In this document: positions 1 to 64,000 of the stretch, piece after piece
Numbering within the stretch: the stretch's first letter is position 1
Layout of the letters: every line of letters begins with the position of its first letter
Assembly: GCA_022767125.1 (NCBI GenBank)
Contig: JALEPZ010000012.1
Span: 24,210 to 88,209 of the forward strand
Length of the DNA stretch: 64,000 bases
Origin: Phocaeicola plebeius
Lineage (GTDB): Bacteria; Bacteroidota; Bacteroidia; Bacteroidales; Bacteroidaceae
Direction of reading: 5' to 3'
The notes under the pieces: model-generated
Databases searched by the model: none
The model's input: the letters and a program-made list of their open reading frames with translations, nothing else
Told to the model about the DNA's origin: nothing
Position numbers and translations under genes: made by a program

Positions 1-1568
1 TTGTTGCCGTCACCGTTGATGCCGCCGGCCGCATTGGCAATACCCAGCGTGTAGTACTGGAATTCAGGACCGAACTGGATGCGGTAGCTCAAGCCGTCCA
101 GCGGGCTCCAGATCTTTCCGAAGTCTACCTGGGCATACATGCTGGCATTGACGCGGAAGGTGCGGCGCTGGTTGGTGTTGTAATCGAGTTCGCGGATGGG
201 GTTGATGATGTTCACGTCACCGTTCGGATTGCGGATATAGTCGCCGTTGGCGTCGTAGGGCATGGTCCAGGGCAGCATGGAACGCAAGGCGCCATAGAGG
301 TCGCCCGCACCGGTCACCGACTTGGTAAAGCTGTAGCCATAGTCCTGGTCGGCATACGAGCCGTTCATCGTGGCTCCCATCTTGAAATAAGGAAGCGGAG
401 TGATGTCGAACGAAGTCTTGAGGGTGAAGCGCTCGTAGCTCTGGCCGGGCTGAGTGCCTTTCTGGTTCAGGTAGCCGAACGAAGCGTATCCCTGGAACTT
501 GTCGGAGCCGCCCGAGGCACTCAGGGTGTGCTCGTGGGTGATTCCCGTCTGCTTGCCGTGGGAAGCCCAGTCGTAGGAGCCTACCTTCGTGGCATCGTAC
601 GTGCCGCCGGCCCATGCCTGCTCGATATTGGCCCACGAAGCCTCCACACTGCCGAAGGCGGCCTTGTCGGCTGCATGGTCGGGAGCTGCAGAAGCCGCCC
701 CTTTGTTATAGGAACCCATGTTGTACTTGGCCAGACGGGCATAGTCGAGCCATTCGCTGGCCGACATCATCTCGGTCACATTGTGCAAGGTCTCGAAGGT
801 GACCGTTCCGGCATAGTTCAGGCTGACTTTTCCTTCCTTTCCTTTCTTGGTCGTGACCAGAATGACACCGTTGGCACCGCGCGATCCATAGATGGCCGTG
901 GCAGAAGCATCCTTCAGGATATCGATGGACTCAATGTCGCTGGGGTTGATGTTCTCGATACCGCCGTTCTGGATAATCATTCCGTCCACCACATACAGCG
1001 GACCCTGTTCGGCATTGATGGAGCGGACACCACGGATATTGATGCCTCCCACTTCACCGGGTCGCTGGCTGGAAGTGATGTCCACACCGGCCGTCTTTCC
1101 TTGCATACCTTCCAGGGCATTCTTCACCGGCATGGCCTTCAGTTCTTTCTCGCCCACGCGGGCCATGGCTCCGGTCACGTCGCTCTTCTTCTGGATACCG
1201 TAACCGACCACCACTACTTCATCCAGCGTCTCGGTGTCTTCTTCCAAGACCACCTGGAGGGTCGTTTGTCCCTTGACGGGGATGTCTACCGTCTTGTAAC
1301 CGACGAAGCTGATTTCAATGGTTCCGCTGGCCGGAACATTCGAGAGGGTGAACTTACCGTCGAAATCGGTAATGGTACCATTGGTAGTACCTTTCACTAA
1401 CACACTGGCACCGATGACCGATTCGCCGGCCTTGTCAAGTACGGTACCCGATACAGTTTTGTTCTGTGCCGTGGCGCTTATCGCCAACACAGCCAACAAA
1501 GCTACGAAAAACAGCCGCTGGAGATGGCCCAAGCAGCTCAACAAAGTGGAATTTTTGTTGCCTTTCAT
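1..1568 (-). CDS. SusC/RagA-type TonB-dependent outer membrane receptor, N-terminal part (runs off the window)
   Basis: About 522 residues are readable without a stop from the ATG at 1568 down to position 3; the rest lies left of the window. Order: signal peptide ending near ATAQ, a carboxypeptidase-like domain (VSGTVLDKAGE...GTTNGTITDFDGKF), the SusC-type TonB box region (DEVVVVGYG) and the plug domain (DASATAIYGSRGANGVI). It should import oligosaccharides with a SusD partner, expected just left of the window. The neighbouring GH105, GH42, CE12, GH28 and GH106 genes suggest rhamnogalacturonan-I fragments as cargo, which is inference. A -7 element lies at 1648-1655, giving a leader of about 80 bases. 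Confidence 0.95.
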   Translation of the reverse strand, partial: MKGNKNSTLLSCLGHLQRLFFVALLAVLAISATAQNKTVSGTVLDKAGESVIGASVLVKGTTNGTITDFDGKFTLSNVPASGTIEISFVGYKTVDIPVKGQTTLQVVLEEDTETLDEVVVVGYGIQKKSDVTGAMARVGEKELKAMPVKNALEGMQGKTAGVDITSSQRPGEVGGINIRGVRSINAEQGPLYVVDGMIIQNGGIENINPSDIESIDILKDASATAIYGSRGANGVILVTTKKGKEGKVSLNYAGTVTFETLHNVTEMMSASEWLDYARLAKYNMGSYNKGAASAAPDHAADKAAFGSVEASWANIEQAWAGGTYDATKVGSYDWASHGKQTGITHEHTLSASGGSDKFQGYASFGYLNQKGTQPGQSYERFTLKTSFDITPLPYFKMGATMNGSYADQDYGYSFTKSVTGAGDLYGALRSMLPWTMPYDANGDYIRNPNGDVNIINPIRELDYNTNQRRTFRVNASMYAQVDFGKIWSPLDGLSYRIQFGPEFQYYTLGIANAAGGINGDGN

Positions 1569-1647
1569 ACTTTCATTATTAAGTTATACAAAAGTGAATA
1601 ATAAAAATCTCGCAGACCGGAAAGACGCGCTTCCCGTTTCCAGGTGA

Positions 1648-1655
1648 CAAAGGTA
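1648..1655 (-). promoter_or_regulatory. -7 promoter element for the SusC-type receptor
   Basis: The minus strand reads TACCTTTG, a perfect Bacteroidetes TAnnTTTG element, 80 bases upstream of the receptor ATG. No clear TTTG -33 element is visible. Confidence 0.55.
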
Positions 1656-1792
1656 GAGCGGCTTTGCGGGTAAGGGCAGGTAGAATCGTACGAGAAGAAT
1701 GGAAAAACTCGCCGAGGGGGTAAAAAAATGGGCCATGAATGATAGTGAAGATTTTTTGTACATATCTCCATCCGTACTTCAGGAAATCTGCC

Positions 1793-1800
1793 TACTTTTG
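1793..1800 (+). promoter_or_regulatory. -7 promoter element for the GH105 gene
   Basis: TACTTTTG fits TAnnTTTG and lies 33 bases upstream of the ATG at 1834. It is divergent from the SusC promoter, so the 265-base gap carries two back-to-back promoters. Confidence 0.5.
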
Positions 1801-1833
1801 CCACCGTATAATTTTAATCTTATCCTCACATAC

Positions 1834-2961
1834 ATGAAGAAGAATTTAATACTGACCGTCCTGTTGGCCCTTTGGGGAATGGGAATGCTGAAAGCACAAG
1901 CAGTGCCTGACCGGAAACAGACGCTGAACACCCTGGTAAAAGTGAACGAACAGTTCATGAAGAAATGGCCGGACGCCGGCCTGCCCACCTTCGTGAAGAA
2001 GATGCGCCCCAGCAACCTGTGGACCCGCGCCGTGTACTACGAAGGACTGATGGAACTCTATAAGATTTATCCGCTCTCGTCTTACTATGACTATATGTAC
2101 GACTGGGGGGAAGCCCACAAGTGGACCCCGCGCAACGGAACGACGACCCGCGACGCCGATGATTATTGCTGCAGCCAGACCTTCATCGACATGTACCGCA
2201 TCGCGCACGACTGGAAGATGATCCAGCAGGCCAAGGTGAATGCGGACATGCTGGTGAACACGCCGCAAGTGAACGACTGGTGGTGGATAGATGCCGTACA
2301 GATGGGGATGCCTGTGCTGGCCAAGCTGGGGGCGGTGACCGGCGAACAGAAATACTTCGACAAGATGTGGGACATGTATGCCTACACCCGCAACCAGCAC
2401 GGGGAGAACGGAATGTACAATGCCCAGGAAGGGCTGTGGTGGCGCGACCAGGATTTTGACCCTCCCTATAAGGAACCGAACGGAAAGAACTGCTACTGGA
2501 GCCGGGGCAACGGCTGGGTATATGCCGCCTTGGTACGGGTGATGAACGAACTGCCGGCCAACGAGCCGCACCGGACGGACTACGTGAACGACTTCCTGGC
2601 CATGAGCCGCGCCCTGAAGGCTTGCCAACGGACCGACGGATTCTGGAATGTCAGCCTGCACGATGAATCGAACTTCGGCGGAAAGGAGACCAGCGGCACT
2701 TCCCTCTTCGTCTACGGGATGGCCTGGGGCATCCGCCAGGGACTGCTCGACCGCAAGGAATACTTGCCCGTCGTGGTCAAGGCCTGGAACGCCATGTTGC
2801 AGGAGGCCGTCCACGAAAACGGGTTCCTGGGGTATGTACAAGGTACGGGCAAGGAGCCGAAGGACAGCCAGCCGGTGACGTACGACAAGATGCCGGACTT
2901 CGAGGACTATGGGGTCGGCTGTTTCCTGCTGGCCGGCACGGAGGTCTATCGGCTGCCATAA
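1834..2961 (+). CDS. GH105 unsaturated rhamnogalacturonyl hydrolase
   Basis: Secreted protein of 375 residues, the usual GH105 length. GH105 enzymes remove the 4,5-unsaturated galacturonic acid left at the non-reducing end after pectate or rhamnogalacturonan lyase cleavage. Seen: signal peptide (MKKNLILTVLLALWGMGMLKAQA), an (alpha/alpha)6-barrel-like sequence, WIDAVQMG with D153 in the place of the family's catalytic Asp, SRGNGW around residue 230, and the C-terminal YGVGCFLLAGTEVYRL signature. The ATG at 1834 is preferred over an upstream in-frame start at 1699 because the signal peptide begins there and the -7 element lies just before it. Confidence 0.92.
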   Translation: MKKNLILTVLLALWGMGMLKAQAVPDRKQTLNTLVKVNEQFMKKWPDAGLPTFVKKMRPSNLWTRAVYYEGLMELYKIYPLSSYYDYMYDWGEAHKWTPRNGTTTRDADDYCCSQTFIDMYRIAHDWKMIQQAKVNADMLVNTPQVNDWWWIDAVQMGMPVLAKLGAVTGEQKYFDKMWDMYAYTRNQHGENGMYNAQEGLWWRDQDFDPPYKEPNGKNCYWSRGNGWVYAALVRVMNELPANEPHRTDYVNDFLAMSRALKACQRTDGFWNVSLHDESNFGGKETSGTSLFVYGMAWGIRQGLLDRKEYLPVVVKAWNAMLQEAVHENGFLGYVQGTGKEPKDSQPVTYDKMPDFEDYGVGCFLLAGTEVYRLP

Positions 2962-3024
2962 GAAAGGATAACGTTCTGAACAGATATGTTTTGATTTAAG
3001 GTAAAAATTTAGGTTAGGTATGAG

Positions 3025-3058
3025 AAACGGAGACCCTCGCGAGAGCGTCTCCGTTTTT
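3025..3058. terminator. Bidirectional rho-independent terminator between GH105 and GH42
   Basis: A perfect 10-bp stem (AAACGGAGAC / GTCTCCGTTT) with a 12-base loop is followed by a T run on the plus strand. It sits between two convergent genes. Confidence 0.8.
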
Positions 3059-3088
3059 CATGGCCGTCTGGTCTTGCCGGTGCCGTGT

Positions 3089-5164
3089 CTAAAAGCGGAA
3101 GACCAGCACGCCGGCAGTGGGAATCTCCGTCTCACCGATCAGGGGTTTCGCGCCTTGGGGCAACTCAAACCGGTAAGGACGATCCCTATAGTTGAGCACA
3201 ATCCCCAGTCCGTTCCGGTAGTCCAAGGTCACCCCATACGGGAGCTCCAGTACACCGACGCCGCAGTGGGCGTAGAGCTTGCGCAACACTTCCTGTTCCA
3301 AGCCTCCGTCCGTGGTGTCCACTCCGACGTACGTCACCGTCCCTTTGCCGAGGCGGCGGGAGGTGACAGCGGGTTTGCCGGCATAGAATTCGTCCTGATA
3401 AGCCGCCCACACGTCAACGCCGGCTCCAGGCCGCAGGATTTCCCCCCAGGTGTTCCAGGCGAATGACTTCCCGTCCATCTCTACCCGGCCCGGATCGTCC
3501 GGAAGCAGTAGGTCGTAGAATTCCAGTTCATTGCCGGTCAGTTCTGTCAGCATGGCCCCGAAGGGTGCTTCCGGGAAGCGGCCGAAGCGGTCTTTCTGGG
3601 CCGTGCGGCACGTCAGCACCAAGTGTCCGCCCTGCTTTACATACTGGGTCCAGCGGTTCACCAGCTCCGGGTCGGCCAACTGGTAGGCAGGGACAATCAG
3701 GAAAGGATAAGCATTGAAATCATGGTCTTCGCTGATGAAATCGACCGGTGCCCCAAAGGATTTCAACGTCCGGTAATACTTTTCGATATGTCCCATCGTA
3801 TTCCAGGTGGCATTCTGTTTCTGCTGATTGATGCTCCACGCATTTTCGGGATGATAGAGAATGGCCGTCCGCCGGGCCAGATAGTCGGCCGGCTTCACCT
3901 CCTTGGCGGGCACCGTCCCCCGCAGCTGGCGGATTTCCTGCATGAACTGTTCGTATTCCCGGCCACCGGGCGTTACGGTCACCCCATCGGTTCCCACAAT
4001 GCCATAATGATACTGCTCGGTGCCATACAACGGCTGGCGATAGCGGTAGGTGCAGACAAAATCGCTGCCTCCGGCAAACACGCTCCACAGCCACAGGCGG
4101 ACAGCTCCGGGCAACGGCTGCGGATTGATGCTGCCCCAGTTCACCTGGCCGGGCTGCAGCTCCATGACCCCGTAGGTGCCGGTCTGCGGGCGGAAAAAGT
4201 CGTTGGCAAAAGCAATGCGCAGCGGATTGCCGACCCGATAGCCCCTACGGCCGATTCCCTCGTTGTCGCCATACACCATATAGCGGGTATAGCTCAGGAA
4301 ATCCAGGTCGGAACTGCCGCCGATATGCCCCGACTCGTAATCGGGAATATAATTGGTAGTGACCCACTGATGGCGGGCGTACTGCTTGATGAACAGGCAC
4401 TGCTGGTTCAGGAAATCACAGGTCTGTTTTGCCGCAAAGCGACGGTAATCCAAGATCTGATGATGGTTCATGAAGAGCTGCGAGCGCTTGGGCAAGGTAA
4501 TCTGATCGAACGAAGCGTAGGCCTCGCTCCAGAAAGCAGTCCCCCATGCCGCATTCAAGGCACGGATGTCACCGGCATATTTCTCCCGAAGATACTGCCG
4601 GAAGGCTTCCTCCGCCTGGGGGTTGTAATCGAACTGGACAGCCGGCTCGTTGTCCAACTGCCAGCCGACGACACGTGCATCGTTGCCATAGTGCGCTGCC
4701 AGCTTCTCAATCATCCTGAACGCCAGCTTCCGATAGAGGGGAGAGGCAAAGGAGGCGTGCTGCCGGGCCCCATGGTCGAGGCGGGTACCGTCTTCATTCC
4801 GCAAAAGAATCTCAGGATACTTGCGGGTGAGCCAGACAGGCGGCGTGGCCGTGGAGGTACAAAGAATGACTTTCAGCTGGTGCTTGGCGGCCAGTGCCAC
4901 CGCACGGTCCAGCCAGCCGAAATCATACTGTCCTTCTTCGGGCTCCAGCTGCGCCCAGGCAAATTCGGCAAAATGAGTAAACTCGAAACCCAGTTCGTGC
5001 ATCTGTTTCAGGTCGCGCTCCCACTGGCTTTCGTCCCAATGCTCAGGGTAATAATAAGCACCGGTCAACGTAAGGTCCTGGTCGGAAAACCAGGACGGCT
5101 GCTGTGCAAAGACCCCACCCGACAAGGCAAGGGCGCACAATACGGTCGTAAGTTGTTTTCGCAT
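3089..5164 (-). CDS. GH42 beta-galactosidase, secreted
   Basis: 691 residues with a signal peptide (MRKQLTTVLCALALSGGVFAQ). GH42 enzymes release terminal beta-galactose; in a rhamnogalacturonan-I locus this would trim galactan side chains. Seen: the GH42 TIM barrel from residue 32 (GAYYYPEHWD), the acid/base region GWQLDNEP with E173, and the nucleophile region YGVMELQPGQVNWG with E335. A GATase-like middle domain and a small C-terminal beta domain (LNYRDRPYRFELP) follow. The start at 5164 is chosen over the longer frame from 5278 because of the signal peptide and the -7 element at 5192-5199. It is transcribed opposite to its neighbours. Confidence 0.93.
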   Translation of the reverse strand: MRKQLTTVLCALALSGGVFAQQPSWFSDQDLTLTGAYYYPEHWDESQWERDLKQMHELGFEFTHFAEFAWAQLEPEEGQYDFGWLDRAVALAAKHQLKVILCTSTATPPVWLTRKYPEILLRNEDGTRLDHGARQHASFASPLYRKLAFRMIEKLAAHYGNDARVVGWQLDNEPAVQFDYNPQAEEAFRQYLREKYAGDIRALNAAWGTAFWSEAYASFDQITLPKRSQLFMNHHQILDYRRFAAKQTCDFLNQQCLFIKQYARHQWVTTNYIPDYESGHIGGSSDLDFLSYTRYMVYGDNEGIGRRGYRVGNPLRIAFANDFFRPQTGTYGVMELQPGQVNWGSINPQPLPGAVRLWLWSVFAGGSDFVCTYRYRQPLYGTEQYHYGIVGTDGVTVTPGGREYEQFMQEIRQLRGTVPAKEVKPADYLARRTAILYHPENAWSINQQKQNATWNTMGHIEKYYRTLKSFGAPVDFISEDHDFNAYPFLIVPAYQLADPELVNRWTQYVKQGGHLVLTCRTAQKDRFGRFPEAPFGAMLTELTGNELEFYDLLLPDDPGRVEMDGKSFAWNTWGEILRPGAGVDVWAAYQDEFYAGKPAVTSRRLGKGTVTYVGVDTTDGGLEQEVLRKLYAHCGVGVLELPYGVTLDYRNGLGIVLNYRDRPYRFELPQGAKPLIGETEIPTAGVLVFRF

Positions 5165-5191
5165 ACTATTAGTTGTTGAATGGATGATGGA

Positions 5192-5199
5192 CAAAAATA
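5192..5199 (-). promoter_or_regulatory. -7 promoter element for the GH42 gene
   Basis: Minus strand TATTTTTG, fitting TAnnTTTG, 27 bases upstream of the ATG at 5164. No -33 TTTG at the expected distance. Confidence 0.45.
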
Positions 5200-5304
5200 C
5201 AAAAAGCCCTGCTCTGCCACCACAGGAAATCGGGCAAGAAACATGGAAAATCGTCCGCCGGCCTCGACTTTTATACAATAATCCATGCTTATGTACATCT
5301 ATCT

Positions 5305-5336
5305 ATTGAGCGAACGAGAGAATCTGCGTACCTTAG
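5305..5336 (+). promoter_or_regulatory. Probable promoter of the five-gene pectin operon
   Basis: ATTG at 5305-5308, 20 bases, then TACCTTAG at 5329-5336. Each element is one mismatch from the Bacteroidetes consensus (TTTG, N19-21, TAnnTTTG), at the correct spacing and 26 bases before the first ATG. Confidence 0.45.
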
Positions 5337-5362
5337 TGCCAGAAAAACATTCAAGAGCCATC

Positions 5363-6634
5363 ATGAAACTTACCAGCATGCTTATCGGGCTGTTGGCCGC
5401 CAGCGGCCTCAACGCCCAGACGTATCATTTCGATTTCACTGCAGGACGGAAGACGGCAACCGGCGATATAAAGGTGGCGCCGTCCGACCGCTATACGGAA
5501 GAGAAAGGGTATGGCTATGACCTGCAGCCTTCGCCGGAACAGCAGGGCCATGCTCCCTTCTTCTTCTCGGTGAAAGTGCCCGACGGCAACTATCGGGTCA
5601 CCGCTGTCGTGGGTAGCTCCGAATCCGCCGGAGAAACCACGGTGCGCGGGGAATCGCGCCGCCTGTTCCATGAACACATCGTCACCCGGAAAAAGGAATG
5701 GAAAACCCTGACCTTCGTCATCAACAAGCGCAATACCCATATCAACGACACGGAGGAGGTACGCATCAAGCCGCGCGAACGCTTCAAGCTGAACTGGGAC
5801 GACAAGCTGACCCTGGAATTCAACGGGAAGGCCCCCCGACTGGCCCGGCTGACCATCGAACGGACAGAGGATGTGCCCACCGTCTTCCTCTGCGGCAACT
5901 CGACGGTCGTGGACCAGGACAATGAGCCCTGGGCCAGCTGGGGACAGATGATTCCCCGTTTCTTCAACGACCGGGTCTGCTTTGCCAACTATGCTGAATC
6001 GGGCGAGAGCGCCAACACGTTCATCGCTGCCGGACGGCTGCAGAAGGCACTGACCCAAATGAAGGCCGGCGACTACCTCTTCCTGGAATTCGGGCACAAC
6101 GACCAGAAGCAGAAAGGACCGGGCAAAGGGGCCTACTACTCTTTCATGACCAGCCTGAAAACCTTCATCGACGAAGCCCGCCTACGCGGTGCGCAACCGG
6201 TACTGGTCACCCCTACCCAGCGCCGGAGTTTCGATGAGCAAGGCCGCATCAAAGACACGCATGAGGACTTCCCGGAAGCCATGCGCTGGCTGGCAGCCAA
6301 AGAAAATGTCCCCCTCATCGACCTGAACGAAATGACCCGCACCTTCTACGAGACCCTGGGCGTGGAAGCCTCGAAAAAAGCCTTCGTACATTACCCGGCC
6401 GGCAGTTACCCCGGACAGACACAAGACTTTGCCGACAACACCCATTTCAACCCGTATGGAGCCTATGAGATTGCCAAATGCGTCATAGAAGGCATGAAAC
6501 AGGTACACCTGCCGCTGGCAGACCAGCTACAGGCGGACTACCTGCCTTTCTCCCCGTCCCAACCGGACAATGTAGCCTTGTTCCAATGGGACGACAGCCC
6601 GTTTACCGAAATCGAAAAGCCCGACGGAAACTGA
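5363..6634 (+). CDS. Rhamnogalacturonan acetylesterase, SGNH hydrolase (CE12 type)
   Basis: 423-residue secreted esterase expected to remove O-acetyl groups from the rhamnogalacturonan backbone so that GH28 and GH106 can act. Seen: signal peptide (MKLTSMLIGLLAASGLNAQ), a beta-sandwich-like N-terminal domain (residues 20-170), then the SGNH domain with block I FLCGNSTVVDQ (Ser180), block III FGHNDQ (Asn246) and block V DNTHFNPYG (Asp358, His361). First gene of an operon; the next ATG is 38 bases downstream. The ATG at 5363 is chosen over an in-frame start at 5285 because the signal peptide begins there. Confidence 0.92.
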   Translation: MKLTSMLIGLLAASGLNAQTYHFDFTAGRKTATGDIKVAPSDRYTEEKGYGYDLQPSPEQQGHAPFFFSVKVPDGNYRVTAVVGSSESAGETTVRGESRRLFHEHIVTRKKEWKTLTFVINKRNTHINDTEEVRIKPRERFKLNWDDKLTLEFNGKAPRLARLTIERTEDVPTVFLCGNSTVVDQDNEPWASWGQMIPRFFNDRVCFANYAESGESANTFIAAGRLQKALTQMKAGDYLFLEFGHNDQKQKGPGKGAYYSFMTSLKTFIDEARLRGAQPVLVTPTQRRSFDEQGRIKDTHEDFPEAMRWLAAKENVPLIDLNEMTRTFYETLGVEASKKAFVHYPAGSYPGQTQDFADNTHFNPYGAYEIAKCVIEGMKQVHLPLADQLQADYLPFSPSQPDNVALFQWDDSPFTEIEKPDGN

Positions 6635-6672
6635 CGGTGAAACAGTATCAACCCCTTTCATAGAACTTCAAC

Positions 6673-7353
6673 ATGAACCGTATTATCAGCCATTTAACCG
6701 GAATCCTGATGCTGCTGAGCATCGGGATTTCCTGCGCCCAGACACTTCCTTTCCATCTTCCGGAAGGTGCCGGCAGCTTCCGGCTCGGTATTGTCAACGG
6801 CACTGAAAGCCGCTGGCTGGACGAGTGTCGGGTAAAACAGCACCAACAGACCTTTACCATCACCGATGCCTTGTGGAAAGGCGGTGAGATACGACTCACC
6901 GTACTTCCACTTTCGGATACCCAAGGTTTCATGGTGGAAGCCAGCGGCCAGGGGCTTCCCGATTCCCTGCAGCTCTGCTGGGCATTCGGTGCCTGCGACG
7001 AGACCCTACAGGCACCTCCGGCCGACAATGTCATCGCCCCGGCCGCCTGTGCCGACAATGTATTCAGTATCGAAGGCAATGCGTTCCTTGTCTACTATGG
7101 CAAGGTAATGGCCCTGCGCACCGTCATCGGCATTGCGCCGCTGTCGTCCGTCATCCGGCTGAGCGATGCCCACCGGCAGGCCTCCCCCCTGCAGCTGTGG
7201 GAATCGGGCAAGAAGACAGACAGTCCGGTGATCTCCGCCCGCTGTTCCTGGAACACGGACGAGAAGCTCTACTTCTGTTTCTACCATCAGAACGAACGGG
7301 CCGACTATAACTACTACCTGCTCCCGGACCTTTTCCAAAAAGAAGCGAAATGA
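6673..7353 (+). CDS. Secreted protein of unknown function in the pectin operon
   Basis: 226 residues with a signal peptide cut near SCAQT. I do not recognise a catalytic motif. The sequence looks beta-rich, with several short strands and a Trp/Cys pair (QLCWAFGACDE); its end (DYNYYLLPDLFQKEAK) looks like a domain boundary rather than a membrane or sorting signal. It may be a stand-alone form of a domain found in larger Bacteroides carbohydrate-active proteins, a guess that a profile search could test. Its stop overlaps the next start (ATGA at 7350-7353), so the two are probably translated together and may work as a pair. Confidence 0.75.
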   Translation: MNRIISHLTGILMLLSIGISCAQTLPFHLPEGAGSFRLGIVNGTESRWLDECRVKQHQQTFTITDALWKGGEIRLTVLPLSDTQGFMVEASGQGLPDSLQLCWAFGACDETLQAPPADNVIAPAACADNVFSIEGNAFLVYYGKVMALRTVIGIAPLSSVIRLSDAHRQASPLQLWESGKKTDSPVISARCSWNTDEKLYFCFYHQNERADYNYYLLPDLFQKEAK

Positions 7354-8165
7354 AACGGCGATTCCTGCTTCTCCTCCCACTGTTGCTGACAGCTGTCGTT
7401 GCCGCATCGCAGTCGTATCAAATCTATGCGTTTGCGGAAGGAGAGGAACCCGTCATGGACGGGAAGACCGACGACTGGCAGCAGGTGCCCGAAGACTATG
7501 TACTGACGGAAACCGCTTTGCGGGAAGATGAAGGCAAACATCCCCGGCCGGCCCCGGCGACCCTGCAAGTCCGCGTGAAAGTGGGATGGAGCGCGGCTAC
7601 CCAGCGGCTCTATTTCCTGTACGAGGCGACCGACAACTACTGGAGGTTTTCAGCGAACTCCTTGAACACGGATATCTTCGAAGTGGTGGTCGACGGCGAC
7701 TGCTCCGGCGGTCCGTTCATCGACCGCTTCCATCCCACGGCTCCCAAAGATGTCTGGCAGGCCTGGTTCAATTTCCACGGCTGCCATGCCCAGAACTACC
7801 ACATCTTCACACCGCCGCACGGCAAAGACTGGTGTATGTTGTGGGGACCGCAGGTGTGGCTGAAGCAACCTCCTTATGCCGACTATGCCTACGACTATCA
7901 TTTCCAGGAAGGCGAAGGCGGCACACTGGTGCTGGAGTTTTACATCACTCCTTTCGACCACGCTGCCGCCGACGGCCCTGAATACTCCCGGCCTACCCTG
8001 CTGGAAGCGGGGAAGAGGATTGGCCTCAGCTGGGCGGTGATCGACTGGGATGCCTCCCCGACCGAGAAGGACGGGTTCTGGAACCTGTCGGACGAACATA
8101 CCATGTACGGCAATGCCTCCTACTTACGAAAATTCAAACTAATGCCCATTTCTAAAACCGATTGA
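7350..8165 (+). CDS. Secreted CBM9/DOMON-like carbohydrate-binding protein
   Basis: 271 residues with a signal peptide ending near AASQS. The body matches the pattern of the CBM9-like fold seen in many Bacteroidetes polysaccharide loci: MDGKTDDWQQVP near residue 36, LYFLYEATDNYW, NTDIFEVVVDGD, and a terminal GLSWAVIDWDASPTEKDGFW. No hydrolase residues are apparent, so a binding or presenting role is likelier than catalysis. The start overlaps the preceding stop by four bases and the stop lies 3 bases before the GH28 ATG, showing tight operon structure. Confidence 0.78.
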   Translation: MKRRFLLLLPLLLTAVVAASQSYQIYAFAEGEEPVMDGKTDDWQQVPEDYVLTETALREDEGKHPRPAPATLQVRVKVGWSAATQRLYFLYEATDNYWRFSANSLNTDIFEVVVDGDCSGGPFIDRFHPTAPKDVWQAWFNFHGCHAQNYHIFTPPHGKDWCMLWGPQVWLKQPPYADYAYDYHFQEGEGGTLVLEFYITPFDHAAADGPEYSRPTLLEAGKRIGLSWAVIDWDASPTEKDGFWNLSDEHTMYGNASYLRKFKLMPISKTD

Positions 8166-8168
8166 ACC

Positions 8169-9575
8169 ATGAAGAAATATGTTTTATTCCTCCTCTGTCT
8201 GTTTGCCTGGACCGCAGAGGCAAAGATTTACGACGTGACCCATTACGGGGCTACAGGCGACGGACACACCATCGACACGCCAGCCATCAACCAGGCCATT
8301 CAGGAAGCAGCCGCCCAAGGAGGCGGTACGGTGTATTTCCCTGCCGGGGACTATGCGTGCTACTCCATCCGCCTGGCCAGCCATGTCCATCTCTATCTGG
8401 AACAGGGGGCCTGCATCGTAGCGGCTTTCCCGACAGCCACCGACGGCTACGACGAAGCCGAGCCGAACGAGCACGACCGCTACCAGGATTTCGGACACAG
8501 CCACTGGAAAAACTCCCTGATCTGGGGCATCGGACTGGAAGACATCACCATCAGCGGCCCCGGCATCATCTACGGGAAAGGACTGACCCGTGAGGAAAGC
8601 CGCCTGAAGGGGGTGGGCAACAAGGCCATCAGCCTGAAACTTTGCAAGAACATCACCTTGAAGGACTTCAAGCTGCTTCGTTGCGGCCACTTCGGCCTGC
8701 TGGCCACCGGCGTGGACAACCTGAGCCTCCAGAACCTGACCGTAGACACGAATCGCGACGGGTTCGACATCGACTGTTGCAAGAATGTCCGCATCAGCCA
8801 GTGCAGCGTCAACTCCCCCTGGGACGATGCCATCGTTCTGAAAGCCTCTTATGGGTTAGGGGAATTCAAAGACACCGAAAACGTGACCATCTCTGACTGT
8901 TACGTAAGCGGTTATGACCAAGGAACGCTGTACGACTGCACCTGGCAGCGCGATGAGCCGCAAGCTCCCGACCACGGCTACGTGACAGGGCGTATCAAAT
9001 TGGGCACCGAGTCGAGTGGCGGTTTCAAGAACATTGCCATCACCAACTGCATCTTCGAGCGGTGCAGAGGACTTGCCCTGGAAACGGTGGATGGAGGCGA
9101 ACTGGAAGACATCGTCATCAGCAACATCACCATGCGCGACATTGTGAACTCTCCCATCTTCCTCCGCCTGGGGGCGCGGTTGCGGAGTCCGGAAGGTACG
9201 CCGGTAGGCTGTATGCGGCGCATCCTCATCAGTCATATCAATGTCTTCAATGCCGACTCCCGCTACTCGTCCATCATCAGCGGCATCCCCGGTGCCTGCA
9301 TCGAAGATGTCACCCTGAGCGACATCCACATTTACCACCAGGGAGGATATAGCCCAGCCGACTGCCCTGCGGTGGTCCCCGAACAAGAGAAGGTATATCC
9401 CGAACCATGGATGTTCGGCACCATCCCGGCCAAAGGATTCTATGTCCGCCATGCGCGGAACATTACGTTCGACAATGTCCACTTCCACTACCAGACAGCC
9501 GATGAACGGCCGCTGTTCGTCACAGACGATGCAGAAATCCTGCAACGAAACATTTTTGAGCAAACCCACCCTTAA
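8169..9575 (+). CDS. GH28 polygalacturonase/rhamnogalacturonase family hydrolase
   Basis: 468 residues, signal peptide (MKKYVLFLLCLFAWTAEA), then a right-handed parallel beta-helix starting DVTHYGATGDG, the usual GH28 opening. Catalytic positions: the family NTD motif appears as NRD with D197, the paired aspartates as WDD (D219, D220), and RIK at 275-277. The usual GHG histidine motif is not evident in its standard form, as in many Bacteroidetes GH28 subgroups, so whether it cuts homogalacturonan or the rhamnose-galacturonate backbone cannot be decided from sequence alone. The neighbouring rhamnosidase and acetylesterase favour the latter. Confidence 0.9.
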   Translation: MKKYVLFLLCLFAWTAEAKIYDVTHYGATGDGHTIDTPAINQAIQEAAAQGGGTVYFPAGDYACYSIRLASHVHLYLEQGACIVAAFPTATDGYDEAEPNEHDRYQDFGHSHWKNSLIWGIGLEDITISGPGIIYGKGLTREESRLKGVGNKAISLKLCKNITLKDFKLLRCGHFGLLATGVDNLSLQNLTVDTNRDGFDIDCCKNVRISQCSVNSPWDDAIVLKASYGLGEFKDTENVTISDCYVSGYDQGTLYDCTWQRDEPQAPDHGYVTGRIKLGTESSGGFKNIAITNCIFERCRGLALETVDGGELEDIVISNITMRDIVNSPIFLRLGARLRSPEGTPVGCMRRILISHINVFNADSRYSSIISGIPGACIEDVTLSDIHIYHQGGYSPADCPAVVPEQEKVYPEPWMFGTIPAKGFYVRHARNITFDNVHFHYQTADERPLFVTDDAEILQRNIFEQTHP

Positions 9576-9592
9576 TCAGATAGAACCGAAGT

Positions 9593-12355
9593 ATGAACAA
9601 ACGATCTATTTGGCTCATCCTCCTGCTGGCAGGAAACAGCCTGTATGCACAAGACTGGCCGACCGCCTCCCCCGAAGCACGTCCCGGCGCCCGCTGGTGG
9701 TGGCTCGGCAGTGCCGTCGACAAGACCAACCTGACCGACAACCTGGAACGTTACGCCCAGGCCGGACTGGGGGCCGTGGAAATCACCCCCATCTATGGCG
9801 TACAAGGAAACGACGCCCATAACCTGCCATTCCTTAGTGCCCCCTGGATGGAAATGCTGCAGCATACCCAAGCGGAAGGGAAACGGCTCGGGCTGGAAAT
9901 CGACATGAATACCGGTACCGGATGGCCCTTTGGAGGACCGAATGTCCCGCTGGAAGAAGCGGCCACGAAAGCCCTTTTCCGGCAGTATGACATCATCGGA
10001 GGAAGCGTCATCGACCTTCCCTTAGAGGTGGAAGACGAGAAGCAGCGTCCCTTCGCCGTACTGAGCCGCGTGATGGCCTATCAGAACGGGCGCTGTCTGG
10101 ACCTGACGGCACAGGTACGCGACGGACAACTGCACTGGAAGGCCCCTGCCGGCAACTGGCACCTCATCGTGCTCCATGTCGGCAAGACCCTACAGAAAGT
10201 GAAACGCGCTGCCCCCGGAGGAGAAGGCTACGTGATAGACCACCTGAACCGGAAGGCCGTCAAGCATTACCTGTCGGGATTCGACCAAGCCTTCCAGCAA
10301 CATCAGACCGCCTGTCCGCATACGTTCTTCAACGATTCCTACGAAGTCTATCAGGCCGACTGGACGCCCGACCTGCTGGAACAGTTTGTCCGCCGCAGGG
10401 GGTACCGGCTGGAAGAGCATTTTCCGGAGTTCCTGCAGGAGCCGCGCGATGAAACGGCGGCACGTATCGTCAGCGATTACCGGGAAACCGTTTCCGACCT
10501 GCTGCTGGAAAATTTCACCCGCCAATGGACCGCTTGGGCGCACGGACACGGCAGCCTTACCCGCAATCAGGCACACGGCTCTCCGGCCAATCTGATCGAT
10601 GTATATGCTGCTGTAGATATTCCCGAATGCGAGGGCTTCGGACTGTCCCAATTCCATATCCAAGGCTTGCGGCAGGATACGTTGCACACCCGAAAGAACG
10701 ACTCCGACCTCTCCATGCTGAAGTATGCTTCATCAGCTGCCCATATCTCCGGGAAGCCCTACACGTCGTCCGAAACGTTCACCTGGCTGACCGAGCATTT
10801 CCGCACCTCACTGTCGCAATGCAAGCCCGACATGGACCTGATGTTCGTATCGGGCATCAACCACATGTTCTTTCACGGCACGACCTACAGTCCCCGGGAA
10901 GCGGCCTGGCCGGGATGGAAGTTCTATGCCTCCATCGACATGTCGCCCACCAACAGTATCTGGCGCGATGCACCGGCTTTCTTCCAATACATCACCCGTT
11001 GCCAGTCGTTCCTGCAGTTCGGACAGCCCGACAATGACTTTCTGGTGTATCTCCCCGTCTACGACATGTGGGAAGAACAACCTGGCCGGCTGTTGATGTT
11101 CAGCATCCACGATATGGCCAAACGGGCACCCAAGTTTATCCAAACCGTCCACACCATCAGCGACTGCGGATACGACATGGACTATATCTCGGATGCCTTC
11201 GTTCGGACGACCCGCTGTCAGGACGGACAACTGGTAACGGCTGGAGGTACGGCCTACAAAGCGATGATTGTCCCCGGCGTACAACGGATGCCGACAGCCG
11301 TTCTGAAGCATCTGCTCGAACTGGCCCGACAAGGTGCGACCCTTATTTTTACCGAAAACTATCCGATGGATGTTCCCGGTTTTGGGCAACTGGAGAAACG
11401 GCGTACTGCCTTCCGCCACTGCCTGCAGCAGCTCCCTGCGGTAGATTTCCAGCAAACAACCATCACCCCTTTCGGCAAAGGGACACTGATTTGCGGCACG
11501 GACTATCGCTCCACCTTGCAGCAGAGCGGCGTGGTTCCGGAAGAGATGAAGACAGCGTTGGGGCTGAAATGCATCCGCCGCAGCCATCCACAAGGACACC
11601 ACTATTTCATCTCAGCCCTACAGGAAAAAGAAGTAGAGGGATGGACGACCCTGGCTGTCCCTGCAGAAGCGGCCATGATTTTTGACCCGATGACCGGAGA
11701 AAAAGGGAAAGCCCGCCTGCGCCATCAAGGAGGAAAGACACAGGTCTACCTGCAACTGCACTCCGGAGAAAGCGTGATTGTACAGACGTTCCGTCAGCCA
11801 TTGACCACAGCTGTTCCAGAATGGGCTTATCTGCAGGAACAGCCGCTCAGCCTCCGTATCGACCATGGCTGGCAACTGCACTTTACCGACTGTCAGCCGG
11901 CCATCGACGGCACCTTCGAGATAGACACGCCCCGTTCGTGGACCCAACTGGACATCCCGAATGCCACCACGACAATGGGTACCGGTATGTACACGACGGA
12001 AATCACCCTTCCTGCCCTGGAAGCCGATGAATGGGTGCTCGACCTGGGGGATGTCCGCGAAAGTGCCCGTGTAAAGATCAACGGTCAGGAGGTGGGTACC
12101 GCCTGGGCCGTTCCCTTCCGACTGAAAGTAGGCCGTTATCTGCGTCCTGGCACCAACCTCATCGAGATCGCCGTAACGAACCTGCCTGCCAACCGCATTG
12201 CAGACATGGACCGTCGGGGAGAGAAATGGCGCATCTTCAACGAAATCAACGTAGTGAACCTCCAGTACCAGACAACTCCTTACAACGACTGGACACCCGT
12301 TCCGTCCGGACTGAACAGCGCAGTGCGACTGATTCCCATGCGGCGGCTCCGCTAA
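9593..12355 (+). CDS. GH106 alpha-L-rhamnosidase
   Basis: 920 residues, signal peptide (MNKRSIWLILLLAGNSLYAQ). The opening ARWWWLGSAVDKTNLTDNL is the GH106 hallmark and the catalytic barrel follows (GLEIDMNTGTGWPFGGP; TFFNDSYEVYQADW; GKPYTSSETFTW). The last 130 residues form a galactose-binding-like beta sandwich (ARVKINGQEVGTAW... GTNLIEIAVTNLPANRIADMD). It should release rhamnose from rhamnogalacturonan fragments. Last gene of the operon that begins at 5363; a strong hairpin follows at 12577-12611. Confidence 0.93.
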   Translation: MNKRSIWLILLLAGNSLYAQDWPTASPEARPGARWWWLGSAVDKTNLTDNLERYAQAGLGAVEITPIYGVQGNDAHNLPFLSAPWMEMLQHTQAEGKRLGLEIDMNTGTGWPFGGPNVPLEEAATKALFRQYDIIGGSVIDLPLEVEDEKQRPFAVLSRVMAYQNGRCLDLTAQVRDGQLHWKAPAGNWHLIVLHVGKTLQKVKRAAPGGEGYVIDHLNRKAVKHYLSGFDQAFQQHQTACPHTFFNDSYEVYQADWTPDLLEQFVRRRGYRLEEHFPEFLQEPRDETAARIVSDYRETVSDLLLENFTRQWTAWAHGHGSLTRNQAHGSPANLIDVYAAVDIPECEGFGLSQFHIQGLRQDTLHTRKNDSDLSMLKYASSAAHISGKPYTSSETFTWLTEHFRTSLSQCKPDMDLMFVSGINHMFFHGTTYSPREAAWPGWKFYASIDMSPTNSIWRDAPAFFQYITRCQSFLQFGQPDNDFLVYLPVYDMWEEQPGRLLMFSIHDMAKRAPKFIQTVHTISDCGYDMDYISDAFVRTTRCQDGQLVTAGGTAYKAMIVPGVQRMPTAVLKHLLELARQGATLIFTENYPMDVPGFGQLEKRRTAFRHCLQQLPAVDFQQTTITPFGKGTLICGTDYRSTLQQSGVVPEEMKTALGLKCIRRSHPQGHHYFISALQEKEVEGWTTLAVPAEAAMIFDPMTGEKGKARLRHQGGKTQVYLQLHSGESVIVQTFRQPLTTAVPEWAYLQEQPLSLRIDHGWQLHFTDCQPAIDGTFEIDTPRSWTQLDIPNATTTMGTGMYTTEITLPALEADEWVLDLGDVRESARVKINGQEVGTAWAVPFRLKVGRYLRPGTNLIEIAVTNLPANRIADMDRRGEKWRIFNEINVVNLQYQTTPYNDWTPVPSGLNSAVRLIPMRRLR

Positions 12356-12398
12356 TACCAACGGGCTGGTTCCTCTCCCAGCGACCTCCCTGCTATGG

Positions 12399-12560
12399 GG
12401 AGGCCTGTCCGGAAAACTTGGACTACCTATCCAACTGTCATGCTGAACATCGTGAAGCAGCTGAACCCCTCTACTTGCCGGTAACAGATTTCTCACTTCG
12501 TTTGAAATGACAGGGATGGATAAAGGAAAGCGGAAAAACAATTCTCGGACAGCCTGGGGG
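12399..12560. repeat. Dispersed intergenic palindromic repeat, copy A
   Basis: Ends are inverted: AGGCCTGTCCGGAAAAC on the left, ATTCTCGGACAGCCTG on the right. The interior holds two stem-forming words, GTCATGCTGAACATCGTGAAGC and ATTTCTCACTTCGTTTGAAATGAC. The same parts recur at 15896, 35050 and 62678. The copy lies just after the GH106 stop. Confidence 0.8.
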
Positions 12561-12576
12561 CCGTTATACAGACAAT

Positions 12577-12611
12577 GAGGGCGTTTCAAAACAATGTTCT
12601 GAAACGCCCTC
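12577..12611. terminator. Terminator hairpin between GH106 and tsf
   Basis: Perfect 12-bp stem (GAGGGCGTTTCA / TGAAACGCCCTC) with an 11-base loop between convergent genes. T content is modest on either side, so strength is uncertain. Confidence 0.65.
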
Positions 12612-12639
12612 TTTCTGAATGGGAATCGTACGTTACGGA

Positions 12640-13632
12640 TTATTCAGCACGCAAAGTGAAACGCTTGAAGTCTACCACCTTCAGTTCGGGGTCAGATTCC
12701 TTCAACACGTCGGCGACTGTCTTCTTCGGATCCATGATGTCTTCCTGCTTCAGCAGGCAAACTTCCTTCAAGAACTTGCCCAGACGACCCTTGGCAATGT
12801 TCTCGATCATGGCAGCCGGCAGGTTGGCAGCCTTTTCTTCAGAAACCTTGGCAATGATTTCCTTGGCCTTGGCAATGTCTTCTGCTGTAATCCAACCCTT
12901 GGCCATATTGCTTTCCATGTGCTCTTCGCTGTCAACATGAGCCGGGTTGATGCCGGCCTTCTTCAGGGCCACTTCCACAGCTTTCTGTACCTGTTCAGCC
13001 TTGGTCTTATCGATAGCGACCTGGATTTCGCGCTGCTTCACTTCTTCCGAAACACCGTTTTCGTCGATAGCCAACGGATTCATGGCAGCAATCTGCATCA
13101 CGATTTCGTGAGCCACCTTTTCGTCAGCCGCCTTGTTGAAGGCAGCGATGGTGCAGAGCGAGTTCTTGCCCTGGTGGTTGTAGATAGCTGTGCAGGCACC
13201 TTCAATGAAGTTATAGCCATCGAGTTCCATCTTCTCGCCCGTAATACCACTCCGGTCAGTCACAGCATCCTGCACCGTTCCGTTGCCCATCGGCAATGCC
13301 TTCACTTCGTCGAGCGACTTGCACTTGTTGGCAACCGCAGCATCCAGGATAGCCTGGGTCAGTGCCACGAAATCAGCGTTCTTGGCAACGAAGTCCGTTT
13401 CGCACTTCAAGGCAATGATAGCAGCGAATGTACCGTCTGTCTTTGCCAATACGCAACCTTCTGCAGCTTCGCGGTCGGAGCGCTTTGCAGCGACAGCCTG
13501 TCCCTTCTTGCGGATAATTTCCATTGCTTTGTCGATATCGCCGTTGGCTTCGGTCAAAGCGTTCTTACAGTCCATCATACCAGCACCCGAAATCTTGCGG
13601 AGCTTGGTAATTTCAGCCATAGTTACAGCCAT
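12640..13632 (-). CDS. tsf: Elongation factor Ts
   Basis: 330 residues from the ATG at 13632 (MAVTMAEITKLRKISGAGMMDCKNAL). EF-Ts is the nucleotide exchange factor of EF-Tu in translation elongation. Seen: the N-terminal UBA-like helix bundle, the conserved KCETDFVAKN motif at about residues 75-85, and the dimerisation domain. The length fits the longer Bacteroidetes form. A second in-frame ATG at 13620 is possible; Bacteroidetes homologues support the first. Fourth gene of the rplM-rpsI-rpsB-tsf operon; the rpsB stop is 157 bases upstream. Confidence 0.97.
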   Translation of the reverse strand: MAVTMAEITKLRKISGAGMMDCKNALTEANGDIDKAMEIIRKKGQAVAAKRSDREAAEGCVLAKTDGTFAAIIALKCETDFVAKNADFVALTQAILDAAVANKCKSLDEVKALPMGNGTVQDAVTDRSGITGEKMELDGYNFIEGACTAIYNHQGKNSLCTIAAFNKAADEKVAHEIVMQIAAMNPLAIDENGVSEEVKQREIQVAIDKTKAEQVQKAVEVALKKAGINPAHVDSEEHMESNMAKGWITAEDIAKAKEIIAKVSEEKAANLPAAMIENIAKGRLGKFLKEVCLLKQEDIMDPKKTVADVLKESDPELKVVDFKRFTLRAE

Positions 13633-13789
13633 AATAGTATATCTTTCTAAATTTATGTGGTTAATAATCGTTCGGAAAACAAAAATGAGAATTGAGAATT
13701 GAGAACCGAGAATCCTAGAATCACCCATTCTTCTCAATCATCAATTATCAATTCTCACTTGTTGTTAAGGATAAATTCGTCGCTTGGAA

Positions 13790-14626
13790 TTATGCTTCTT
13801 CGTCCTTGCCCATGTAAGCGGCAGCCTTGGATGCATTGATGGCATCTTCTTCAGCCTTGTCCATACGAGCCTTGGCAGATTTCTTCTTGGCAGCCTTCGG
13901 GGCATTTTCACCAGCAGCTTCCATGTCTACCTTTTCAGCCTTTCTTTCTTCCAGGCCTTCGGCCATGGCACCGCAGCAAGCATCCAGGATGACTTCAATG
14001 CTTCTAGTGGCATCGTCGTTGGCCGGGATAACGAAATCTACGTTATTAGGATCGGAATTCGTGTCAACGATAGCGAATACGGGGATACCCAGACGGTTCG
14101 CTTCGCGGACAGCGATATTTTCCTTCAATACGTCAATCACGAACAAAGCAGACGGCAGGCGAGTCAGGTCGGCAATAGAACCGAGGTTCTTTTCCAGCTT
14201 GGCACGCTGACGGGAAATCTGCAGGATTTCGCGCTTTGACAGGTTAGCATATGTACCATCGCTCGTCAGCTTGTCGATGGTAGCCATCTTCTTCACAGCC
14301 TTACGGATAGTCGGGAAGTTGGTCAACATACCACCCGGCCAGCGTTCGATGACATAAGGCATATTCACGGCAGCGGCTTTCTCAGCTACTACCTGCTTGG
14401 CTTGTTTCTTAGTAGCAACAAACAGGACTTTCTTGCCTGATTTGGCGATTTGCTTCAAAGCTTCAGCAGCTTCGTCTACTTTGGCAACGGTCTTGTTCAG
14501 GTCGATGATATGGATACCGTTGCGTTCCATGAAAATATAAGGAGCCATTGCGGGGTTCCACTTTCTCTTAAGGTGTCCGAAGTGGCAACCGGCTTCCAAT
14601 AAAGTATCAAAATTTACTCTTGACAT
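13790..14626 (-). CDS. rpsB: 30S ribosomal protein S2
   Basis: 278 residues beginning MSRVNFDTLLEAGCHFGHLKRKWNP, the S2 signature; also GTKKQAKQVV-like (ATKKQAKQVVAEKA) and RWPGGMLTNF motifs. The ATG at 14626 is used; the in-frame extension to 14677 is Lys-rich leader sequence. The acidic/Lys-rich C-terminal extension (residues 230-278, AAKKKSAKARMDKAEED) is usual in Bacteroidetes. Component of the small subunit, in operon with rplM, rpsI and tsf. Confidence 0.97.
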   Translation of the reverse strand: MSRVNFDTLLEAGCHFGHLKRKWNPAMAPYIFMERNGIHIIDLNKTVAKVDEAAEALKQIAKSGKKVLFVATKKQAKQVVAEKAAAVNMPYVIERWPGGMLTNFPTIRKAVKKMATIDKLTSDGTYANLSKREILQISRQRAKLEKNLGSIADLTRLPSALFVIDVLKENIAVREANRLGIPVFAIVDTNSDPNNVDFVIPANDDATRSIEVILDACCGAMAEGLEERKAEKVDMEAAGENAPKAAKKKSAKARMDKAEEDAINASKAAAYMGKDEEA

Positions 14627-14851
14627 TGTTTTAATCTTTAAATCGTTTACTTTCTTTTTTGTTTTGTTTTGAACCAACTGGCGGGTAGTCTTTCCACAAA
14701 CACTTGCAGAAAAAATCCTGCCGGTTTAGATACTAAACGCTTCTTTCAGTCGTTTGAGTTTTGAAGTTCTGAAGTTGTTAAGTCGACGGGCTCGTGTCTG
14801 TACCCATAAAAACAGACCCACTTACGAACTAAAACACAATAGAACTCAAAA

Positions 14852-15238
14852 TTAACGTTTACTGAACTGGAATCTACGACGTGCCTTGGGACGTCCCGGC
14901 TTCTTACGTTCAACAGAACGCGGGTCGCGCGTCATGAAGCCTTCAGCACGCAATGCCTTCTTGTCTTCGGGATTGATTTTTACCAGTGCGCGGGCGATAG
15001 CCAGACGCAGGGCCTGAGACTGGCCGGTAAAACCGCCGCCATTCAGGTTCACCTTAATATCATATTTGCCAGCTGCTTCCAGCTTGTTCAGCGGCTGCAA
15101 CACTACATACTGCAGAATTGTTGATGGAAAGTACTGCGCAAGGTCTCTCTTGTTGATAGTAATCTTTCCGTTACCTTCTTTGACGAACACGCGGGCTACT
15201 GCGCTCTTACGTCTGCCAATTGCATTTACAACTTCCAT
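14852..15238 (-). CDS. rpsI: 30S ribosomal protein S9
   Basis: 128 residues. MEVVNAIGRRKSAVARVF at the N-terminus, GGGFTGQSQALRLAIARAL in the middle and the basic tail ending FQFSKR are diagnostic for S9, whose C-terminal tail reaches the P-site tRNA. It starts 6 bases after the rplM stop, the conserved L13-S9 pairing. A 225-base gap follows before rpsB; it includes a weak stem (GTCTGT / ACAGAC near 14795-14815) that could attenuate transcription, though that is speculative. Confidence 0.98.
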   Translation of the reverse strand: MEVVNAIGRRKSAVARVFVKEGNGKITINKRDLAQYFPSTILQYVVLQPLNKLEAAGKYDIKVNLNGGGFTGQSQALRLAIARALVKINPEDKKALRAEGFMTRDPRSVERKKPGRPKARRRFQFSKR

Positions 15239-15244
15239 GCTTTA

Positions 15245-15706
15245 TTATTTAAGTACATTAATATCAATTACCTTCGGAGTCTGAGCCTCGTGCTTGTGTT
15301 CGCCACCGGCATACACATACAAGTTACCCAGCAACTTAGCTCCCAGACGATTCTTGGGAAGCATACCCTTCACAACTTTCTTCATCAGTTTTTCAGCACC
15401 GTTGGGCTTTGCCAGGATGGCAGCCGGAGTAGTTTCGCGCTGACCACCGGGATAACCGGTATAACGCAGGTAAACCTTGTCGGTCATCTTGTTACCTGTA
15501 AATCTTACTTTGTCTGCGTTGATGATGATGACGTTATCACCGCAGTCTACATGAGGGGTGAAGTTGGGTTTGTACTTACCTCTCAACAGTTTTGCAACCT
15601 TTGCACCGAGACGGCCTACGACCTGATCGGTAGCATCCACAACGACCCATTCTTTGTTCGCTGTTTCCTTGTTTGCAGAAATGGTCTTGTAACTTAAAGT
15701 GTCCAC
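15245..15706 (-). CDS. rplM: 50S ribosomal protein L13 (GTG start)
   Basis: 153 residues, reading from a GTG codon at 15706 (DTLSYKTISANKETANKEW). L13 signatures: WVVVDATDQVVGRLGAKVAKLLRGK, HVDCGDNVIIINADKV and the terminal VYAGGEHKHEAQ. No in-frame ATG upstream fits the family's N-terminus, so GTG is the likely initiator. First gene of the ribosomal operon, with its promoter at 15830-15860 and a leader of about 115 bases. Confidence 0.97.
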   Translation of the reverse strand: MDTLSYKTISANKETANKEWVVVDATDQVVGRLGAKVAKLLRGKYKPNFTPHVDCGDNVIIINADKVRFTGNKMTDKVYLRYTGYPGGQRETTPAAILAKPNGAEKLMKKVVKGMLPKNRLGAKLLGNLYVYAGGEHKHEAQTPKVIDINVLK

Positions 15707-15729
15707 TCTTGAAAAAATTTAATTTGTTA

Positions 15730-15829
15730 ACTACTAAAAAACAATGTTCCGCACCCTGTCCTTCCCGGACAAAGAAGAGCAATGTGCTAAGAACTAAAAT
15801 ATTATCTCTTGTTGATAATAATCGGCTTG
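15730..15829 (-). promoter_or_regulatory. Possible structured 5' leader of the rplM operon
   Basis: The transcript between the promoter and the rplM GTG contains TGTCCGGGAAGGACA (5-bp stem, 5-base loop) followed by GGTGCGGAACATTG and a T run. L13 autoregulates its operon in E. coli, so this leader may bind L13 or S9; this is inferred from position only. Confidence 0.25.
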
Positions 15830-15860
15830 CAAAGGTACGGCTTTTCTTTCAATCCACAAA
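15830..15860 (-). promoter_or_regulatory. Promoter of the rplM-rpsI-rpsB-tsf operon
   Basis: On the minus strand, TTTG (15860-15857), 19 bases, then TACCTTTG (15837-15830): a perfect match in both elements and spacing to the Bacteroidetes housekeeping promoter. Confidence 0.85.
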
Positions 15861-15895
15861 CAATTTAAGTATTTTTTTCCTTGTGACGCCAAAGC

Positions 15896-16094
15896 GGCCC
15901 CAGGCTGTCCGAGAATTGTTATACCGCTTTCCTTTTTCCCCTGTCATTTCGAACGAAGTGAGAAATCTCTTCCTTTCTCTGTCATTTCGAACGTAGTGAG
16001 AAATCTGTTAACACAAAGTGGATGTATTCAGATGCTTCACTACGTTCAGCATGACAGTTAGAGAGGTGCCCCAAGGTTTTCGGACAGCCCCCCC
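15896..16094. repeat. Dispersed intergenic palindromic repeat, copy B
   Basis: Inverted orientation relative to copy A. Left end CCAGGCTGTCCGAGAATTGTT, right end CCAAGGTTTTCGGACAGCC. The interior word GTCATTTCGAACGAAGTGAGAAATCT occurs twice (about 15942 and 15981), so this copy carries a duplicated arm, followed by AGATGCTTCACTACGTTCAGCATGAC. It lies upstream of the rplM promoter. Confidence 0.8.
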
Positions 16095-16110
16095 AACAGG
16101 AAAGCGCAGC

Positions 16111-16164
16111 AAAAAAAAAGACTCCTATGGGGTGCCTTCCCGTATTTCGCACACCCCATAGGAG
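16111..16164 (-). terminator. Rho-independent terminator of the DUF4488 gene
   Basis: On the minus strand, a perfect 13-bp stem (CTCCTATGGGGTG / CACCCCATAGGAG) is followed by a run of nine T. Textbook form, 66 bases after the stop at 16230. Confidence 0.92.
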
Positions 16165-16229
16165 CCCTATATCTGTTCCGGACGCAGCCGAGAGTAAGCC
16201 TTCCTGTCCGGCATTTCAAGCCTTGTACC

Positions 16230-16721
16230 TTAGCGGACCAGATTGTCCGGCATCTGTGCCGGCATCTCTACCCGTTTCCAGATTTCATGCACCCACGAAT
16301 CCACCTGGTTGCCGTTCGTATCGAACTTCACGAAGAACTTCACATACATTATGCTATGGTCATCGCTGAATTCATAGAACAATTCATTTTCCTGACCTTC
16401 CAACTGCGGCAAGTGGATGTTCTTCTTCACCACTTCCGTGTACGACTTCTCGGAATTGATATGGTACGAACCATAACCGATCATAATGGCTCCCTGGTTC
16501 ATCATCACCAAATTGACGAAACGGCCGTCGTCGGATAGAATCTTCAGTGAATTACCGGTCTTCAATTCACCCGGCACATCCGGAGAACTGGAGCGATAGA
16601 AACACATCTGCCACACTCCGTTGAGCTGAGACGGGGATTTTTCATTCACATCTTGCGCCAGTGCGACTGACAGACTCATAGCCAAAAAGGCTATCCATGT
16701 AAGGAAATAACGTGTCTTCAT
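16230..16721 (-). CDS. Secreted DUF4488 family protein
   Basis: 163 residues with a signal peptide (MKTRYFLTWIAFLAMSLSVALAQ). The pattern LNGVWQMCFYRSSSPDVPGELKTG... SDDGRFVNL matches DUF4488, a lipocalin-like Bacteroidetes family of unknown role. The ending KFFVKFDTNGNQVDSWVHEIWKRV is also typical. It is a single-gene unit with its own -7 element (16770-16777) and strong terminator. The ATG at 16721 is chosen for the signal peptide. Confidence 0.85.
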   Translation of the reverse strand: MKTRYFLTWIAFLAMSLSVALAQDVNEKSPSQLNGVWQMCFYRSSSPDVPGELKTGNSLKILSDDGRFVNLVMMNQGAIMIGYGSYHINSEKSYTEVVKKNIHLPQLEGQENELFYEFSDDHSIMYVKFFVKFDTNGNQVDSWVHEIWKRVEMPAQMPDNLVR

Positions 16722-16769
16722 AAGCAATATTTTTAGTTTGAGTTTTTTCAAGTATTTTTCTCAGCACCA

Positions 16770-16777
16770 CAAATATA
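16770..16777 (-). promoter_or_regulatory. -7 promoter element for the DUF4488 gene
   Basis: Minus strand TATATTTG, fitting TAnnTTTG, 48 bases before the ATG at 16721; no -33 match. Confidence 0.45.
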
Positions 16778-16844
16778 CTTATTTATTTAGAAAAACACGC
16801 ATTCCCTCCCATTTTTTTCTTCTTCAGGCTATTTTTTCTACATT

Positions 16845-18248
16845 CTAAAAGTCTGCGTTGTGCGGTGTACGCGGGAACGGGATGACATCGCGGATATTGG
16901 CCATTCCCGTCACGAACAGCAACAGGCGCTCGAATCCCAGGCCGAAGCCGGCATGAGGGCAGGTTCCGTACTTGCGGGTATCGAGGTACCACCACATATC
17001 CTTCATCGGGATGTTCAGTTCGGTAATACGGGTCATCAACTTGTCGTAGTTCTCCTCACGCACGCTGCCGCCGATGATTTCGCCAATCTGGGGGAAGAGA
17101 ACATCGGTTCCCTGTACCGTCTTGCCGTCGGCGTTCTGCTTCATGTAGAAAGCCTTGATTTCCTTCGGATAATCGGTCATGATGACCGGCTTCTGGAAAT
17201 GTTGTTCTACCAGGTAACGCTCGTGTTCGCTGGCCAGGTCGCAACCCCAGTAGACGGGGAACTCGAACTTGTGGCCACCGGCAATGGCATCTTCCAGGAT
17301 CTTGATACCCTCGGTATAGGGCAAACGGACGAACTCGGTCTCCACCACCTTCTGCAGGCGTTCGATCAGTCCCTTATCCACCATCTTGTTCAGGAACTCC
17401 AGGTCATCGCGGCAGTTGTCCAACGCCCACTGCACACAATACTTGATGAATTCCTCTTCCAGGTCCATCAGGTCGTGCAGATCGGCAAAAGCCACTTCCG
17501 GTTCCACCATCCAGAACTCAGCCAGGTGGCGCGGCGTATTGGAATTTTCGGCACGGAACGTAGGACCGAACGTATAGATAGCTCCCAGTGCCGTGGCAGC
17601 CAGTTCCCCTTCGAGCTGTCCCGAAACGGTGAGGCTGGCCTGCTTGCCGAAGAAGTCATCATCGTAGATGATTGACCCGTTCTCGTCCTTCTTCAAGTCA
17701 TAGAGGTTCAGGGTGGTCACCTGGAACATCTGTCCGGCACCCTCACAGTCGGAAGCGGTGATGAGCGGTGTATGAAAATAGAAGAAACCATGTTCGTGGA
17801 AGAAGCGGTGGATGGCGATAGCCATGTTGTGACGGATGCGGAAGACGGCACCGAAGGTATTGGTACGCGGACGCAAGTGGGCGATTTCGCGCAGGAATTC
17901 CATGGTGTGGCCCTTCTTCTGGAGCGGATACGTATTGTCGCACGTACCCAGCACCTCGATTTCGCGTGCCTGGATTTCGCAAGCCTGGCCCGATCCCAAC
18001 GATTCCACCAGTTCACCGTTCACGCTCAGGCATGCGCCTGTCGTCACCAACTTCACCAGTTCGTCGCTGAAGTTGGCGAGATCGACCACGATCTGTACAT
18101 TATTGATAGTAGAACCATCATTCAAGGCAATGAAATTGACCTGTTTGCTACCCCGGCGGGTACGTACCCACCCTTTCACGTTGACCATTGCCCCGAAGTC
18201 GCGGCGTTTCAAGAGGTCAACCACTTTTGTTCTACGGATTGTTTCCAT
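16845..18248 (-). CDS. asnS: Asparaginyl-tRNA synthetase
   Basis: 467 residues. Charges tRNA-Asn. Seen: N-terminal OB-fold anticodon-binding domain ([25 protein letters not shown]), then the class II catalytic domain with motif 2 ([21 protein letters not shown] region) and motif 3 ([25 protein letters not shown]). The hallmark PFPRTP at the C-terminus fits AsnRS. Last gene of a probable purB, pseudouridine synthase, asnS unit; 42 bases separate it from the gene before. Confidence 0.97.
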
Positions 18249-18290
18249 GAATCTTTCAGTTTTAAATTGTATTTCTCGCTTAGTAGTACC

Positions 18291-19643
18291 TTATTCAAAC
18301 GACCCCATACGCAGGAAGTTCACTTCCTGTTCAGTCAGATAGCGCCAGTCGCCACGGCGCAGGCCTTTCTTGGTCAGGCCGGCGAAATACACGCGGTCAA
18401 GCTTGATGACGCGGTAGCCCAAGGATTCGAAAATACGGCGCACGATACGGTTCTTGCCCGAGTGGATTTCGATGCCCACCTGCGACTTGTCGGTGTCGGA
18501 GGCATAGCTGACAGCGTCAGCGTGGATTTCACCGTCATCGAGCGTAATGCCTGCGGCAATCTGGTCGAGGTCGGCCTTCGTCACGTTCTTGTCACAGTAC
18601 ACATGGTAGATTTTCTTCTTCAGGAATTTCGGATGCGTCAGCTTCGATGCCAGGTCACCATCGTTGGTCAACAGCAGCACACCGGTCGTGTTGCGGTCCA
18701 ACCGGCCCACCGGATAGATGCGCTCCTTGCAGGCATCCTTCACGAAGTCCATCACCGTCTTACGCTCCTGCGGATCGTCTGATGTCGTCACGCAGTCCTT
18801 CGGCTTGTTCAGCAGCACGTACACCTTGCGTTCAATGTTCACCGGCTGGTCGTGGAACTTCACTTCGTCCGAGCGCTTTACCTTCGTACCCAGTTCAGTC
18901 ACCACTTCTCCGTTGACCGATACCACACCGGCGGTAATGAATTCGTCGGCTTCTCTGCGCGAGCAGATGCCTGCATTGGCCAGGAACTTGTTCAGACGAA
19001 TCGGTTCGTTGGGGTCTGCCAGGATCTCCTTGTACTCCATCTGCTTCTTGTTGCTGTACTTGACATGGGGATTATAGTCGGCTGTACGCGGGCGGAAACC
19101 GCCTTTGCCTGCATAGCCTCCTCCCTGTTGTCCGTTGTAATGCGGACGGGGGGTGCCATACGGGCGCTGCGAACTGCCTTCGCCGCCATTGTTGAAACGC
19201 GGACGATACGGACGCTGTTCGCCGCCTTCGTTATTGTTGCGGTAGGAAGGGCGGTTGCCATACGGACGCTGCGGACGGTCGCCCTCGCTCCGGAAGTTCG
19301 GATTATAGGGCCGACGCGGACGGTCGCTTCCTTCGCCGCCATTGTTGTTGAAACGCGGACGATACGGACGCTGTTCGCCACCTTCGTTATTGTTGCGGTA
19401 AGAAGGGCGGTTGCCATACGGACGCTGCGGACGGTCGCCCTCGCTCCGGAAGTTCGGATTGTAGGACCGACGCGGACGGTCACTTCCTTCACCGCCATTG
19501 TTGAAACGCGGACGACGGTTGCTGTAAGCACTGCCCCCTTCATATTTGTTATATCTATTAACTCCTTCTCTATTGTACGATTTGTAACCTTCGCGGCCAG
19601 ACTGGCTGTTTTCGCCATCAAGTCTGTTTTCGTTTTCTGCCAT
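18291..19643 (-). CDS. RsuA/RluB-family pseudouridine synthase with Arg/Gly/Asn-rich repetitive N-terminus
   Basis: 450 residues. The C-terminal 240 are a standard RluB/RsuA enzyme: an S4 RNA-binding domain (IRLNKFLANAGICSRREADEFI) and the catalytic motif GRLDRNTTGVLLLTNDGD with the active Asp. Members isomerise a uridine in 23S or 16S rRNA; RluB is more likely, by similarity to other long-tailed Bacteroidetes members. The first 200 residues are low-complexity and basic (RPRFNNGGEG, PYGNRPSYRNNNEGGEQ), built from a tandem repeat of 51-52 residues, and probably bind RNA as a disordered arm. It lies between purB and asnS on the same strand. Confidence 0.92.
   Translation of the reverse strand: MAENENRLDGENSQSGREGYKSYNREGVNRYNKYEGGSAYSNRRPRFNNGGEGSDRPRRSYNPNFRSEGDRPQRPYGNRPSYRNNNEGGEQRPYRPRFNNNGGEGSDRPRRPYNPNFRSEGDRPQRPYGNRPSYRNNNEGGEQRPYRPRFNNGGEGSSQRPYGTPRPHYNGQQGGGYAGKGGFRPRTADYNPHVKYSNKKQMEYKEILADPNEPIRLNKFLANAGICSRREADEFITAGVVSVNGEVVTELGTKVKRSDEVKFHDQPVNIERKVYVLLNKPKDCVTTSDDPQERKTVMDFVKDACKERIYPVGRLDRNTTGVLLLTNDGDLASKLTHPKFLKKKIYHVYCDKNVTKADLDQIAAGITLDDGEIHADAVSYASDTDKSQVGIEIHSGKNRIVRRIFESLGYRVIKLDRVYFAGLTKKGLRRGDWRYLTEQEVNFLRMGSFE
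19187..19520 (-). repeat. In-frame tandem repeat in the pseudouridine synthase gene
   Basis: Two full units of 153 and 156 bp plus a partial third, marked by a recurring CCGCCATTGTTG word (plus strand) at about 19184, 19337 and 19493. Copies are nearly identical and preserve the reading frame, implying recent duplication and possible length variation between strains. Confidence 0.85.
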
Positions 19644-19712
19644 AATTGTTTTTTCTCGATTTTAATGATTAATACTACCCCTCGCGGGCGAAATATGATT
19701 TTATTCGTTTAA

Positions 19713-21062
19713 TTATACGCCAGTATAGTTGTGCGGAGTGATGGCACGCAGTTCCTGCTTCACCTTTTCGCTGACGTTCAGCGTCTCAATGAATTCCTTG
19801 ATGGAAGTCTCGGTGATAGCCTGGTTGGTACGAGTCAGTGCCTTCAGAGCCTCGTATGGATGCGGATAAGCTTCGCGACGCAGAATGGTCTGCACGGCTT
19901 CTGCCACTACGCTCCAGCAATTGTCCAGGTCAGCAAAAATCTTCGGTTCGTTCAGCAGCAACTTGCCCAAGCCCTTCAGCGAGCTCTGAATGGCAATCAC
20001 CGTATGGCCGAAAGGTACACCGATGTTGCGCAACACGGTCGAATCGGTCAGGTCACGCTGCAGGCGCGATACCGGCAGCTTGCCCGACAGGTGTTCCAGT
20101 ACGGCATTGGCCATACCCAGATTCCCTTCGGCATTCTCGAAGTCGATGGGGTTCACCTTGTGCGGCATGGCACTCGAGCCCACTTCGCCCGCCTTGATTT
20201 TCTGCTTGAAGTATTCCATCGAGATATACTGCCAGAAGTCGCGGTTCATGTCAATCATGATGGTGTTGATGCGCTTCATGGCATCGAAGATGGCACCCAG
20301 GTTGTCGTAGTTGGAAATCTGCGTCGTATATTCCTCACGTTCCAGTCCCAGCTTTTCGGCAACGAAACGATTGCCGAATGCCTTCCAGTCGAATTCAGGA
20401 TAAGCCACATGATGCGCGTTATAGTTACCCGTCGCACCACCGAACTTGGCGGTAATGGGACATGCCTTCAGCACCGCCAGCTGACGGTTCAAACGGTAAG
20501 CGAACACCATGATTTCCTTGCCCAAACGAGTGGGCGAAGCCGGCTGTCCGTGCGTCTTGGCCAGCATCGGGATGTCCTTCCATTCCTCGGCATAAGCCGT
20601 CAACTGGTCAATCAGCCGCTGCAGTTGTGGATAATACACTTCCTCCAACGCATCCTTGACCGACAAGGGCACGGATGTATTGTTGATGTCCTGCGAGGTC
20701 AGTCCGAAATGGATGAATTCCTTGAAGGCCTCCAGTCCGCCGATCTTGTCAAACTGTTCCTTGATGAAATACTCCACGGCCTTTACGTCGTGGTTGGTCA
20801 CGCTCTCGATTTCCTTGATACGGGCGGCATCGGCTTCCGAAAAGTTCCGATAGATGTCGCGCAAAGTGTCGAACAGGTGACTGTCAAACGCCGCCAGCTG
20901 CGGCAAAGGCAATTCGCACAGGGTGATGAAATATTCAATCTCTACCCGCACCCGATACTTCATCAGGGCATATTCAGAGAAGTAAGCTGCCAAAGCTCCC
21001 GCTTTGCTTCTGTATCGGCCGTCGATGGGGGACACAGCCGTCAGTAAATCAAGCTCCATCAT
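19713..21062 (-). CDS. purB: Adenylosuccinate lyase
   Basis: 449 residues. Catalyses two steps of purine synthesis (SAICAR to AICAR, adenylosuccinate to AMP). Signatures: LTAVSPIDGRY at the start, KTHGQPASPTRLGKE, and the fumarase/aspartase-superfamily loop GSSAMPHKVNPIDFEN. It resembles the E. coli-type enzyme in length and motifs. Two adjacent ATGs (21062, 21059) are possible starts. A -7 element lies at 21114-21121. Probably transcribed with the next two genes; the gap to the pseudouridine synthase is 69 bases. Confidence 0.97.
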   Translation of the reverse strand: MMELDLLTAVSPIDGRYRSKAGALAAYFSEYALMKYRVRVEIEYFITLCELPLPQLAAFDSHLFDTLRDIYRNFSEADAARIKEIESVTNHDVKAVEYFIKEQFDKIGGLEAFKEFIHFGLTSQDINNTSVPLSVKDALEEVYYPQLQRLIDQLTAYAEEWKDIPMLAKTHGQPASPTRLGKEIMVFAYRLNRQLAVLKACPITAKFGGATGNYNAHHVAYPEFDWKAFGNRFVAEKLGLEREEYTTQISNYDNLGAIFDAMKRINTIMIDMNRDFWQYISMEYFKQKIKAGEVGSSAMPHKVNPIDFENAEGNLGMANAVLEHLSGKLPVSRLQRDLTDSTVLRNIGVPFGHTVIAIQSSLKGLGKLLLNEPKIFADLDNCWSVVAEAVQTILRREAYPHPYEALKALTRTNQAITETSIKEFIETLNVSEKVKQELRAITPHNYTGV

Positions 21063-21113
21063 GTTATTGCTTCCTTATTTTTTTAAGTAAATGATATCAT
21101 TCGTTTCAGGCTG

Positions 21114-21121
21114 CAAAAATA
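21114..21121 (-). promoter_or_regulatory. -7 promoter element for purB
   Basis: Minus strand TATTTTTG, fitting TAnnTTTG, 51 bases before the first ATG of purB. Confidence 0.45.
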
Positions 21122-21208
21122 ATGTTTTTTTCAATGCCAACCGGCCTTATCCTGAAAAGTTTAGTATTTATTATCGTTAAATCCGCTGGCAGTGTCCGTC
21201 ACTTGTTG

Positions 21209-21216
21209 TAACTTTG
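21209..21216 (+). promoter_or_regulatory. -7 promoter element for the DUF4250 gene
   Basis: TAACTTTG, a perfect TAnnTTTG, 29 bases before the ATG at 21246. Confidence 0.55.
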
Positions 21217-21245
21217 CAGCCATCATCCGAAAAATATGTATTCAT

Positions 21246-21422
21246 ATGGAACTACCCAATGATCCGATGATGCTCTACAGCGTCATCAACATGAAACTGC
21301 GAGACTTCTACCCTTCCTTGGATGCCCTGTGCGACGACTTGAATGTCAGCAAGGAAGACATTATCCGCCGGCTCAAGGCTGTCGGTTTTGAGTACAATCC
21401 CGAACAGAACAAGTTCTGGTAA
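21246..21422 (+). CDS. DUF4250 small protein
   Basis: 58 residues beginning MELPNDPMMLYSVINMKLRD and ending FEYNPEQNKFW, both typical of DUF4250, a short, widely conserved family with a predicted helix-turn-helix-like fold and no known function. The ATG at 21246 matches the family start. Its stop is only 3 bases from the proB stop on the opposite strand, leaving no room for a terminator between the convergent genes. Confidence 0.88.
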   Translation: MELPNDPMMLYSVINMKLRDFYPSLDALCDDLNVSKEDIIRRLKAVGFEYNPEQNKFW

Positions 21423-21425
21423 GTC

Positions 21426-22511
21426 CTACTCCTCCCGCACAAAATAGTCGTAATGCACCAGCGGCCGCTGGCCATGGCGTCCGAGAAGAGACCGCGCCTC
21501 ATCGGAGGAACAGGCCACACGGCCCACTCCCAGGCGCTGTCCCAGCGCATCCACAACCCGGACAATATCGTCCTTTTCGAACTCCCCCTCGATGCGCGTC
21601 ACGCCCACCGGCAGCAGGCTCACGGCCTTCTTGCTCCGCAGGATATCCGACGCCTCCTCGTTCAGGTGCAACTCGCCCTTGGCGAAGCCGCCGCTGTGGG
21701 CTATCCATTTCTTCACACTTGACACCTCCTCGGTACGGGGAACGAAGCGGGTGCACACCGTCTCATCGGGGCGTTCCAGCAGATCCGTCAAGATGTTTTC
21801 CCGCTTGCCATTGGCAATGATGACCGCTATACCCTCGTCCGCCACCTTTCGGGCGATGGTGGTCTTCGTCAGCATACCGCCCCTCCCGAAGCCCGATTTC
21901 TCGGTCTGGATATAGTCCGACAGGTCTTTCCCGAGTTCCACTTCCCGAATGACGGTCGTACCAGGTTCGGAAGGCGAGCCGTTGTAGATACCGTCTATGT
22001 TGCTCAAGATAATCAGTGCCTGCATGTCCATCATCGAAGCCACCAGTCCCGAAAGCTCGTCGTTGTCCGTAAACATCAGTTCTGTCACGGAGATGGTATC
22101 GTTCTCGTTGACGATGGGGATGACCCCGTTGTCCAGCATCACCCGCATGCAGTTGCGCTGGTTAAGGTAGCTGCGGCGGGTGGAGAGACTCTCTTTGGTC
22201 GTCAGTACCTGTCCCACCGTGATGCCATGTTCACGGAACAGTTCGTAGTAGCGGTTGATGAGCTTCGCCTGTCCGATAGCGGAGTAGAGTTGCCGCTGGT
22301 CTACGCTGTCGAGCCTGCGCGACACCTTCAGTTCGCTCCGTCCGGAAGCCACGGCCCCCGACGAGACCAACACCACCTCGACTCCTGCCTGGTGCAGTTC
22401 GGCCACCTGGTCCACCAATGCCGACACACGGGTCACATCCAGTGTCCCATCCTTGCGGGTCAGCACATTGCTGCCCACCTTCACCGCAATTCGCGTGTAT
22501 TGATAGTTCAT
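21426..22511 (-). CDS. proB: Glutamate 5-kinase
   Basis: 361 residues. First enzyme of proline synthesis from glutamate. Amino-acid kinase domain: RIAVKVGSNVLT at the N-terminus, VLVSSGAVASG, NENDTIS and GFGRGGMLTKTTIARK; then a C-terminal PUA domain (residues 270-361, GVTRIEGEFEKDDIVRVVD). The ATG at 22511 gives the family start; longer frames are not conserved. proA is not adjacent here, although many Bacteroidetes carry proB and proA together. A -7 element lies at 22542-22549. Confidence 0.96.
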   Translation of the reverse strand: MNYQYTRIAVKVGSNVLTRKDGTLDVTRVSALVDQVAELHQAGVEVVLVSSGAVASGRSELKVSRRLDSVDQRQLYSAIGQAKLINRYYELFREHGITVGQVLTTKESLSTRRSYLNQRNCMRVMLDNGVIPIVNENDTISVTELMFTDNDELSGLVASMMDMQALIILSNIDGIYNGSPSEPGTTVIREVELGKDLSDYIQTEKSGFGRGGMLTKTTIARKVADEGIAVIIANGKRENILTDLLERPDETVCTRFVPRTEEVSSVKKWIAHSGGFAKGELHLNEEASDILRSKKAVSLLPVGVTRIEGEFEKDDIVRVVDALGQRLGVGRVACSSDEARSLLGRHGQRPLVHYDYFVREE

Positions 22512-22541
22512 TACTTTTCGTCTTTTTGGTTTCTTCGGCGG

Positions 22542-22549
22542 CAAAAATA
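22542..22549 (-). promoter_or_regulatory. -7 promoter element for proB
   Basis: Minus strand TATTTTTG, 30 bases before the proB ATG; no -33 element at the usual distance. Confidence 0.4.
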
Positions 22550-22983
22550 GGACATTCTTGCGAGATAAGCATCCATTTATCCAAATACTTTCGTAGAATG
22601 GAACCACGAATCGCTTTGCCGTCCACCGACAAAAAGCCCCTATTATCCACCCTTTGAGCGACAAAGAGCTTGTCATGCAGAGAGCCCGTGACCTCCCCAT
22701 CGGTACTTATTACGGTCCCCCGACCCGGAAGAAAAAACAGAGGGAAGATCAATACGATTTCACCATCGGTGAATGGGAATTCTCTCCGGCAGCCAAGGAG
22801 TCATCAGCGTGTGCATTCTATTCATTCCTTATGAAATTCGTTGATGTATTCCATTGTTCTAATTTTGATTAGCAATAAAGGTAGCAATTCAGTCCCGACC
22901 TGCCATGATTTTGCTGAGTTATTTTTAGATGTATAAAATATGTTCTATCTTCACGTGAAAACATTAACCTTCCAACTTCGAGT
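22550..22983. other. Intergenic stretch without a convincing gene (left border of the accessory island)
   Basis: A 72-codon frame from a TTG at 22654 and a minus-strand frame over the same bases are open, but neither has a recognisable family, promoter or ribosome-binding context. Base composition falls towards A/T after about 22850, just before the motor operon, so the island border probably lies here. No tRNA, integrase or direct repeat was spotted. Confidence 0.4.
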
Positions 22984-23673
22984 TTACTCCAATCGGATAT
23001 TTCCGATTACAGGTACAATATGGATAAGGAACCGCTGGTTGTTTACCTCATTGACCGTATCTCGAGGGACTCCCTTGATACCGCTTCCACTGATGACCAA
23101 TTCGCACCGGTTCATACTGGAAAAATCAATACCTGCTTCTGATTGCCAGAATTTGTGAAGTTCTAGTGCGCGCTGATAACTCAATACGTCGTTGTTGTGC
23201 CAGTCATCTGTGTTATACCCATCGGCAGATGCCTGTCCTTCGATGACCACCAGGTATTTGATATCTTGGCGAATAGAATCATTATTCTGCAATTGCACGA
23301 TAGTGCGCCTGATTTCCTGCCCTGCTTTGATAATTTGCTGCCTTAAACTGTCTGCTGCATTCGCATTCGACAAGTCATCCTGTAGTTCATGCAGACGGAA
23401 CTTTCCTAACTGGTACGTCACCTGTATTTTAAAAATATGTTTGATGTACAGTGGATTAAATTCGAAATAGGTGGAATCAATGTTCTCTACCGCTTTATAA
23501 ATAGACTTTATTTCCTCGTATTTGTCTGCCAATTTCTTCAATTCCGCCTCCTTGACCTTGAATCGACTGTAAGATACGACAAACAATACCAACATAATGG
23601 CGAACAGCGTAGTCATGATATCTACATAACTGGGCCAAAATGAATGGTTATTGCTGGATGCAAAGTTTTCCAT
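22984..23673 (-). CDS. MotB/ZorB-like membrane protein with OmpA-type peptidoglycan-binding domain
   Basis: 229 residues. One N-terminal membrane segment (about 13-34) starts SFWPSYVDIMTTLFAIMLVL. This is the MotB-type plug/stator helix, and D18 in Y-x-D-x-M-T aligns with the proton-carrying Asp of MotB. A helical linker (40-125) leads to an OmpA-like domain (about 130-229: VVIEGQASADG, NNDVLSYQRALELHKFW, SGSGIKG, NNQRFLIHIVP), which in the family grips peptidoglycan. Last gene of the operon, 9 bases after the MotA-like gene. The two should form a proton channel complex, as in ZorAB or MotAB. Confidence 0.87.
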   Translation of the reverse strand: MENFASSNNHSFWPSYVDIMTTLFAIMLVLFVVSYSRFKVKEAELKKLADKYEEIKSIYKAVENIDSTYFEFNPLYIKHIFKIQVTYQLGKFRLHELQDDLSNANAADSLRQQIIKAGQEIRRTIVQLQNNDSIRQDIKYLVVIEGQASADGYNTDDWHNNDVLSYQRALELHKFWQSEAGIDFSSMNRCELVISGSGIKGVPRDTVNEVNNQRFLIHIVPVIGNIRLE

Positions 23674-23682
23674 ATTAACTCC

Positions 23683-25356
23683 TTACTTCCAAAAAACAAT
23701 CTTATTCCACCAGTTATTAACTTTCCTCCCATGCTTTTCTGCAGACTGAACAGTTTCATGTCTGGTCTCAATGGAATTTGAATAAGACTTTCGGTTCGAG
23801 ACCAATACAGCAGCAGTCTCCTTCCAAGTCCTTTCCAGATGCCGTATAGCTTCTGTCGTGTCCTCTTTCTTTTCTATCATTTCCTGCAATTGCCGTAGTT
23901 GTTCCTCAATAGAAGTCAAATTTGACAAATATCGGTCAATGGAAACCAAATTCTCCAAGTAGCGGAAATTGGCGGCCATTTCTTCAGTATTGAATGCTTC
24001 GTCCAATGCATCCAGGAAGGAGTTACATTTGGATTTCAATGCTTTTTGGTAGTCAGAATGTGCTTGCTCAATTGTTTCCATCTGATCGTCCATAGTCCGC
24101 TGTAGCTTGCCTTGCAGCTCCTTCATCCCTTCAGAATACAGTTTCAGCAAATTTTCCATTCTCTCTTTCTCTTCATTCGTAAAATCTTCTACTGCGTCAG
24201 ACCGTCGATGAATAATTTCCAATTGTTTCTCAATCATTTGCAACTGACTACCTTTGAAAGCGTCGAGTTCACCCAACTTATTGATACTTTGCTCAAACTG
24301 AGTAAAACGGTCGAGCAAAGATTGCAGCCGATTGGCAACAGCCTGCGGCAATTCTAAAGACTCGTTGTATTTTGTTTGAGCAACTACTAATTGTCCCGAG
24401 GAAATCATGACTGAATGTGCAGTCTCCTCCCACCGGTTCATAGTCTCTTCGACACGATCGAAGCTGTTAGCGGCATCTACAAACTTCTTCAACATAGATT
24501 GCGTCTGTTTGGATTGCAATTCTTCCAAAATTCTCTGTTGCTTTTGGATGCTTTCGTTGATCACCGCCATGTTATTTCCCATCATATCCACCGCATTAGC
24601 CACCACTGTCACATTCTGCCGGAAAGCCTCACCGAACGCACTTGTACAAGTGTCGAAGGTCTCCTGAAAACGGTCGATGACTTTGTTAAAGGCCGGTTCA
24701 AAACGGTTGATGGTACTCCGCAGTTTATGCAAAGAACTTACGATACTGGTACCCAGTTCAGGAATCAGTTCGTTCTGGATGAATTCATAAAACCGTCCTT
24801 TCCGTTGATCCACCTTACTTTTTATCATAGCAGCACAATGGCTGCTGACCGTGGTAATCAGCAGACCGATAAAACTGGTGGACATGGAAATCAGCACTCC
24901 ATGAATCAGAAAGGAAATACGTTCATCATTCACCAAACCGGCTTCGCTCCCTCCCGTTGCATTAAAGCATCCCAAACCAATCATTACTCCCAAGAACGTA
25001 CCCATTAATCCGATGTAGGTCGGGAAAGAAATACGAGCAACCGCTTTTTCAAATTGACAGTTCACAAAACGTTCAGTCTTGTTCTGAATGATGGAATAGT
25101 CGGCTGTACCATTATTCTTTTTCAAATAGTCATTTAGCTCTTCTACCAATGGTTCCAGCTCTTTGCTACCTTGCATGACAGAAATACTTAAAGGAGTACC
25201 CTGTGCCTCATATCGGTCATCCTCTGAGAAAATACGATTGACTTTACGAAGATTTTTCCCCGTAAATCCTACAGCCACAACAATCTGTAGGAGAAATATA
25301 GCAAGTGCTACCCACCACGGATAATCAGCCAAAAATACTGCAATACTCTCTATCAT
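23683..25356 (-). CDS. MotA/TolQ/ExbB (ZorA-like) proton-channel protein with long cytoplasmic coiled-coil tail
   Basis: 557 residues. Predicted membrane spans near 12-31, 111-131 and 149-172. The second contains FPTYIGLMGTFLGVMIGLG and the third GVLISMSTSFIGLLITT, the conserved helices of the ExbB/TolQ/MotA channel. Residues 180-557 form a long, charged helical tail with heptad-like stretches (KQQRILEELQSKQTQSMLKK, LEIIHRRSDAVEDFTNEEKE) and no enzymatic motif. A long tail of this kind is the feature that separates ZorA from ordinary ExbB. The start overlaps the stop of the Hsp70-like gene by four bases (ATGA at 25356-25353), indicating translational coupling. Confidence 0.9.
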   Translation of the reverse strand: MIESIAVFLADYPWWVALAIFLLQIVVAVGFTGKNLRKVNRIFSEDDRYEAQGTPLSISVMQGSKELEPLVEELNDYLKKNNGTADYSIIQNKTERFVNCQFEKAVARISFPTYIGLMGTFLGVMIGLGCFNATGGSEAGLVNDERISFLIHGVLISMSTSFIGLLITTVSSHCAAMIKSKVDQRKGRFYEFIQNELIPELGTSIVSSLHKLRSTINRFEPAFNKVIDRFQETFDTCTSAFGEAFRQNVTVVANAVDMMGNNMAVINESIQKQQRILEELQSKQTQSMLKKFVDAANSFDRVEETMNRWEETAHSVMISSGQLVVAQTKYNESLELPQAVANRLQSLLDRFTQFEQSINKLGELDAFKGSQLQMIEKQLEIIHRRSDAVEDFTNEEKERMENLLKLYSEGMKELQGKLQRTMDDQMETIEQAHSDYQKALKSKCNSFLDALDEAFNTEEMAANFRYLENLVSIDRYLSNLTSIEEQLRQLQEMIEKKEDTTEAIRHLERTWKETAAVLVSNRKSYSNSIETRHETVQSAEKHGRKVNNWWNKIVFWK

Positions 25357-28300
25357 ATACTTATTCTTATTTTTTTCTTTTCAGATTTCAATTGTGTCAG
25401 TTGGAAGACAATATCTACTACTGGTAGGAAGAACAGCGAATCCCGATAGACTTGATTTGTTTTATATTTATCTGTTACCTGACTGCAAAAGTATTTATCC
25501 AACATATCTTGTACATGGCCTGATATCAGTTCTTGTACTCTTTCTATATAAATGGCTTCAATATCCAATTCTCTGGTTAACATTTGAAGCACTTCTAAAT
25601 ATACCTTATTCAATCTGCCAATCTGTTTTACCAGCTTTGAGCATAGCTCCTCATGGAAAGCTGTCTCCAATTGAGCTATGTCATCGTATTGCCGAGAATC
25701 CACTCCCATAAACAAATAAGTTGCAGGAGCGTGAAGGCTCGGATCGCGAAACAGTCCACCATAGCAAGTGCTCTCCTTACGTACCGGAGGCAATACAACC
25801 TGCAATTCTTGCTTCAGGTCACCTTCATAAACCTCATTGAAGACATGACAGATCAATTTCTCCAGAACGGCCGTATCGTTGGTAATACAGCTGTCAATAT
25901 ACCGGCTTCCATTGCCTGAGAGCACTATAGAACGGGGAGCGTCCAATTCCTTAGAACGGAACATGATTGCCAAATAAAACATCACTGCCACAAAATGGTA
26001 CAGGAACAATGGTTGGAAGTCTTTTCGTAGCCATTTTTCCACTTCCACCTTATTTCTGTTTGTCAACCAGAAATTGATGATATCACAAGAGGAGGCCATT
26101 GAATCAGGCTTTGTCATCTCCTCATAGATGGCATTCAGTTCTTCATCATTGAACTTAACCCTATCCTTGTAGAACAGAAAGACACCATTGTTTTTCGCAT
26201 TCTGCATATTATTGAAACCATTACTCCATAACACGTCACAACCGAAATGAACGGAATTGGCAAGTTTTGGTACTCTTTGCTCGAATAATACAATGTCTGT
26301 GGAACCTCCACCAATATCCACCACCGCTACAGACTTTTCCGAACGGAAGACATTTTTCTCCGAGAAATAATAATAAGGAGCTTCCGATTCCGTATAGCAG
26401 ACTATTTGTTGCTCTGGAATGTTGAGCACCTGTTTCGCTTCTTCTTTCCACAACCGTTCAAACATCTCCCGAGCATCATGCATAAAACTGAGGGGACGGA
26501 ACCACACTAATTGTGTGGCGGACACCTTTCCTTTCTGCTGCATTACATCACATTTCACCATCAACAACAGTTCGCGAATGAAGATGCGCAGTTCTTGTTC
26601 GCTTTCATCGGTTTCCCATTTAATACGTGTATTGATGGTGTTGCCATCACTCTCTTTTATCCTACCATACGAAAATGCGATGTTTTTCTCTCCAAACAGG
26701 TCGGACAGCCCCTGCTGTGATTGTCCGTTCTCACAGATGACCGTCCGAATTGGGAAGCGGTATCTTCGCCCATCTATGAATGGCGGGAGAAACTCGGAAC
26801 GGAAAGCAGCCTCCACATTGTTGGGAAAACTGTCTTCCCAACAATCAATCAAAGCTTTCTGTTTATTTGATTCTTTGGCATGAAGGTAGCTGACAAATGG
26901 CTCAACCATACACAATTGTTGCGGTTCGTCCTTGTCCTTTTTATTCTCCCGACGAGAGACAAACGTATTAGTCGTACCTAAATCTATGGCATAAATGTAA
27001 GAGCGTTCGCTTTCCTTTACCGTTTTCCATTTAGGAACCAACACACCTGAAAAGCACTCATTTTCCAATCTGAAATTCAAGCGGATGGCTGTGAAACCAG
27101 TATTGAACAATTCATAATATTTGGTGGAAACGGATTTCTCTGACTCTTGTTTCTGACGAGAGCGCACAATTGGAAGGCGGACTCCCGACTGGTAGTTCTC
27201 GTCATTTGCCTCTTGGATATGGAAAAGAATTCCCTCTGTATCCTTCACGAAGAAATCGCAAGTAATGTCATCTATGGTGAATCTGCTGATGTCCAAATCA
27301 ATTTGGTGTGCAGCCAGCATCAGCTTATAGTAACGATTGTTTTCTGCATGGTTCTCCGACTTCAAGTTCGGAAACAACGCCAAATCAAAGTCCAGTTGAT
27401 AGACGGACAAATCCACCAACCGATTATTTCCTCCAATCGAATATTTCTTGGAAAACTTTTTCCCTTTTGTATTAAGCGTTACCTCTACAGAACTTTGTCG
27501 TTCATTCACTTCCAAAGCGATATTCTCTAAATCCAGGGTAGCCAAAGCCTCCTCAGATAAGGGTAATAAATAATCTACCTGTGTATCCTTTTTCCCTTTG
27601 TAGTTTGGCAGAACAAAATTTTCATTGGCTATACCATAAGGCAGCCGGATAAGGATATTGGTGAAATAGTCTGCCACTTCGTTGCTGGCCCATATAGGCA
27701 TACCACCCACGACGAGACGGTCGTTCCCCTCTGTCAATATGGGCTGCAGTCTTTCCTGGAACTCCTTCTGAATATCTGGATCGTTTTCAAAAGAACCGAT
27801 ATAACTACGCAGCCAAGAGAGACTATCATCCACCTTTTGTCTGCATAACTGGTCGTACATATAGTTCTTGAACTCCGGAGAACGATCTTCAAACAGGCAC
27901 ACTTGCTTGAAATACGATTTCTTCCCACCTTTTCGCTGCAAGTCAGGAAAAGCTTTGTAACGTTCGCCAACGTATGTATTTCTGTCCAGGCCCTGTCGGT
28001 CCAAGTCTGGAGGGGTAATGAAGCCGGTTAAGGGCGAGCTGGTGCCCAGCAAATAATCCTTTTTCTGTATTTCCATTACCACAAAATACAAGGTATCGAA
28101 ACTGACTCCTTGCACATCTTCTATATAACTTTCCAAAGCATTGCCCAATTTGGGAACATCCTTCTTGAGTCGTTCCAAATCCTCCTCCCTGTGCCATTCA
28201 ATCACACGGATACTTTCACCTTTCGCCTCGTGGTAGGCCTTATTGAACAACATTTCAAATATGTCCAGGCTATCCGATACTAACCGTTCATAGGCAATGC

Positions 28301-28532
28301 CGGCAACCAATGACGGATTCTGTCGTTGTTCCCGTAACCGACGGTATGCTTCTTTCACGACAAAGAACCTTGCGTAGGGAGTCGGCAAAGCATTCAGTGC
28401 CAATCCGTTGTCAGTTCGTTGCTCAGTGACAGCACTAAGCGTTGCGGCATCTAACTTCCCCTTTTCATTGTTCCAGTCATTTCCCTGTACTCCTCGTTGG
28501 ATAATACTTAAATCGATACTGCTCATAGTCAT
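25353..28532 (-). CDS. Large protein with a Hsp70/actin-type ATPase core (SrfB-like architecture)
   Basis: 1059 residues. The first 500 match no family I know. Residues 512-880 carry the Hsp70/actin nucleotide-binding signatures in order: phosphate 1 YAIDLGTTNTFVS (514-526), a connecting ESEAPYYYF (716-723), phosphate 2 VVDIGGGSTDIVLF (737-750) and adenosine motif IVLSGNGSRYID (869-880). The remaining C-terminus is helical. Length and arrangement resemble SrfB (Salmonella srfABC), an inference to test. No signal peptide, so it is cytoplasmic. Its start directly follows the tubulin-like gene's stop; an ATG at 28526 is an alternative. It likely acts as a chaperone-like or filament-forming ATPase that drives or gates the motor. 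Confidence 0.88.
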   Translation of the reverse strand: MTMSSIDLSIIQRGVQGNDWNNEKGKLDAATLSAVTEQRTDNGLALNALPTPYARFFVVKEAYRRLREQRQNPSLVAGIAYERLVSDSLDIFEMLFNKAYHEAKGESIRVIEWHREEDLERLKKDVPKLGNALESYIEDVQGVSFDTLYFVVMEIQKKDYLLGTSSPLTGFITPPDLDRQGLDRNTYVGERYKAFPDLQRKGGKKSYFKQVCLFEDRSPEFKNYMYDQLCRQKVDDSLSWLRSYIGSFENDPDIQKEFQERLQPILTEGNDRLVVGGMPIWASNEVADYFTNILIRLPYGIANENFVLPNYKGKKDTQVDYLLPLSEEALATLDLENIALEVNERQSSVEVTLNTKGKKFSKKYSIGGNNRLVDLSVYQLDFDLALFPNLKSENHAENNRYYKLMLAAHQIDLDISRFTIDDITCDFFVKDTEGILFHIQEANDENYQSGVRLPIVRSRQKQESEKSVSTKYYELFNTGFTAIRLNFRLENECFSGVLVPKWKTVKESERSYIYAIDLGTTNTFVSRRENKKDKDEPQQLCMVEPFVSYLHAKESNKQKALIDCWEDSFPNNVEAAFRSEFLPPFIDGRRYRFPIRTVICENGQSQQGLSDLFGEKNIAFSYGRIKESDGNTINTRIKWETDESEQELRIFIRELLLMVKCDVMQQKGKVSATQLVWFRPLSFMHDAREMFERLWKEEAKQVLNIPEQQIVCYTESEAPYYYFSEKNVFRSEKSVAVVDIGGGSTDIVLFEQRVPKLANSVHFGCDVLWSNGFNNMQNAKNNGVFLFYKDRVKFNDEELNAIYEEMTKPDSMASSCDIINFWLTNRNKVEVEKWLRKDFQPLFLYHFVAVMFYLAIMFRSKELDAPRSIVLSGNGSRYIDSCITNDTAVLEKLICHVFNEVYEGDLKQELQVVLPPVRKESTCYGGLFRDPSLHAPATYLFMGVDSRQYDDIAQLETAFHEELCSKLVKQIGRLNKVYLEVLQMLTRELDIEAIYIERVQELISGHVQDMLDKYFCSQVTDKYKTNQVYRDSLFFLPVVDIVFQLTQLKSEKKKIRISI

Positions 28533-29945
28533 TTATTTCAAAAGGATTCTTGTATAGGTGTCAATCGCTTGATAGGCATAATTCAATAAATGCCGCATCG
28601 GTAATTGGAGACTCTGTTCATCTTTGCTTGCATTATAGGCTTTCTTTATCATTTCCAATACATATTGTGGACGCGTTGCATGGACACTGATGCCTGTTAC
28701 CGGTTGTTTCATCTTGTCGCACTCCATATTCAAGGGATTGAAAGCACGATTGTTGTGTGAAAGCTGTTTATACCAGGTGGAAAAGCGATCCAGCATTCCC
28801 TTCAATAATTGGGCATAGTCTGCATTCGCATAAAAATCCTCGGTCAATCCATGAGTTTTTTTCAAAGGGAACGAACGCTCGCCTTGTATGAATTCTGTCA
28901 GTTCAGTCAACAGCTTCATGTCTGTCAATGCCTTCACTACCCCACTGTAGCTGTCCCCTGCCGACGACAGGTCAACCACCGTTTTGTTTTCCCGGATGGC
29001 CCGTGAATAGTACTGAGTAGTTTCCGGCCGATCGAGTTCTAAGAAATGAAACATGGCTGTAGCAGCCACTAATTCTATGAAGTGTGCCGGATTGTCTTGT
29101 ATGATTTCATCATTTTGGTACGATTCTCTCAATTCACTCTCGCCAATATAATACAAGTAGTCCGACTTCACTGTATGCTCGTAGTAACCTAAAGCCGCTT
29201 TGGCTTTGGTCACAAAATTGGCCGAATCGATGTCACTGCCTGTGGTGGCCGGGTCTTTTAAGGCAAAATAAGGCAAGACTACCACTGCACCCATCACGGC
29301 TTTTTGAAGTTTAGGATAGCCGATACTATCCCGAATTTTCTTTTCCAACAATGGATAGCCTGATGCACCGGTTCCTCCAAAAATGGAACCGATGATGAAT
29401 ATCCGGTCATTCTTTTCGCAATGCCGTTGCACACCCTCAAACCAGTCGGATGAACCAATCATGTCGTTCAGTACCACTGTACCCACATTGGGATTCCCCT
29501 TGAAACCTACGGACAACTTACTGTTCAAATTGCGCTCGGAATACAATGACTGAACCAAAAACTGGTTAATGTCTTGCTTGTCAACTGGCACCAGGTTCAA
29601 GTATTCTGTAAAAGGACGCTGGTCGGCCATAGAATTCTCGTTTGTGGGATTCTGTAGTGCATCCAGTTCCTCTAACCGCTGAAGCTTCGTGCCGAAAAAG
29701 CCCTTCAATGCGGGTTGTGCATCATGGTCTGTAACCTTATTATATATCTTGCGGTAGTCATCTATCAGCTTATCCAGTTCGGTTTTCTCTGTTAAATCCT
29801 GATGCGGGTCGATAAGAATAGGAACCAAAGTGTACCCTTTTGTTGAGTAACCTGCTGCCAGCAGCATGACTATTGATTTCATGACGCGCAGCCCCGTTCC
29901 ACCTATGCAGAACACAAAGACTCTTCTGTTGCTTTCTTCTTTCAT
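28533..29945 (-). CDS. Tubulin/FtsZ-superfamily GTPase-like protein
   Basis: 470 residues. The N-terminus begins with a nucleotide-fold strand and loop (RRVFVFCIGGTGLRVMKSIV, residues 7-26), and residues 183-199 read FIIGSIFGGTGASGYPL, which fits the tubulin signature loop GGTG(S/T)G. The rest is an alpha/beta core with a helical C-terminus. This pattern matches the bacterial tubulin-like families, distinct from cell-division FtsZ. No membrane segment. The ATG at 29945 is preferred over 29981 because the latter overlaps the preceding gene. Stop TAA is adjacent to the Hsp70-like ATG, so the two NTPases are probably made in fixed ratio. Filament formation is inference. Confidence 0.85.
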   Translation of the reverse strand: MKEESNRRVFVFCIGGTGLRVMKSIVMLLAAGYSTKGYTLVPILIDPHQDLTEKTELDKLIDDYRKIYNKVTDHDAQPALKGFFGTKLQRLEELDALQNPTNENSMADQRPFTEYLNLVPVDKQDINQFLVQSLYSERNLNSKLSVGFKGNPNVGTVVLNDMIGSSDWFEGVQRHCEKNDRIFIIGSIFGGTGASGYPLLEKKIRDSIGYPKLQKAVMGAVVVLPYFALKDPATTGSDIDSANFVTKAKAALGYYEHTVKSDYLYYIGESELRESYQNDEIIQDNPAHFIELVAATAMFHFLELDRPETTQYYSRAIRENKTVVDLSSAGDSYSGVVKALTDMKLLTELTEFIQGERSFPLKKTHGLTEDFYANADYAQLLKGMLDRFSTWYKQLSHNNRAFNPLNMECDKMKQPVTGISVHATRPQYVLEMIKKAYNASKDEQSLQLPMRHLLNYAYQAIDTYTRILLK

Positions 29946-29952
29946 AACGCTA

Positions 29953-30408
29953 CTATTTGAATTTAAACCATCGATAAGCATTGGTAGGCAAACATGAGCA
30001 CCAGATAATCGATAGAAGTATGTAAATACAGGTACTCCATCCTATGGCACTAACCCTGCGAGTCCACAAAATGTCATTGCTGCCTGACAAGCCTACATAC
30101 AGGACAAACTGGTCAATACAACAAATACAGACGAATAGCAAAACCCACCAAATGAGCAGTGTACCTGCCCAGTATCGTCTCCGATAATGATATCCGAAGG
30201 GGCGGCAAGTATTGTTGAACCATGTGTAATAATAAATACAGACAATACTCGTAAGTAAGATTATAACTATCCAAACCCATAAATCGGTTTCTTCCAAAGA
30301 TTTCCAGAAACGACGCGCTTGCTGTAGCTTCGTTTCATCTTCACTAAAGTTTCGTAAAAATTCCTTTTGGTTCACCCACCAATACATTACATTTAATACA
30401 TTCATCAT
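29953..30408 (-). CDS. Small multi-span membrane protein of the motor operon
   Basis: 151 residues with about four hydrophobic segments (near 44-62, 83-103, 120-137, plus a weaker N-terminal stretch) and many Trp, Tyr and Cys. No family recognised. It follows the lipoprotein stop by 9 bases and lies 7 bases before the tubulin-like ATG. It may anchor the GTPase or link lipoprotein and motor. Two adjacent ATGs (30408, 30405) are both plausible. Confidence 0.75.
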   Translation of the reverse strand: MMNVLNVMYWWVNQKEFLRNFSEDETKLQQARRFWKSLEETDLWVWIVIILLTSIVCIYYYTWFNNTCRPFGYHYRRRYWAGTLLIWWVLLFVCICCIDQFVLYVGLSGSNDILWTRRVSAIGWSTCIYILLSIIWCSCLPTNAYRWFKFK

Positions 30409-30417
30409 AGCTGACTG

Positions 30418-31698
30418 TTATTCATTTTTGGACAATAAGATACGATTCGGCTGTTTGCCGCAAAAATTAGACTTCACGGAATTGCACCCTTGCAGGAACC
30501 CCTCCAATGAATAGGTTTTGTTCACTTCATTCTCCGACTGTGCTCCCATGAAAGGCTGGAAGTTTTCCAGTCCTACATGGTCGGGTATGTCCAATGACCA
30601 TTCCATCACGTCAGCTGCTGCTATCATATCGGTCACTTTCACCCGTATCATGGCTGTCGCCCTTCGATTCAGCATCTTATCAACTGTATTATCAACATCG
30701 AAAGTCACTGTGTCTATCAGGCAAGTACTTCCTTCTGTCATCTTCACTTTCAGACATTTCTTAAACACCTCACCATCTATCATCCCCCATGGATAATCCT
30801 TAACATCCGCTTGAATAGTAAATGAGCAAGTGTCATTGTATTCTGTATCAATACCATAAAGGGTTGGCTGTTTATCCAGCAGCAAAGCATTGTCAATTCT
30901 CGAAAGAGTAAACTGAGGCTGTTGATACTCCATACCCATGTCTATCGAACCCGCATAGTGACCGAACTGGCTGAGCATAGTAGCGATATGATTCCGCATA
31001 CGGGTAACATATTTTGCCTTGCCCATGACCAAAAAGTAATAGGGAGAACAATCGCAAATGGAATTGCCTTTCTTGTCCAGAAACTGGGAATAGGCGGCAA
31101 TAAGCGACAATGATATAGGATATCTATTAACTGTGTTCCGGATGTCGCTTGCGTATTGTGACACTCTAACCTGCATATCCTTTCGTCCGGTCGGGCTGTA
31201 CTTCATGTCAGAAACTAGTACAGCTACTTCTCCTCTTTCGGGATTTAGCTGAGACAAGATGGATTCTACCATTTCCGGGACTTGTGTACTATAAGCAGAC
31301 AGGAACTTGCCTTGGTTCATGTAAGTCTGGAAATTATCCAATAAGACTTGTCTGGGAGTCCGACCATTCTCAAATACATATATTCCGTTTGCCAATGGTT
31401 TGAAATTAGAGAAAATCGACCAAACATCAGCCTTGAAAGCCGTCACTTTATTCGAACGGAAAAAACCATTCATACTGCCCGATGCTTCCACATATAACTG
31501 AACAGAAGAAGGCATTGACGACTCGAAATAGGCTATGGAATCAACCAGGTCACCTTCTTCTGTAAAACTGGGATGGTAAATGGCATTAACCGGCGAGGAA
31601 CGAAAACAAGAGCCGAATGCAAAGACAGACAAAAGCAGGCCAAAGCTTTTACATACCTTACAGGATAACGATAGGAAATCAAACATTTTATTTATCAT
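30418..31698 (-). CDS. Probable lipoprotein with VWA-like domain, first gene of the motor operon
   Basis: 426 residues (or 422 from the ATG at 31686). A hydrophobic stretch ends FGLLLSVFAFGSC, a relaxed lipobox, so the mature protein may be lipid-anchored in the envelope. Residues 65-180 look like a von Willebrand A fold: VQLYVEASGSMNGFF resembles a MIDAS start with Glu for the usual Asp, and VAVLVSDMKYSP supplies the later Asp. The remainder (about 250-425) is beta-rich. It may sense a surface or ligand for the machine. The only plausible promoter is about 410 bases upstream (32107-32114). Confidence 0.8.
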   Translation of the reverse strand: MINKMFDFLSLSCKVCKSFGLLLSVFAFGSCFRSSPVNAIYHPSFTEEGDLVDSIAYFESSMPSSVQLYVEASGSMNGFFRSNKVTAFKADVWSIFSNFKPLANGIYVFENGRTPRQVLLDNFQTYMNQGKFLSAYSTQVPEMVESILSQLNPERGEVAVLVSDMKYSPTGRKDMQVRVSQYASDIRNTVNRYPISLSLIAAYSQFLDKKGNSICDCSPYYFLVMGKAKYVTRMRNHIATMLSQFGHYAGSIDMGMEYQQPQFTLSRIDNALLLDKQPTLYGIDTEYNDTCSFTIQADVKDYPWGMIDGEVFKKCLKVKMTEGSTCLIDTVTFDVDNTVDKMLNRRATAMIRVKVTDMIAAADVMEWSLDIPDHVGLENFQPFMGAQSENEVNKTYSLEGFLQGCNSVKSNFCGKQPNRILLSKNE

Positions 31699-31954
31699 AG
31701 TGCTATGAAATGATTAACACAACTACTGCGCTGACCCCCTACGCCTGTATCATTTCACTTTCTGGTATAGACATAAAAAACGTGGAGCCAGTCCTGTCAC
31801 TCGTTCCACGATTCAAAGGCTCTCGCATTGCCCGGTTAGTCGAAACGAGCAACGTACGAAAGCCCCACGCCGATGTCTTGATATTTGATACACCCTACTG
31901 CTTTTCGTCCTACAACAAAAAGACAGCGGGTATGCTTCAGCAAAACATCCCTGG

Positions 31955-32038
31955 GGCGTTCACGTTGCTTTGTTTTTGACTAACCGTTAGAATTTGCGAG
32001 ATTCTTGAATCGTCAAAACCAAAGCGCCAGTAAACGCC
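31955..32038. repeat. Imperfect inverted repeat upstream of the motor operon
   Basis: Arms of 26-27 bases, GGCGTTCACGTTGCTTTG.. (31955-31980) and ..CAAAGCGCCAGTAAACGCC (32012-32038), differ at only a few positions and are separated by 31 bases. It could form a long hairpin in the leader RNA, or mark the ends of a small lost element. Confidence 0.65.
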
Positions 32039-32106
32039 TTATGTCATATACTTGCCCACCCTAACCTTTACACCTGATTCGGTGATATCGGCGTAGGTCG
32101 ACTTTG

Positions 32107-32114
32107 CAAAGGTA
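32107..32114 (-). promoter_or_regulatory. Likely -7 promoter element of the motor operon
   Basis: Minus strand TACCTTTG, a perfect TAnnTTTG and the only such match found between 31699 and the next divergent gene that is correctly oriented for the operon. No -33 TTTG at 19-21 bases. Confidence 0.4.
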
Positions 32115-32222
32115 AGCATTCTTTTTGATATTTGCTATGATTGGGTCTGAAATTCTGCGATTACTTATAAGCGAAAGCCTTGGTGATTTGGAAGAAAAGT
32201 GAGTGAGACACACGCCACTAGC

Positions 32223-32423
32223 TCAAACCTGTATCTGTCCGATGCTGGGAGACCCGAAATCGAACGAGCGTCCGTAGAGGAGGACGATACGTCGGTTCTC
32301 GTCCACCTTACAACGTCCGCCACCATAGGAGAAACTATCGTCGTAAGCGAGCAGGTCACAGTGAAGGAACATGTGTCCGAACTTCAGTACATTGTCTTGA
32401 TTAATGATGAATTTCTGGTACAT
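32223..32423 (-). CDS. Small orphan protein, possibly a truncated gene
   Basis: 66 residues (MYQKFIINQDNVLKFGHMFL... DENRRIVLLYGRSFDFGSPS). The sequence is well-formed, ends in a normal stop, and its ATG lies 31 bases after a perfect -7 element (32455-32462), which argues for a real gene. Similar openings occur, as I recall, in longer uncharacterised Bacteroides proteins, so it may be the N-terminal part of a decayed gene. It is divergent from the AAA-ATPase gene. Confidence 0.45.
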   Translation of the reverse strand: MYQKFIINQDNVLKFGHMFLHCDLLAYDDSFSYGGGRCKVDENRRIVLLYGRSFDFGSPSIGQIQV

Positions 32424-32454
32424 AGCTATTTCTGGTAAACGAAATCCCTGCCTG

Positions 32455-32462
32455 CAAAGTTA
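32455..32462 (-). promoter_or_regulatory. -7 promoter element for the small orphan gene
   Basis: Minus strand TAACTTTG, fitting TAnnTTTG, 31 bases upstream of the ATG at 32423. Confidence 0.4.
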
Positions 32463-32501
32463 ATACTATTTTTTGCAGTGTTTGCAGATTCCGTACGGCA
32501 G

Positions 32502-32535
32502 TTTGAGAATTACTGGAAAAGAATTAGTATCTTTG
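32502..32535 (+). promoter_or_regulatory. Promoter of the AAA-ATPase/nuclease-like gene
   Basis: TTTG (32502-32505), 22 bases, then TATCTTTG (32528-32535). Spacing is slightly longer than the usual 19-21. The predicted transcript begins with the hairpin at 32542-32566. Confidence 0.6.
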
Positions 32536-32541
32536 TAACGA

Positions 32542-32566
32542 GTTGCAGGCTTATTTCTCCTGCAAC
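32542..32566 (+). promoter_or_regulatory. 5' UTR stem-loop of the AAA-ATPase gene
   Basis: Perfect 8-bp stem GTTGCAGG / CCTGCAAC with a 9-base loop, at the expected transcription start and 14 bases before the ATG. It may stabilise the mRNA or shield the start. Confidence 0.5.
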
Positions 32567-32580
32567 CGCAGAGTGAAGTT

Positions 32581-34188
32581 ATGGGTGTTTATATCAATAA
32601 AGGTAACAAAGCATTCCGCGACATTGTCACAGACGAGTATGTGGACAAGACATCGCTGATACTAAAGATGAATGCCACGCTCAATACCGAGCGCCGTTAC
32701 AGTTGCGTGACCCGCTGCCGTCGGTTCGGTAAGTCGATGGCGGCCAAGATGCTGTGCGCCTATTACGACAAGTCATGCGACTCGCGCGAACTGTTTGTGG
32801 GACTGAAGGCAGAGCAGGACAAGTCGTTTGAGAAATACCTGAACAAATATTATGTCATTTGCGTTGACATGACAGATTTCACGACGCGATACCGGAACTC
32901 GAAGGAGATAGTCAGTCTCATCCAGCATGAAATCATGGAGGATATTCTGGACGTGTTTCCGGAAACAAGGAGGAAAGAACGCGATGACTTAATGAGTCTT
33001 CTATACCGTATCAGTGAGCGCACGGATGAGCGTTTCGTGATGATCATTGATGAATGGGACGCCATCCTGCGGGAAATGGGAACAGATGAATCCATTATCA
33101 CTGCATACGTTGATTTGTTGCGCCGTCTCTTCAAGGGCTCGGGTTCTGACACTGTCTTTGCCGGTGCCTACCTCACGGGCATCCTGCCCATCAAGAAATA
33201 CAACACGGAGTCGGCGTTGAATAACTTCAATGAATATTCAATGATTGACCCCGCCCATCTCGCCGCATGCTATGGATTTACGGAAGAGGAAGTGCGTACG
33301 TTGGCCAAGCGGTATGGTGTGTCGATGGAAAACCTGAAACTGTGGTATGACGGTTATAACATCGGCAAGGAAAAATCCATTTATAATCCCTATTCCGTGA
33401 TGAAAGCCCTGGAACGTGGTTCCTGCAGAAGCTACTGGACGACCACAGGAGCCTATGACTCTGTCATTACCTATATCCAAATGAATTTCGAAGGGTTGAA
33501 GGATGACATCATTCGGATGCTCTCGGGAGAGCGCGTGTATGTGGATACGACCGAGTTCCTGAATGATATGCATATTGTGAGAAGCAAGAACGATGTCTTT
33601 ACCGTACTGATCCATCTAGGTTACTTGGCGTATGATGAGGATGTCCAAGAGTGCTATATCCCGAACAAGGAGGTGGCGGATGAAATGAACAAGGCGATAA
33701 AGGCGACCTCCTGGGAACCCTTGGCCAAGACGATACAAAACTCCAAGTCCTTGCTCGAAGCCACCCTCTCCGGCAATGAGCAGGCGGTGGCGCGCGGCAT
33801 CGAGCAGGCGCACGACGAGCATACCAGCATATTGGCCTACAACGACGAGAACTCGTTGGCCTGCGTGTTGTCCGTTGCTTACATCTGGGCCAGGAACGAG
33901 TACGTCATCCACCGCGAGTACGCTACCGGTAAGGGTTATGCCGACCTGGTGATGATTCCGCGGCGCAACGTGGCAAAGCCGGCCTTGGTCATCGAGCTGA
34001 AGTTCAACCACAGCACCACAACGGCCATCGACCAGATCAAACGCAAGGATTATCCCGCTAAGATTGCCGAATATACGGGTGACATCCTCCTGGTGGGCAT
34101 CAACTATGACAAGGAGGCGAAGCAGCATACCTGCCAGATAGAAAAGTGGTCTAAAAAGGGTACAAGGATGCCTGTCGTGACGCCCTAA
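32581..34188 (+). CDS. AAA-ATPase-like protein with C-terminal PD-(D/E)xK nuclease-like domain
   Basis: 535 residues. N-terminal AAA-ATPase-like domain (the AAA-ATPase_like/DUF1703 type common in Bacteroidetes): Walker A-like VTRCRRFGKSMAA with K51, Walker B FVMIIDEWDA (D157, E158). C-terminal nuclease-like motif: D455 in GYADLV, then E472 and K474 in ALVIELKFN, a PD-(D/E)xK layout. Genomes of this group often carry many copies; their role is unknown, with defence or element maintenance suggested. It is divergent from the motor operon and has its own promoter, so functional linkage is uncertain. Confidence 0.9.
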   Translation: MGVYINKGNKAFRDIVTDEYVDKTSLILKMNATLNTERRYSCVTRCRRFGKSMAAKMLCAYYDKSCDSRELFVGLKAEQDKSFEKYLNKYYVICVDMTDFTTRYRNSKEIVSLIQHEIMEDILDVFPETRRKERDDLMSLLYRISERTDERFVMIIDEWDAILREMGTDESIITAYVDLLRRLFKGSGSDTVFAGAYLTGILPIKKYNTESALNNFNEYSMIDPAHLAACYGFTEEEVRTLAKRYGVSMENLKLWYDGYNIGKEKSIYNPYSVMKALERGSCRSYWTTTGAYDSVITYIQMNFEGLKDDIIRMLSGERVYVDTTEFLNDMHIVRSKNDVFTVLIHLGYLAYDEDVQECYIPNKEVADEMNKAIKATSWEPLAKTIQNSKSLLEATLSGNEQAVARGIEQAHDEHTSILAYNDENSLACVLSVAYIWARNEYVIHREYATGKGYADLVMIPRRNVAKPALVIELKFNHSTTTAIDQIKRKDYPAKIAEYTGDILLVGINYDKEAKQHTCQIEKWSKKGTRMPVVTP

Positions 34189-34348
34189 CCCACATTGCAG
34201 CAATTTGCCTTTACCTGCGCTATGTATATATCCAAGGCAAAGAAATGCCTATTTTCATAAAGCAGTATATATAATGAGATGTCCTTGGTGTACACACCAT
34301 CGCGCATGAGGGGCGGACAGAGGCGGAACATGACACTTACCCCTATGG

Positions 34349-34436
34349 GCGGAAGGACTTGTTCCTATGGCCGGAAGGACCTGTCCCTATCGCCGGAAGG
34401 ACCTGTCCCTATCGCCGGAAGAACCTGTCCCTCCAG
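34349..34436 (+). repeat. Four-unit 22-bp tandem repeat
   Basis: Units start at 34349, 34371, 34393 and 34415. The middle two are identical (CCGGAAGGACCTGTCCCTAT + CG) and the outer two diverge by a few bases. Each unit contains a short dyad, GGACCTGTCC. No spacers, so not a CRISPR array. Intergenic, downstream of the AAA-ATPase gene. Confidence 0.85.
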
Positions 34437-34458
34437 CCATAGGATCAGGTTCTTTTGG

Positions 34459-34632
34459 TCATCGTTCCAGTATCCATTTATCCACACCGTTCATCAGCAT
34501 GTGAAAGGGAACGGACGAAGGGTTGTTGGGATTCTGGTTCTTTTGCTCCAGGTTCTCGCAGACTGTCAGGAAAAACAGGCAGACCGTCAATGCCAAGGCA
34601 TACCAATTCTTATCGTGTATTGTTACTTTCAT
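34459..34632 (-). CDS. Small hypothetical membrane-anchored peptide
   Basis: 57 residues from the ATG at 34632: MKVTIHDKNWYALALTVCLFFLTVC, then a polar tail (ENLEQKNQNPNNPSS). One hydrophobic segment. It starts 27 bases after the stop of the SusC remnant on the same strand, so it may once have belonged to that operon. No family recognised and no promoter seen. Confidence 0.35.
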   Translation of the reverse strand: MKVTIHDKNWYALALTVCLFFLTVCENLEQKNQNPNNPSSVPFHMLMNGVDKWILER

Positions 34633-34659
34633 GGTTGCTATCGTATTCAATAAGTCCGA

Positions 34660-34880
34660 TTAGAATTTCAAATTAACAGTTACACCGTAATTGAAATGCT
34701 TCACGTCGGGACCCCACACCGACAGGTTGCGCCCGTAGGCCGAGAGGTGGAGCGACTTGATGGCTGAATGCGACCGGAGGGCAAACGTATAGCCTACACT
34801 CCCCTTCCGCAACCGCACATAGTCGGTCTTCAGCAGACTGGCCCGGCTGGATCCAGAATAAACGACATGAAATAGTCACA
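34660..34880 (-). pseudogene. Remnant of a SusC/RagA-type receptor (C-terminal end only)
   Basis: The minus strand reads RASLLKTDYVRLRKGSVGYT, then SAIKSLHLSAYGRNLSVWG and the terminal HFNYGVTVNLKF followed by TAA at 34662-34660. This is the characteristic last beta strands of a SusC protein, ending in Phe. Upstream, the frame meets a stop; shifting by one base continues as CDYFM, so at least one frameshift is present. The remaining ~900 residues are missing; the break coincides with the repeat starting at 34884. Confidence 0.8.
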
Positions 34881-34883
34881 GGA

Positions 34884-35047
34884 GGGTGTGTCAAAATAAA
34901 AGACACCTGTCATTTTGCTTGTCATTCTGAACGAAGTGAAGAAACAACGTTCGACGAAGTCAATCTGTAAAGCGTCAGTGCATGTACTCAGATTCTTCGC
35001 TGCGCTCAGAATGACAATTAGATAGGCGACGCTAAATTTGACACGCC
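34884..35047. repeat. Dispersed repeat, variant copy D1
   Basis: Bounded by inverted ends GGGTGTGTCAAA (34884-34895) and TTTGACACGCC (35037-35047). The interior has GTCATTCTGAACGAAGTGAAG and AGATTCTTCGCTGCGCTCAGA, the same stem words as the other copies but with different ends. It abuts the SusC remnant. Confidence 0.75.
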
Positions 35048-35049
35048 TT

Positions 35050-35153
35050 CTGTCCGAAAATCTTGGACCACCTATCCAATTGTCATGCTGAACATAGTGA
35101 AGCATCTGAACACATCTACTTTGTGCTAACAGATTTCTCACTTTGTTCGAAAT
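35050..35153. repeat. Dispersed repeat, copy D2 (right end missing)
   Basis: Begins CTGTCCGAAAATCTTGGACC as in copies A-C, includes GTCATGCTGAACATAGTGAAGC and CAGATTTCTCACTTTGTTCG, then loses similarity near 35150. It follows D1 by 2 bases, so one element probably inserted beside the other. Confidence 0.7.
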
Positions 35154-35198
35154 TTCATTGCGTTTTTTTATGGTTTGCGTTGCAAAATTTCTCCAGTG

Positions 35199-35232
35199 CC
35201 CCGAAGGGAAATAATGCATACACCCTCCGGGG
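35199..35232 (-). terminator. Possible terminator hairpin of rnr
   Basis: On the minus strand, CCCCGGAGGG pairs with CCCTTCGGGG (one G-U) around a 14-base loop, just after the rnr stop. Only a weak T run follows. Confidence 0.35.
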
Positions 35233-35243
35233 TACAACAGATA

Positions 35244-37391
35244 TTACTCCACCAGCGTGAAGTCCAACTGCTTCTTCTCCAGGTTGGCGCGCGCCACCTT
35301 TATCTTGACAGGGTCGCCCAAGCTGAACTTGCGGTGACGACGACGGCCTATCAGGCAATAGTTCTTCTCGTCGAACTCATAGTAGTCATCGCCCAGGTCG
35401 CGCATCGGCACCATACCTTCGCACTTGTTCTCATTGATTTCCACATAGATGCCCCATTCGGTGACACCGGAAATCACCCCGTCGTACTCCTGGCCGAGCC
35501 GCTCGCTCATGAACTCCACCTGCTTGTACTTGATGGAAGCCCGTTCGGCATTGGCTGCCGTCTGCTCCATCGCCGAACTGTGTTCGCACATCGGTTCATA
35601 CTTGTCGGCAGTGGCGGTGCGGCCTCCCGCTTCGTAACGGGTCAGCAACCGGTGAACCATCAGGTCGGGATAGCGGCGGATGGGCGAAGTGAAATGCGTG
35701 TAATAGTCGAACGCCAAGCCGTAATGACCGATGTTGTAGATGGAATAGCGTGCCTTCTGCATGGCCCGCAACGACACCGTCTCGATGAGGTTCTGCTCCT
35801 TCTTGCCATTGACATCTCCCAGCAGGCGGTTGATGGACTGCGAAACCTCCTTCTTGCTGCCCCCGGTACGGATCTTGTAGCCGAAGCGGGCAATGAACTG
35901 GTTCAGATTGTCCAGTTTCTCCGGCTCCGGCAAATCGTGGATACGATACGGTAATACTTTGGGCTTCTTGTTCTTGGGAACCTTACCCACATGTTCCGCC
36001 ACCGTCCGGTTGGCCAGTAGCATGAACTCCTCGATCAGCTGGTTCGCCTCCTTCGATTCCTTGAAATAGACACTCAGCGGCTTGCCCTTCTCGTCGATTT
36101 CGAACTTCACCTCACAGCGGTCGAAATTGATGGCTCCATTGGCCAGCCGTTTCTCGCGCAGGATCTGCGCCAGCCGGTTCAATTCCAGGATTTCAGCCTT
36201 GTAGTCGCCCTCGCCCCCTTCAATCATCGCCTGTGCCTCCTCATAGGTAAAGCGACGGTTGGAGCGGATGACGGTGTGACGGATGCGATAGTCCTTCACC
36301 TCCGCCTTGTCGTTCATCTGGAAGATGACCGAATACGCCAGCTTTTCCTCGTCGGGACGCAGCGAGCAGATGAAGTTACACAACCGTTCGGGCAGCATGG
36401 GGATCGTGCGGTCGACCAGATAGACTGAGGTGGCCCGCTTAAAAGCCTCCTTGTCAATGACGTTTCCCTCCTTGACATAATGAGACACGTCGGCGATATG
36501 AACCCCCACTTCCCACAGCCCCGGCTTCAATGCCCGGATGGACAAGGCATCATCGAAGTCCTTGGCATCCTTGGGGTCGATGGTGAAGGTCACCACCTCT
36601 CGGCAATCTTCACGTTCCGCATAATCCTCCGGTGTGATCTCGGCAGAAATCTTCTCGGCCGCCGCCTCCACATTGGCCGGATAGACATATGGCAGTCCAT
36701 ATTCCGCCAGGATGGCGTGCATCTCGGTGGTATTTTCGCCCGCTTTTCCTAACACATCGATTACCGTTCCAAACGGGTTCTTTGCCCCATCAGGCCATTC
36801 GGTAATCTTCACCACTGCCTTGTCACCATCCTTGCCGTCCTTCAGCTTCTCCTTCGGTATGAAAATGTCATTGGCCAGCGTACTGGTCTCCGTCAGCAGG
36901 AAGGCGTAGTTCTTGGTCACCTTCAGCGTTCCCACATACGTGGTATCCGCCCGTTCGATAATGTCGATGACCTGTCCTTCGGGTTCATGCCGGCGACGGT
37001 GGGCGCAGAGCACCACCTTCACCTTGTCGTTGTTCATGGCATGGGCTGCATTGTGTTCGGCAATAAGAATGGGGTCGCCACCCTCATCGGGCAAAAAGGC
37101 ATTCTTCCCGTTGCTCTTGCGGATGAACGTGCCCGTCAGCACCTGTCCCTGCTCGTTGAGCTTATAGTGTCCCTTTTCTGTCTGCACCAGAAAATCGTCT
37201 TCCAACATCTCCTCTACGATGTCAACACAAAGCATCTTGAGCGGATGAGTCGTCAGATGCAGTCCTCCGTACAGCTGCTTCAGGGTAAGTACGTCCGTAG
37301 GCCGGTTGCGGAAATAATTGACCATGATTTCGGCCAGTTCCTTCTTTTTCATGTGTTTTCCGCCTTTCTTTTCTTTTTTCTTCTTAGCCAT
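35244..37391 (-). CDS. rnr: Ribonuclease R
   Basis: 715 residues. 3'-to-5' exoribonuclease that degrades structured RNA. Seen: Lys-rich N-terminus, winged-helix region, cold-shock domains (from about residue 80), the RNB catalytic domain with IDPKDAKDFDDALSI (the metal-binding Asp cluster), HIADVSHYV and TSPIRRYPDLMVHR, and a C-terminal S1 domain (EYDGVISGVTEWGIYVEI). Complete, with normal length. Divergent from the cation-efflux gene. It marks the right border of the accessory island. Confidence 0.96.
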   Translation of the reverse strand: MAKKKKEKKGGKHMKKKELAEIMVNYFRNRPTDVLTLKQLYGGLHLTTHPLKMLCVDIVEEMLEDDFLVQTEKGHYKLNEQGQVLTGTFIRKSNGKNAFLPDEGGDPILIAEHNAAHAMNNDKVKVVLCAHRRRHEPEGQVIDIIERADTTYVGTLKVTKNYAFLLTETSTLANDIFIPKEKLKDGKDGDKAVVKITEWPDGAKNPFGTVIDVLGKAGENTTEMHAILAEYGLPYVYPANVEAAAEKISAEITPEDYAEREDCREVVTFTIDPKDAKDFDDALSIRALKPGLWEVGVHIADVSHYVKEGNVIDKEAFKRATSVYLVDRTIPMLPERLCNFICSLRPDEEKLAYSVIFQMNDKAEVKDYRIRHTVIRSNRRFTYEEAQAMIEGGEGDYKAEILELNRLAQILREKRLANGAINFDRCEVKFEIDEKGKPLSVYFKESKEANQLIEEFMLLANRTVAEHVGKVPKNKKPKVLPYRIHDLPEPEKLDNLNQFIARFGYKIRTGGSKKEVSQSINRLLGDVNGKKEQNLIETVSLRAMQKARYSIYNIGHYGLAFDYYTHFTSPIRRYPDLMVHRLLTRYEAGGRTATADKYEPMCEHSSAMEQTAANAERASIKYKQVEFMSERLGQEYDGVISGVTEWGIYVEINENKCEGMVPMRDLGDDYYEFDEKNYCLIGRRRHRKFSLGDPVKIKVARANLEKKQLDFTLVE

Positions 37392-37503
37392 AATTGTTTA
37401 GTCTTAGAGAGTTTAGGAAATACTTCCGTACAAAGTAAACAAAATATATGGAATAATTGATGAAAAGCCACATTAATTTTAAGGCAGAACGTACAGAAAA
37501 TCG

Positions 37504-37511
37504 TATCTTTG
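37504..37511 (+). promoter_or_regulatory. -7 promoter element for the cation efflux operon
   Basis: TATCTTTG, fitting TAnnTTTG, 24 bases before the ATG at 37536. Confidence 0.5.
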
Positions 37512-37535
37512 CCGCATTCTTTTAAAAAATGTAGC

Positions 37536-38438
37536 ATGAACGAAATAAAGACAACGCAAAGAGAGCGCGAATTGTACAGGGTAACCCTGGCAGGCAGCTT
37601 CGTCAACATCCTCCTGGTGGTGGGCAAACTGCTGGCAGGTGTGATGGGGCACAGTGCCGCCATGGTGGCGGACGCCGTCCACTCCTTGTCCGATCTTGTG
37701 ACCGACATCATCGTGCTGGTGTTCGTCCGCATTTCCGGTAAACCGGCCGACAAGAAACACGACTTCGGCCACGGGAAATACGAGACCTTTGCTACGCTGC
37801 TCATCGGAGTAGCCCTGTTCATTGTAGGCATTGGCATCCTGTGGAACGCAGGCGGACAAATTTATCGTTTCCTGACCGGCGGACAACTGGCATCACCCGG
37901 CTATATTGCCTTGTGGGCAGCTCTATTCTCCATCGTCTCGAAAGAGCTGGTGTTCCAGTATACCCGACGAATCGGCATCCACTGCAACAGTCCGGCTGTC
38001 ATAGCCAACGCCTGGCATCACCGCAGCGATGCGCTGTCATCTATCGGTACGGCTATCGGCATCGGCGGAGCCATCGTGTTGGGTGAGAGCGGACGGGTTC
38101 TCGATCCGATTGCTGCGGTCATCGTGAGCCTTTTTATCCTGCACGTAGCGGTTAAGCAACTGGTTCCCTGCTTAGACGAACTGCTGGAAAGCTCATTGCC
38201 CGAAGAGGTAGAACAGCAAATCATCGAACGGGCAGAAGAAGTGAACGGTGTTTCACAACCGCACAAGCTGCGTACACGCCGCATCGGCAGCCGGTATGCC
38301 ATCGACCTGCACGTGCGCATGGACGGACGGCAGACCCTCTTCGAAGCCCACGAGAAAGCGACCCGAGTGGAACGCAAACTGAAAGAAACATTCGGCAACG
38401 ATACGTTCATCAACATTCACATCGAACCCGTAAAATGA
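37536..38438 (+). CDS. Cation diffusion facilitator family efflux protein
   Basis: 300 residues with six predicted membrane spans. CDF proteins exchange cytosolic Zn, Fe or similar metal ions for protons. Metal-site motifs: HSLSD (TM2) and HHRSD (TM5), both with the conserved Asp/His; a histidine-containing loop (KKHDFGHGKYE) and a C-terminal cytoplasmic ferredoxin-like domain (residues 215-300). The ATG at 37536 fits the family start. The stop overlaps the next ATG by four bases (38435-38438). Confidence 0.93.
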   Translation: MNEIKTTQRERELYRVTLAGSFVNILLVVGKLLAGVMGHSAAMVADAVHSLSDLVTDIIVLVFVRISGKPADKKHDFGHGKYETFATLLIGVALFIVGIGILWNAGGQIYRFLTGGQLASPGYIALWAALFSIVSKELVFQYTRRIGIHCNSPAVIANAWHHRSDALSSIGTAIGIGGAIVLGESGRVLDPIAAVIVSLFILHVAVKQLVPCLDELLESSLPEEVEQQIIERAEEVNGVSQPHKLRTRRIGSRYAIDLHVRMDGRQTLFEAHEKATRVERKLKETFGNDTFINIHIEPVK

Positions 38439-39463
38439 TACACATGGAAACAACAGAAAAAATACTGGTCACCGGCGCCAGTGGCTTCATTGGGAGCTTC
38501 TTGGTGGAAGGCGGACTGGAACGAGGCTATGAGATGTGGGCAGGCGTACGGAAGACCAGCAGCCGCCGTTACCTGCAAGACAGCCGCATCCGCTTCGCCG
38601 AGCTGGATCTGGAACACCCCGAACGGCTGAAGGAGCAACTGGAGGCCCATCGTCGGGAACATGGTGGATGGGACTATGTCATCCACTGTGCCGGAGTCAC
38701 CAAATGTCCCGACAAGGCAGCATTCGAGCGAGGCAACTACAAGGCCACCCGCCACCTGGTGGAACAGCTGCAGGCCCTCGACATGGTACCTCGACGCTTT
38801 GTCTATATCAGCTCGCTCAGCATCTTCGGACCCATCCGCGAGAAAGACTACTCTCCTATCTGCGAAAGCGACCGGCCGCAGCCCAATACCGCCTACGGAG
38901 TCAGCAAGGTGCATGCGGAGAACTACCTGCACTCACTGAAAGGATTTCCATGGGTCATTTTCCGCCCGACGGGTGTATATGGTCCTCGCGAGAAGGACTA
39001 TTTCCTGATGGCCAAATCTATCCGCAACCACCTGGACTTTGTGGCAGGCTCCCGGCGGCAGGACATTACCTTTATATATATAAAGGATCTTGTACAGGCC
39101 ATTTATCTGGGAGTGGAACACCCGAAGGCAGAAGGCCGCGCCTATTTTGTCAGCGACGGACAGGTGTATAACAGCCGTACCTTCTCCGACCTGATCCGGG
39201 CAGAACTGGGCCATCCGTGGATGGTCCGCTTCGTCTGTCCGCTGCCGCTGCTGAAACTCATCTGCTATGTCGCCGGCGGCCTGGCAGCAGCATGCGGCAA
39301 GACCAGTACCCTGAATGCAGACAAATATAAAATCATGAAACAACGTAATTGGCAATGTGACATCTCTCCCTTGGTCCGCGAACTAGGTTACCGCCCGGAA
39401 TATCCGCTGGAACGGGGCGTGAAGGAAATCATTGCCTGGTATAAGCAAGAAAGATGGCTATAA
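38435..39463 (+). CDS. NAD(P)-dependent epimerase/dehydratase (extended SDR)
   Basis: 342 residues. Rossmann start KILVTGASGFIGSFLVEGG, catalytic YGVSK with upstream Ser (VYISSLSIFG), so a functional extended SDR. The substrate is unknown; members include sugar-nucleotide epimerases and 3-beta-hydroxysteroid-like oxidoreductases. A hydrophobic segment near 265-285 (LPLLKLICYVAGGLAAACG) suggests membrane association. Its start overlaps the cation efflux gene and its end overlaps the PAP2 gene by 10 bases, so it is co-translated with a membrane lipid enzyme; a role in lipid or lipid-linked sugar metabolism is inferred. An ATG at 38444 is an alternative start. Confidence 0.88.
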   Translation: MIHMETTEKILVTGASGFIGSFLVEGGLERGYEMWAGVRKTSSRRYLQDSRIRFAELDLEHPERLKEQLEAHRREHGGWDYVIHCAGVTKCPDKAAFERGNYKATRHLVEQLQALDMVPRRFVYISSLSIFGPIREKDYSPICESDRPQPNTAYGVSKVHAENYLHSLKGFPWVIFRPTGVYGPREKDYFLMAKSIRNHLDFVAGSRRQDITFIYIKDLVQAIYLGVEHPKAEGRAYFVSDGQVYNSRTFSDLIRAELGHPWMVRFVCPLPLLKLICYVAGGLAAACGKTSTLNADKYKIMKQRNWQCDISPLVRELGYRPEYPLERGVKEIIAWYKQERWL

Positions 39464-40428
39464 AATTATTTGAACGTGTAGAGAGTGGGCGCGACCTGTT
39501 CGCGGTGGAAACCATCAGTTTGATATACAACGCACTGACCACTCTGCTAATACTGCTGCTCTATTCCCAGATGGATCATCCCGGCACCATGTTGCTGGAA
39601 CGTCTGGGCATCGTTGTCTTGACGTTTACGCTGATCGTGCTGTACCAGGCCTTTCCCTGCCGGCTTACGGCATTCGTGCGCATGGTGGTACAGCTGTCGC
39701 TGCTGGCCTACTGGTATCCCGACACCTTCGAGTTCAACCGGCTTTTCCCTAATCTCGACCACCTGTTTGCCGCCACCGAACAGACCATGTTCCACTGCCA
39801 GCCGTCGGTGGAGTTCAGCCGGCATTGTCCGTCGATAGGATTCAGCGAGCCGTTCAACCTGGGGTATTTCTTCTATTACCCCATGATGCTCATTGTGGTG
39901 GTCTACTATTTCCTGAACAAGTTCGAGTGGTTCGAAAAGATCTGCTTCGTCCTCATCACCTCGTTCTTCATCTATTATTTTATCTATATCCTCGTCCCCG
40001 TAGCCGGTCCGCAGTTCTATTTTCCCGCCATCGGGATGGACAAGGTGAATGCCTGCATTTTCCCAGCCATCGGTGACTACTTCAACCACAACGACATCCT
40101 CGTTCCCAGTTCCGGGTTCGAGAAGGGCTTCTTCTACCAGTTGGTGGAAGCGTCTCAGGAAGTGGGCGAACGCCCCACGGCTGCTTTTCCCAGTTCGCAC
40201 GTAGGCATCTCTACCATTGTCATGCTGATGGCACTCCGGGCCAACAAGAAACTGGCGATGTACCTTTGTCCCTTCTATGTATTGCTGTGCTGCGCCACGG
40301 TCTATATCCAGGCACACTACCTCATCGACTCCATCGCCGGTTTTGTCTCGGCTTTCTTTGTCTATCAGATAGCGACCCTGCTGTACAAGAAATGGTTCAT
40401 TACCCCAGCCTTCAAGATGCTGGGGTAA
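39454..40428 (+). CDS. PAP2-superfamily membrane phosphatase/transferase
   Basis: 324 residues with about six membrane spans. The PAP2 phosphatase signature is present: GERPTAAFPSSHVGIS (PSSH) and HYLIDSIAG (HYxxD). Related enzymes dephosphorylate phosphatidate or isoprenoid diphosphates, or transfer inositol phosphate to ceramide; Bacteroidetes make sphingolipids, so the last is possible but unproven. It overlaps the SDR gene by 10 bases. Its final codons form part of a terminator (40401-40435). Confidence 0.88.
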   Translation: MAIKLFERVESGRDLFAVETISLIYNALTTLLILLLYSQMDHPGTMLLERLGIVVLTFTLIVLYQAFPCRLTAFVRMVVQLSLLAYWYPDTFEFNRLFPNLDHLFAATEQTMFHCQPSVEFSRHCPSIGFSEPFNLGYFFYYPMMLIVVVYYFLNKFEWFEKICFVLITSFFIYYFIYILVPVAGPQFYFPAIGMDKVNACIFPAIGDYFNHNDILVPSSGFEKGFFYQLVEASQEVGERPTAAFPSSHVGISTIVMLMALRANKKLAMYLCPFYVLLCCATVYIQAHYLIDSIAGFVSAFFVYQIATLLYKKWFITPAFKMLG

Positions 40429-40435
40429 GTTTTTT
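40401..40435 (+). terminator. Terminator embedded in the end of the PAP2 gene
   Basis: Perfect 9-bp stem TACCCCAGC / GCTGGGGTA spanning the last codons and the TAA stop, followed by six T. No further hairpin is needed for the operon that starts at 37536. Confidence 0.85.
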
Positions 40436-40652
40436 GTTGGCCATTTCTATTGCCTCGTGAGGCTCAGTTTGACTACCTGGTTATTCTATCGGAGATGGGT
40501 CGAGATATGTTGGAGTTCACCCATGCACTTTCCTTCCATCGTCATACTGATGGCCCGGCGATCCGGTTACTCCACAATTTTTCCCAGACAACGTGTAACA
40601 TTTTCGGGCATCGTGCGTCTAAAGGACAAAGAACTTCAAAAACAACAGACGT

Positions 40653-41648
40653 ATGAAAACACTACACGTTTTGCCCCTTGCCCTGACACTGGCATTGGGA
40701 AATACAATCGCCACCTCGTGCATGGCGGGTGACACGGTCGTCGTACGGCCCAGCAGCCACTATACCACGAAGAGAATCAGTCTCACCGACATCGAGGCCA
40801 TCACCACCTCCTCGTCGGTCGATGTCGTCTATCACCCGTCCGCCGGGGCCCCCTATGCAGAAATCTACGCACCCGACAACGTGGTGCCCTATATCCAGGT
40901 AGAGCAGAAAGGCCACCAGCTGAACGTAGGCATCCAGCATCCCGACGGCAACAGATTGTCCATCGAAGGCAAATGCCGGTATGAAGTGAGAGTCTATGCC
41001 CCCGAAGTCACTTCCTTCACCAGCGGAAGCAGCGGTGACATCCTGATTCAGGAAAACATACAGACCGAGAAGCCTATCCGGTTGTCGGCCAACAGCAGCG
41101 GCAACATCAAGGCTTCTTCCATCACCTGCGGACTGGCCGACCTGTGCTCGCAAAGCAGCGGCGACATTCTGGTGGAAAACCTGCGCTGCACAAGCGGCGA
41201 GTTCAAGTCCTCTTCATCGGGCGATTGCTACATCCATTCGCTGAACAGCCTCGGCAACGTATCGGTCTCTACAGGTTCGTCGGGTGATTGCAAAGTGGAT
41301 GAGATGGCGTGTGAAGGCAACCTGTCTATCTCCTCCAGCTCGTCTGGCGACTGCAAGATAGACAACCTCCGCTGCACAGGAGATGTAGATGCCAGCACCA
41401 GTTCGTCTGCCGACATCTACCTGAGCGGTACGTGCCGCAATGCCTCGCTCTCGGCCAGTTCGGCAGGCAGTGTCTATGCCAAGGACCTGAAAGCGGTGGA
41501 TGTGAAAGCCAGTGCCACATCGGCGGGCTGTGTGGAATGCCAGGCATCCGGCACGTTGACACCCCACGCAAGCAGTGGCGGAGAAATCCGTTACAAAGGC
41601 GAACCCCAGCACATCAATGCCCAACTGAAAGGGCTCCGACAACTGTAA
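40653..41648 (+). CDS. DUF2807 (adhesin head GIN domain) secreted beta-helix protein
   Basis: 331 residues with a signal peptide (MKTLHVLPLALTLALGNTIATSC, cut near MAG). GIN/DUF2807 proteins fold as a right-handed beta-helix; here the coil is unusually regular, with SSSGD- or SSGD-like turns recurring every 18-26 residues between about residues 125 and 265. The function is unknown; periplasmic or surface structural roles are suggested for the family. It stands alone after the PAP2 terminator; no clear -7 element was found in the 224-base gap upstream. Confidence 0.85.
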   Translation: MKTLHVLPLALTLALGNTIATSCMAGDTVVVRPSSHYTTKRISLTDIEAITTSSSVDVVYHPSAGAPYAEIYAPDNVVPYIQVEQKGHQLNVGIQHPDGNRLSIEGKCRYEVRVYAPEVTSFTSGSSGDILIQENIQTEKPIRLSANSSGNIKASSITCGLADLCSQSSGDILVENLRCTSGEFKSSSSGDCYIHSLNSLGNVSVSTGSSGDCKVDEMACEGNLSISSSSSGDCKIDNLRCTGDVDASTSSSADIYLSGTCRNASLSASSAGSVYAKDLKAVDVKASATSAGCVECQASGTLTPHASSGGEIRYKGEPQHINAQLKGLRQL

Positions 41649-41662
41649 CGGTTTTTCCTTCC

Positions 41663-41807
41663 GCCAAAACAAGAAGCAGAAGCAGTGACTGAACATCGGG
41701 AGGGTGCCGCTCATACCGCGAATAACGATACATAGACTCTCTTTTTAACTTTCTACGACGGCATCCTCCTTCCGTTTACCACCATTGCTTCTGCTTCTTG
41801 TTTCGCC
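41663..41807. repeat. Separated inverted repeat downstream of the DUF2807 gene
   Basis: AAACAAGAAGCAGAAGCA at about 41667-41684 and its complement TGCTTCTGCTTCTTGTTT at 41786-41803: 18 bp, about 100 bases apart. Unknown meaning; the spacing is too long for a simple terminator. Confidence 0.5.
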
Positions 41808-41853
41808 AAAGCCAGCTACCTTCATCGGCCTTACGTATCTGCTGAAGATGTGT

Positions 41854-42120
41854 TTATACATCCGGTCTAAGCCGGGCCTGAGCCATATTGTAATGGCTCT
41901 GCATATTGATGAGCATCTCCGGATTGATGCCAAAATCCGCTTCTATTACCAATGCGATGTCACTTGTAACGGGCCGTTTAGCATTCAGAATCTCGTTCAG
42001 CAGGGTGTAAGGGATTCCTGCATATTCCGAGAAGCGCTTCTGTGTAATACCTCTGACTTCCAGTTCCTCTTTCTGTACATCTCCCGGATGCGTGGGAAGT
42101 CTATAAGTATTCGTATCCAT
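41854..42120 (-). CDS. Solitary HigA-type XRE-family antitoxin
   Basis: 88 residues: THPGDVQKEELEVRGITQKRF (helix-turn-helix start), NEILNAKRPVTSDIALVIEADFGINPEML, the HigA/VapI signature. Antitoxins of this type bind DNA as dimers and neutralise a HigB ribonuclease, usually encoded just upstream. No HigB-like frame is found on either side, so this is an orphan, perhaps domesticated as a regulator. Its ATG lies only 11 bases after a perfect -7 element (42132-42139), so the mRNA would be almost leaderless. Confidence 0.85.
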   Translation of the reverse strand: MDTNTYRLPTHPGDVQKEELEVRGITQKRFSEYAGIPYTLLNEILNAKRPVTSDIALVIEADFGINPEMLINMQSHYNMAQARLRPDV

Positions 42121-42131
42121 TTCATATATCG

Positions 42132-42139
42132 CAAATGTA
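42132..42139 (-). promoter_or_regulatory. -7 promoter element for the HigA-type gene
   Basis: Minus strand TACATTTG, fitting TAnnTTTG, with the start codon 11 bases downstream. Confidence 0.55.
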
Positions 42140-42256
42140 GATAAAGTCCGCGAGATTCATCACACCGGCAGAATAAAGAAAAATTTTTTTCTTTAGAAGA
42201 AAGATAACAATTGATTTTCATAATATATGATACGGCAGACTGTCGAAGATACAGCA

Positions 42257-42304
42257 AATCGGCTGGCAAGCCTGGTATTTGCTCCAGGAAATTGCCAGCC
42301 GATT
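42257..42304 (-). terminator. Hairpin after the sus operon
   Basis: Perfect 13-bp stem AATCGGCTGGCAA / TTGCCAGCCGATT with a second small hairpin (CCTGG / CCAGG) in its loop, 25 bases after the SusE/F-like stop. There is no T run, so it may act as a 3'-end stabiliser rather than a full terminator. Confidence 0.6.
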
Positions 42305-42328
42305 ATCATTCATCTACAAGAATTTACT

Positions 42329-43906
42329 TTAGTTTTTCTTCATTGTAGCAGTTTTTGTATCCGGATTCAGGACGATAGTATATGTACCCGCAGAAACGGC
42401 AATATTCGCGCCATCCTGTTCCAAACCGCCAAGACTTCCTCCATAGTTGATGTCCCATGCTCCATCCCAACGGAACTTTATTTCTCCATCAGTAAGTGTA
42501 ACGGTAATCGTCCAGGTCTTGTCTTCGGGGACATACGTCATCAGTACACCCTTATCCCAACCATGAGGAGCGGCACTGCCTATCACCTCCCAGCCAGTCT
42601 TCGTAATGGTGGCGGTCATTTTCTTGGTATTGACAGCAAACCGATAATAGCCCGCATCCGTGACAATAATATTATCGCCATCTCCAATGCTGAAGCTAAC
42701 AGTGTTGTTTTCTTCATCCACCGTCGGATCACCTTTCATCCCCATCCATGTACCGCCATCATAGAACTTGAATTCTGTATTGGCTGGCATATAGAATGTG
42801 CCCGTATATTTGAAATCGCGAGCTTCAGAAATGACATGATAAGCATTATCCGCTTCAGGAGACCAACCTTGGTAGCTGCCCGGCATAGACAGGAAGGCAC
42901 TGGACTGCTCAATATCCGTTTCTTCCAACGAATAGGTGTACAGACCGGCATTTGTCAAATCGAGCGTAATGATGTAAGCATGGTCTTTTTCTATCTTGAT
43001 GTTGGATCCGCCAGCCACCAAGATATTACCGTCAGCCTCAACACCATAATTGTAGTCCCAATTGCCATTGGCACGGAACTTCATCTCCCTTGCTAACAAG
43101 GAAGTAATAAGAGTCCACTTACGTGTATCGGCATCATACTCCATCTTGGTGCCCTCGCTCCATCCTCCTGAAGTGGCATCACCGATGATTTCCCATGATA
43201 GAGGTTCGGTCTGTCTGACATCACCATTGGCATTCACTGTAATCTGATAAAAGCCCTTCGAATCGACCGACTGTCCTTGTGCCAAGACTTTTGTCACGTC
43301 AGCACCATCCAGAACAGCATACGATGCGGCATCGTCAAAATTGGCATAACCATCAAAAACACCGTCACCGTCAGGATCTCCAATCACATAAGCCGTTGTA
43401 TAATCCCAATTAGGATAACCTACCGCCACATACGCATACTTCCAGGTGATATCCGCCACATTGGGGTCAAATGTCGCAGCCTTGAAAGACAGCGTATTTC
43501 CAGACGCATCAGCGAAGGCATCATAGGACTTTGATACGAGAGAAACCGTAAAGTCATACGTCTGACCCGGACATGCTCCCGTCTTTGCCATCAAGGTATT
43601 CATTTCTCCGTTCGTAAAAGCCAGCTGGTCGGAACCAGTTTCTGCCATCACCACACTCTTGTTGGTAGTTGTATTGGTAAGCGTCACTTCGTAATTGACA
43701 ACAGCAGATACCCCATAATCCGCCTTTGTCCAAGAAATGACCGGGAAAGCAGCGTCCTTATTGTCATTGGTGAGCACAATGCTGTTTTGCGACAAGGCAT
43801 TGAATGAAGCTGCATTCTGCAGCTCCATTACGGGTTCCTTGTCATCTTCGCAGGAGGCCAGTGTAAGAAAGCCTGCCAGCAGAAAATACATATAGTTTGA
43901 TTTCAT
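42329..43906 (-). CDS. SusE/SusF-like starch-binding outer membrane lipoprotein
   Basis: 525 residues. Lipoprotein signal ending LTLASC, so it is expected on the outer membrane surface. Order: SusE-type N-terminal domain (about 25-140), a linker/degenerate module (140-235), then three beta-sandwich starch-binding modules at about 236-330, 333-435 and 437-525, recognisable by WEIIGDATSGGW, SMPGSYQGW and WEVIGSAAPHGW and matching aromatic pairs. SusE normally has two binding modules and SusF three, so this one protein seems to stand for both. Last gene of the susABCDE operon; no SusG follows. Confidence 0.88.
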   Translation of the reverse strand: MKSNYMYFLLAGFLTLASCEDDKEPVMELQNAASFNALSQNSIVLTNDNKDAAFPVISWTKADYGVSAVVNYEVTLTNTTTNKSVVMAETGSDQLAFTNGEMNTLMAKTGACPGQTYDFTVSLVSKSYDAFADASGNTLSFKAATFDPNVADITWKYAYVAVGYPNWDYTTAYVIGDPDGDGVFDGYANFDDAASYAVLDGADVTKVLAQGQSVDSKGFYQITVNANGDVRQTEPLSWEIIGDATSGGWSEGTKMEYDADTRKWTLITSLLAREMKFRANGNWDYNYGVEADGNILVAGGSNIKIEKDHAYIITLDLTNAGLYTYSLEETDIEQSSAFLSMPGSYQGWSPEADNAYHVISEARDFKYTGTFYMPANTEFKFYDGGTWMGMKGDPTVDEENNTVSFSIGDGDNIIVTDAGYYRFAVNTKKMTATITKTGWEVIGSAAPHGWDKGVLMTYVPEDKTWTITVTLTDGEIKFRWDGAWDINYGGSLGGLEQDGANIAVSAGTYTIVLNPDTKTATMKKN

Positions 43907-43926
43907 ATTCTTAAAATTTAAAGTAA

Positions 43927-45543
43927 TTAATAACCCTCATTCTGCTTCAAATTTTCGTTCGAACCTATATCGTCCGACGGAATGGGGAATACATTATAGA
44001 TGTTGCTGACCGCCTTACCTTCGGCAACGCCACCCTTCCAAGGCCATACATAATCACCAGAAGTGAGTTTGCCGAAACGAACCAAGTCTGTACGACGATG
44101 AGCCTCAAAGAAGAGTTCACGTCCACGCTCATCCATCATGAAATCCAGTGTAAAATCACTTAACGTGATATCAGCAGAAACTTTATCGGTATAGGCGCGC
44201 CGACGCAATTCATTCACATAGTCCAAAGCTTCTGACTGGCTAGAACCGTTACCACCCCGCAACACAGCTTCTGCGAGATTCAAATAGATTTCACCCAAAC
44301 GGAACAACGGGAAGTCAGTCCATGCTTCGGACGAAGGAGGCAATGAACCATCTTTATTGACATTGTAGAACTTGGTAACAGGGATACCCTGCTTGAAGTT
44401 GCTCTCATCAGTAATCTCGATGCTGGCGGCAGCATCCGCTCTCAACATGGCATAACGGCTGTCCTTGTCGTATGCCGGCTCACGCTGGAACAAATGATAG
44501 AAGGAAGACTTGACACGAATGCCGTTCCAGCCACCCTTTGCATTGACCTCTGTCTGGAATTCGGAAGAGCCCCAGCACAGCAAGGCTGTCATACCACCCC
44601 AAGTCATGGTGTCTTCTCCGTCATAACGGACAGGAAGAATCATCTCCTTGGACTGGTCATTGTCGGCCTTGAAAGCATCCCCATAAACGGGTTCCAGTTG
44701 ATAGCCTGCAGCAATCACCTTCTTGCAGTAGGTGATGCATTCTGTATATTTGGCTGTACCAATATAGGTTTCCGCATTCAGATACAGACGGGACAAGGCT
44801 GCCCAGACAGCCGCCTGGTTGGCATGACCGTAATTGTCATTGAAACCGGGAGTAGCAGGCAGCATCTCCGACTCGCAGACCAACAGCTCGCTTTCTACAT
44901 ACTTGAACAAGTCATCCTTCATAATCTGCTGCGGACGCTCACTACCGATGGGACTGTTTTCATCCACAAAAGGAACATTCCGGTAAAAGTCCAACAGGTA
45001 CTGGTACATCAAGGCCCGCATGAAACGCGCCTCAGCCCGATAGCCACTGACCTTTGCCATCACATCGCTGGAACAGCCTCTGCCAGCCAGCTTGTCTTCT
45101 GCCGCCTCGCGGAGGAAAGCGTTGCACAAGTTGATCTGATAATACAGACGATAATACGAACCCTTAATCCACGGACTGGACGAAGACCAGGTAAGATGGT
45201 TGAAGTCGGGAATACCGGGATCAGACCAACAGCAGTGTGCAATATCAGAAGCCAGTTCCTGCATGTTCCACGTCACGCGCAAGAACGAAGATTGTGAACC
45301 ACCATCGATACCCACAACGTCCTGGTCGGAGTCGCCACCGGAGTTACCGCCTATAGCTAACCCTGCATAGATTTTCGCCAATGCACGTTGGTAGGCATCT
45401 ATATCACTTCCGAATACCACCTCGGACACCAACTCGTCCTTATCCAAGGGAACCGTGTCCAAATCGTTGACACAAGAAGTCGCACCCAGCATCGTACTGA
45501 ACAATGCTGCCGAACAAATATATTTGAATTTGAATAGTTTCAT
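43927..45543 (-). CDS. susD: SusD/RagB-family starch-binding outer membrane lipoprotein
   Basis: 538 residues. Lipoprotein signal (FSTMLGATSC), then TPR-rich helical SusD fold (GYRAEARFMRALMYQYLLDFYRNVPFV; WTDFPLFRLGEIYLNLAEA; DERGRELFFEAHRRTDLVRFG), all typical. SusD lids the SusC barrel and captures maltooligosaccharides. It lies 12 bases downstream of susC and 20 upstream of the SusE/F-like gene. The starch assignment rests on the whole cluster. Confidence 0.95.
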   Translation of the reverse strand: MKLFKFKYICSAALFSTMLGATSCVNDLDTVPLDKDELVSEVVFGSDIDAYQRALAKIYAGLAIGGNSGGDSDQDVVGIDGGSQSSFLRVTWNMQELASDIAHCCWSDPGIPDFNHLTWSSSSPWIKGSYYRLYYQINLCNAFLREAAEDKLAGRGCSSDVMAKVSGYRAEARFMRALMYQYLLDFYRNVPFVDENSPIGSERPQQIMKDDLFKYVESELLVCESEMLPATPGFNDNYGHANQAAVWAALSRLYLNAETYIGTAKYTECITYCKKVIAAGYQLEPVYGDAFKADNDQSKEMILPVRYDGEDTMTWGGMTALLCWGSSEFQTEVNAKGGWNGIRVKSSFYHLFQREPAYDKDSRYAMLRADAAASIEITDESNFKQGIPVTKFYNVNKDGSLPPSSEAWTDFPLFRLGEIYLNLAEAVLRGGNGSSQSEALDYVNELRRRAYTDKVSADITLSDFTLDFMMDERGRELFFEAHRRTDLVRFGKLTSGDYVWPWKGGVAEGKAVSNIYNVFPIPSDDIGSNENLKQNEGY

Positions 45544-45555
45544 GATTATCCTGTT

Positions 45556-48555
45556 TTAAAAATTAAGATTCAGTCCTAACATAAATACACGGGGACGAGG
45601 ATAGATGTTATTGTCCACGCCACTGCCACTGATTTCCGGATCCAGTCCGTCATACTTGGTAATGACAAACGGATTCTGTACCGTAAAGTAAACCCGTGCA
45701 TTCTGATGGTCGTTGAACAACTTGTTGAAAGTGTATCCCAGCGTAATATTGTCCATACGAACAAACGAAGCGTTCTGCACGTAGTAGCTGGAACGGGGCT
45801 GCTTGTTCTGGAAATCGGTCTTCGCAGCTGAAGTCACCCGGTTCTTCAAGAAACCGGACGGGTCGTACATTTCCGAACCGCCCCAGCTTTCGCGGTTGGA
45901 CTGAACATTGTTATAGGCATAATTGCCGAAGCTGCCACGCAACGAGAAGCCCAAATCCCAGTTCTTGTAGGAAAGCTGTGACGTCAATCCCATGAAGACA
46001 TCGGGAGCAGAGGACTTGTAGGCTATCAAATCATCCTCGTCGATCTTGTTGTCTCCGTTCTGATCGACGTATGCATTCTCGATGGGGTTGCCAGCCTTGT
46101 CATACATCTGCTCGAATACATAGAATGAATTGTAAGGATGGTTCACAGAGTTAATCATAATGGTATAACCGGTAGCTCCATCGATTCCTGTATGAAGAAC
46201 TCCCTTGTATGACGGGTCGTCATTGAAGGTCATCTTCGTGATTTCATTCTTGTTATAGGAGATGTTATAGCTCAATGTCCAGTTCCAGTCCTTGGTCGTG
46301 ATGGGATGAGCGGTCAACGTAAATTCCACACCCTTGTTTTCCAAAGTTCCCACATTGGTCAGCAACTGGTTGCTGAAGTTCGTTCCAGCAGGAGCCGTCA
46401 CTGTGTTCAACAGGTCCTTTGTCTTGCGGTAATACACATCCAAATTACCGGTAATGACATTGTTCAATACTCCGAAATCGATACCTACATTGTACGTGGT
46501 GGTTTCCTCCCATTTCAGATTATAATCATACGCCTGGGGCGCAATCAATGTCAACTTGTTGTTGCCAAAGAAATAGTTGGCACCAGCCTTCGAATACATA
46601 TAACGGGCCATATATGGATAGTCACCGTTCTGAAGGTTCTGCTGACCCGTAATACCATAACCCAAACGAAGTTTCAAGTCGGAGAGTGCGTTGATGTTCT
46701 TCAGGAAGCTTTCCTCCTTCATCCTCCAGGCGAAAGCCACGGAGGGGAACAAGCCCCAACGGTTATCCTTATTGAAGCGGGAAGAACCGTCGTCACGCAA
46801 TGTGAAGGTCAGCATATAACGGTCAAGCAACGTATAATTCAAACGTCCGAAGAAAGAAACCAGGTAGCTCTCCGTCTTGTAATCCTCCATATCCTTATAG
46901 AACTCCTTGCCGTATTCCTGCGCCTTGGCTGCCGAATACGGATACTTCGTCCAAGTAGAGTTGTAGAAATGCTGCCATGAATAGCCGGCCATTGCATCTA
47001 TGTGATGGGCACCGAAAGTCTTGTTGTAGTTCATGTAGAAATCCAACAGCAGGTTGCGCTTCAACTGCCAGTAACTGCTATTTTCACCGAAACCGGTCTT
47101 ATAATTGCCTTGTGCCCATGTCATCGGTGAATTGTCCGTGATAATGACATCACCATCACTCTTGGAGACATCATAACCTAAATTCAAATTGGCACGCAAG
47201 TCAGGCAGGAAATGGAAACGATAGTCAATCTGGGCATTACCTATGCTACGATAGACCGTCGATTTGTCGCTCTTGGAATCAAGTATAGAAACCGGGTTGG
47301 TCAACGCAATGTCATTCGGAGTTCCATCGGCCTTGACGTTCATATAGTAACCGTTTCCATACTTGCTGCCGTCCATATAGACAGGCTGAGTGGGATCGAA
47401 CTGAGTAGCCATTCCCAAGGCGCCCGTATCGGCAAAACGGTTTTTGTTATAAATACCTTTTACATTCAGCTGAATGTTCAACTTGTCATCAAAGAATTTG
47501 GGGTTCAAGTTGATAGCACCGGTCAAACGATCCATGCTGGATGTTTTCAGAATACCGTTTTCACTCGTATAGGCTACGGATACACGATAAGGCATATGAG
47601 GCAGTGCACCTGATATACTCACGTTATGGTCGGTGCTGACTGCAGTCTTCAGAATCTCATCCTGCCAGTTGGTGTTAGCAGAACCGAGCGCTTTGTATTG
47701 GTCGCTGGAGGTACCGTATTTTTCTGTCACAAAACCGCGGAACTCATCGGCAGACATCACATCCACCTTCTTGGGCACCGTATTGATGGAAACAGTACCG
47801 TTATAACCTACCTTGACGCGACCGGACTGGCCTTTTTTCGTTGTGATAATGATGACACCATTGGAGGCACGGGAACCATAGATGGCGGTGGCTGACGCAT
47901 CCTTCAGAATCGTGAATGTCTCGATATCGTTAGGATGCACGGTCGATAGCGGATTGGCCATACCATTGATACCACTATCATCAACGGGCACACCATCAAT
48001 AACGATCAACGGGTTGTTGGAGGCAGACATAGAAGAGCCACCACGCACACGAATGGTCGCACCTGCTCCTGGCGCTCCACCATCAGTGATGACGCTCACA
48101 CCGGCAGCCTTACCTACCAACATATCCGAGGCTGATGAAGCCACACCTTTGACCATCTTGTCTGCACTGATGGCCGTCACCGAACCGGTCAGGTCGTTCT
48201 TCTTGGCGGCACCGTAACCGATGACCACGACTTCTTCGAGTGTTTCGGTGTCTTCATGCAACACGACATTCAATTCGGCTGCAGCAGGAAGTTCCTGCGG
48301 CAAGTAACCGATGAAAGAGATGACAATGATGTCTCCCTTGTTGGCCTGCAACTCGAAGTTACCATCGAAATCGGTAATCGTTCCGTTGGTCGTTCCTTTC
48401 ACAATTACGTTGGCACCGATGACGGCTTCACCCGTAGCATCTTTCACAACGCCCTTCACTGTTATTACCCCCCCCTGTGCGAAGGATTGAACAGCGAACA
48501 GTAATCCTACTGCCAACAGCAGCAGAAATCGACTGATTGTTTTCTCTGTTTTCAT
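45556..48555 (-). CDS. susC: SusC TonB-dependent maltooligosaccharide transporter
   Basis: 999 residues, complete. Signal peptide to SFAQ, carboxypeptidase-like domain (GVVKDATGEAVIGANVIVKG), EEVVVIGYG, plug domain (DASATAIYGSRASNGVIIIT), and a 22-strand barrel ending MLGLNLNF. Imports oligosaccharides across the outer membrane using TonB energy. Placement between susB and susD, with SusR and SusA present, identifies it as the starch receptor; length agrees with known SusC. It is separate from, and differs in sequence from, the receptor at the left edge. Confidence 0.95.
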   Translation of the reverse strand: MKTEKTISRFLLLLAVGLLFAVQSFAQGGVITVKGVVKDATGEAVIGANVIVKGTTNGTITDFDGNFELQANKGDIIVISFIGYLPQELPAAAELNVVLHEDTETLEEVVVIGYGAAKKNDLTGSVTAISADKMVKGVASSASDMLVGKAAGVSVITDGGAPGAGATIRVRGGSSMSASNNPLIVIDGVPVDDSGINGMANPLSTVHPNDIETFTILKDASATAIYGSRASNGVIIITTKKGQSGRVKVGYNGTVSINTVPKKVDVMSADEFRGFVTEKYGTSSDQYKALGSANTNWQDEILKTAVSTDHNVSISGALPHMPYRVSVAYTSENGILKTSSMDRLTGAINLNPKFFDDKLNIQLNVKGIYNKNRFADTGALGMATQFDPTQPVYMDGSKYGNGYYMNVKADGTPNDIALTNPVSILDSKSDKSTVYRSIGNAQIDYRFHFLPDLRANLNLGYDVSKSDGDVIITDNSPMTWAQGNYKTGFGENSSYWQLKRNLLLDFYMNYNKTFGAHHIDAMAGYSWQHFYNSTWTKYPYSAAKAQEYGKEFYKDMEDYKTESYLVSFFGRLNYTLLDRYMLTFTLRDDGSSRFNKDNRWGLFPSVAFAWRMKEESFLKNINALSDLKLRLGYGITGQQNLQNGDYPYMARYMYSKAGANYFFGNNKLTLIAPQAYDYNLKWEETTTYNVGIDFGVLNNVITGNLDVYYRKTKDLLNTVTAPAGTNFSNQLLTNVGTLENKGVEFTLTAHPITTKDWNWTLSYNISYNKNEITKMTFNDDPSYKGVLHTGIDGATGYTIMINSVNHPYNSFYVFEQMYDKAGNPIENAYVDQNGDNKIDEDDLIAYKSSAPDVFMGLTSQLSYKNWDLGFSLRGSFGNYAYNNVQSNRESWGGSEMYDPSGFLKNRVTSAAKTDFQNKQPRSSYYVQNASFVRMDNITLGYTFNKLFNDHQNARVYFTVQNPFVITKYDGLDPEISGSGVDNNIYPRPRVFMLGLNLNF

Positions 48556-48644
48556 ATTACTTGACTGTTAGTTAAAAATAAAAATTACTCATATTTTTCT
48601 CTCTTGATGTGAAGATTTCGTTGACTGGCAACTGCTTCTTCGGT

Positions 48645-50831
<2,187 letters not shown>

Positions 50832-51034
50832 TCAGGTATTATGGATAATTGATGTTGGAATGTTCAGGTTGATAGGGAAGGAAATAACAGACCTTTCAAT
50901 AGTTCCGTTTTCACAAATTTTGCTACCTACTCGGTCTGTTGCCCACTTGAATGTCTATATATGATTCGTACTTATTGAAAACTTGACTTATTGACAATTA
51001 ACTTATTATATAAACCTAACCTTAAAATTATCAT

Positions 51035-52912
<1,878 letters not shown>

Positions 52913-52943
52913 TTAATGACTCATGGAATATTTCTTCCGAAAG

Positions 52944-52971
52944 CAAAGGTAAAGTATTTGTTTACACCAAA
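52944..52971 (-). promoter_or_regulatory. Probable promoter of susA
   Basis: Minus strand TTTG (52971-52968), 16 bases, TACCTTTG (52951-52944). The -7 element is perfect but the spacing is short, which fits a promoter needing an activator such as SusR. Confidence 0.5.
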
Positions 52972-53088
52972 TCCGGAGTAAAATGAAAATATAAATGGGA
53001 AATAAGAATATCTACCTGATTATCAATAGAAATTAAATAATAATTAGAAAGAAAAATAGAAGTAATTTGCAAAAAATAAAGGCATAAA

Positions 53089-53121
53089 TTTGGCACTTAC
53101 CAGATAAAATACTTATATTTG
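53089..53121 (+). promoter_or_regulatory. Promoter of susR
   Basis: TTTG (53089-53092), 21 bases, TATATTTG (53114-53121): both elements perfect and spacing within the consensus. The ATG follows at 53144. Confidence 0.75.
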
Positions 53122-53143
53122 GTCCACCTAATAATCCATACCC

Positions 53144-54745
53144 ATGAAAAAGACGATACTCTTTATACTCCTCCTGTTATCTACCATTGCCCGGCTGGAA
53201 GCCATGGCAGTGTCTGACTCGACTGCCCGCGTGCTGCAACTGCTCGACAGAACCATCGAACAGAAGGAGACCTACCATGCCCAGCTGGAACAACGAATCG
53301 GCCAACTGAAGAAACAGCTGTATGCATCGACCGACCCTCGGAAACAATACAACCTGTGCGGATCTCTGTTCACCCAATACCTGCACTACCAGGCCGATTC
53401 CTCCTTATATTATATACAGCGGAAACGGGAACTGCTGCCCCAGCTGCAGCTACAGGAACTGGAATCGGATGTCATCATCAACACCGTAGAGGTCATGGGT
53501 GTCATCGGTATGTACAACGAGGCCCTGTTGGAGCTGGAGAAGATTCACCCGAACCAGCTGAGCGAAGAACAGTTAGCCTACTATTACCGGACCTGTCGGG
53601 CCTACTGCGGCTGGTTGGCCGACTACACGCCCAACAAAGCCACCAAGTCCCACTATCAGCAAATAACAGATGCTTACCGCGACTCTATTCTGCTGATGAC
53701 CAGCTCTCAGATTCCAGACCGCGACATTGTGCTGGCCGAAAAGAAACTGCTGGCGCATCGGCCGGAGGAGGCCATTGCCATCCTGCAGCATTATGCGTGC
53801 GACAAGGCAGACCTAAAACACCATGCTTTCCATCACTATACCTTTGCGGAAGCCTATGGAACACTGGGAGAAACCGACCCACAGATTTACCATCTGGCCA
53901 AAGCGGCCGTCTGCGACCTGCAACGGGCGGTCCGCGAATATGCATCGCTACAGAAACTGGCCAAACTGATGTATGACGAGGGGGACTATGAACGAGCCTA
54001 CCGCTACCTGACCTGCTCGATGGAAGATGCCGTGGCCTGCAACGCCCGTCTGCGCTTTTTGGAAGTGACGGAATTTTATCCCATCATCGACCGGGCTTAC
54101 CAGGCTCAACTCCGTGAGAAGCACGTCCTGATGCGGAATATGCTCATCTGTGTCAGTGTACTGGTCCTGTTGCTCATTGTCAGCACCGTCTACCTGTACT
54201 ACTGGATGAAAAAGCTGCAGGTCATGCGGCGACACCTGCACGAAGCCAACCGGCAACTGGTGTCGACCAACCAGAATCTGGAAGAAGCCGGAAAAATCAA
54301 GGAGGCCTACATCGGTCGCTACCTGGACAAATGCGTGGGGTATCTGGACAAGCTGGAGCAATACCGCCGGTCTTTGGAGAAACTGGCCATGGCATCGAAA
54401 ATCGATGACCTGTTCAAGGCCATCCGCTCCGAACAGTTCCTGCAAGACGAACGGAAAACCTTCTATTATGAATTCGACAAGTCGTTCCTCGAACTCTTTC
54501 CACACTTCATCGAGGATTTCAACGGGCTGTTGTTGGAAGAAGGGAAAATTTTTCCCAAGAAAAACGAGCTACTTAACACAGAACTTCGTATATTTGCACT
54601 CATTCGATTAGGAGTAACAGATTCTACTCGTATTGCCCACTTTTTAGGTTACTCCCTGGCTACTGTATATAACTATCGTAGCAAGGTCCGCAACAAGGCC
54701 TCGGGGGATAAGGAACGGTTTGAACAGCAGGTCATGCAATTGTAA
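53144..54745 (+). CDS. susR: SusR-type transmembrane regulator of starch utilisation
   Basis: 533 residues. Signal peptide, TPR-like helical periplasmic sensor (about 25-325), one membrane span (about 330-350, MLICVSVLVLLLIVSTVYLYY), coiled-coil, then a C-terminal DNA-binding region (LGYSLATVYNYRSKVRNKA, residues 505-523) with helix-turn-helix features. SusR binds maltose or longer malto-oligosaccharides and activates sus transcription; position and divergence from susA agree. Full length and intact. Confidence 0.93.
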   Translation: MKKTILFILLLLSTIARLEAMAVSDSTARVLQLLDRTIEQKETYHAQLEQRIGQLKKQLYASTDPRKQYNLCGSLFTQYLHYQADSSLYYIQRKRELLPQLQLQELESDVIINTVEVMGVIGMYNEALLELEKIHPNQLSEEQLAYYYRTCRAYCGWLADYTPNKATKSHYQQITDAYRDSILLMTSSQIPDRDIVLAEKKLLAHRPEEAIAILQHYACDKADLKHHAFHHYTFAEAYGTLGETDPQIYHLAKAAVCDLQRAVREYASLQKLAKLMYDEGDYERAYRYLTCSMEDAVACNARLRFLEVTEFYPIIDRAYQAQLREKHVLMRNMLICVSVLVLLLIVSTVYLYYWMKKLQVMRRHLHEANRQLVSTNQNLEEAGKIKEAYIGRYLDKCVGYLDKLEQYRRSLEKLAMASKIDDLFKAIRSEQFLQDERKTFYYEFDKSFLELFPHFIEDFNGLLLEEGKIFPKKNELLNTELRIFALIRLGVTDSTRIAHFLGYSLATVYNYRSKVRNKASGDKERFEQQVMQL

Positions 54746-54852
54746 GGTCGCTTGATGCAGATAGTCCGAACCCAGATGTACCCCTTGCCATGAAACCCGA
54801 GAATACAGGAAAGATGAAAAACAATGTGAGCAATATACATTAATTACATACC

Positions 54853-56199
54853 ATGAAAATACCTGATTTGAGTTTCTGGAAACTGTGGAACATCAGTTTC
54901 GGATTTTTTGGCGTACAAATAGCCTACGCCTTGCAGAGTGCTAACATCAGCCGCATCTTCGCGACATTGGGGGCAGACCCTCACAGCTTGAGTTATTTCT
55001 GGATACTGCCTCCCTTGGCCGGCATCCTTATCCAGCCTATCATCGGTGCATTGAGCGACAAGACCTGGTGCCGCTTCGGACGGCGTATCCCGTACCTATT
55101 TGTCGGAGCTATCATTGCCGTACTGGTGATGTGCCTGTTGCCCAATGCCGGCAGTTTCGGCATGTCGGTGGGAGCGGCGATGGTGTTCGGCCTGTTCTCG
55201 CTGATGTTTCTCGACACCTCCATCAACATCGCCATGCAGCCCTTCAAGATGATGGTGGGCGACATGGTGAACGAAAAGCAGAAGGGACTGGCCTACTCCA
55301 TCCAGAGTTTCCTCTGCAATGCCGGCAGCCTGGCGGGCTATCTGTTCCCGTTCATTTTCGCAGCTGTGGGCATCAGCAACATAGCTCCCAAGGGAGTGGT
55401 GCCCGACTCGGTCATCTACTCGTTCTACATCGGTGCCATCATCCTGATTCTTTGCGTCATCTACACGACCGTGAAGGTGAAGGAATATCCCCCGCAACTG
55501 TATGCCCAGTACCACGGCATCTCGGCGGAGGCGAAGGAAGAGAAAAGTAATGTCTTCCAACTGCTGGCCAAAGCCCCCAAGGCCTTCTGGACGGTAGGAC
55601 TGGTTCAGTTCTTCTGCTGGGCAGCCTTCATGTTCATGTGGACCTATACCATCGGCACGATTGCTGCCAACGTGTTCCATGCGCCTTCCGTGGTTTCTGA
55701 AACCACCGGTGGACTGGTACTTGACACCAAGTCGCAGGAATACCAAAGTGCCGGCGACTGGGTAGGCATTCTGTTTGCCGTCCAAGCCATCGGCTCGGTG
55801 ATTTGGGCCACTGTCATTCCGATGTTCCGCAGCCGCAAGCTGATTTATGCACTGAGCCTGATCTTAGGGGGCATCGGATTCATCTCGACACTGTTCATCC
55901 ACGACCAGTACCTGCTGTTCGGTTCGTTCCTGCTGGTAGGCTGTGCCTGGGCGGCCATGCTGGCACTGCCTTTCACCATCCTGACCAACTCGCTCACCGG
56001 CGGACACATGGGTACTTACCTCGGCTTGTTCAACGGCACCATCTGTGTACCGCAGATTGTGGCTGCCATCCTGGGTGGTGTAGTGCTGCAGGCGTTCACC
56101 ACCGAAGGCAGTGTGCCGCCTGAAGTGAACATGATGGTGCTGGCCGGTGTGCTGCTCCTCATCGGCGCAGCCTGCGTAAGCATCATCAAGGAGAAATAA
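54853..56199 (+). CDS. MFS sugar transporter (maltose/glucoside type)
   Basis: 448 residues with 12 predicted membrane spans. DKTWCRFGRRIPY, after TM2, is typical of the GPH/sucrose-maltose symporter group; ALSDKTWCRFGRR contains the MFS loop. Probably carries maltose or glucose from periplasm to cytosol, linking the sus products to MalQ opposite. It lies 107 bases after susR on the same strand; no separate -7 element was found, so readthrough from susR is possible. Confidence 0.88.
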   Translation: MKIPDLSFWKLWNISFGFFGVQIAYALQSANISRIFATLGADPHSLSYFWILPPLAGILIQPIIGALSDKTWCRFGRRIPYLFVGAIIAVLVMCLLPNAGSFGMSVGAAMVFGLFSLMFLDTSINIAMQPFKMMVGDMVNEKQKGLAYSIQSFLCNAGSLAGYLFPFIFAAVGISNIAPKGVVPDSVIYSFYIGAIILILCVIYTTVKVKEYPPQLYAQYHGISAEAKEEKSNVFQLLAKAPKAFWTVGLVQFFCWAAFMFMWTYTIGTIAANVFHAPSVVSETTGGLVLDTKSQEYQSAGDWVGILFAVQAIGSVIWATVIPMFRSRKLIYALSLILGGIGFISTLFIHDQYLLFGSFLLVGCAWAAMLALPFTILTNSLTGGHMGTYLGLFNGTICVPQIVAAILGGVVLQAFTTEGSVPPEVNMMVLAGVLLLIGAACVSIIKEK

Positions 56200-56222
56200 A
56201 AGAGTATTCATCCTAACGATTA

Positions 56223-56262
56223 TGCGCCTTGAAAGAGCCTCATTATGCTCTTTCAAGGCGCA
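56223..56262. terminator. Strong terminator between the MFS and malQ genes
   Basis: Perfect 16-bp stem TGCGCCTTGAAAGAGC / GCTCTTTCAAGGCGCA with an 8-base loop, followed by a pyrimidine-rich TTCTTTCTCTTCTTC on the plus strand. Serves convergent genes, chiefly the transporter. Confidence 0.9.
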
Positions 56263-56318
56263 TTCTTTCTCTTCTTCACAGGTCGGAGTTGCTACAAGGC
56301 TACTGCCGAAAAAATAAA

Positions 56319-59012
56319 TTATCGTCCGCTACCGTCAATCATCACTCGGATCTTGTCGTTCAGCGCGGTCTGCTTCTTCAGATCTTCGAGCGTAAGGTGC
56401 ATCCGCCAGCGCCAATAGTGGCGCGGATTGGCCGGAACATTGATGCGTTCCTGGTCGACATCCGGATTACGCAACTTCTCGTCCATTCCCAACCAGTCTT
56501 GCCAAGTCAGGATGCACAGCATGGAAGGACTGTTCAAGTGCTGGCGTACAATCTCTTCGCACAACCAACCCGGTGCCTTCTCCGGGAAATTGCCCCAATG
56601 GCCCAGCTCGTTGTAATAGAAACGCTCGGACAACTTACGGTCTTCCTCCCACCAGCCCCGGAAGGTGGACATATCGTGTGTACCGATGGTGCAGACGGAA
56701 AGGAAGGGATAGTTGTAGACCTGTCCGAACTCCACTTTCGGGTCTTTCGGCATCCGCTGGATTTCGAGAGACAGAATCTGCAACTGGGACATCACCCAAG
56801 GCACACAATCGGGCACCATACCCAGGTCTTCGCCACATACCAGCATATCTGTGCTTTGTGTCAGGATAGGCAGTGTCTTCATGGCTTCCCCATACCAGAA
56901 ATCATTGTGACGCTGGTAGTAGTAATGGTTGTACAGACGATTGAACGCTTCCTTCTCGTGGTCGGTCAGCTGCTGGTAGACGAAATCGTTCTGCACGGCA
57001 ATGCGCGGATGGAATTTCTCCGGATGGTCACGGTCGGGGATAAAGAGGACATCGCTGATCAAGGCATACAGCTTCTCCTTCAGTTCCAGACTGGCCGCAT
57101 CGGTCTTGCCGGCGAAGTAGGCCTCCACCTTCCGCTGGGTATCAAATTCCGGCCGCATCTGATAGAGGTCGCTGTGCAACGGCTGTACGAAGGTATTCCG
57201 CACCCAATCTGCCTGGTCGCCGAACTGGCTGTTCAGGATGTACTCACTGATGAATGGTCGCGTCATGAACTCCTGTCGGAAATTCAAGCCGAAACGTTGT
57301 ATTTCGTCAGCATCCATCGGCAGTGACGGTACGAACTGTCCCAACAGTCCATGCACCGAATGGTAAGGAATTTCCCAGATACGGAAGAAACCGAGAATGT
57401 GGTCGATGCGATAGGCCGTAAAGTATTCCGCCATCTTGCGGAAGCGGCGCTGCCACCACTGGTAATTATCCTTCGCCATCACTTCCCAATTATAGGTAGG
57501 CATCCCCCAGTTCTGTCCGTTCACGGAGAACGCATCGGGCGGTGCTCCGGCCTGTCCGTTCATGTTGAAGTAATAGGGTTCTACCCATGCTTCTACACTG
57601 GTACGGCTGATACCGATAGGAATATCCCCCTTCACCAGAATGCCCCGGCTACGGCCAAAGGTCGTGGCGGCCAGCAGCTGGATGTGCAGCAGATACTGTG
57701 TATAGTAATAGACGGCAATGTCGGAATAATGCTCGCCCTTGGGAGAGCAAAGCGTATCTACCAGTTCCTTCGAATACGTGCTGTAAGCTCCCCACTTGTG
57801 GAAGTCAGCCGTCTTGAAGCGAGCGGTGAGGTAACGGAAAGCGGCATAAGGCTGCAGCCACTCCTTATTCTCTTCAAGGAAATCCTGGAAATGTTTGTCG
57901 GCCAGGATATTTTTCTCCTCCTGCTGGTAGACCGCCCGGATATAGGCCCGCTTGCAATTGTTCACCTCTTCGTAGTCTACCTGTGGCAGCGCGTTCAGCA
58001 TCAGCCGTTTCCGTTCGAAATTCATCGATGCGCTCTTGTCCTTCAGGTCAGGCAGCTGGCGCAGGTCGACGTACATCGGATGGAACGCATAAATGGAGAT
58101 ACTGCTATAGGGGTACGAATCGGTCCAGGTATGACTCATGGTCGTATCGTTGATGGGCAAAATCTGCACGGCCCGCTGATGCGTATCGGCCGCCCATTCG
58201 ATGAGGGTCTTCAAGTCGCCGAAGTCACCTACGCCATAACTCCCTTCCGAACGGAGTGAAAAGACAGGAATCGCCGTTCCGGCAATCTTCTGTTCAGCCT
58301 GGTCGAAATAGACTTCCGTCTCTGGCGATAAGTAGGTTTCCCCCTTCTGCAACGGCTGGATCTGGAAGAAGCGGTTGGCCCCAACTTCCCAGTCTTCGAT
58401 GACACCGGTCACCGTATTGATGGCTACAAACTTGTAGTCAAACGGCGATTGCGCCATCAGGCGGGTCGCATCGAGTGTCAGGTGCCATACATTCGGCTGC
58501 ACTTCGTGCAACCGCCGCGCGCGCTTCGGGTCCCACTGGCCCAGAACACTACAGCTGCCGATGATGCCCAATGCCTGCTTCTTCTGACGCAGACCCGGGC
58601 ATAAGGCACGGAACGTGACACAACTCTCCACGTTCTCCTGCAACCACCGAGGCATCTCGCGCTGGTAGATACCATTGAAGGCAGAACTGTACTGATAGGC
58701 TTTCAACGGCAGATCGCGCCACGCATCGTTCAGTATATAATGTGACTGCAGCACATTGCCGGGGTAGAATGAATGCGGGATGGCTCCCAACTCTTTTCTC
58801 ACACACGCATCGTTCCTGTAAATGGCATAGCGATAGCGGATAGCGGTTGTACTGTCAGTCGGGGTGTCACTGTCGGCCTGGGTGTAGTCACAATCCCCTT
58901 GCCAGACCTGTCCGTCGAGCGTATAAAGTTCGACCTCGACTTCATCTTCCAGAATGACGCGGACGGTTTCTCCCCAAACAGTGTGGTAAGGTATTCGAAA
59001 TGTCAGTTTCAT
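56319..59012 (-). CDS. malQ: 4-alpha-glucanotransferase with N-terminal starch-binding modules (GH77, DPE2-like)
   Basis: 897 residues. No signal peptide, so cytosolic. Two N-terminal CBM20-like modules (about 1-105 and 115-230), then a GH77 barrel with an insertion, the architecture of plant DPE2 and Bacteroides MalQ. Catalytic motifs: AYRIDHILGFFRIWEIP (nucleophile Asp), VCGEDLGMVPD (acid/base Glu), GTHDMSTFRGWWEED. It moves glucan chains between maltose and longer polymers. The ATG at 59012 fits the start of the first module. Convergent with the MFS gene. Confidence 0.94.
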   Translation of the reverse strand: MKLTFRIPYHTVWGETVRVILEDEVEVELYTLDGQVWQGDCDYTQADSDTPTDSTTAIRYRYAIYRNDACVRKELGAIPHSFYPGNVLQSHYILNDAWRDLPLKAYQYSSAFNGIYQREMPRWLQENVESCVTFRALCPGLRQKKQALGIIGSCSVLGQWDPKRARRLHEVQPNVWHLTLDATRLMAQSPFDYKFVAINTVTGVIEDWEVGANRFFQIQPLQKGETYLSPETEVYFDQAEQKIAGTAIPVFSLRSEGSYGVGDFGDLKTLIEWAADTHQRAVQILPINDTTMSHTWTDSYPYSSISIYAFHPMYVDLRQLPDLKDKSASMNFERKRLMLNALPQVDYEEVNNCKRAYIRAVYQQEEKNILADKHFQDFLEENKEWLQPYAAFRYLTARFKTADFHKWGAYSTYSKELVDTLCSPKGEHYSDIAVYYYTQYLLHIQLLAATTFGRSRGILVKGDIPIGISRTSVEAWVEPYYFNMNGQAGAPPDAFSVNGQNWGMPTYNWEVMAKDNYQWWQRRFRKMAEYFTAYRIDHILGFFRIWEIPYHSVHGLLGQFVPSLPMDADEIQRFGLNFRQEFMTRPFISEYILNSQFGDQADWVRNTFVQPLHSDLYQMRPEFDTQRKVEAYFAGKTDAASLELKEKLYALISDVLFIPDRDHPEKFHPRIAVQNDFVYQQLTDHEKEAFNRLYNHYYYQRHNDFWYGEAMKTLPILTQSTDMLVCGEDLGMVPDCVPWVMSQLQILSLEIQRMPKDPKVEFGQVYNYPFLSVCTIGTHDMSTFRGWWEEDRKLSERFYYNELGHWGNFPEKAPGWLCEEIVRQHLNSPSMLCILTWQDWLGMDEKLRNPDVDQERINVPANPRHYWRWRMHLTLEDLKKQTALNDKIRVMIDGSGR

Positions 59013-59045
59013 GGGTATAGAAATTTTGGTTCTTGTTGTTTTCCC

Positions 59046-59053
59046 CAAAAGTA
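59046..59053 (-). promoter_or_regulatory. -7 promoter element for malQ
   Basis: Minus strand TACTTTTG, fitting TAnnTTTG, 33 bases before the ATG at 59012. Confidence 0.5.
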
Positions 59054-59166
59054 ATGAAAAAAACGACTACTTGACGCGTAGGTGTAAAAAATATAATGAC
59101 AGAAACGAGAAAAACGGGTTCACAACGCCCAGAGAGGCGATTGGCGAGGAGAAAAATAGAAACAGA

Positions 59167-59198
59167 AGTCCCGGAGAACATGGCTGTTTTCCGGGACT
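59167..59198 (-). terminator. Terminator of gyrB
   Basis: Stem AGTCCCGGA / TCCGGGACT with a 14-base loop; the minus strand continues TCTGTTTCTATTTTTC. 53 bases past the gyrB stop. Confidence 0.75.
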
Positions 59199-59251
59199 GG
59201 CCTCGATGTAAGATGCGAGGAAGAAAAAATTATTAGTAAAAACACGTCCGC

Positions 59252-61318
<2,067 letters not shown>

Positions 61319-61333
61319 CTACCGTCCGGACAG

Positions 61334-61367
61334 ACAAAAGGCTGAACCAATCTCTTGATTCAGCCTT
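61334..61367 (-). terminator. Terminator of rpsT
   Basis: Stem AAGGCTGAA / TTCAGCCTT with a 12-base loop, then TTTTG on the minus strand; 24 bases past the rpsT stop. Confidence 0.8.
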
Positions 61368-61390
61368 ATATCTTTTAAGCAAGCAATTAC

Positions 61391-61645
61391 TTAACCCAAC
61401 TTGGCGATGTGTGCAGCCAGCTTCGACTTCAAGTTAGCAGCCTTGTTCTTGTGGATGATGTTGCGCTTTGCCAACTTATCCAAAATCTTCTGCACGTTCG
61501 GGAACAAAGCGATTGCTTCGTTCTTGTCAGTAACTGCGCGGAGTTTCTTCACTGCATTACGCATGGTCTTTGCATAATATCTGTTGTGAAGTCTTCTCTT
61601 TTCTTCCTGTCTGATTCTCTTGATAGATGATTTGTGATTTGCCAT
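61391..61645 (-). CDS. rpsT: 30S ribosomal protein S20
   Basis: 84 residues: [20 protein letters not shown] at the start, the three-helix S20 pattern through [21 protein letters not shown]. Binds 16S rRNA in the 30S subunit. 42 bases downstream of tRNA-Glu, probably on the same transcript. Confidence 0.97.
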
Positions 61646-61687
61646 CTCGACTAATCTTTAATATGTTCTTGATTTCTGTTTATTATG

Positions 61688-61759
61688 TAGCCCGTGGGAG
61701 AATCGAACTCCCCTTTCAAGAATGAAAATCTTGCGTCCTAACCGATAGACGAACGGGCC
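61688..61759 (-). tRNA. tRNA-Glu (anticodon TTC)
   Basis: 72 bases on the minus strand, starting GGCCCGTTCGTCTATCGG and ending GGGCTA without an encoded CCA. Acceptor GGCCCGT pairs with ACGGGCT (one G-U), the D arm has GGTTAGGAC, the anticodon loop is ATTTTCATT and the T arm contains GGTTCGA-like AGTTCGATTC. The adjacent promoter is consensus. Confidence 0.96.
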
Positions 61760-61821
61760 ATCCTTCTCAGGTTTCTTCTGCCTGAACTGCCTACGGAACA
61801 CGTTGTTCTCGTTTGCGGATG

Positions 61822-61852
61822 CAAAGGTAGGAAGATTTTTTATTCTGCCAAA
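61822..61852 (-). promoter_or_regulatory. Promoter of tRNA-Glu and rpsT
   Basis: Minus strand TTTG (61852-61849), 19 bases, TACCTTTG (61829-61822): perfect consensus, 63 bases before the tRNA 5' end. Confidence 0.85.
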
Positions 61853-61908
61853 ATATTTAGGGGAAAAATTTTCTTCCCTACTTTGTTTTTTCTTCTCTGG
61901 GATTGATG

Positions 61909-61916
61909 TACCTTTG
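61909..61916 (+). promoter_or_regulatory. -7 promoter element for recO
   Basis: TACCTTTG only 8 bases before the recO ATG; a TTTG at 61882-61885 is 23 bases upstream. The transcript would start at or within a few bases of the AUG. Confidence 0.6.
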
Positions 61917-61924
61917 TCCTCGCT

Positions 61925-62650
61925 ATGCTACAGAAGTTACAAGGTATCGTGTTATGTACGTTGAAATACAGTGACAAGTCGAACATCGTCCGTATTTACA
62001 CGCAGCAGGAAGGGCAGCAGTCGTTCCTGATACCGGCCACACGTTCGCGGAAATCAACCGTGAGCAGTGTCCTCTTTCAACCTCTCTCCTTGGTGGAATT
62101 CGAATCGGATATCCGCCCCAAGTCGGGCCTGCATCCCATCCGAGAGGCAAGAATCTGGCAGCCATTGCTCTCATTGCCCTACCATCCCTTCAAATCAGGC
62201 ATTGCTTTGTTCCTGGCTGAATTCCTTCATCGGACGCTGAACGGGGAGGTGGACAACCGACCGCTGTTCGACTACCTGGTCCATTCGGTGCTATGGCTGG
62301 ATGCCTGCGAAGACCACTTCGCGAACTTCCATCTGGTCTTTCTCATGCGGCTGACCCGTTTTTTGGGGATGTACCCCAATACCGAGGATTTCCAGGAGGG
62401 GGACTGCTTCGACCTGCTCAACGCCTGCTTTTCTTCAGTTCCGCCCACTCACGGTCTATTCCTCTCTCCCGACGAAGCATCGAAGGTCTGTTCGCTGCTG
62501 CGGATGAAGTACGAGACGATGCACCTGTTTGCCATGAACCGAGACGAGCGTAACCGGTGCCTCGACATCATCTGCCGCTACTACCGCCTACACCTTCCTG
62601 ATTTTCCAGAATTGAAGTCGATTAATGTGCTCAAAGAATTGTTCACATAA
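61925..62650 (+). CDS. recO: DNA repair protein RecO
   Basis: 241 residues: [30 protein letters not shown] (OB-fold start of RecO) followed by the helical C-terminal domain ([27 protein letters not shown]). RecO anneals strands and loads RecA with RecR. The zinc-binding cysteines of some RecO proteins are absent, as usual in Bacteroidetes. The -7 element lies 8 bases before the ATG, so the mRNA is probably leaderless. Confidence 0.93.
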
Positions 62651-62677
62651 GTCGTTATTACAAGACGAATGAGAAAG

Positions 62678-62836
62678 GGGGAGCTTGTCCGAAAACCTTG
62701 GGCCACCCATCCAACTGTCATGCTGAACGGAGTGAAGCATCTGAATACATTCACTATGGGCTAACAGATTTCACTCTTCGTTCGAAATGACAAGGAAAAA
62801 GGAAAGCGGAAAACTATTCTCGGATAGTCTGGAGCG
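62678..62836. repeat. Dispersed intergenic palindromic repeat, copy C
   Basis: Left end GAGCTTGTCCGAAAACCTTGG, right end CTATTCTCGGATAGTCTGG, interior GTCATGCTGAACGGAGTGAAGC and CTCTTCGTTCGAAATGAC. Immediately downstream of recO. Confidence 0.8.
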
Positions 62837-62863
62837 GGTGTGTCATTGAGTATTGACACACCC
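62836..62863. other. Hairpin next to repeat copy C
   Basis: Perfect 10-bp stem GGGTGTGTCA / TGACACACCC with an 8-base loop. The same GGGTGTGTCA word starts repeat D1 at 34884. It may end recO or MerR transcripts, though no T run follows. Confidence 0.6.
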
Positions 62864-62886
62864 TTAGCGCACGAGCGCCCGGTGCA

Positions 62887-63708
62887 TTAATCCGCCACCG
62901 GAATCTGAATCTCTGTCAGCCACTCCGATTCATCTGCCTTGTTCCAGGGGCCGTCTATGTAACAGAAACGGGGACTACCCGTAATCTGTAACTGATGTTC
63001 CTCCACATACTGCAAGGCTTGAATCATGGTTTCGGAAAAGGTAGAATAGGGACCCACATGCGAAAAGCACAGGGCCTTCGCTATAGCCGGTGCCTCATAG
63101 AATTTCAGGAGCGGCGTGTCTTCGTGCCACTCGCCCACTGCCTCACAATACTCAAGATCGATATTCGTTTCCTTGTGCTCCGCATCGTGCTCGATGGTAT
63201 AGCAATACTGTGGCTCCGGACAAGTACAACCCAGACGCATCATCTCTGGTCCGATAACGTTGACGCACAATGGCCCTAATGAATCATAATTGTTGATTAC
63301 TTGCCGGTGGCTGGCCACTATTCTCGCGGGAATACTTTTTACAGTCATTTTACTCATTGAATTGTTGTTGGTGAAGAACTCTTCCAGACTCTGCAGTTCC
63401 TGTAGGCGGACGTTCAGCCGGTAAAGTTCCTGGCGGCATTCCGTCATCTTTCTGCGGACAGTTGTGATGTCGGGACGGTTGTCGCCACGATCTACCACCT
63501 CTGCTATTTCGGACAAAGACAATCCCAGTCGCTTCAGGTGCAAGATGGTGCCCATCTGCTGGAACTGTTCCAGCGAATAGTACCGGTAGCCTGTCCATTC
63601 ATCGGTTTCATCGGGCACCAGAAGTCCCATTTCTTCATAATGCCGCAAGGTCTTGACAGATACTCTGCATAATTTGGAGAATTCTCCGATTTTTAATTTC
63701 TTGTTCAT
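62887..63708 (-). CDS. MerR-family regulator with GyrI-like ligand-binding domain
   Basis: 273 residues. MerR helix-turn-helix (LKIGEFSKLCRVSVKTLRHYEEMGLL, then GYRYYS), a dimerisation helix (about 80-115) and a C-terminal GyrI/BmrR-type effector domain (115-273, VKSIPARIVASHRQ... CYIDGPWNKADESEW). Such proteins sense hydrophobic or cationic compounds and distort the spacer of a target promoter. No efflux pump is adjacent, so only autoregulation is visible, through the site at 63757-63785. Confidence 0.9.
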   Translation of the reverse strand: MNKKLKIGEFSKLCRVSVKTLRHYEEMGLLVPDETDEWTGYRYYSLEQFQQMGTILHLKRLGLSLSEIAEVVDRGDNRPDITTVRRKMTECRQELYRLNVRLQELQSLEEFFTNNNSMSKMTVKSIPARIVASHRQVINNYDSLGPLCVNVIGPEMMRLGCTCPEPQYCYTIEHDAEHKETNIDLEYCEAVGEWHEDTPLLKFYEAPAIAKALCFSHVGPYSTFSETMIQALQYVEEHQLQITGSPRFCYIDGPWNKADESEWLTEIQIPVAD

Positions 63709-63756
63709 TATCTCACGATCTTCTTGTTATTGCGCAATCATTCAGAATCACGTGGG

Positions 63757-63785
63757 CAAAGATAAGGGCTTCCCTTAGGTACGAG
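63757..63785 (-). promoter_or_regulatory. Promoter and possible operator of the MerR-type gene
   Basis: -7 element TATCTTTG (63764-63757, minus). Just upstream, CTCGTACCTAAGGGAAG (63785-63769) is a partial dyad centred on CCTAAGG, placed in the spacer where MerR proteins bind. Inferred from family behaviour. Confidence 0.4.
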
Positions 63786-63860
63786 TCAAGCGATTCCGGC
63801 ATTTTTTTTTAAACACAGAGACACAAAGCGCCAGAAAGTTTTAATGAGTAAAAGATAACA

Positions 63861-63894
63861 AAGAAAGTCCCGGGAACCTTTCGGCTTCCGGGAC
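63861..63894 (-). terminator. Terminator of the rRNA operon
   Basis: Minus strand GTCCCGG / CCGGGAC stem directly after the 5S 3' end, then TTTCTTTG. Confidence 0.75.
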
Positions 63895-63895
63895 C

Positions 63896-64000
<105 letters not shown>

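What the first reader, a model, noticed from the sequence alone, without database searches (positions are those of the whole stretch)
22984..31698. Six-gene operon joining a ZorAB/MotAB-like proton motor with a tubulin-like GTPase and a Hsp70/actin-fold ATPase
Seen directly: six same-strand genes with gaps of 0-9 bases and one ATGA overlap, encoding in order a VWA-like lipoprotein, a multi-span membrane protein, a protein with the tubulin GGTG loop, a 1059-residue protein with all Hsp70-type nucleotide motifs, a MotA/ExbB-like channel with a ~380-residue tail, and a MotB-like protein with the proton-carrying Asp and an OmpA domain. Known: ZorA/ZorB form an envelope-spanning motor in Zorya anti-phage defence, with ZorC/D or ZorE as effectors. 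Inferred: here the cytosolic effectors are replaced by two cytoskeleton-type NTPases, suggesting an undescribed envelope-sensing machine, possibly for defence, envelope stress or surface contact. The operon sits in an A/T-rich island with mobile-looking debris.
Basis: partly seen in the sequence, partly recalled or inferred. Interest (0 to 1): 0.93.

Follow-up and report, generated by a model that had tools for sequence, protein, structure and literature searches.

The report
Proton motor coupled to bacterial cytoskeleton
A six-gene set shared by many Bacteroidota encodes an ion-motor pair, a tubulin-family protein, an actin/Hsp70-family ATPase, a lipoprotein-like protein and a small membrane protein, and these likely build one envelope-spanning machine, perhaps a defence against viruses, that would be a new way to connect a motor to cytoskeleton-type proteins.

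Summary
Window 22984-31698 (- strand) carries six packed genes: VWA protein, small membrane protein, tubulin-family protein, actin/Hsp70-fold ATPase, ZorA/MotA-like and ZorB/MotB-like proteins. It is no chance cluster: in 82 related loci the VWA gene lies just upstream in 75 of 75 testable cases, the ATPase gene is next in 81 of 81, and both motor genes are present in 57 of 64; five of the proteins diverge together. The window's copy lies in an A+T-rich stretch absent from the nearest relative. New here: many related operons add, after the motor, a gene for a predicted exported hydrolase (endonuclease in 27 of 42 compact operons; trypsin-like in 15 and aspartyl protease in 3 of 22 longer ones). 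The window has none. Best reading: one envelope machine coupling a peptidoglycan-anchored ion motor to an FtsZ/FtsA-like pair, probably a conflict system. It is not Zorya proper (no ZorC/D/E match; motor-less relatives). Closest precedent: the predicted FtsZl1-vWA-OmpA systems of 2010. Function is untested, and the ten flanking genes sampled give little support for a defence island.

The parts
30418..31698 (-). Gene 1: VWA-domain protein, 426 aa, with N-terminal hydrophobic stretch and lipobox-like FGSC (predicted lipoprotein); VWA-like domain about 61-250, C-terminal Ig-like beta-sandwich
   Evidence: ORF; model; VIA-align; conserved E-x-S-x-S and D164; hydropathy; lipobox-like pattern in 48 of 81 family ORFs
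29953..30408 (-). Gene 2: small membrane protein, 151 aa, 3 hydrophobic stretches (3-4 spans)
   Evidence: ORF; hydropathy; blastp cluster in 42 loci, a second cluster of similar size at the same place in 44 loci
28533..29945 (-). Gene 3: tubulin/FtsZ-superfamily protein, 470 aa from the probable start (482 aa from the first ATG at 29981), SIFGGTGASG T4-type loop
   Evidence: Pfam Tubulin 8e-4; 26 of 27 relatives; loop
25353..28532 (-). Gene 4: actin/Hsp70-fold ATPase, 1059 aa; N-terminal region of about 500 residues whose fold was not tested by itself, actin fold 508-935, helical C terminus
23683..25356 (-). Gene 5: ZorA/MotA-like channel subunit, 557 aa with about 380-residue predicted cytoplasmic tail; ATGA overlap with gene 4
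   Evidence: PADLOC ZorA2 1.2e-7; NCBIfam ZorA_4 4.5e-8, far below its cut-off; profile vs ZorA 8vvn_C 8e-8 overall, 2e-4 for the channel stretch alone
22984..23673 (-). Gene 6: ZorB/MotB-like subunit, 229 aa, ion-carrying D18 and OmpA-type C-terminal domain
   Evidence: PADLOC ZorB 3e-10; profile vs ZorB 8vvn_B 2.4e-12, D18 = D24; alignment
22549..35248 (.). Accessory stretch: alignment to nearest relative G013 stops at 22549 and resumes, on another contig, at 35248
   Evidence: blastn; GC 42.6% in the operon vs 50.8% in the window

Best explanation
[quoted passage not shown] Steps. Shown by calls: the gene set, its fixed order, its joint divergence, the motor's conserved Asp and OmpA-type domain, the fold of the ATPase and (more weakly) of the VWA protein, and the change of hydrolase genes downstream of the motor between relatives. 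Inferred: MotA5-MotB2 assembly; peptidoglycan anchoring by MotB; export of the hydrolases; sensing of a disturbed envelope by the VWA protein and the OmpA domain; turning of the MotA bundle, whose tail meets the tubulin/actin-fold pair; nucleotide-dependent assembly that acts back on the inner membrane or sets the hydrolase free. In the window's copy no hydrolase gene is linked, so it is either a core-only form (as in other compact operons) or works with an unlinked enzyme.
For: Fixed order VWA - TM - tubulin - ATPase - (X) - MotA - MotB in 82 loci: 75 of 75, 81 of 81, 57 of 64 testable. Pairwise distances of five proteins correlate at r 0.88-0.98 over 69 loci, highest of 200 permutations 0.153; within compact operons (44 loci) r 0.79-0.97, longer ones (25 loci) r 0.88-0.97, highest permutation 0.41. 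Motor: D18 = ZorB D24, crucial for defence in Zorya (PMC11890865, passages); long A-subunit tail as in ZorA. Tubulin and ATPase genes adjoin in 81 of 81 testable loci; Pfam FtsA matches 14 of 23 ATPases, weakly (best 0.0011). Hydrolases follow the motor: Endonuclease_NS (Pfam 1e-55), Trypsin_2 1e-23, gag-asp protease 7e-18, one representative each; the His of the endonuclease motif (catalytic as recalled) is kept in 30 of 30. Patchy: 8 of 296 Bacteroidota genomes have the tubulin-like gene, one of them weakly; 8 of 60 in the window's genus, one weakly. The window's tubulin is closer to another genus (56% to L030) than to same-genus copies (30-42%), as for horizontally moving genes. A gene of an integrase cluster (one member checked by Pfam) is the upstream neighbour of the operon in 5 loci: L021, L093, L096, L098, L099.
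Against: No experiment. The motor and the NTPases are not shown to touch. Of 10 large flanking proteins from 10 loci, 4 rang in PADLOC, but by Pfam three of these are UvrB and two amylase-type enzymes; only one (L064, AAA_15/OLD type) looks like a defence gene, so a defence-island location is not supported. The motor was not found in some relatives with the same core (L084, L117-L119). The hydrolases are absent from the window and from part of the relatives (none downstream in 14 of 42 compact operons, two of which, L047 and L061, have an endonuclease upstream; none in 4 of 22 longer ones; some end near contig ends). Export of the hydrolases rests on simple pattern tests: hydrophobic N-terminal run in 29 of 30, 11 of 15 and 5 of 5; lipobox-like in 6 of 30, 11 of 15 and 3 of 5. 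MotB has Gln where ZorB's peptidoglycan-binding His stands. Shared ancestry of the loci adds to the correlations.
Confidence: 0.45

Rival explanations
1. Membrane-remodelling machine: the tubulin-like and actin-fold proteins form a ring or patch that reshapes the inner membrane or peptidoglycan (septum- or vesicle-like), powered and anchored by the motor; hydrolases are envelope housekeeping.
For: Prediction of Makarova and Koonin for FtsZl1-vWA-OmpA operons (PMC2875224); FtsA/MreB-like fold next to a tubulin; several membrane-linked partners.
Against: Patchy, apparently horizontal distribution is unusual for shape or division functions; change between nuclease and two protease types fits attack or defence better.
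Confidence: 0.2
2. Contact-dependent export or release device (like motors that power type 9 secretion, TonB uptake or SiiAB adhesin control): the motor drives export or surface release of the linked hydrolases for competition or feeding.
For: Hydrolases carry N-terminal hydrophobic or lipobox-like sequences and follow the motor genes; ion motors drive type 9 secretion and Ton uptake (PMC11890865 abstract passage; SiiAB recalled).
Against: No outer-membrane channel was recognised among the ten neighbour proteins scanned with Pfam, a small sample; operons without a linked hydrolase exist.
Confidence: 0.15
3. A bona fide Zorya subtype whose cytoplasmic effectors are the two NTPases.
For: The motor pair scores best against ZorA/ZorB among the chains and models matched.
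Against: No ZorC, ZorD or ZorE match in the six proteins or the next gene. The PADLOC ZorB model used as a control rings in 168 of 198 genomes of the class at E <= 1e-10, mostly on the OmpA part of other proteins, so the label is weak. The four-gene core exists without a recognised motor.
Confidence: 0.12
4. Chance cluster or decaying mobile debris.
For: A+T-rich stretch with an apparent transposase remnant and no close same-genus copy.
Against: Six intact ORFs, fixed order over a phylum, joint divergence.
Confidence: 0.02

Closest known systems
FtsZl1 (Pfam Tubulin_2) - vWA - OmpA predicted membrane systems (Makarova and Koonin 2010, PMC2875224; parts 1-3 of 5 of the text read)
   Same: Tubulin-superfamily protein in an operon with a vWA protein, in several genomes an OmpA-domain protein, and membrane proteins; their Figure 1 legend lists Bacteroides caccae, so a relative of this operon may be among them
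   Different: Here the OmpA-domain protein is a motor B subunit beside a ZorA/MotA-like A subunit; an actin/Hsp70-fold ATPase is the constant neighbour; no kinase or P-loop GTPase matched; tubulin-like protein about 470 aa; hydrolase genes change.
Zorya anti-phage systems (ZorAB motor; PMC11890865, passages read)
   Same: A/B subunits of related sequence, ion-carrying Asp, OmpA/Pal-type domain, long A tail
   Different: No ZorC/D/E; two cytoskeleton-type NTPases and a VWA protein; downstream hydrolases are predicted to be exported, whereas ZorE is described as a nickase effector module
GTPase-centric tubulin/HSP70/vWA conflict systems (Kaur et al. 2020, PMC7159879, passages read)
   Same: Tubulin and HSP70-family proteins with vWA proteins and protease-type partners
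   Different: Those centre on GTPases; the tubulin theme is said to be restricted to firmicutes and actinobacteria; 'proton', 'MotA' and 'ExbB' do not occur in the main text
FtsZ-FtsA divisome pair (recalled)
   Same: Tubulin-fold GTPase with an actin-fold ATPase partner at the inner membrane
   Different: Different sequence families; coupled here, by inference, to an ion motor

Membership tests
Zorya | ZorA/ZorB ion-motor pair with conserved ion-carrying Asp | tested here: met
   Profile matches to ZorA/ZorB chains; D18 aligns with D24. By sequence only; NCBIfam Zorya cut-offs are not reached
Zorya | Effector genes ZorC+ZorD or ZorE beside ZorAB | tested here: not met
   PADLOC on the six proteins and the gene at 32581: no such match at E <= 1
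Zorya | A5B2 assembly and anti-phage activity | not testable with these tools
   needs cryo-EM and infection assays
FtsZl1-vWA-OmpA system | Tubulin-like protein of the Tubulin_2 (PF13809) family | tested here: inconclusive
   20 of 27 family members match at E <= 0.1 (best 2.4e-7), but the window's protein only at 0.043, below the cut-off; PF00091 matches 26 of 27. PF13809 = FtsZ-like of 2010 per PMC9871819 (passages)
FtsZl1-vWA-OmpA system | vWA-domain protein in the operon | tested here: met
FtsZl1-vWA-OmpA system | OmpA-family protein in the operon (in several genomes) | tested here: met
   profile of gene 6 matches chains 8ucs and 6ysf over its C-terminal half, E about 1e-3
FtsZl1-vWA-OmpA system | P-loop GTPase and/or protein kinase partner | tested here: not met
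   no such Pfam match in the six proteins; the paper calls these frequent, not universal
FtsZl1-vWA-OmpA system | Long coiled coil and helical C-terminal domain in the tubulin-like protein | not tested
   only length noted (470-482 aa against 1051 aa in the founding member)
GTPase-centric tubulin/HSP70 conflict system | TRAFAC (GAP1-type) GTPase | tested here: not met
   Pfam scan of the six proteins
Hsp70 chaperone | Actin-like nucleotide-binding domain | tested here: met
Hsp70 chaperone | Pfam HSP70 match and substrate-binding domain after the NBD | tested here: inconclusive
   no HSP70 model among the Pfam families listed for 23 members; model shows a helical C terminus; not folded alone

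The most novel reading that the evidence does not exclude
A categorically new kind of envelope machine: the first peptidoglycan-anchored rotary ion motor that drives an FtsZ/FtsA-like tubulin-actin polymer pair inside the cell, used as a mobile immune device that deploys interchangeable nucleases and proteases in the periplasm to destroy incoming phage DNA or injection proteins.
Probability: 0.25. Interest if true: 0.93.

Novelty: new variant of a known kind. Interest (0 to 1): 0.77.

Why it matters
If right, a rotary ion motor of the kind that drives flagella, type 9 secretion, Ton uptake and Zorya would be shown to work on tubulin- and actin-family proteins in one machine. It would turn the 2010 prediction of FtsZl1-vWA systems, of whose function I found no test in my searches, into something that can be knocked out in culturable Bacteroidota, and it would point to a layer of immunity or antagonism in the periplasm with interchangeable hydrolases. 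Five of the six window proteins pass no Pfam cut-off and none passes an NCBIfam one, so annotation pipelines would miss it.

Tried and rejected
Plain Zorya: rejected on missing ZorC/D/E and on the weak specificity of the ZorB model (of its 14 control genomes it rings in one, Bacillus subtilis). Hidden hydrolase in the window: tblastn with up to 25 representatives each of the NUC, TRYP, RETRO, D10, c8, X11, X12, X20 and c14 clusters found nothing convincing (best E 0.008). The genome's one match to the L068 endonuclease (G000:C121, 40%) has a homologue in 12 of the 13 genus genomes tested, window's included, and no core gene within the 12 kb opened around it, so it looks like a genus gene, not the missing part. 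Viral carriage: the ATPase found no viral contig, the tubulin alignment two (L110, L111), not examined further. Plasmid records: two matches to the tubulin-like protein, one opened (L117). Weaker MotB-type matches in three genomes without the tubulin gene (G137, G153, G262): G137 and G262 were opened and look like ordinary MotA/MotB pairs by length and sequence (by eye). SrfB relation: one of 23 members at E 0.04, dropped. Foldseek for the VWA protein gave only weak hits (best 0.015) before VIA-align. A tubulin structure was not predicted, as both jobs went to genes 4 and 1. Rows dropped: L001-L016 (short copies) from the ORF set; L017 and L018, duplicates of L107 and L109, from the co-divergence tests; one search's tallies use L030-L111 only, and 'compact' there means no gene of an X cluster, so L076, whose genes in that place did not cluster, counts as compact. 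Those 80+2 loci are the best matches to the tubulin-like protein and favour close relatives; the even phylum sample is the less biased count. One search stopped on an error in its last lines after printing the tallies; the rest was run. First NUC motif counts were too strict and were replaced by the alignment. Not found in print: searches of the held library, which lacks most subscription papers and bioRxiv preprints.
Full report
What is there. The six genes are real and intact. In transcription order they encode a VWA-domain protein with a lipobox-like N terminus (30418-31698), a small membrane protein (29953-30408), a tubulin-superfamily protein (28533 to a probable start at 29945), a 1059-aa ATPase (25353-28532), a MotA/ZorA-like protein (23683-25356) and a MotB/ZorB-like protein (22984-23673). 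Of all Pfam models only Ppx-GppA, on the ATPase, passes its cut-off; no NCBIfam model does.

Conservation. The tubulin query has 3802 homologues at E <= 0.001 among the 7994 candidates scored. In GTDB genomes 357 stretches encode relatives; the best 80 became loci, to which two IMG/VR pieces were added. In these 82 loci the VWA gene lies within two genes upstream in 75 of 75 with room, the ATPase gene is the next gene in 81 of 81, and both motor genes are found in 57 of 64 with at least 8.5 kb downstream; the seven without both are L075, L079, L082, L083, L084, L091, L098. Titles name Prevotella, Bacteroides, Hallella, Phocaeicola, Pedobacter and Maribacter among others, plus a few MAGs labelled as Firmicutes that may be misbinned. 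Five proteins diverge together over 69 loci (r 0.88-0.98 against a permutation maximum of 0.153), also within each subtype; shared ancestry of the loci contributes to this.

Two subtypes and a changeable end. Compact operons, like the window's, run VWA-TM-tubulin-ATPase-MotA-MotB. Longer ones have one or two further genes (X) between ATPase and MotA. After the tubulin gene, compact loci with both motor genes carry an Endonuclease_NS gene in 27 of 42 (a DUF4357 gene is present in 21 of 42), longer ones a trypsin-like gene in 15 of 22, an aspartyl protease in 3 of 22 and an endonuclease in 1 of 22; one compact-type locus, L076, has an aspartyl protease. In nearly every case these genes lie behind MotB on the same strand. 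The endonuclease's motif His is present in 30 of 30. Their N termini look exported (29 of 30, 11 of 15 and 5 of 5 have a hydrophobic run). No such gene is linked to the window's operon. Four-gene cores without a recognised motor also exist: L084, L117, L118, L119.

Distribution. In 296 Bacteroidota genomes drawn evenly at completeness >= 90%, 8 have the tubulin-like gene (one weakly); 6 of these have the ATPase gene beside it (in G190 cut by a contig end), and no long ATPase match was listed in a genome without it; 270 of 296 show at least a short match, mostly about 40-80 residues of the generic actin-fold motif. The family's MotB is strong in 3: of the other carriers, G348 and G115 have other downstream genes, G190 is cut, and G283 shows no ATPase match. 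In the window's genus 8 of 60 genomes have a tubulin-like match, one weakly. The nearest relative G013 aligns up to window 22549 and again, on another contig, from 35248. So the operon is accessory and was probably acquired horizontally.

How it may work. A motor anchored in peptidoglycan by MotB is the part best placed to exchange force or signal between periplasm and cytoplasm. The VWA protein and the OmpA domain are placed to sense the envelope; the long MotA tail is placed to meet the tubulin-like and actin-fold proteins, whose adjoining genes recall the FtsZ-FtsA pair. I infer that ion flow gates or drives this pair and, where present, the hydrolase. The change between nuclease and proteases plus the patchiness suggests conflict; phage or other incoming DNA in the periplasm is the simplest target for an exported nuclease. 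Against this, of ten flanking proteins tested only L064's looked like a defence gene; the others were three sugar enzymes, a sulfatase, a transposase, UvrB, an adhesin-domain protein, a peptidase and one without match.

What is known. Makarova and Koonin 2010 (PMC2875224, parts 1-3 of 5 read) predicted a membrane-remodelling system of FtsZl1, vWA, GTPase and OmpA-family proteins and list Bacteroides caccae in a figure legend; this operon is plausibly its Bacteroidota form, with two parts not named in what I read, the ion-motor A subunit and the actin-fold ATPase. Kaur et al. 2020 (PMC7159879, passages) join tubulin, HSP70 and vWA around GTPases without a motor. The MotAB survey PMC12505986 (passages) does not describe this set in what I read. 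I therefore file it as a new variant of a known but, as far as my searches go, untested kind.

Noticed in passing
window 32581-34188 (+): AAA-ATPase_like plus PDDEXK_9 protein (Pfam 7e-27 and 3e-11) beside the operon; its blastp cluster (4 members) also has members near the L045 and L085 operons.
   Followed up: partly
window 22540-22750 (-): Short reading frame with 'DGKAIRGS', which looks like an ISAs1-type transposase remnant (motif recalled, not tested) between proB and MotB.
   Followed up: no
L117 (Prevotella sp. oral taxon 299, 1.77 Mb record), L118, L119, L084; perhaps L073 (about 5 kb downstream only): VWA-TM-tubulin-ATPase core with other downstream genes (X family, zinc ribbon, aspartyl protease, WG repeats, SH3_3) and no recognised motor.
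   Followed up: partly
L024-L028, L122: A more distant tubulin-like group (about 530-550 aa), in three loci (L024, L027, L028) beside a 1126-1146 aa protein that clusters with the ATPase, without recognised VWA or motor genes.
   Followed up: no
L076 11394-14814: In Maribacter ulvicola the ATPase is two ORFs (521 and 586 aa), split near the border of the N-terminal region and the actin-fold part, which suggests two separable domains; L034 and L070 are also split, at other places.
   Followed up: no
blastp cluster c8 in 20 of the fetched loci, e.g. L031 17865-18179: Small DUF6804 membrane protein (two members checked, Pfam 1e-29 and 3e-26) recurs near the operon, sometimes inside a larger protein; the cluster may hold unrelated members joined by fusions.
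   Followed up: no
L104 11103-13982: One longer operon carries both the aspartyl protease and the endonuclease.
   Followed up: no
L110, L111 (IMG/VR UViG contigs of 104 and 58 kb): The whole compact operon with DUF4357 and endonuclease lies on two contigs filed as viral; whether they are phage, other mobile DNA or host was not examined.
   Followed up: no
PADLOC model PDLC00608 (ZorB): The model rings in 168 of 198 genomes of the class at E <= 1e-10, mostly on the OmpA part of larger proteins, so ZorB calls need the membrane helix and a ZorA neighbour.
   Followed up: yes
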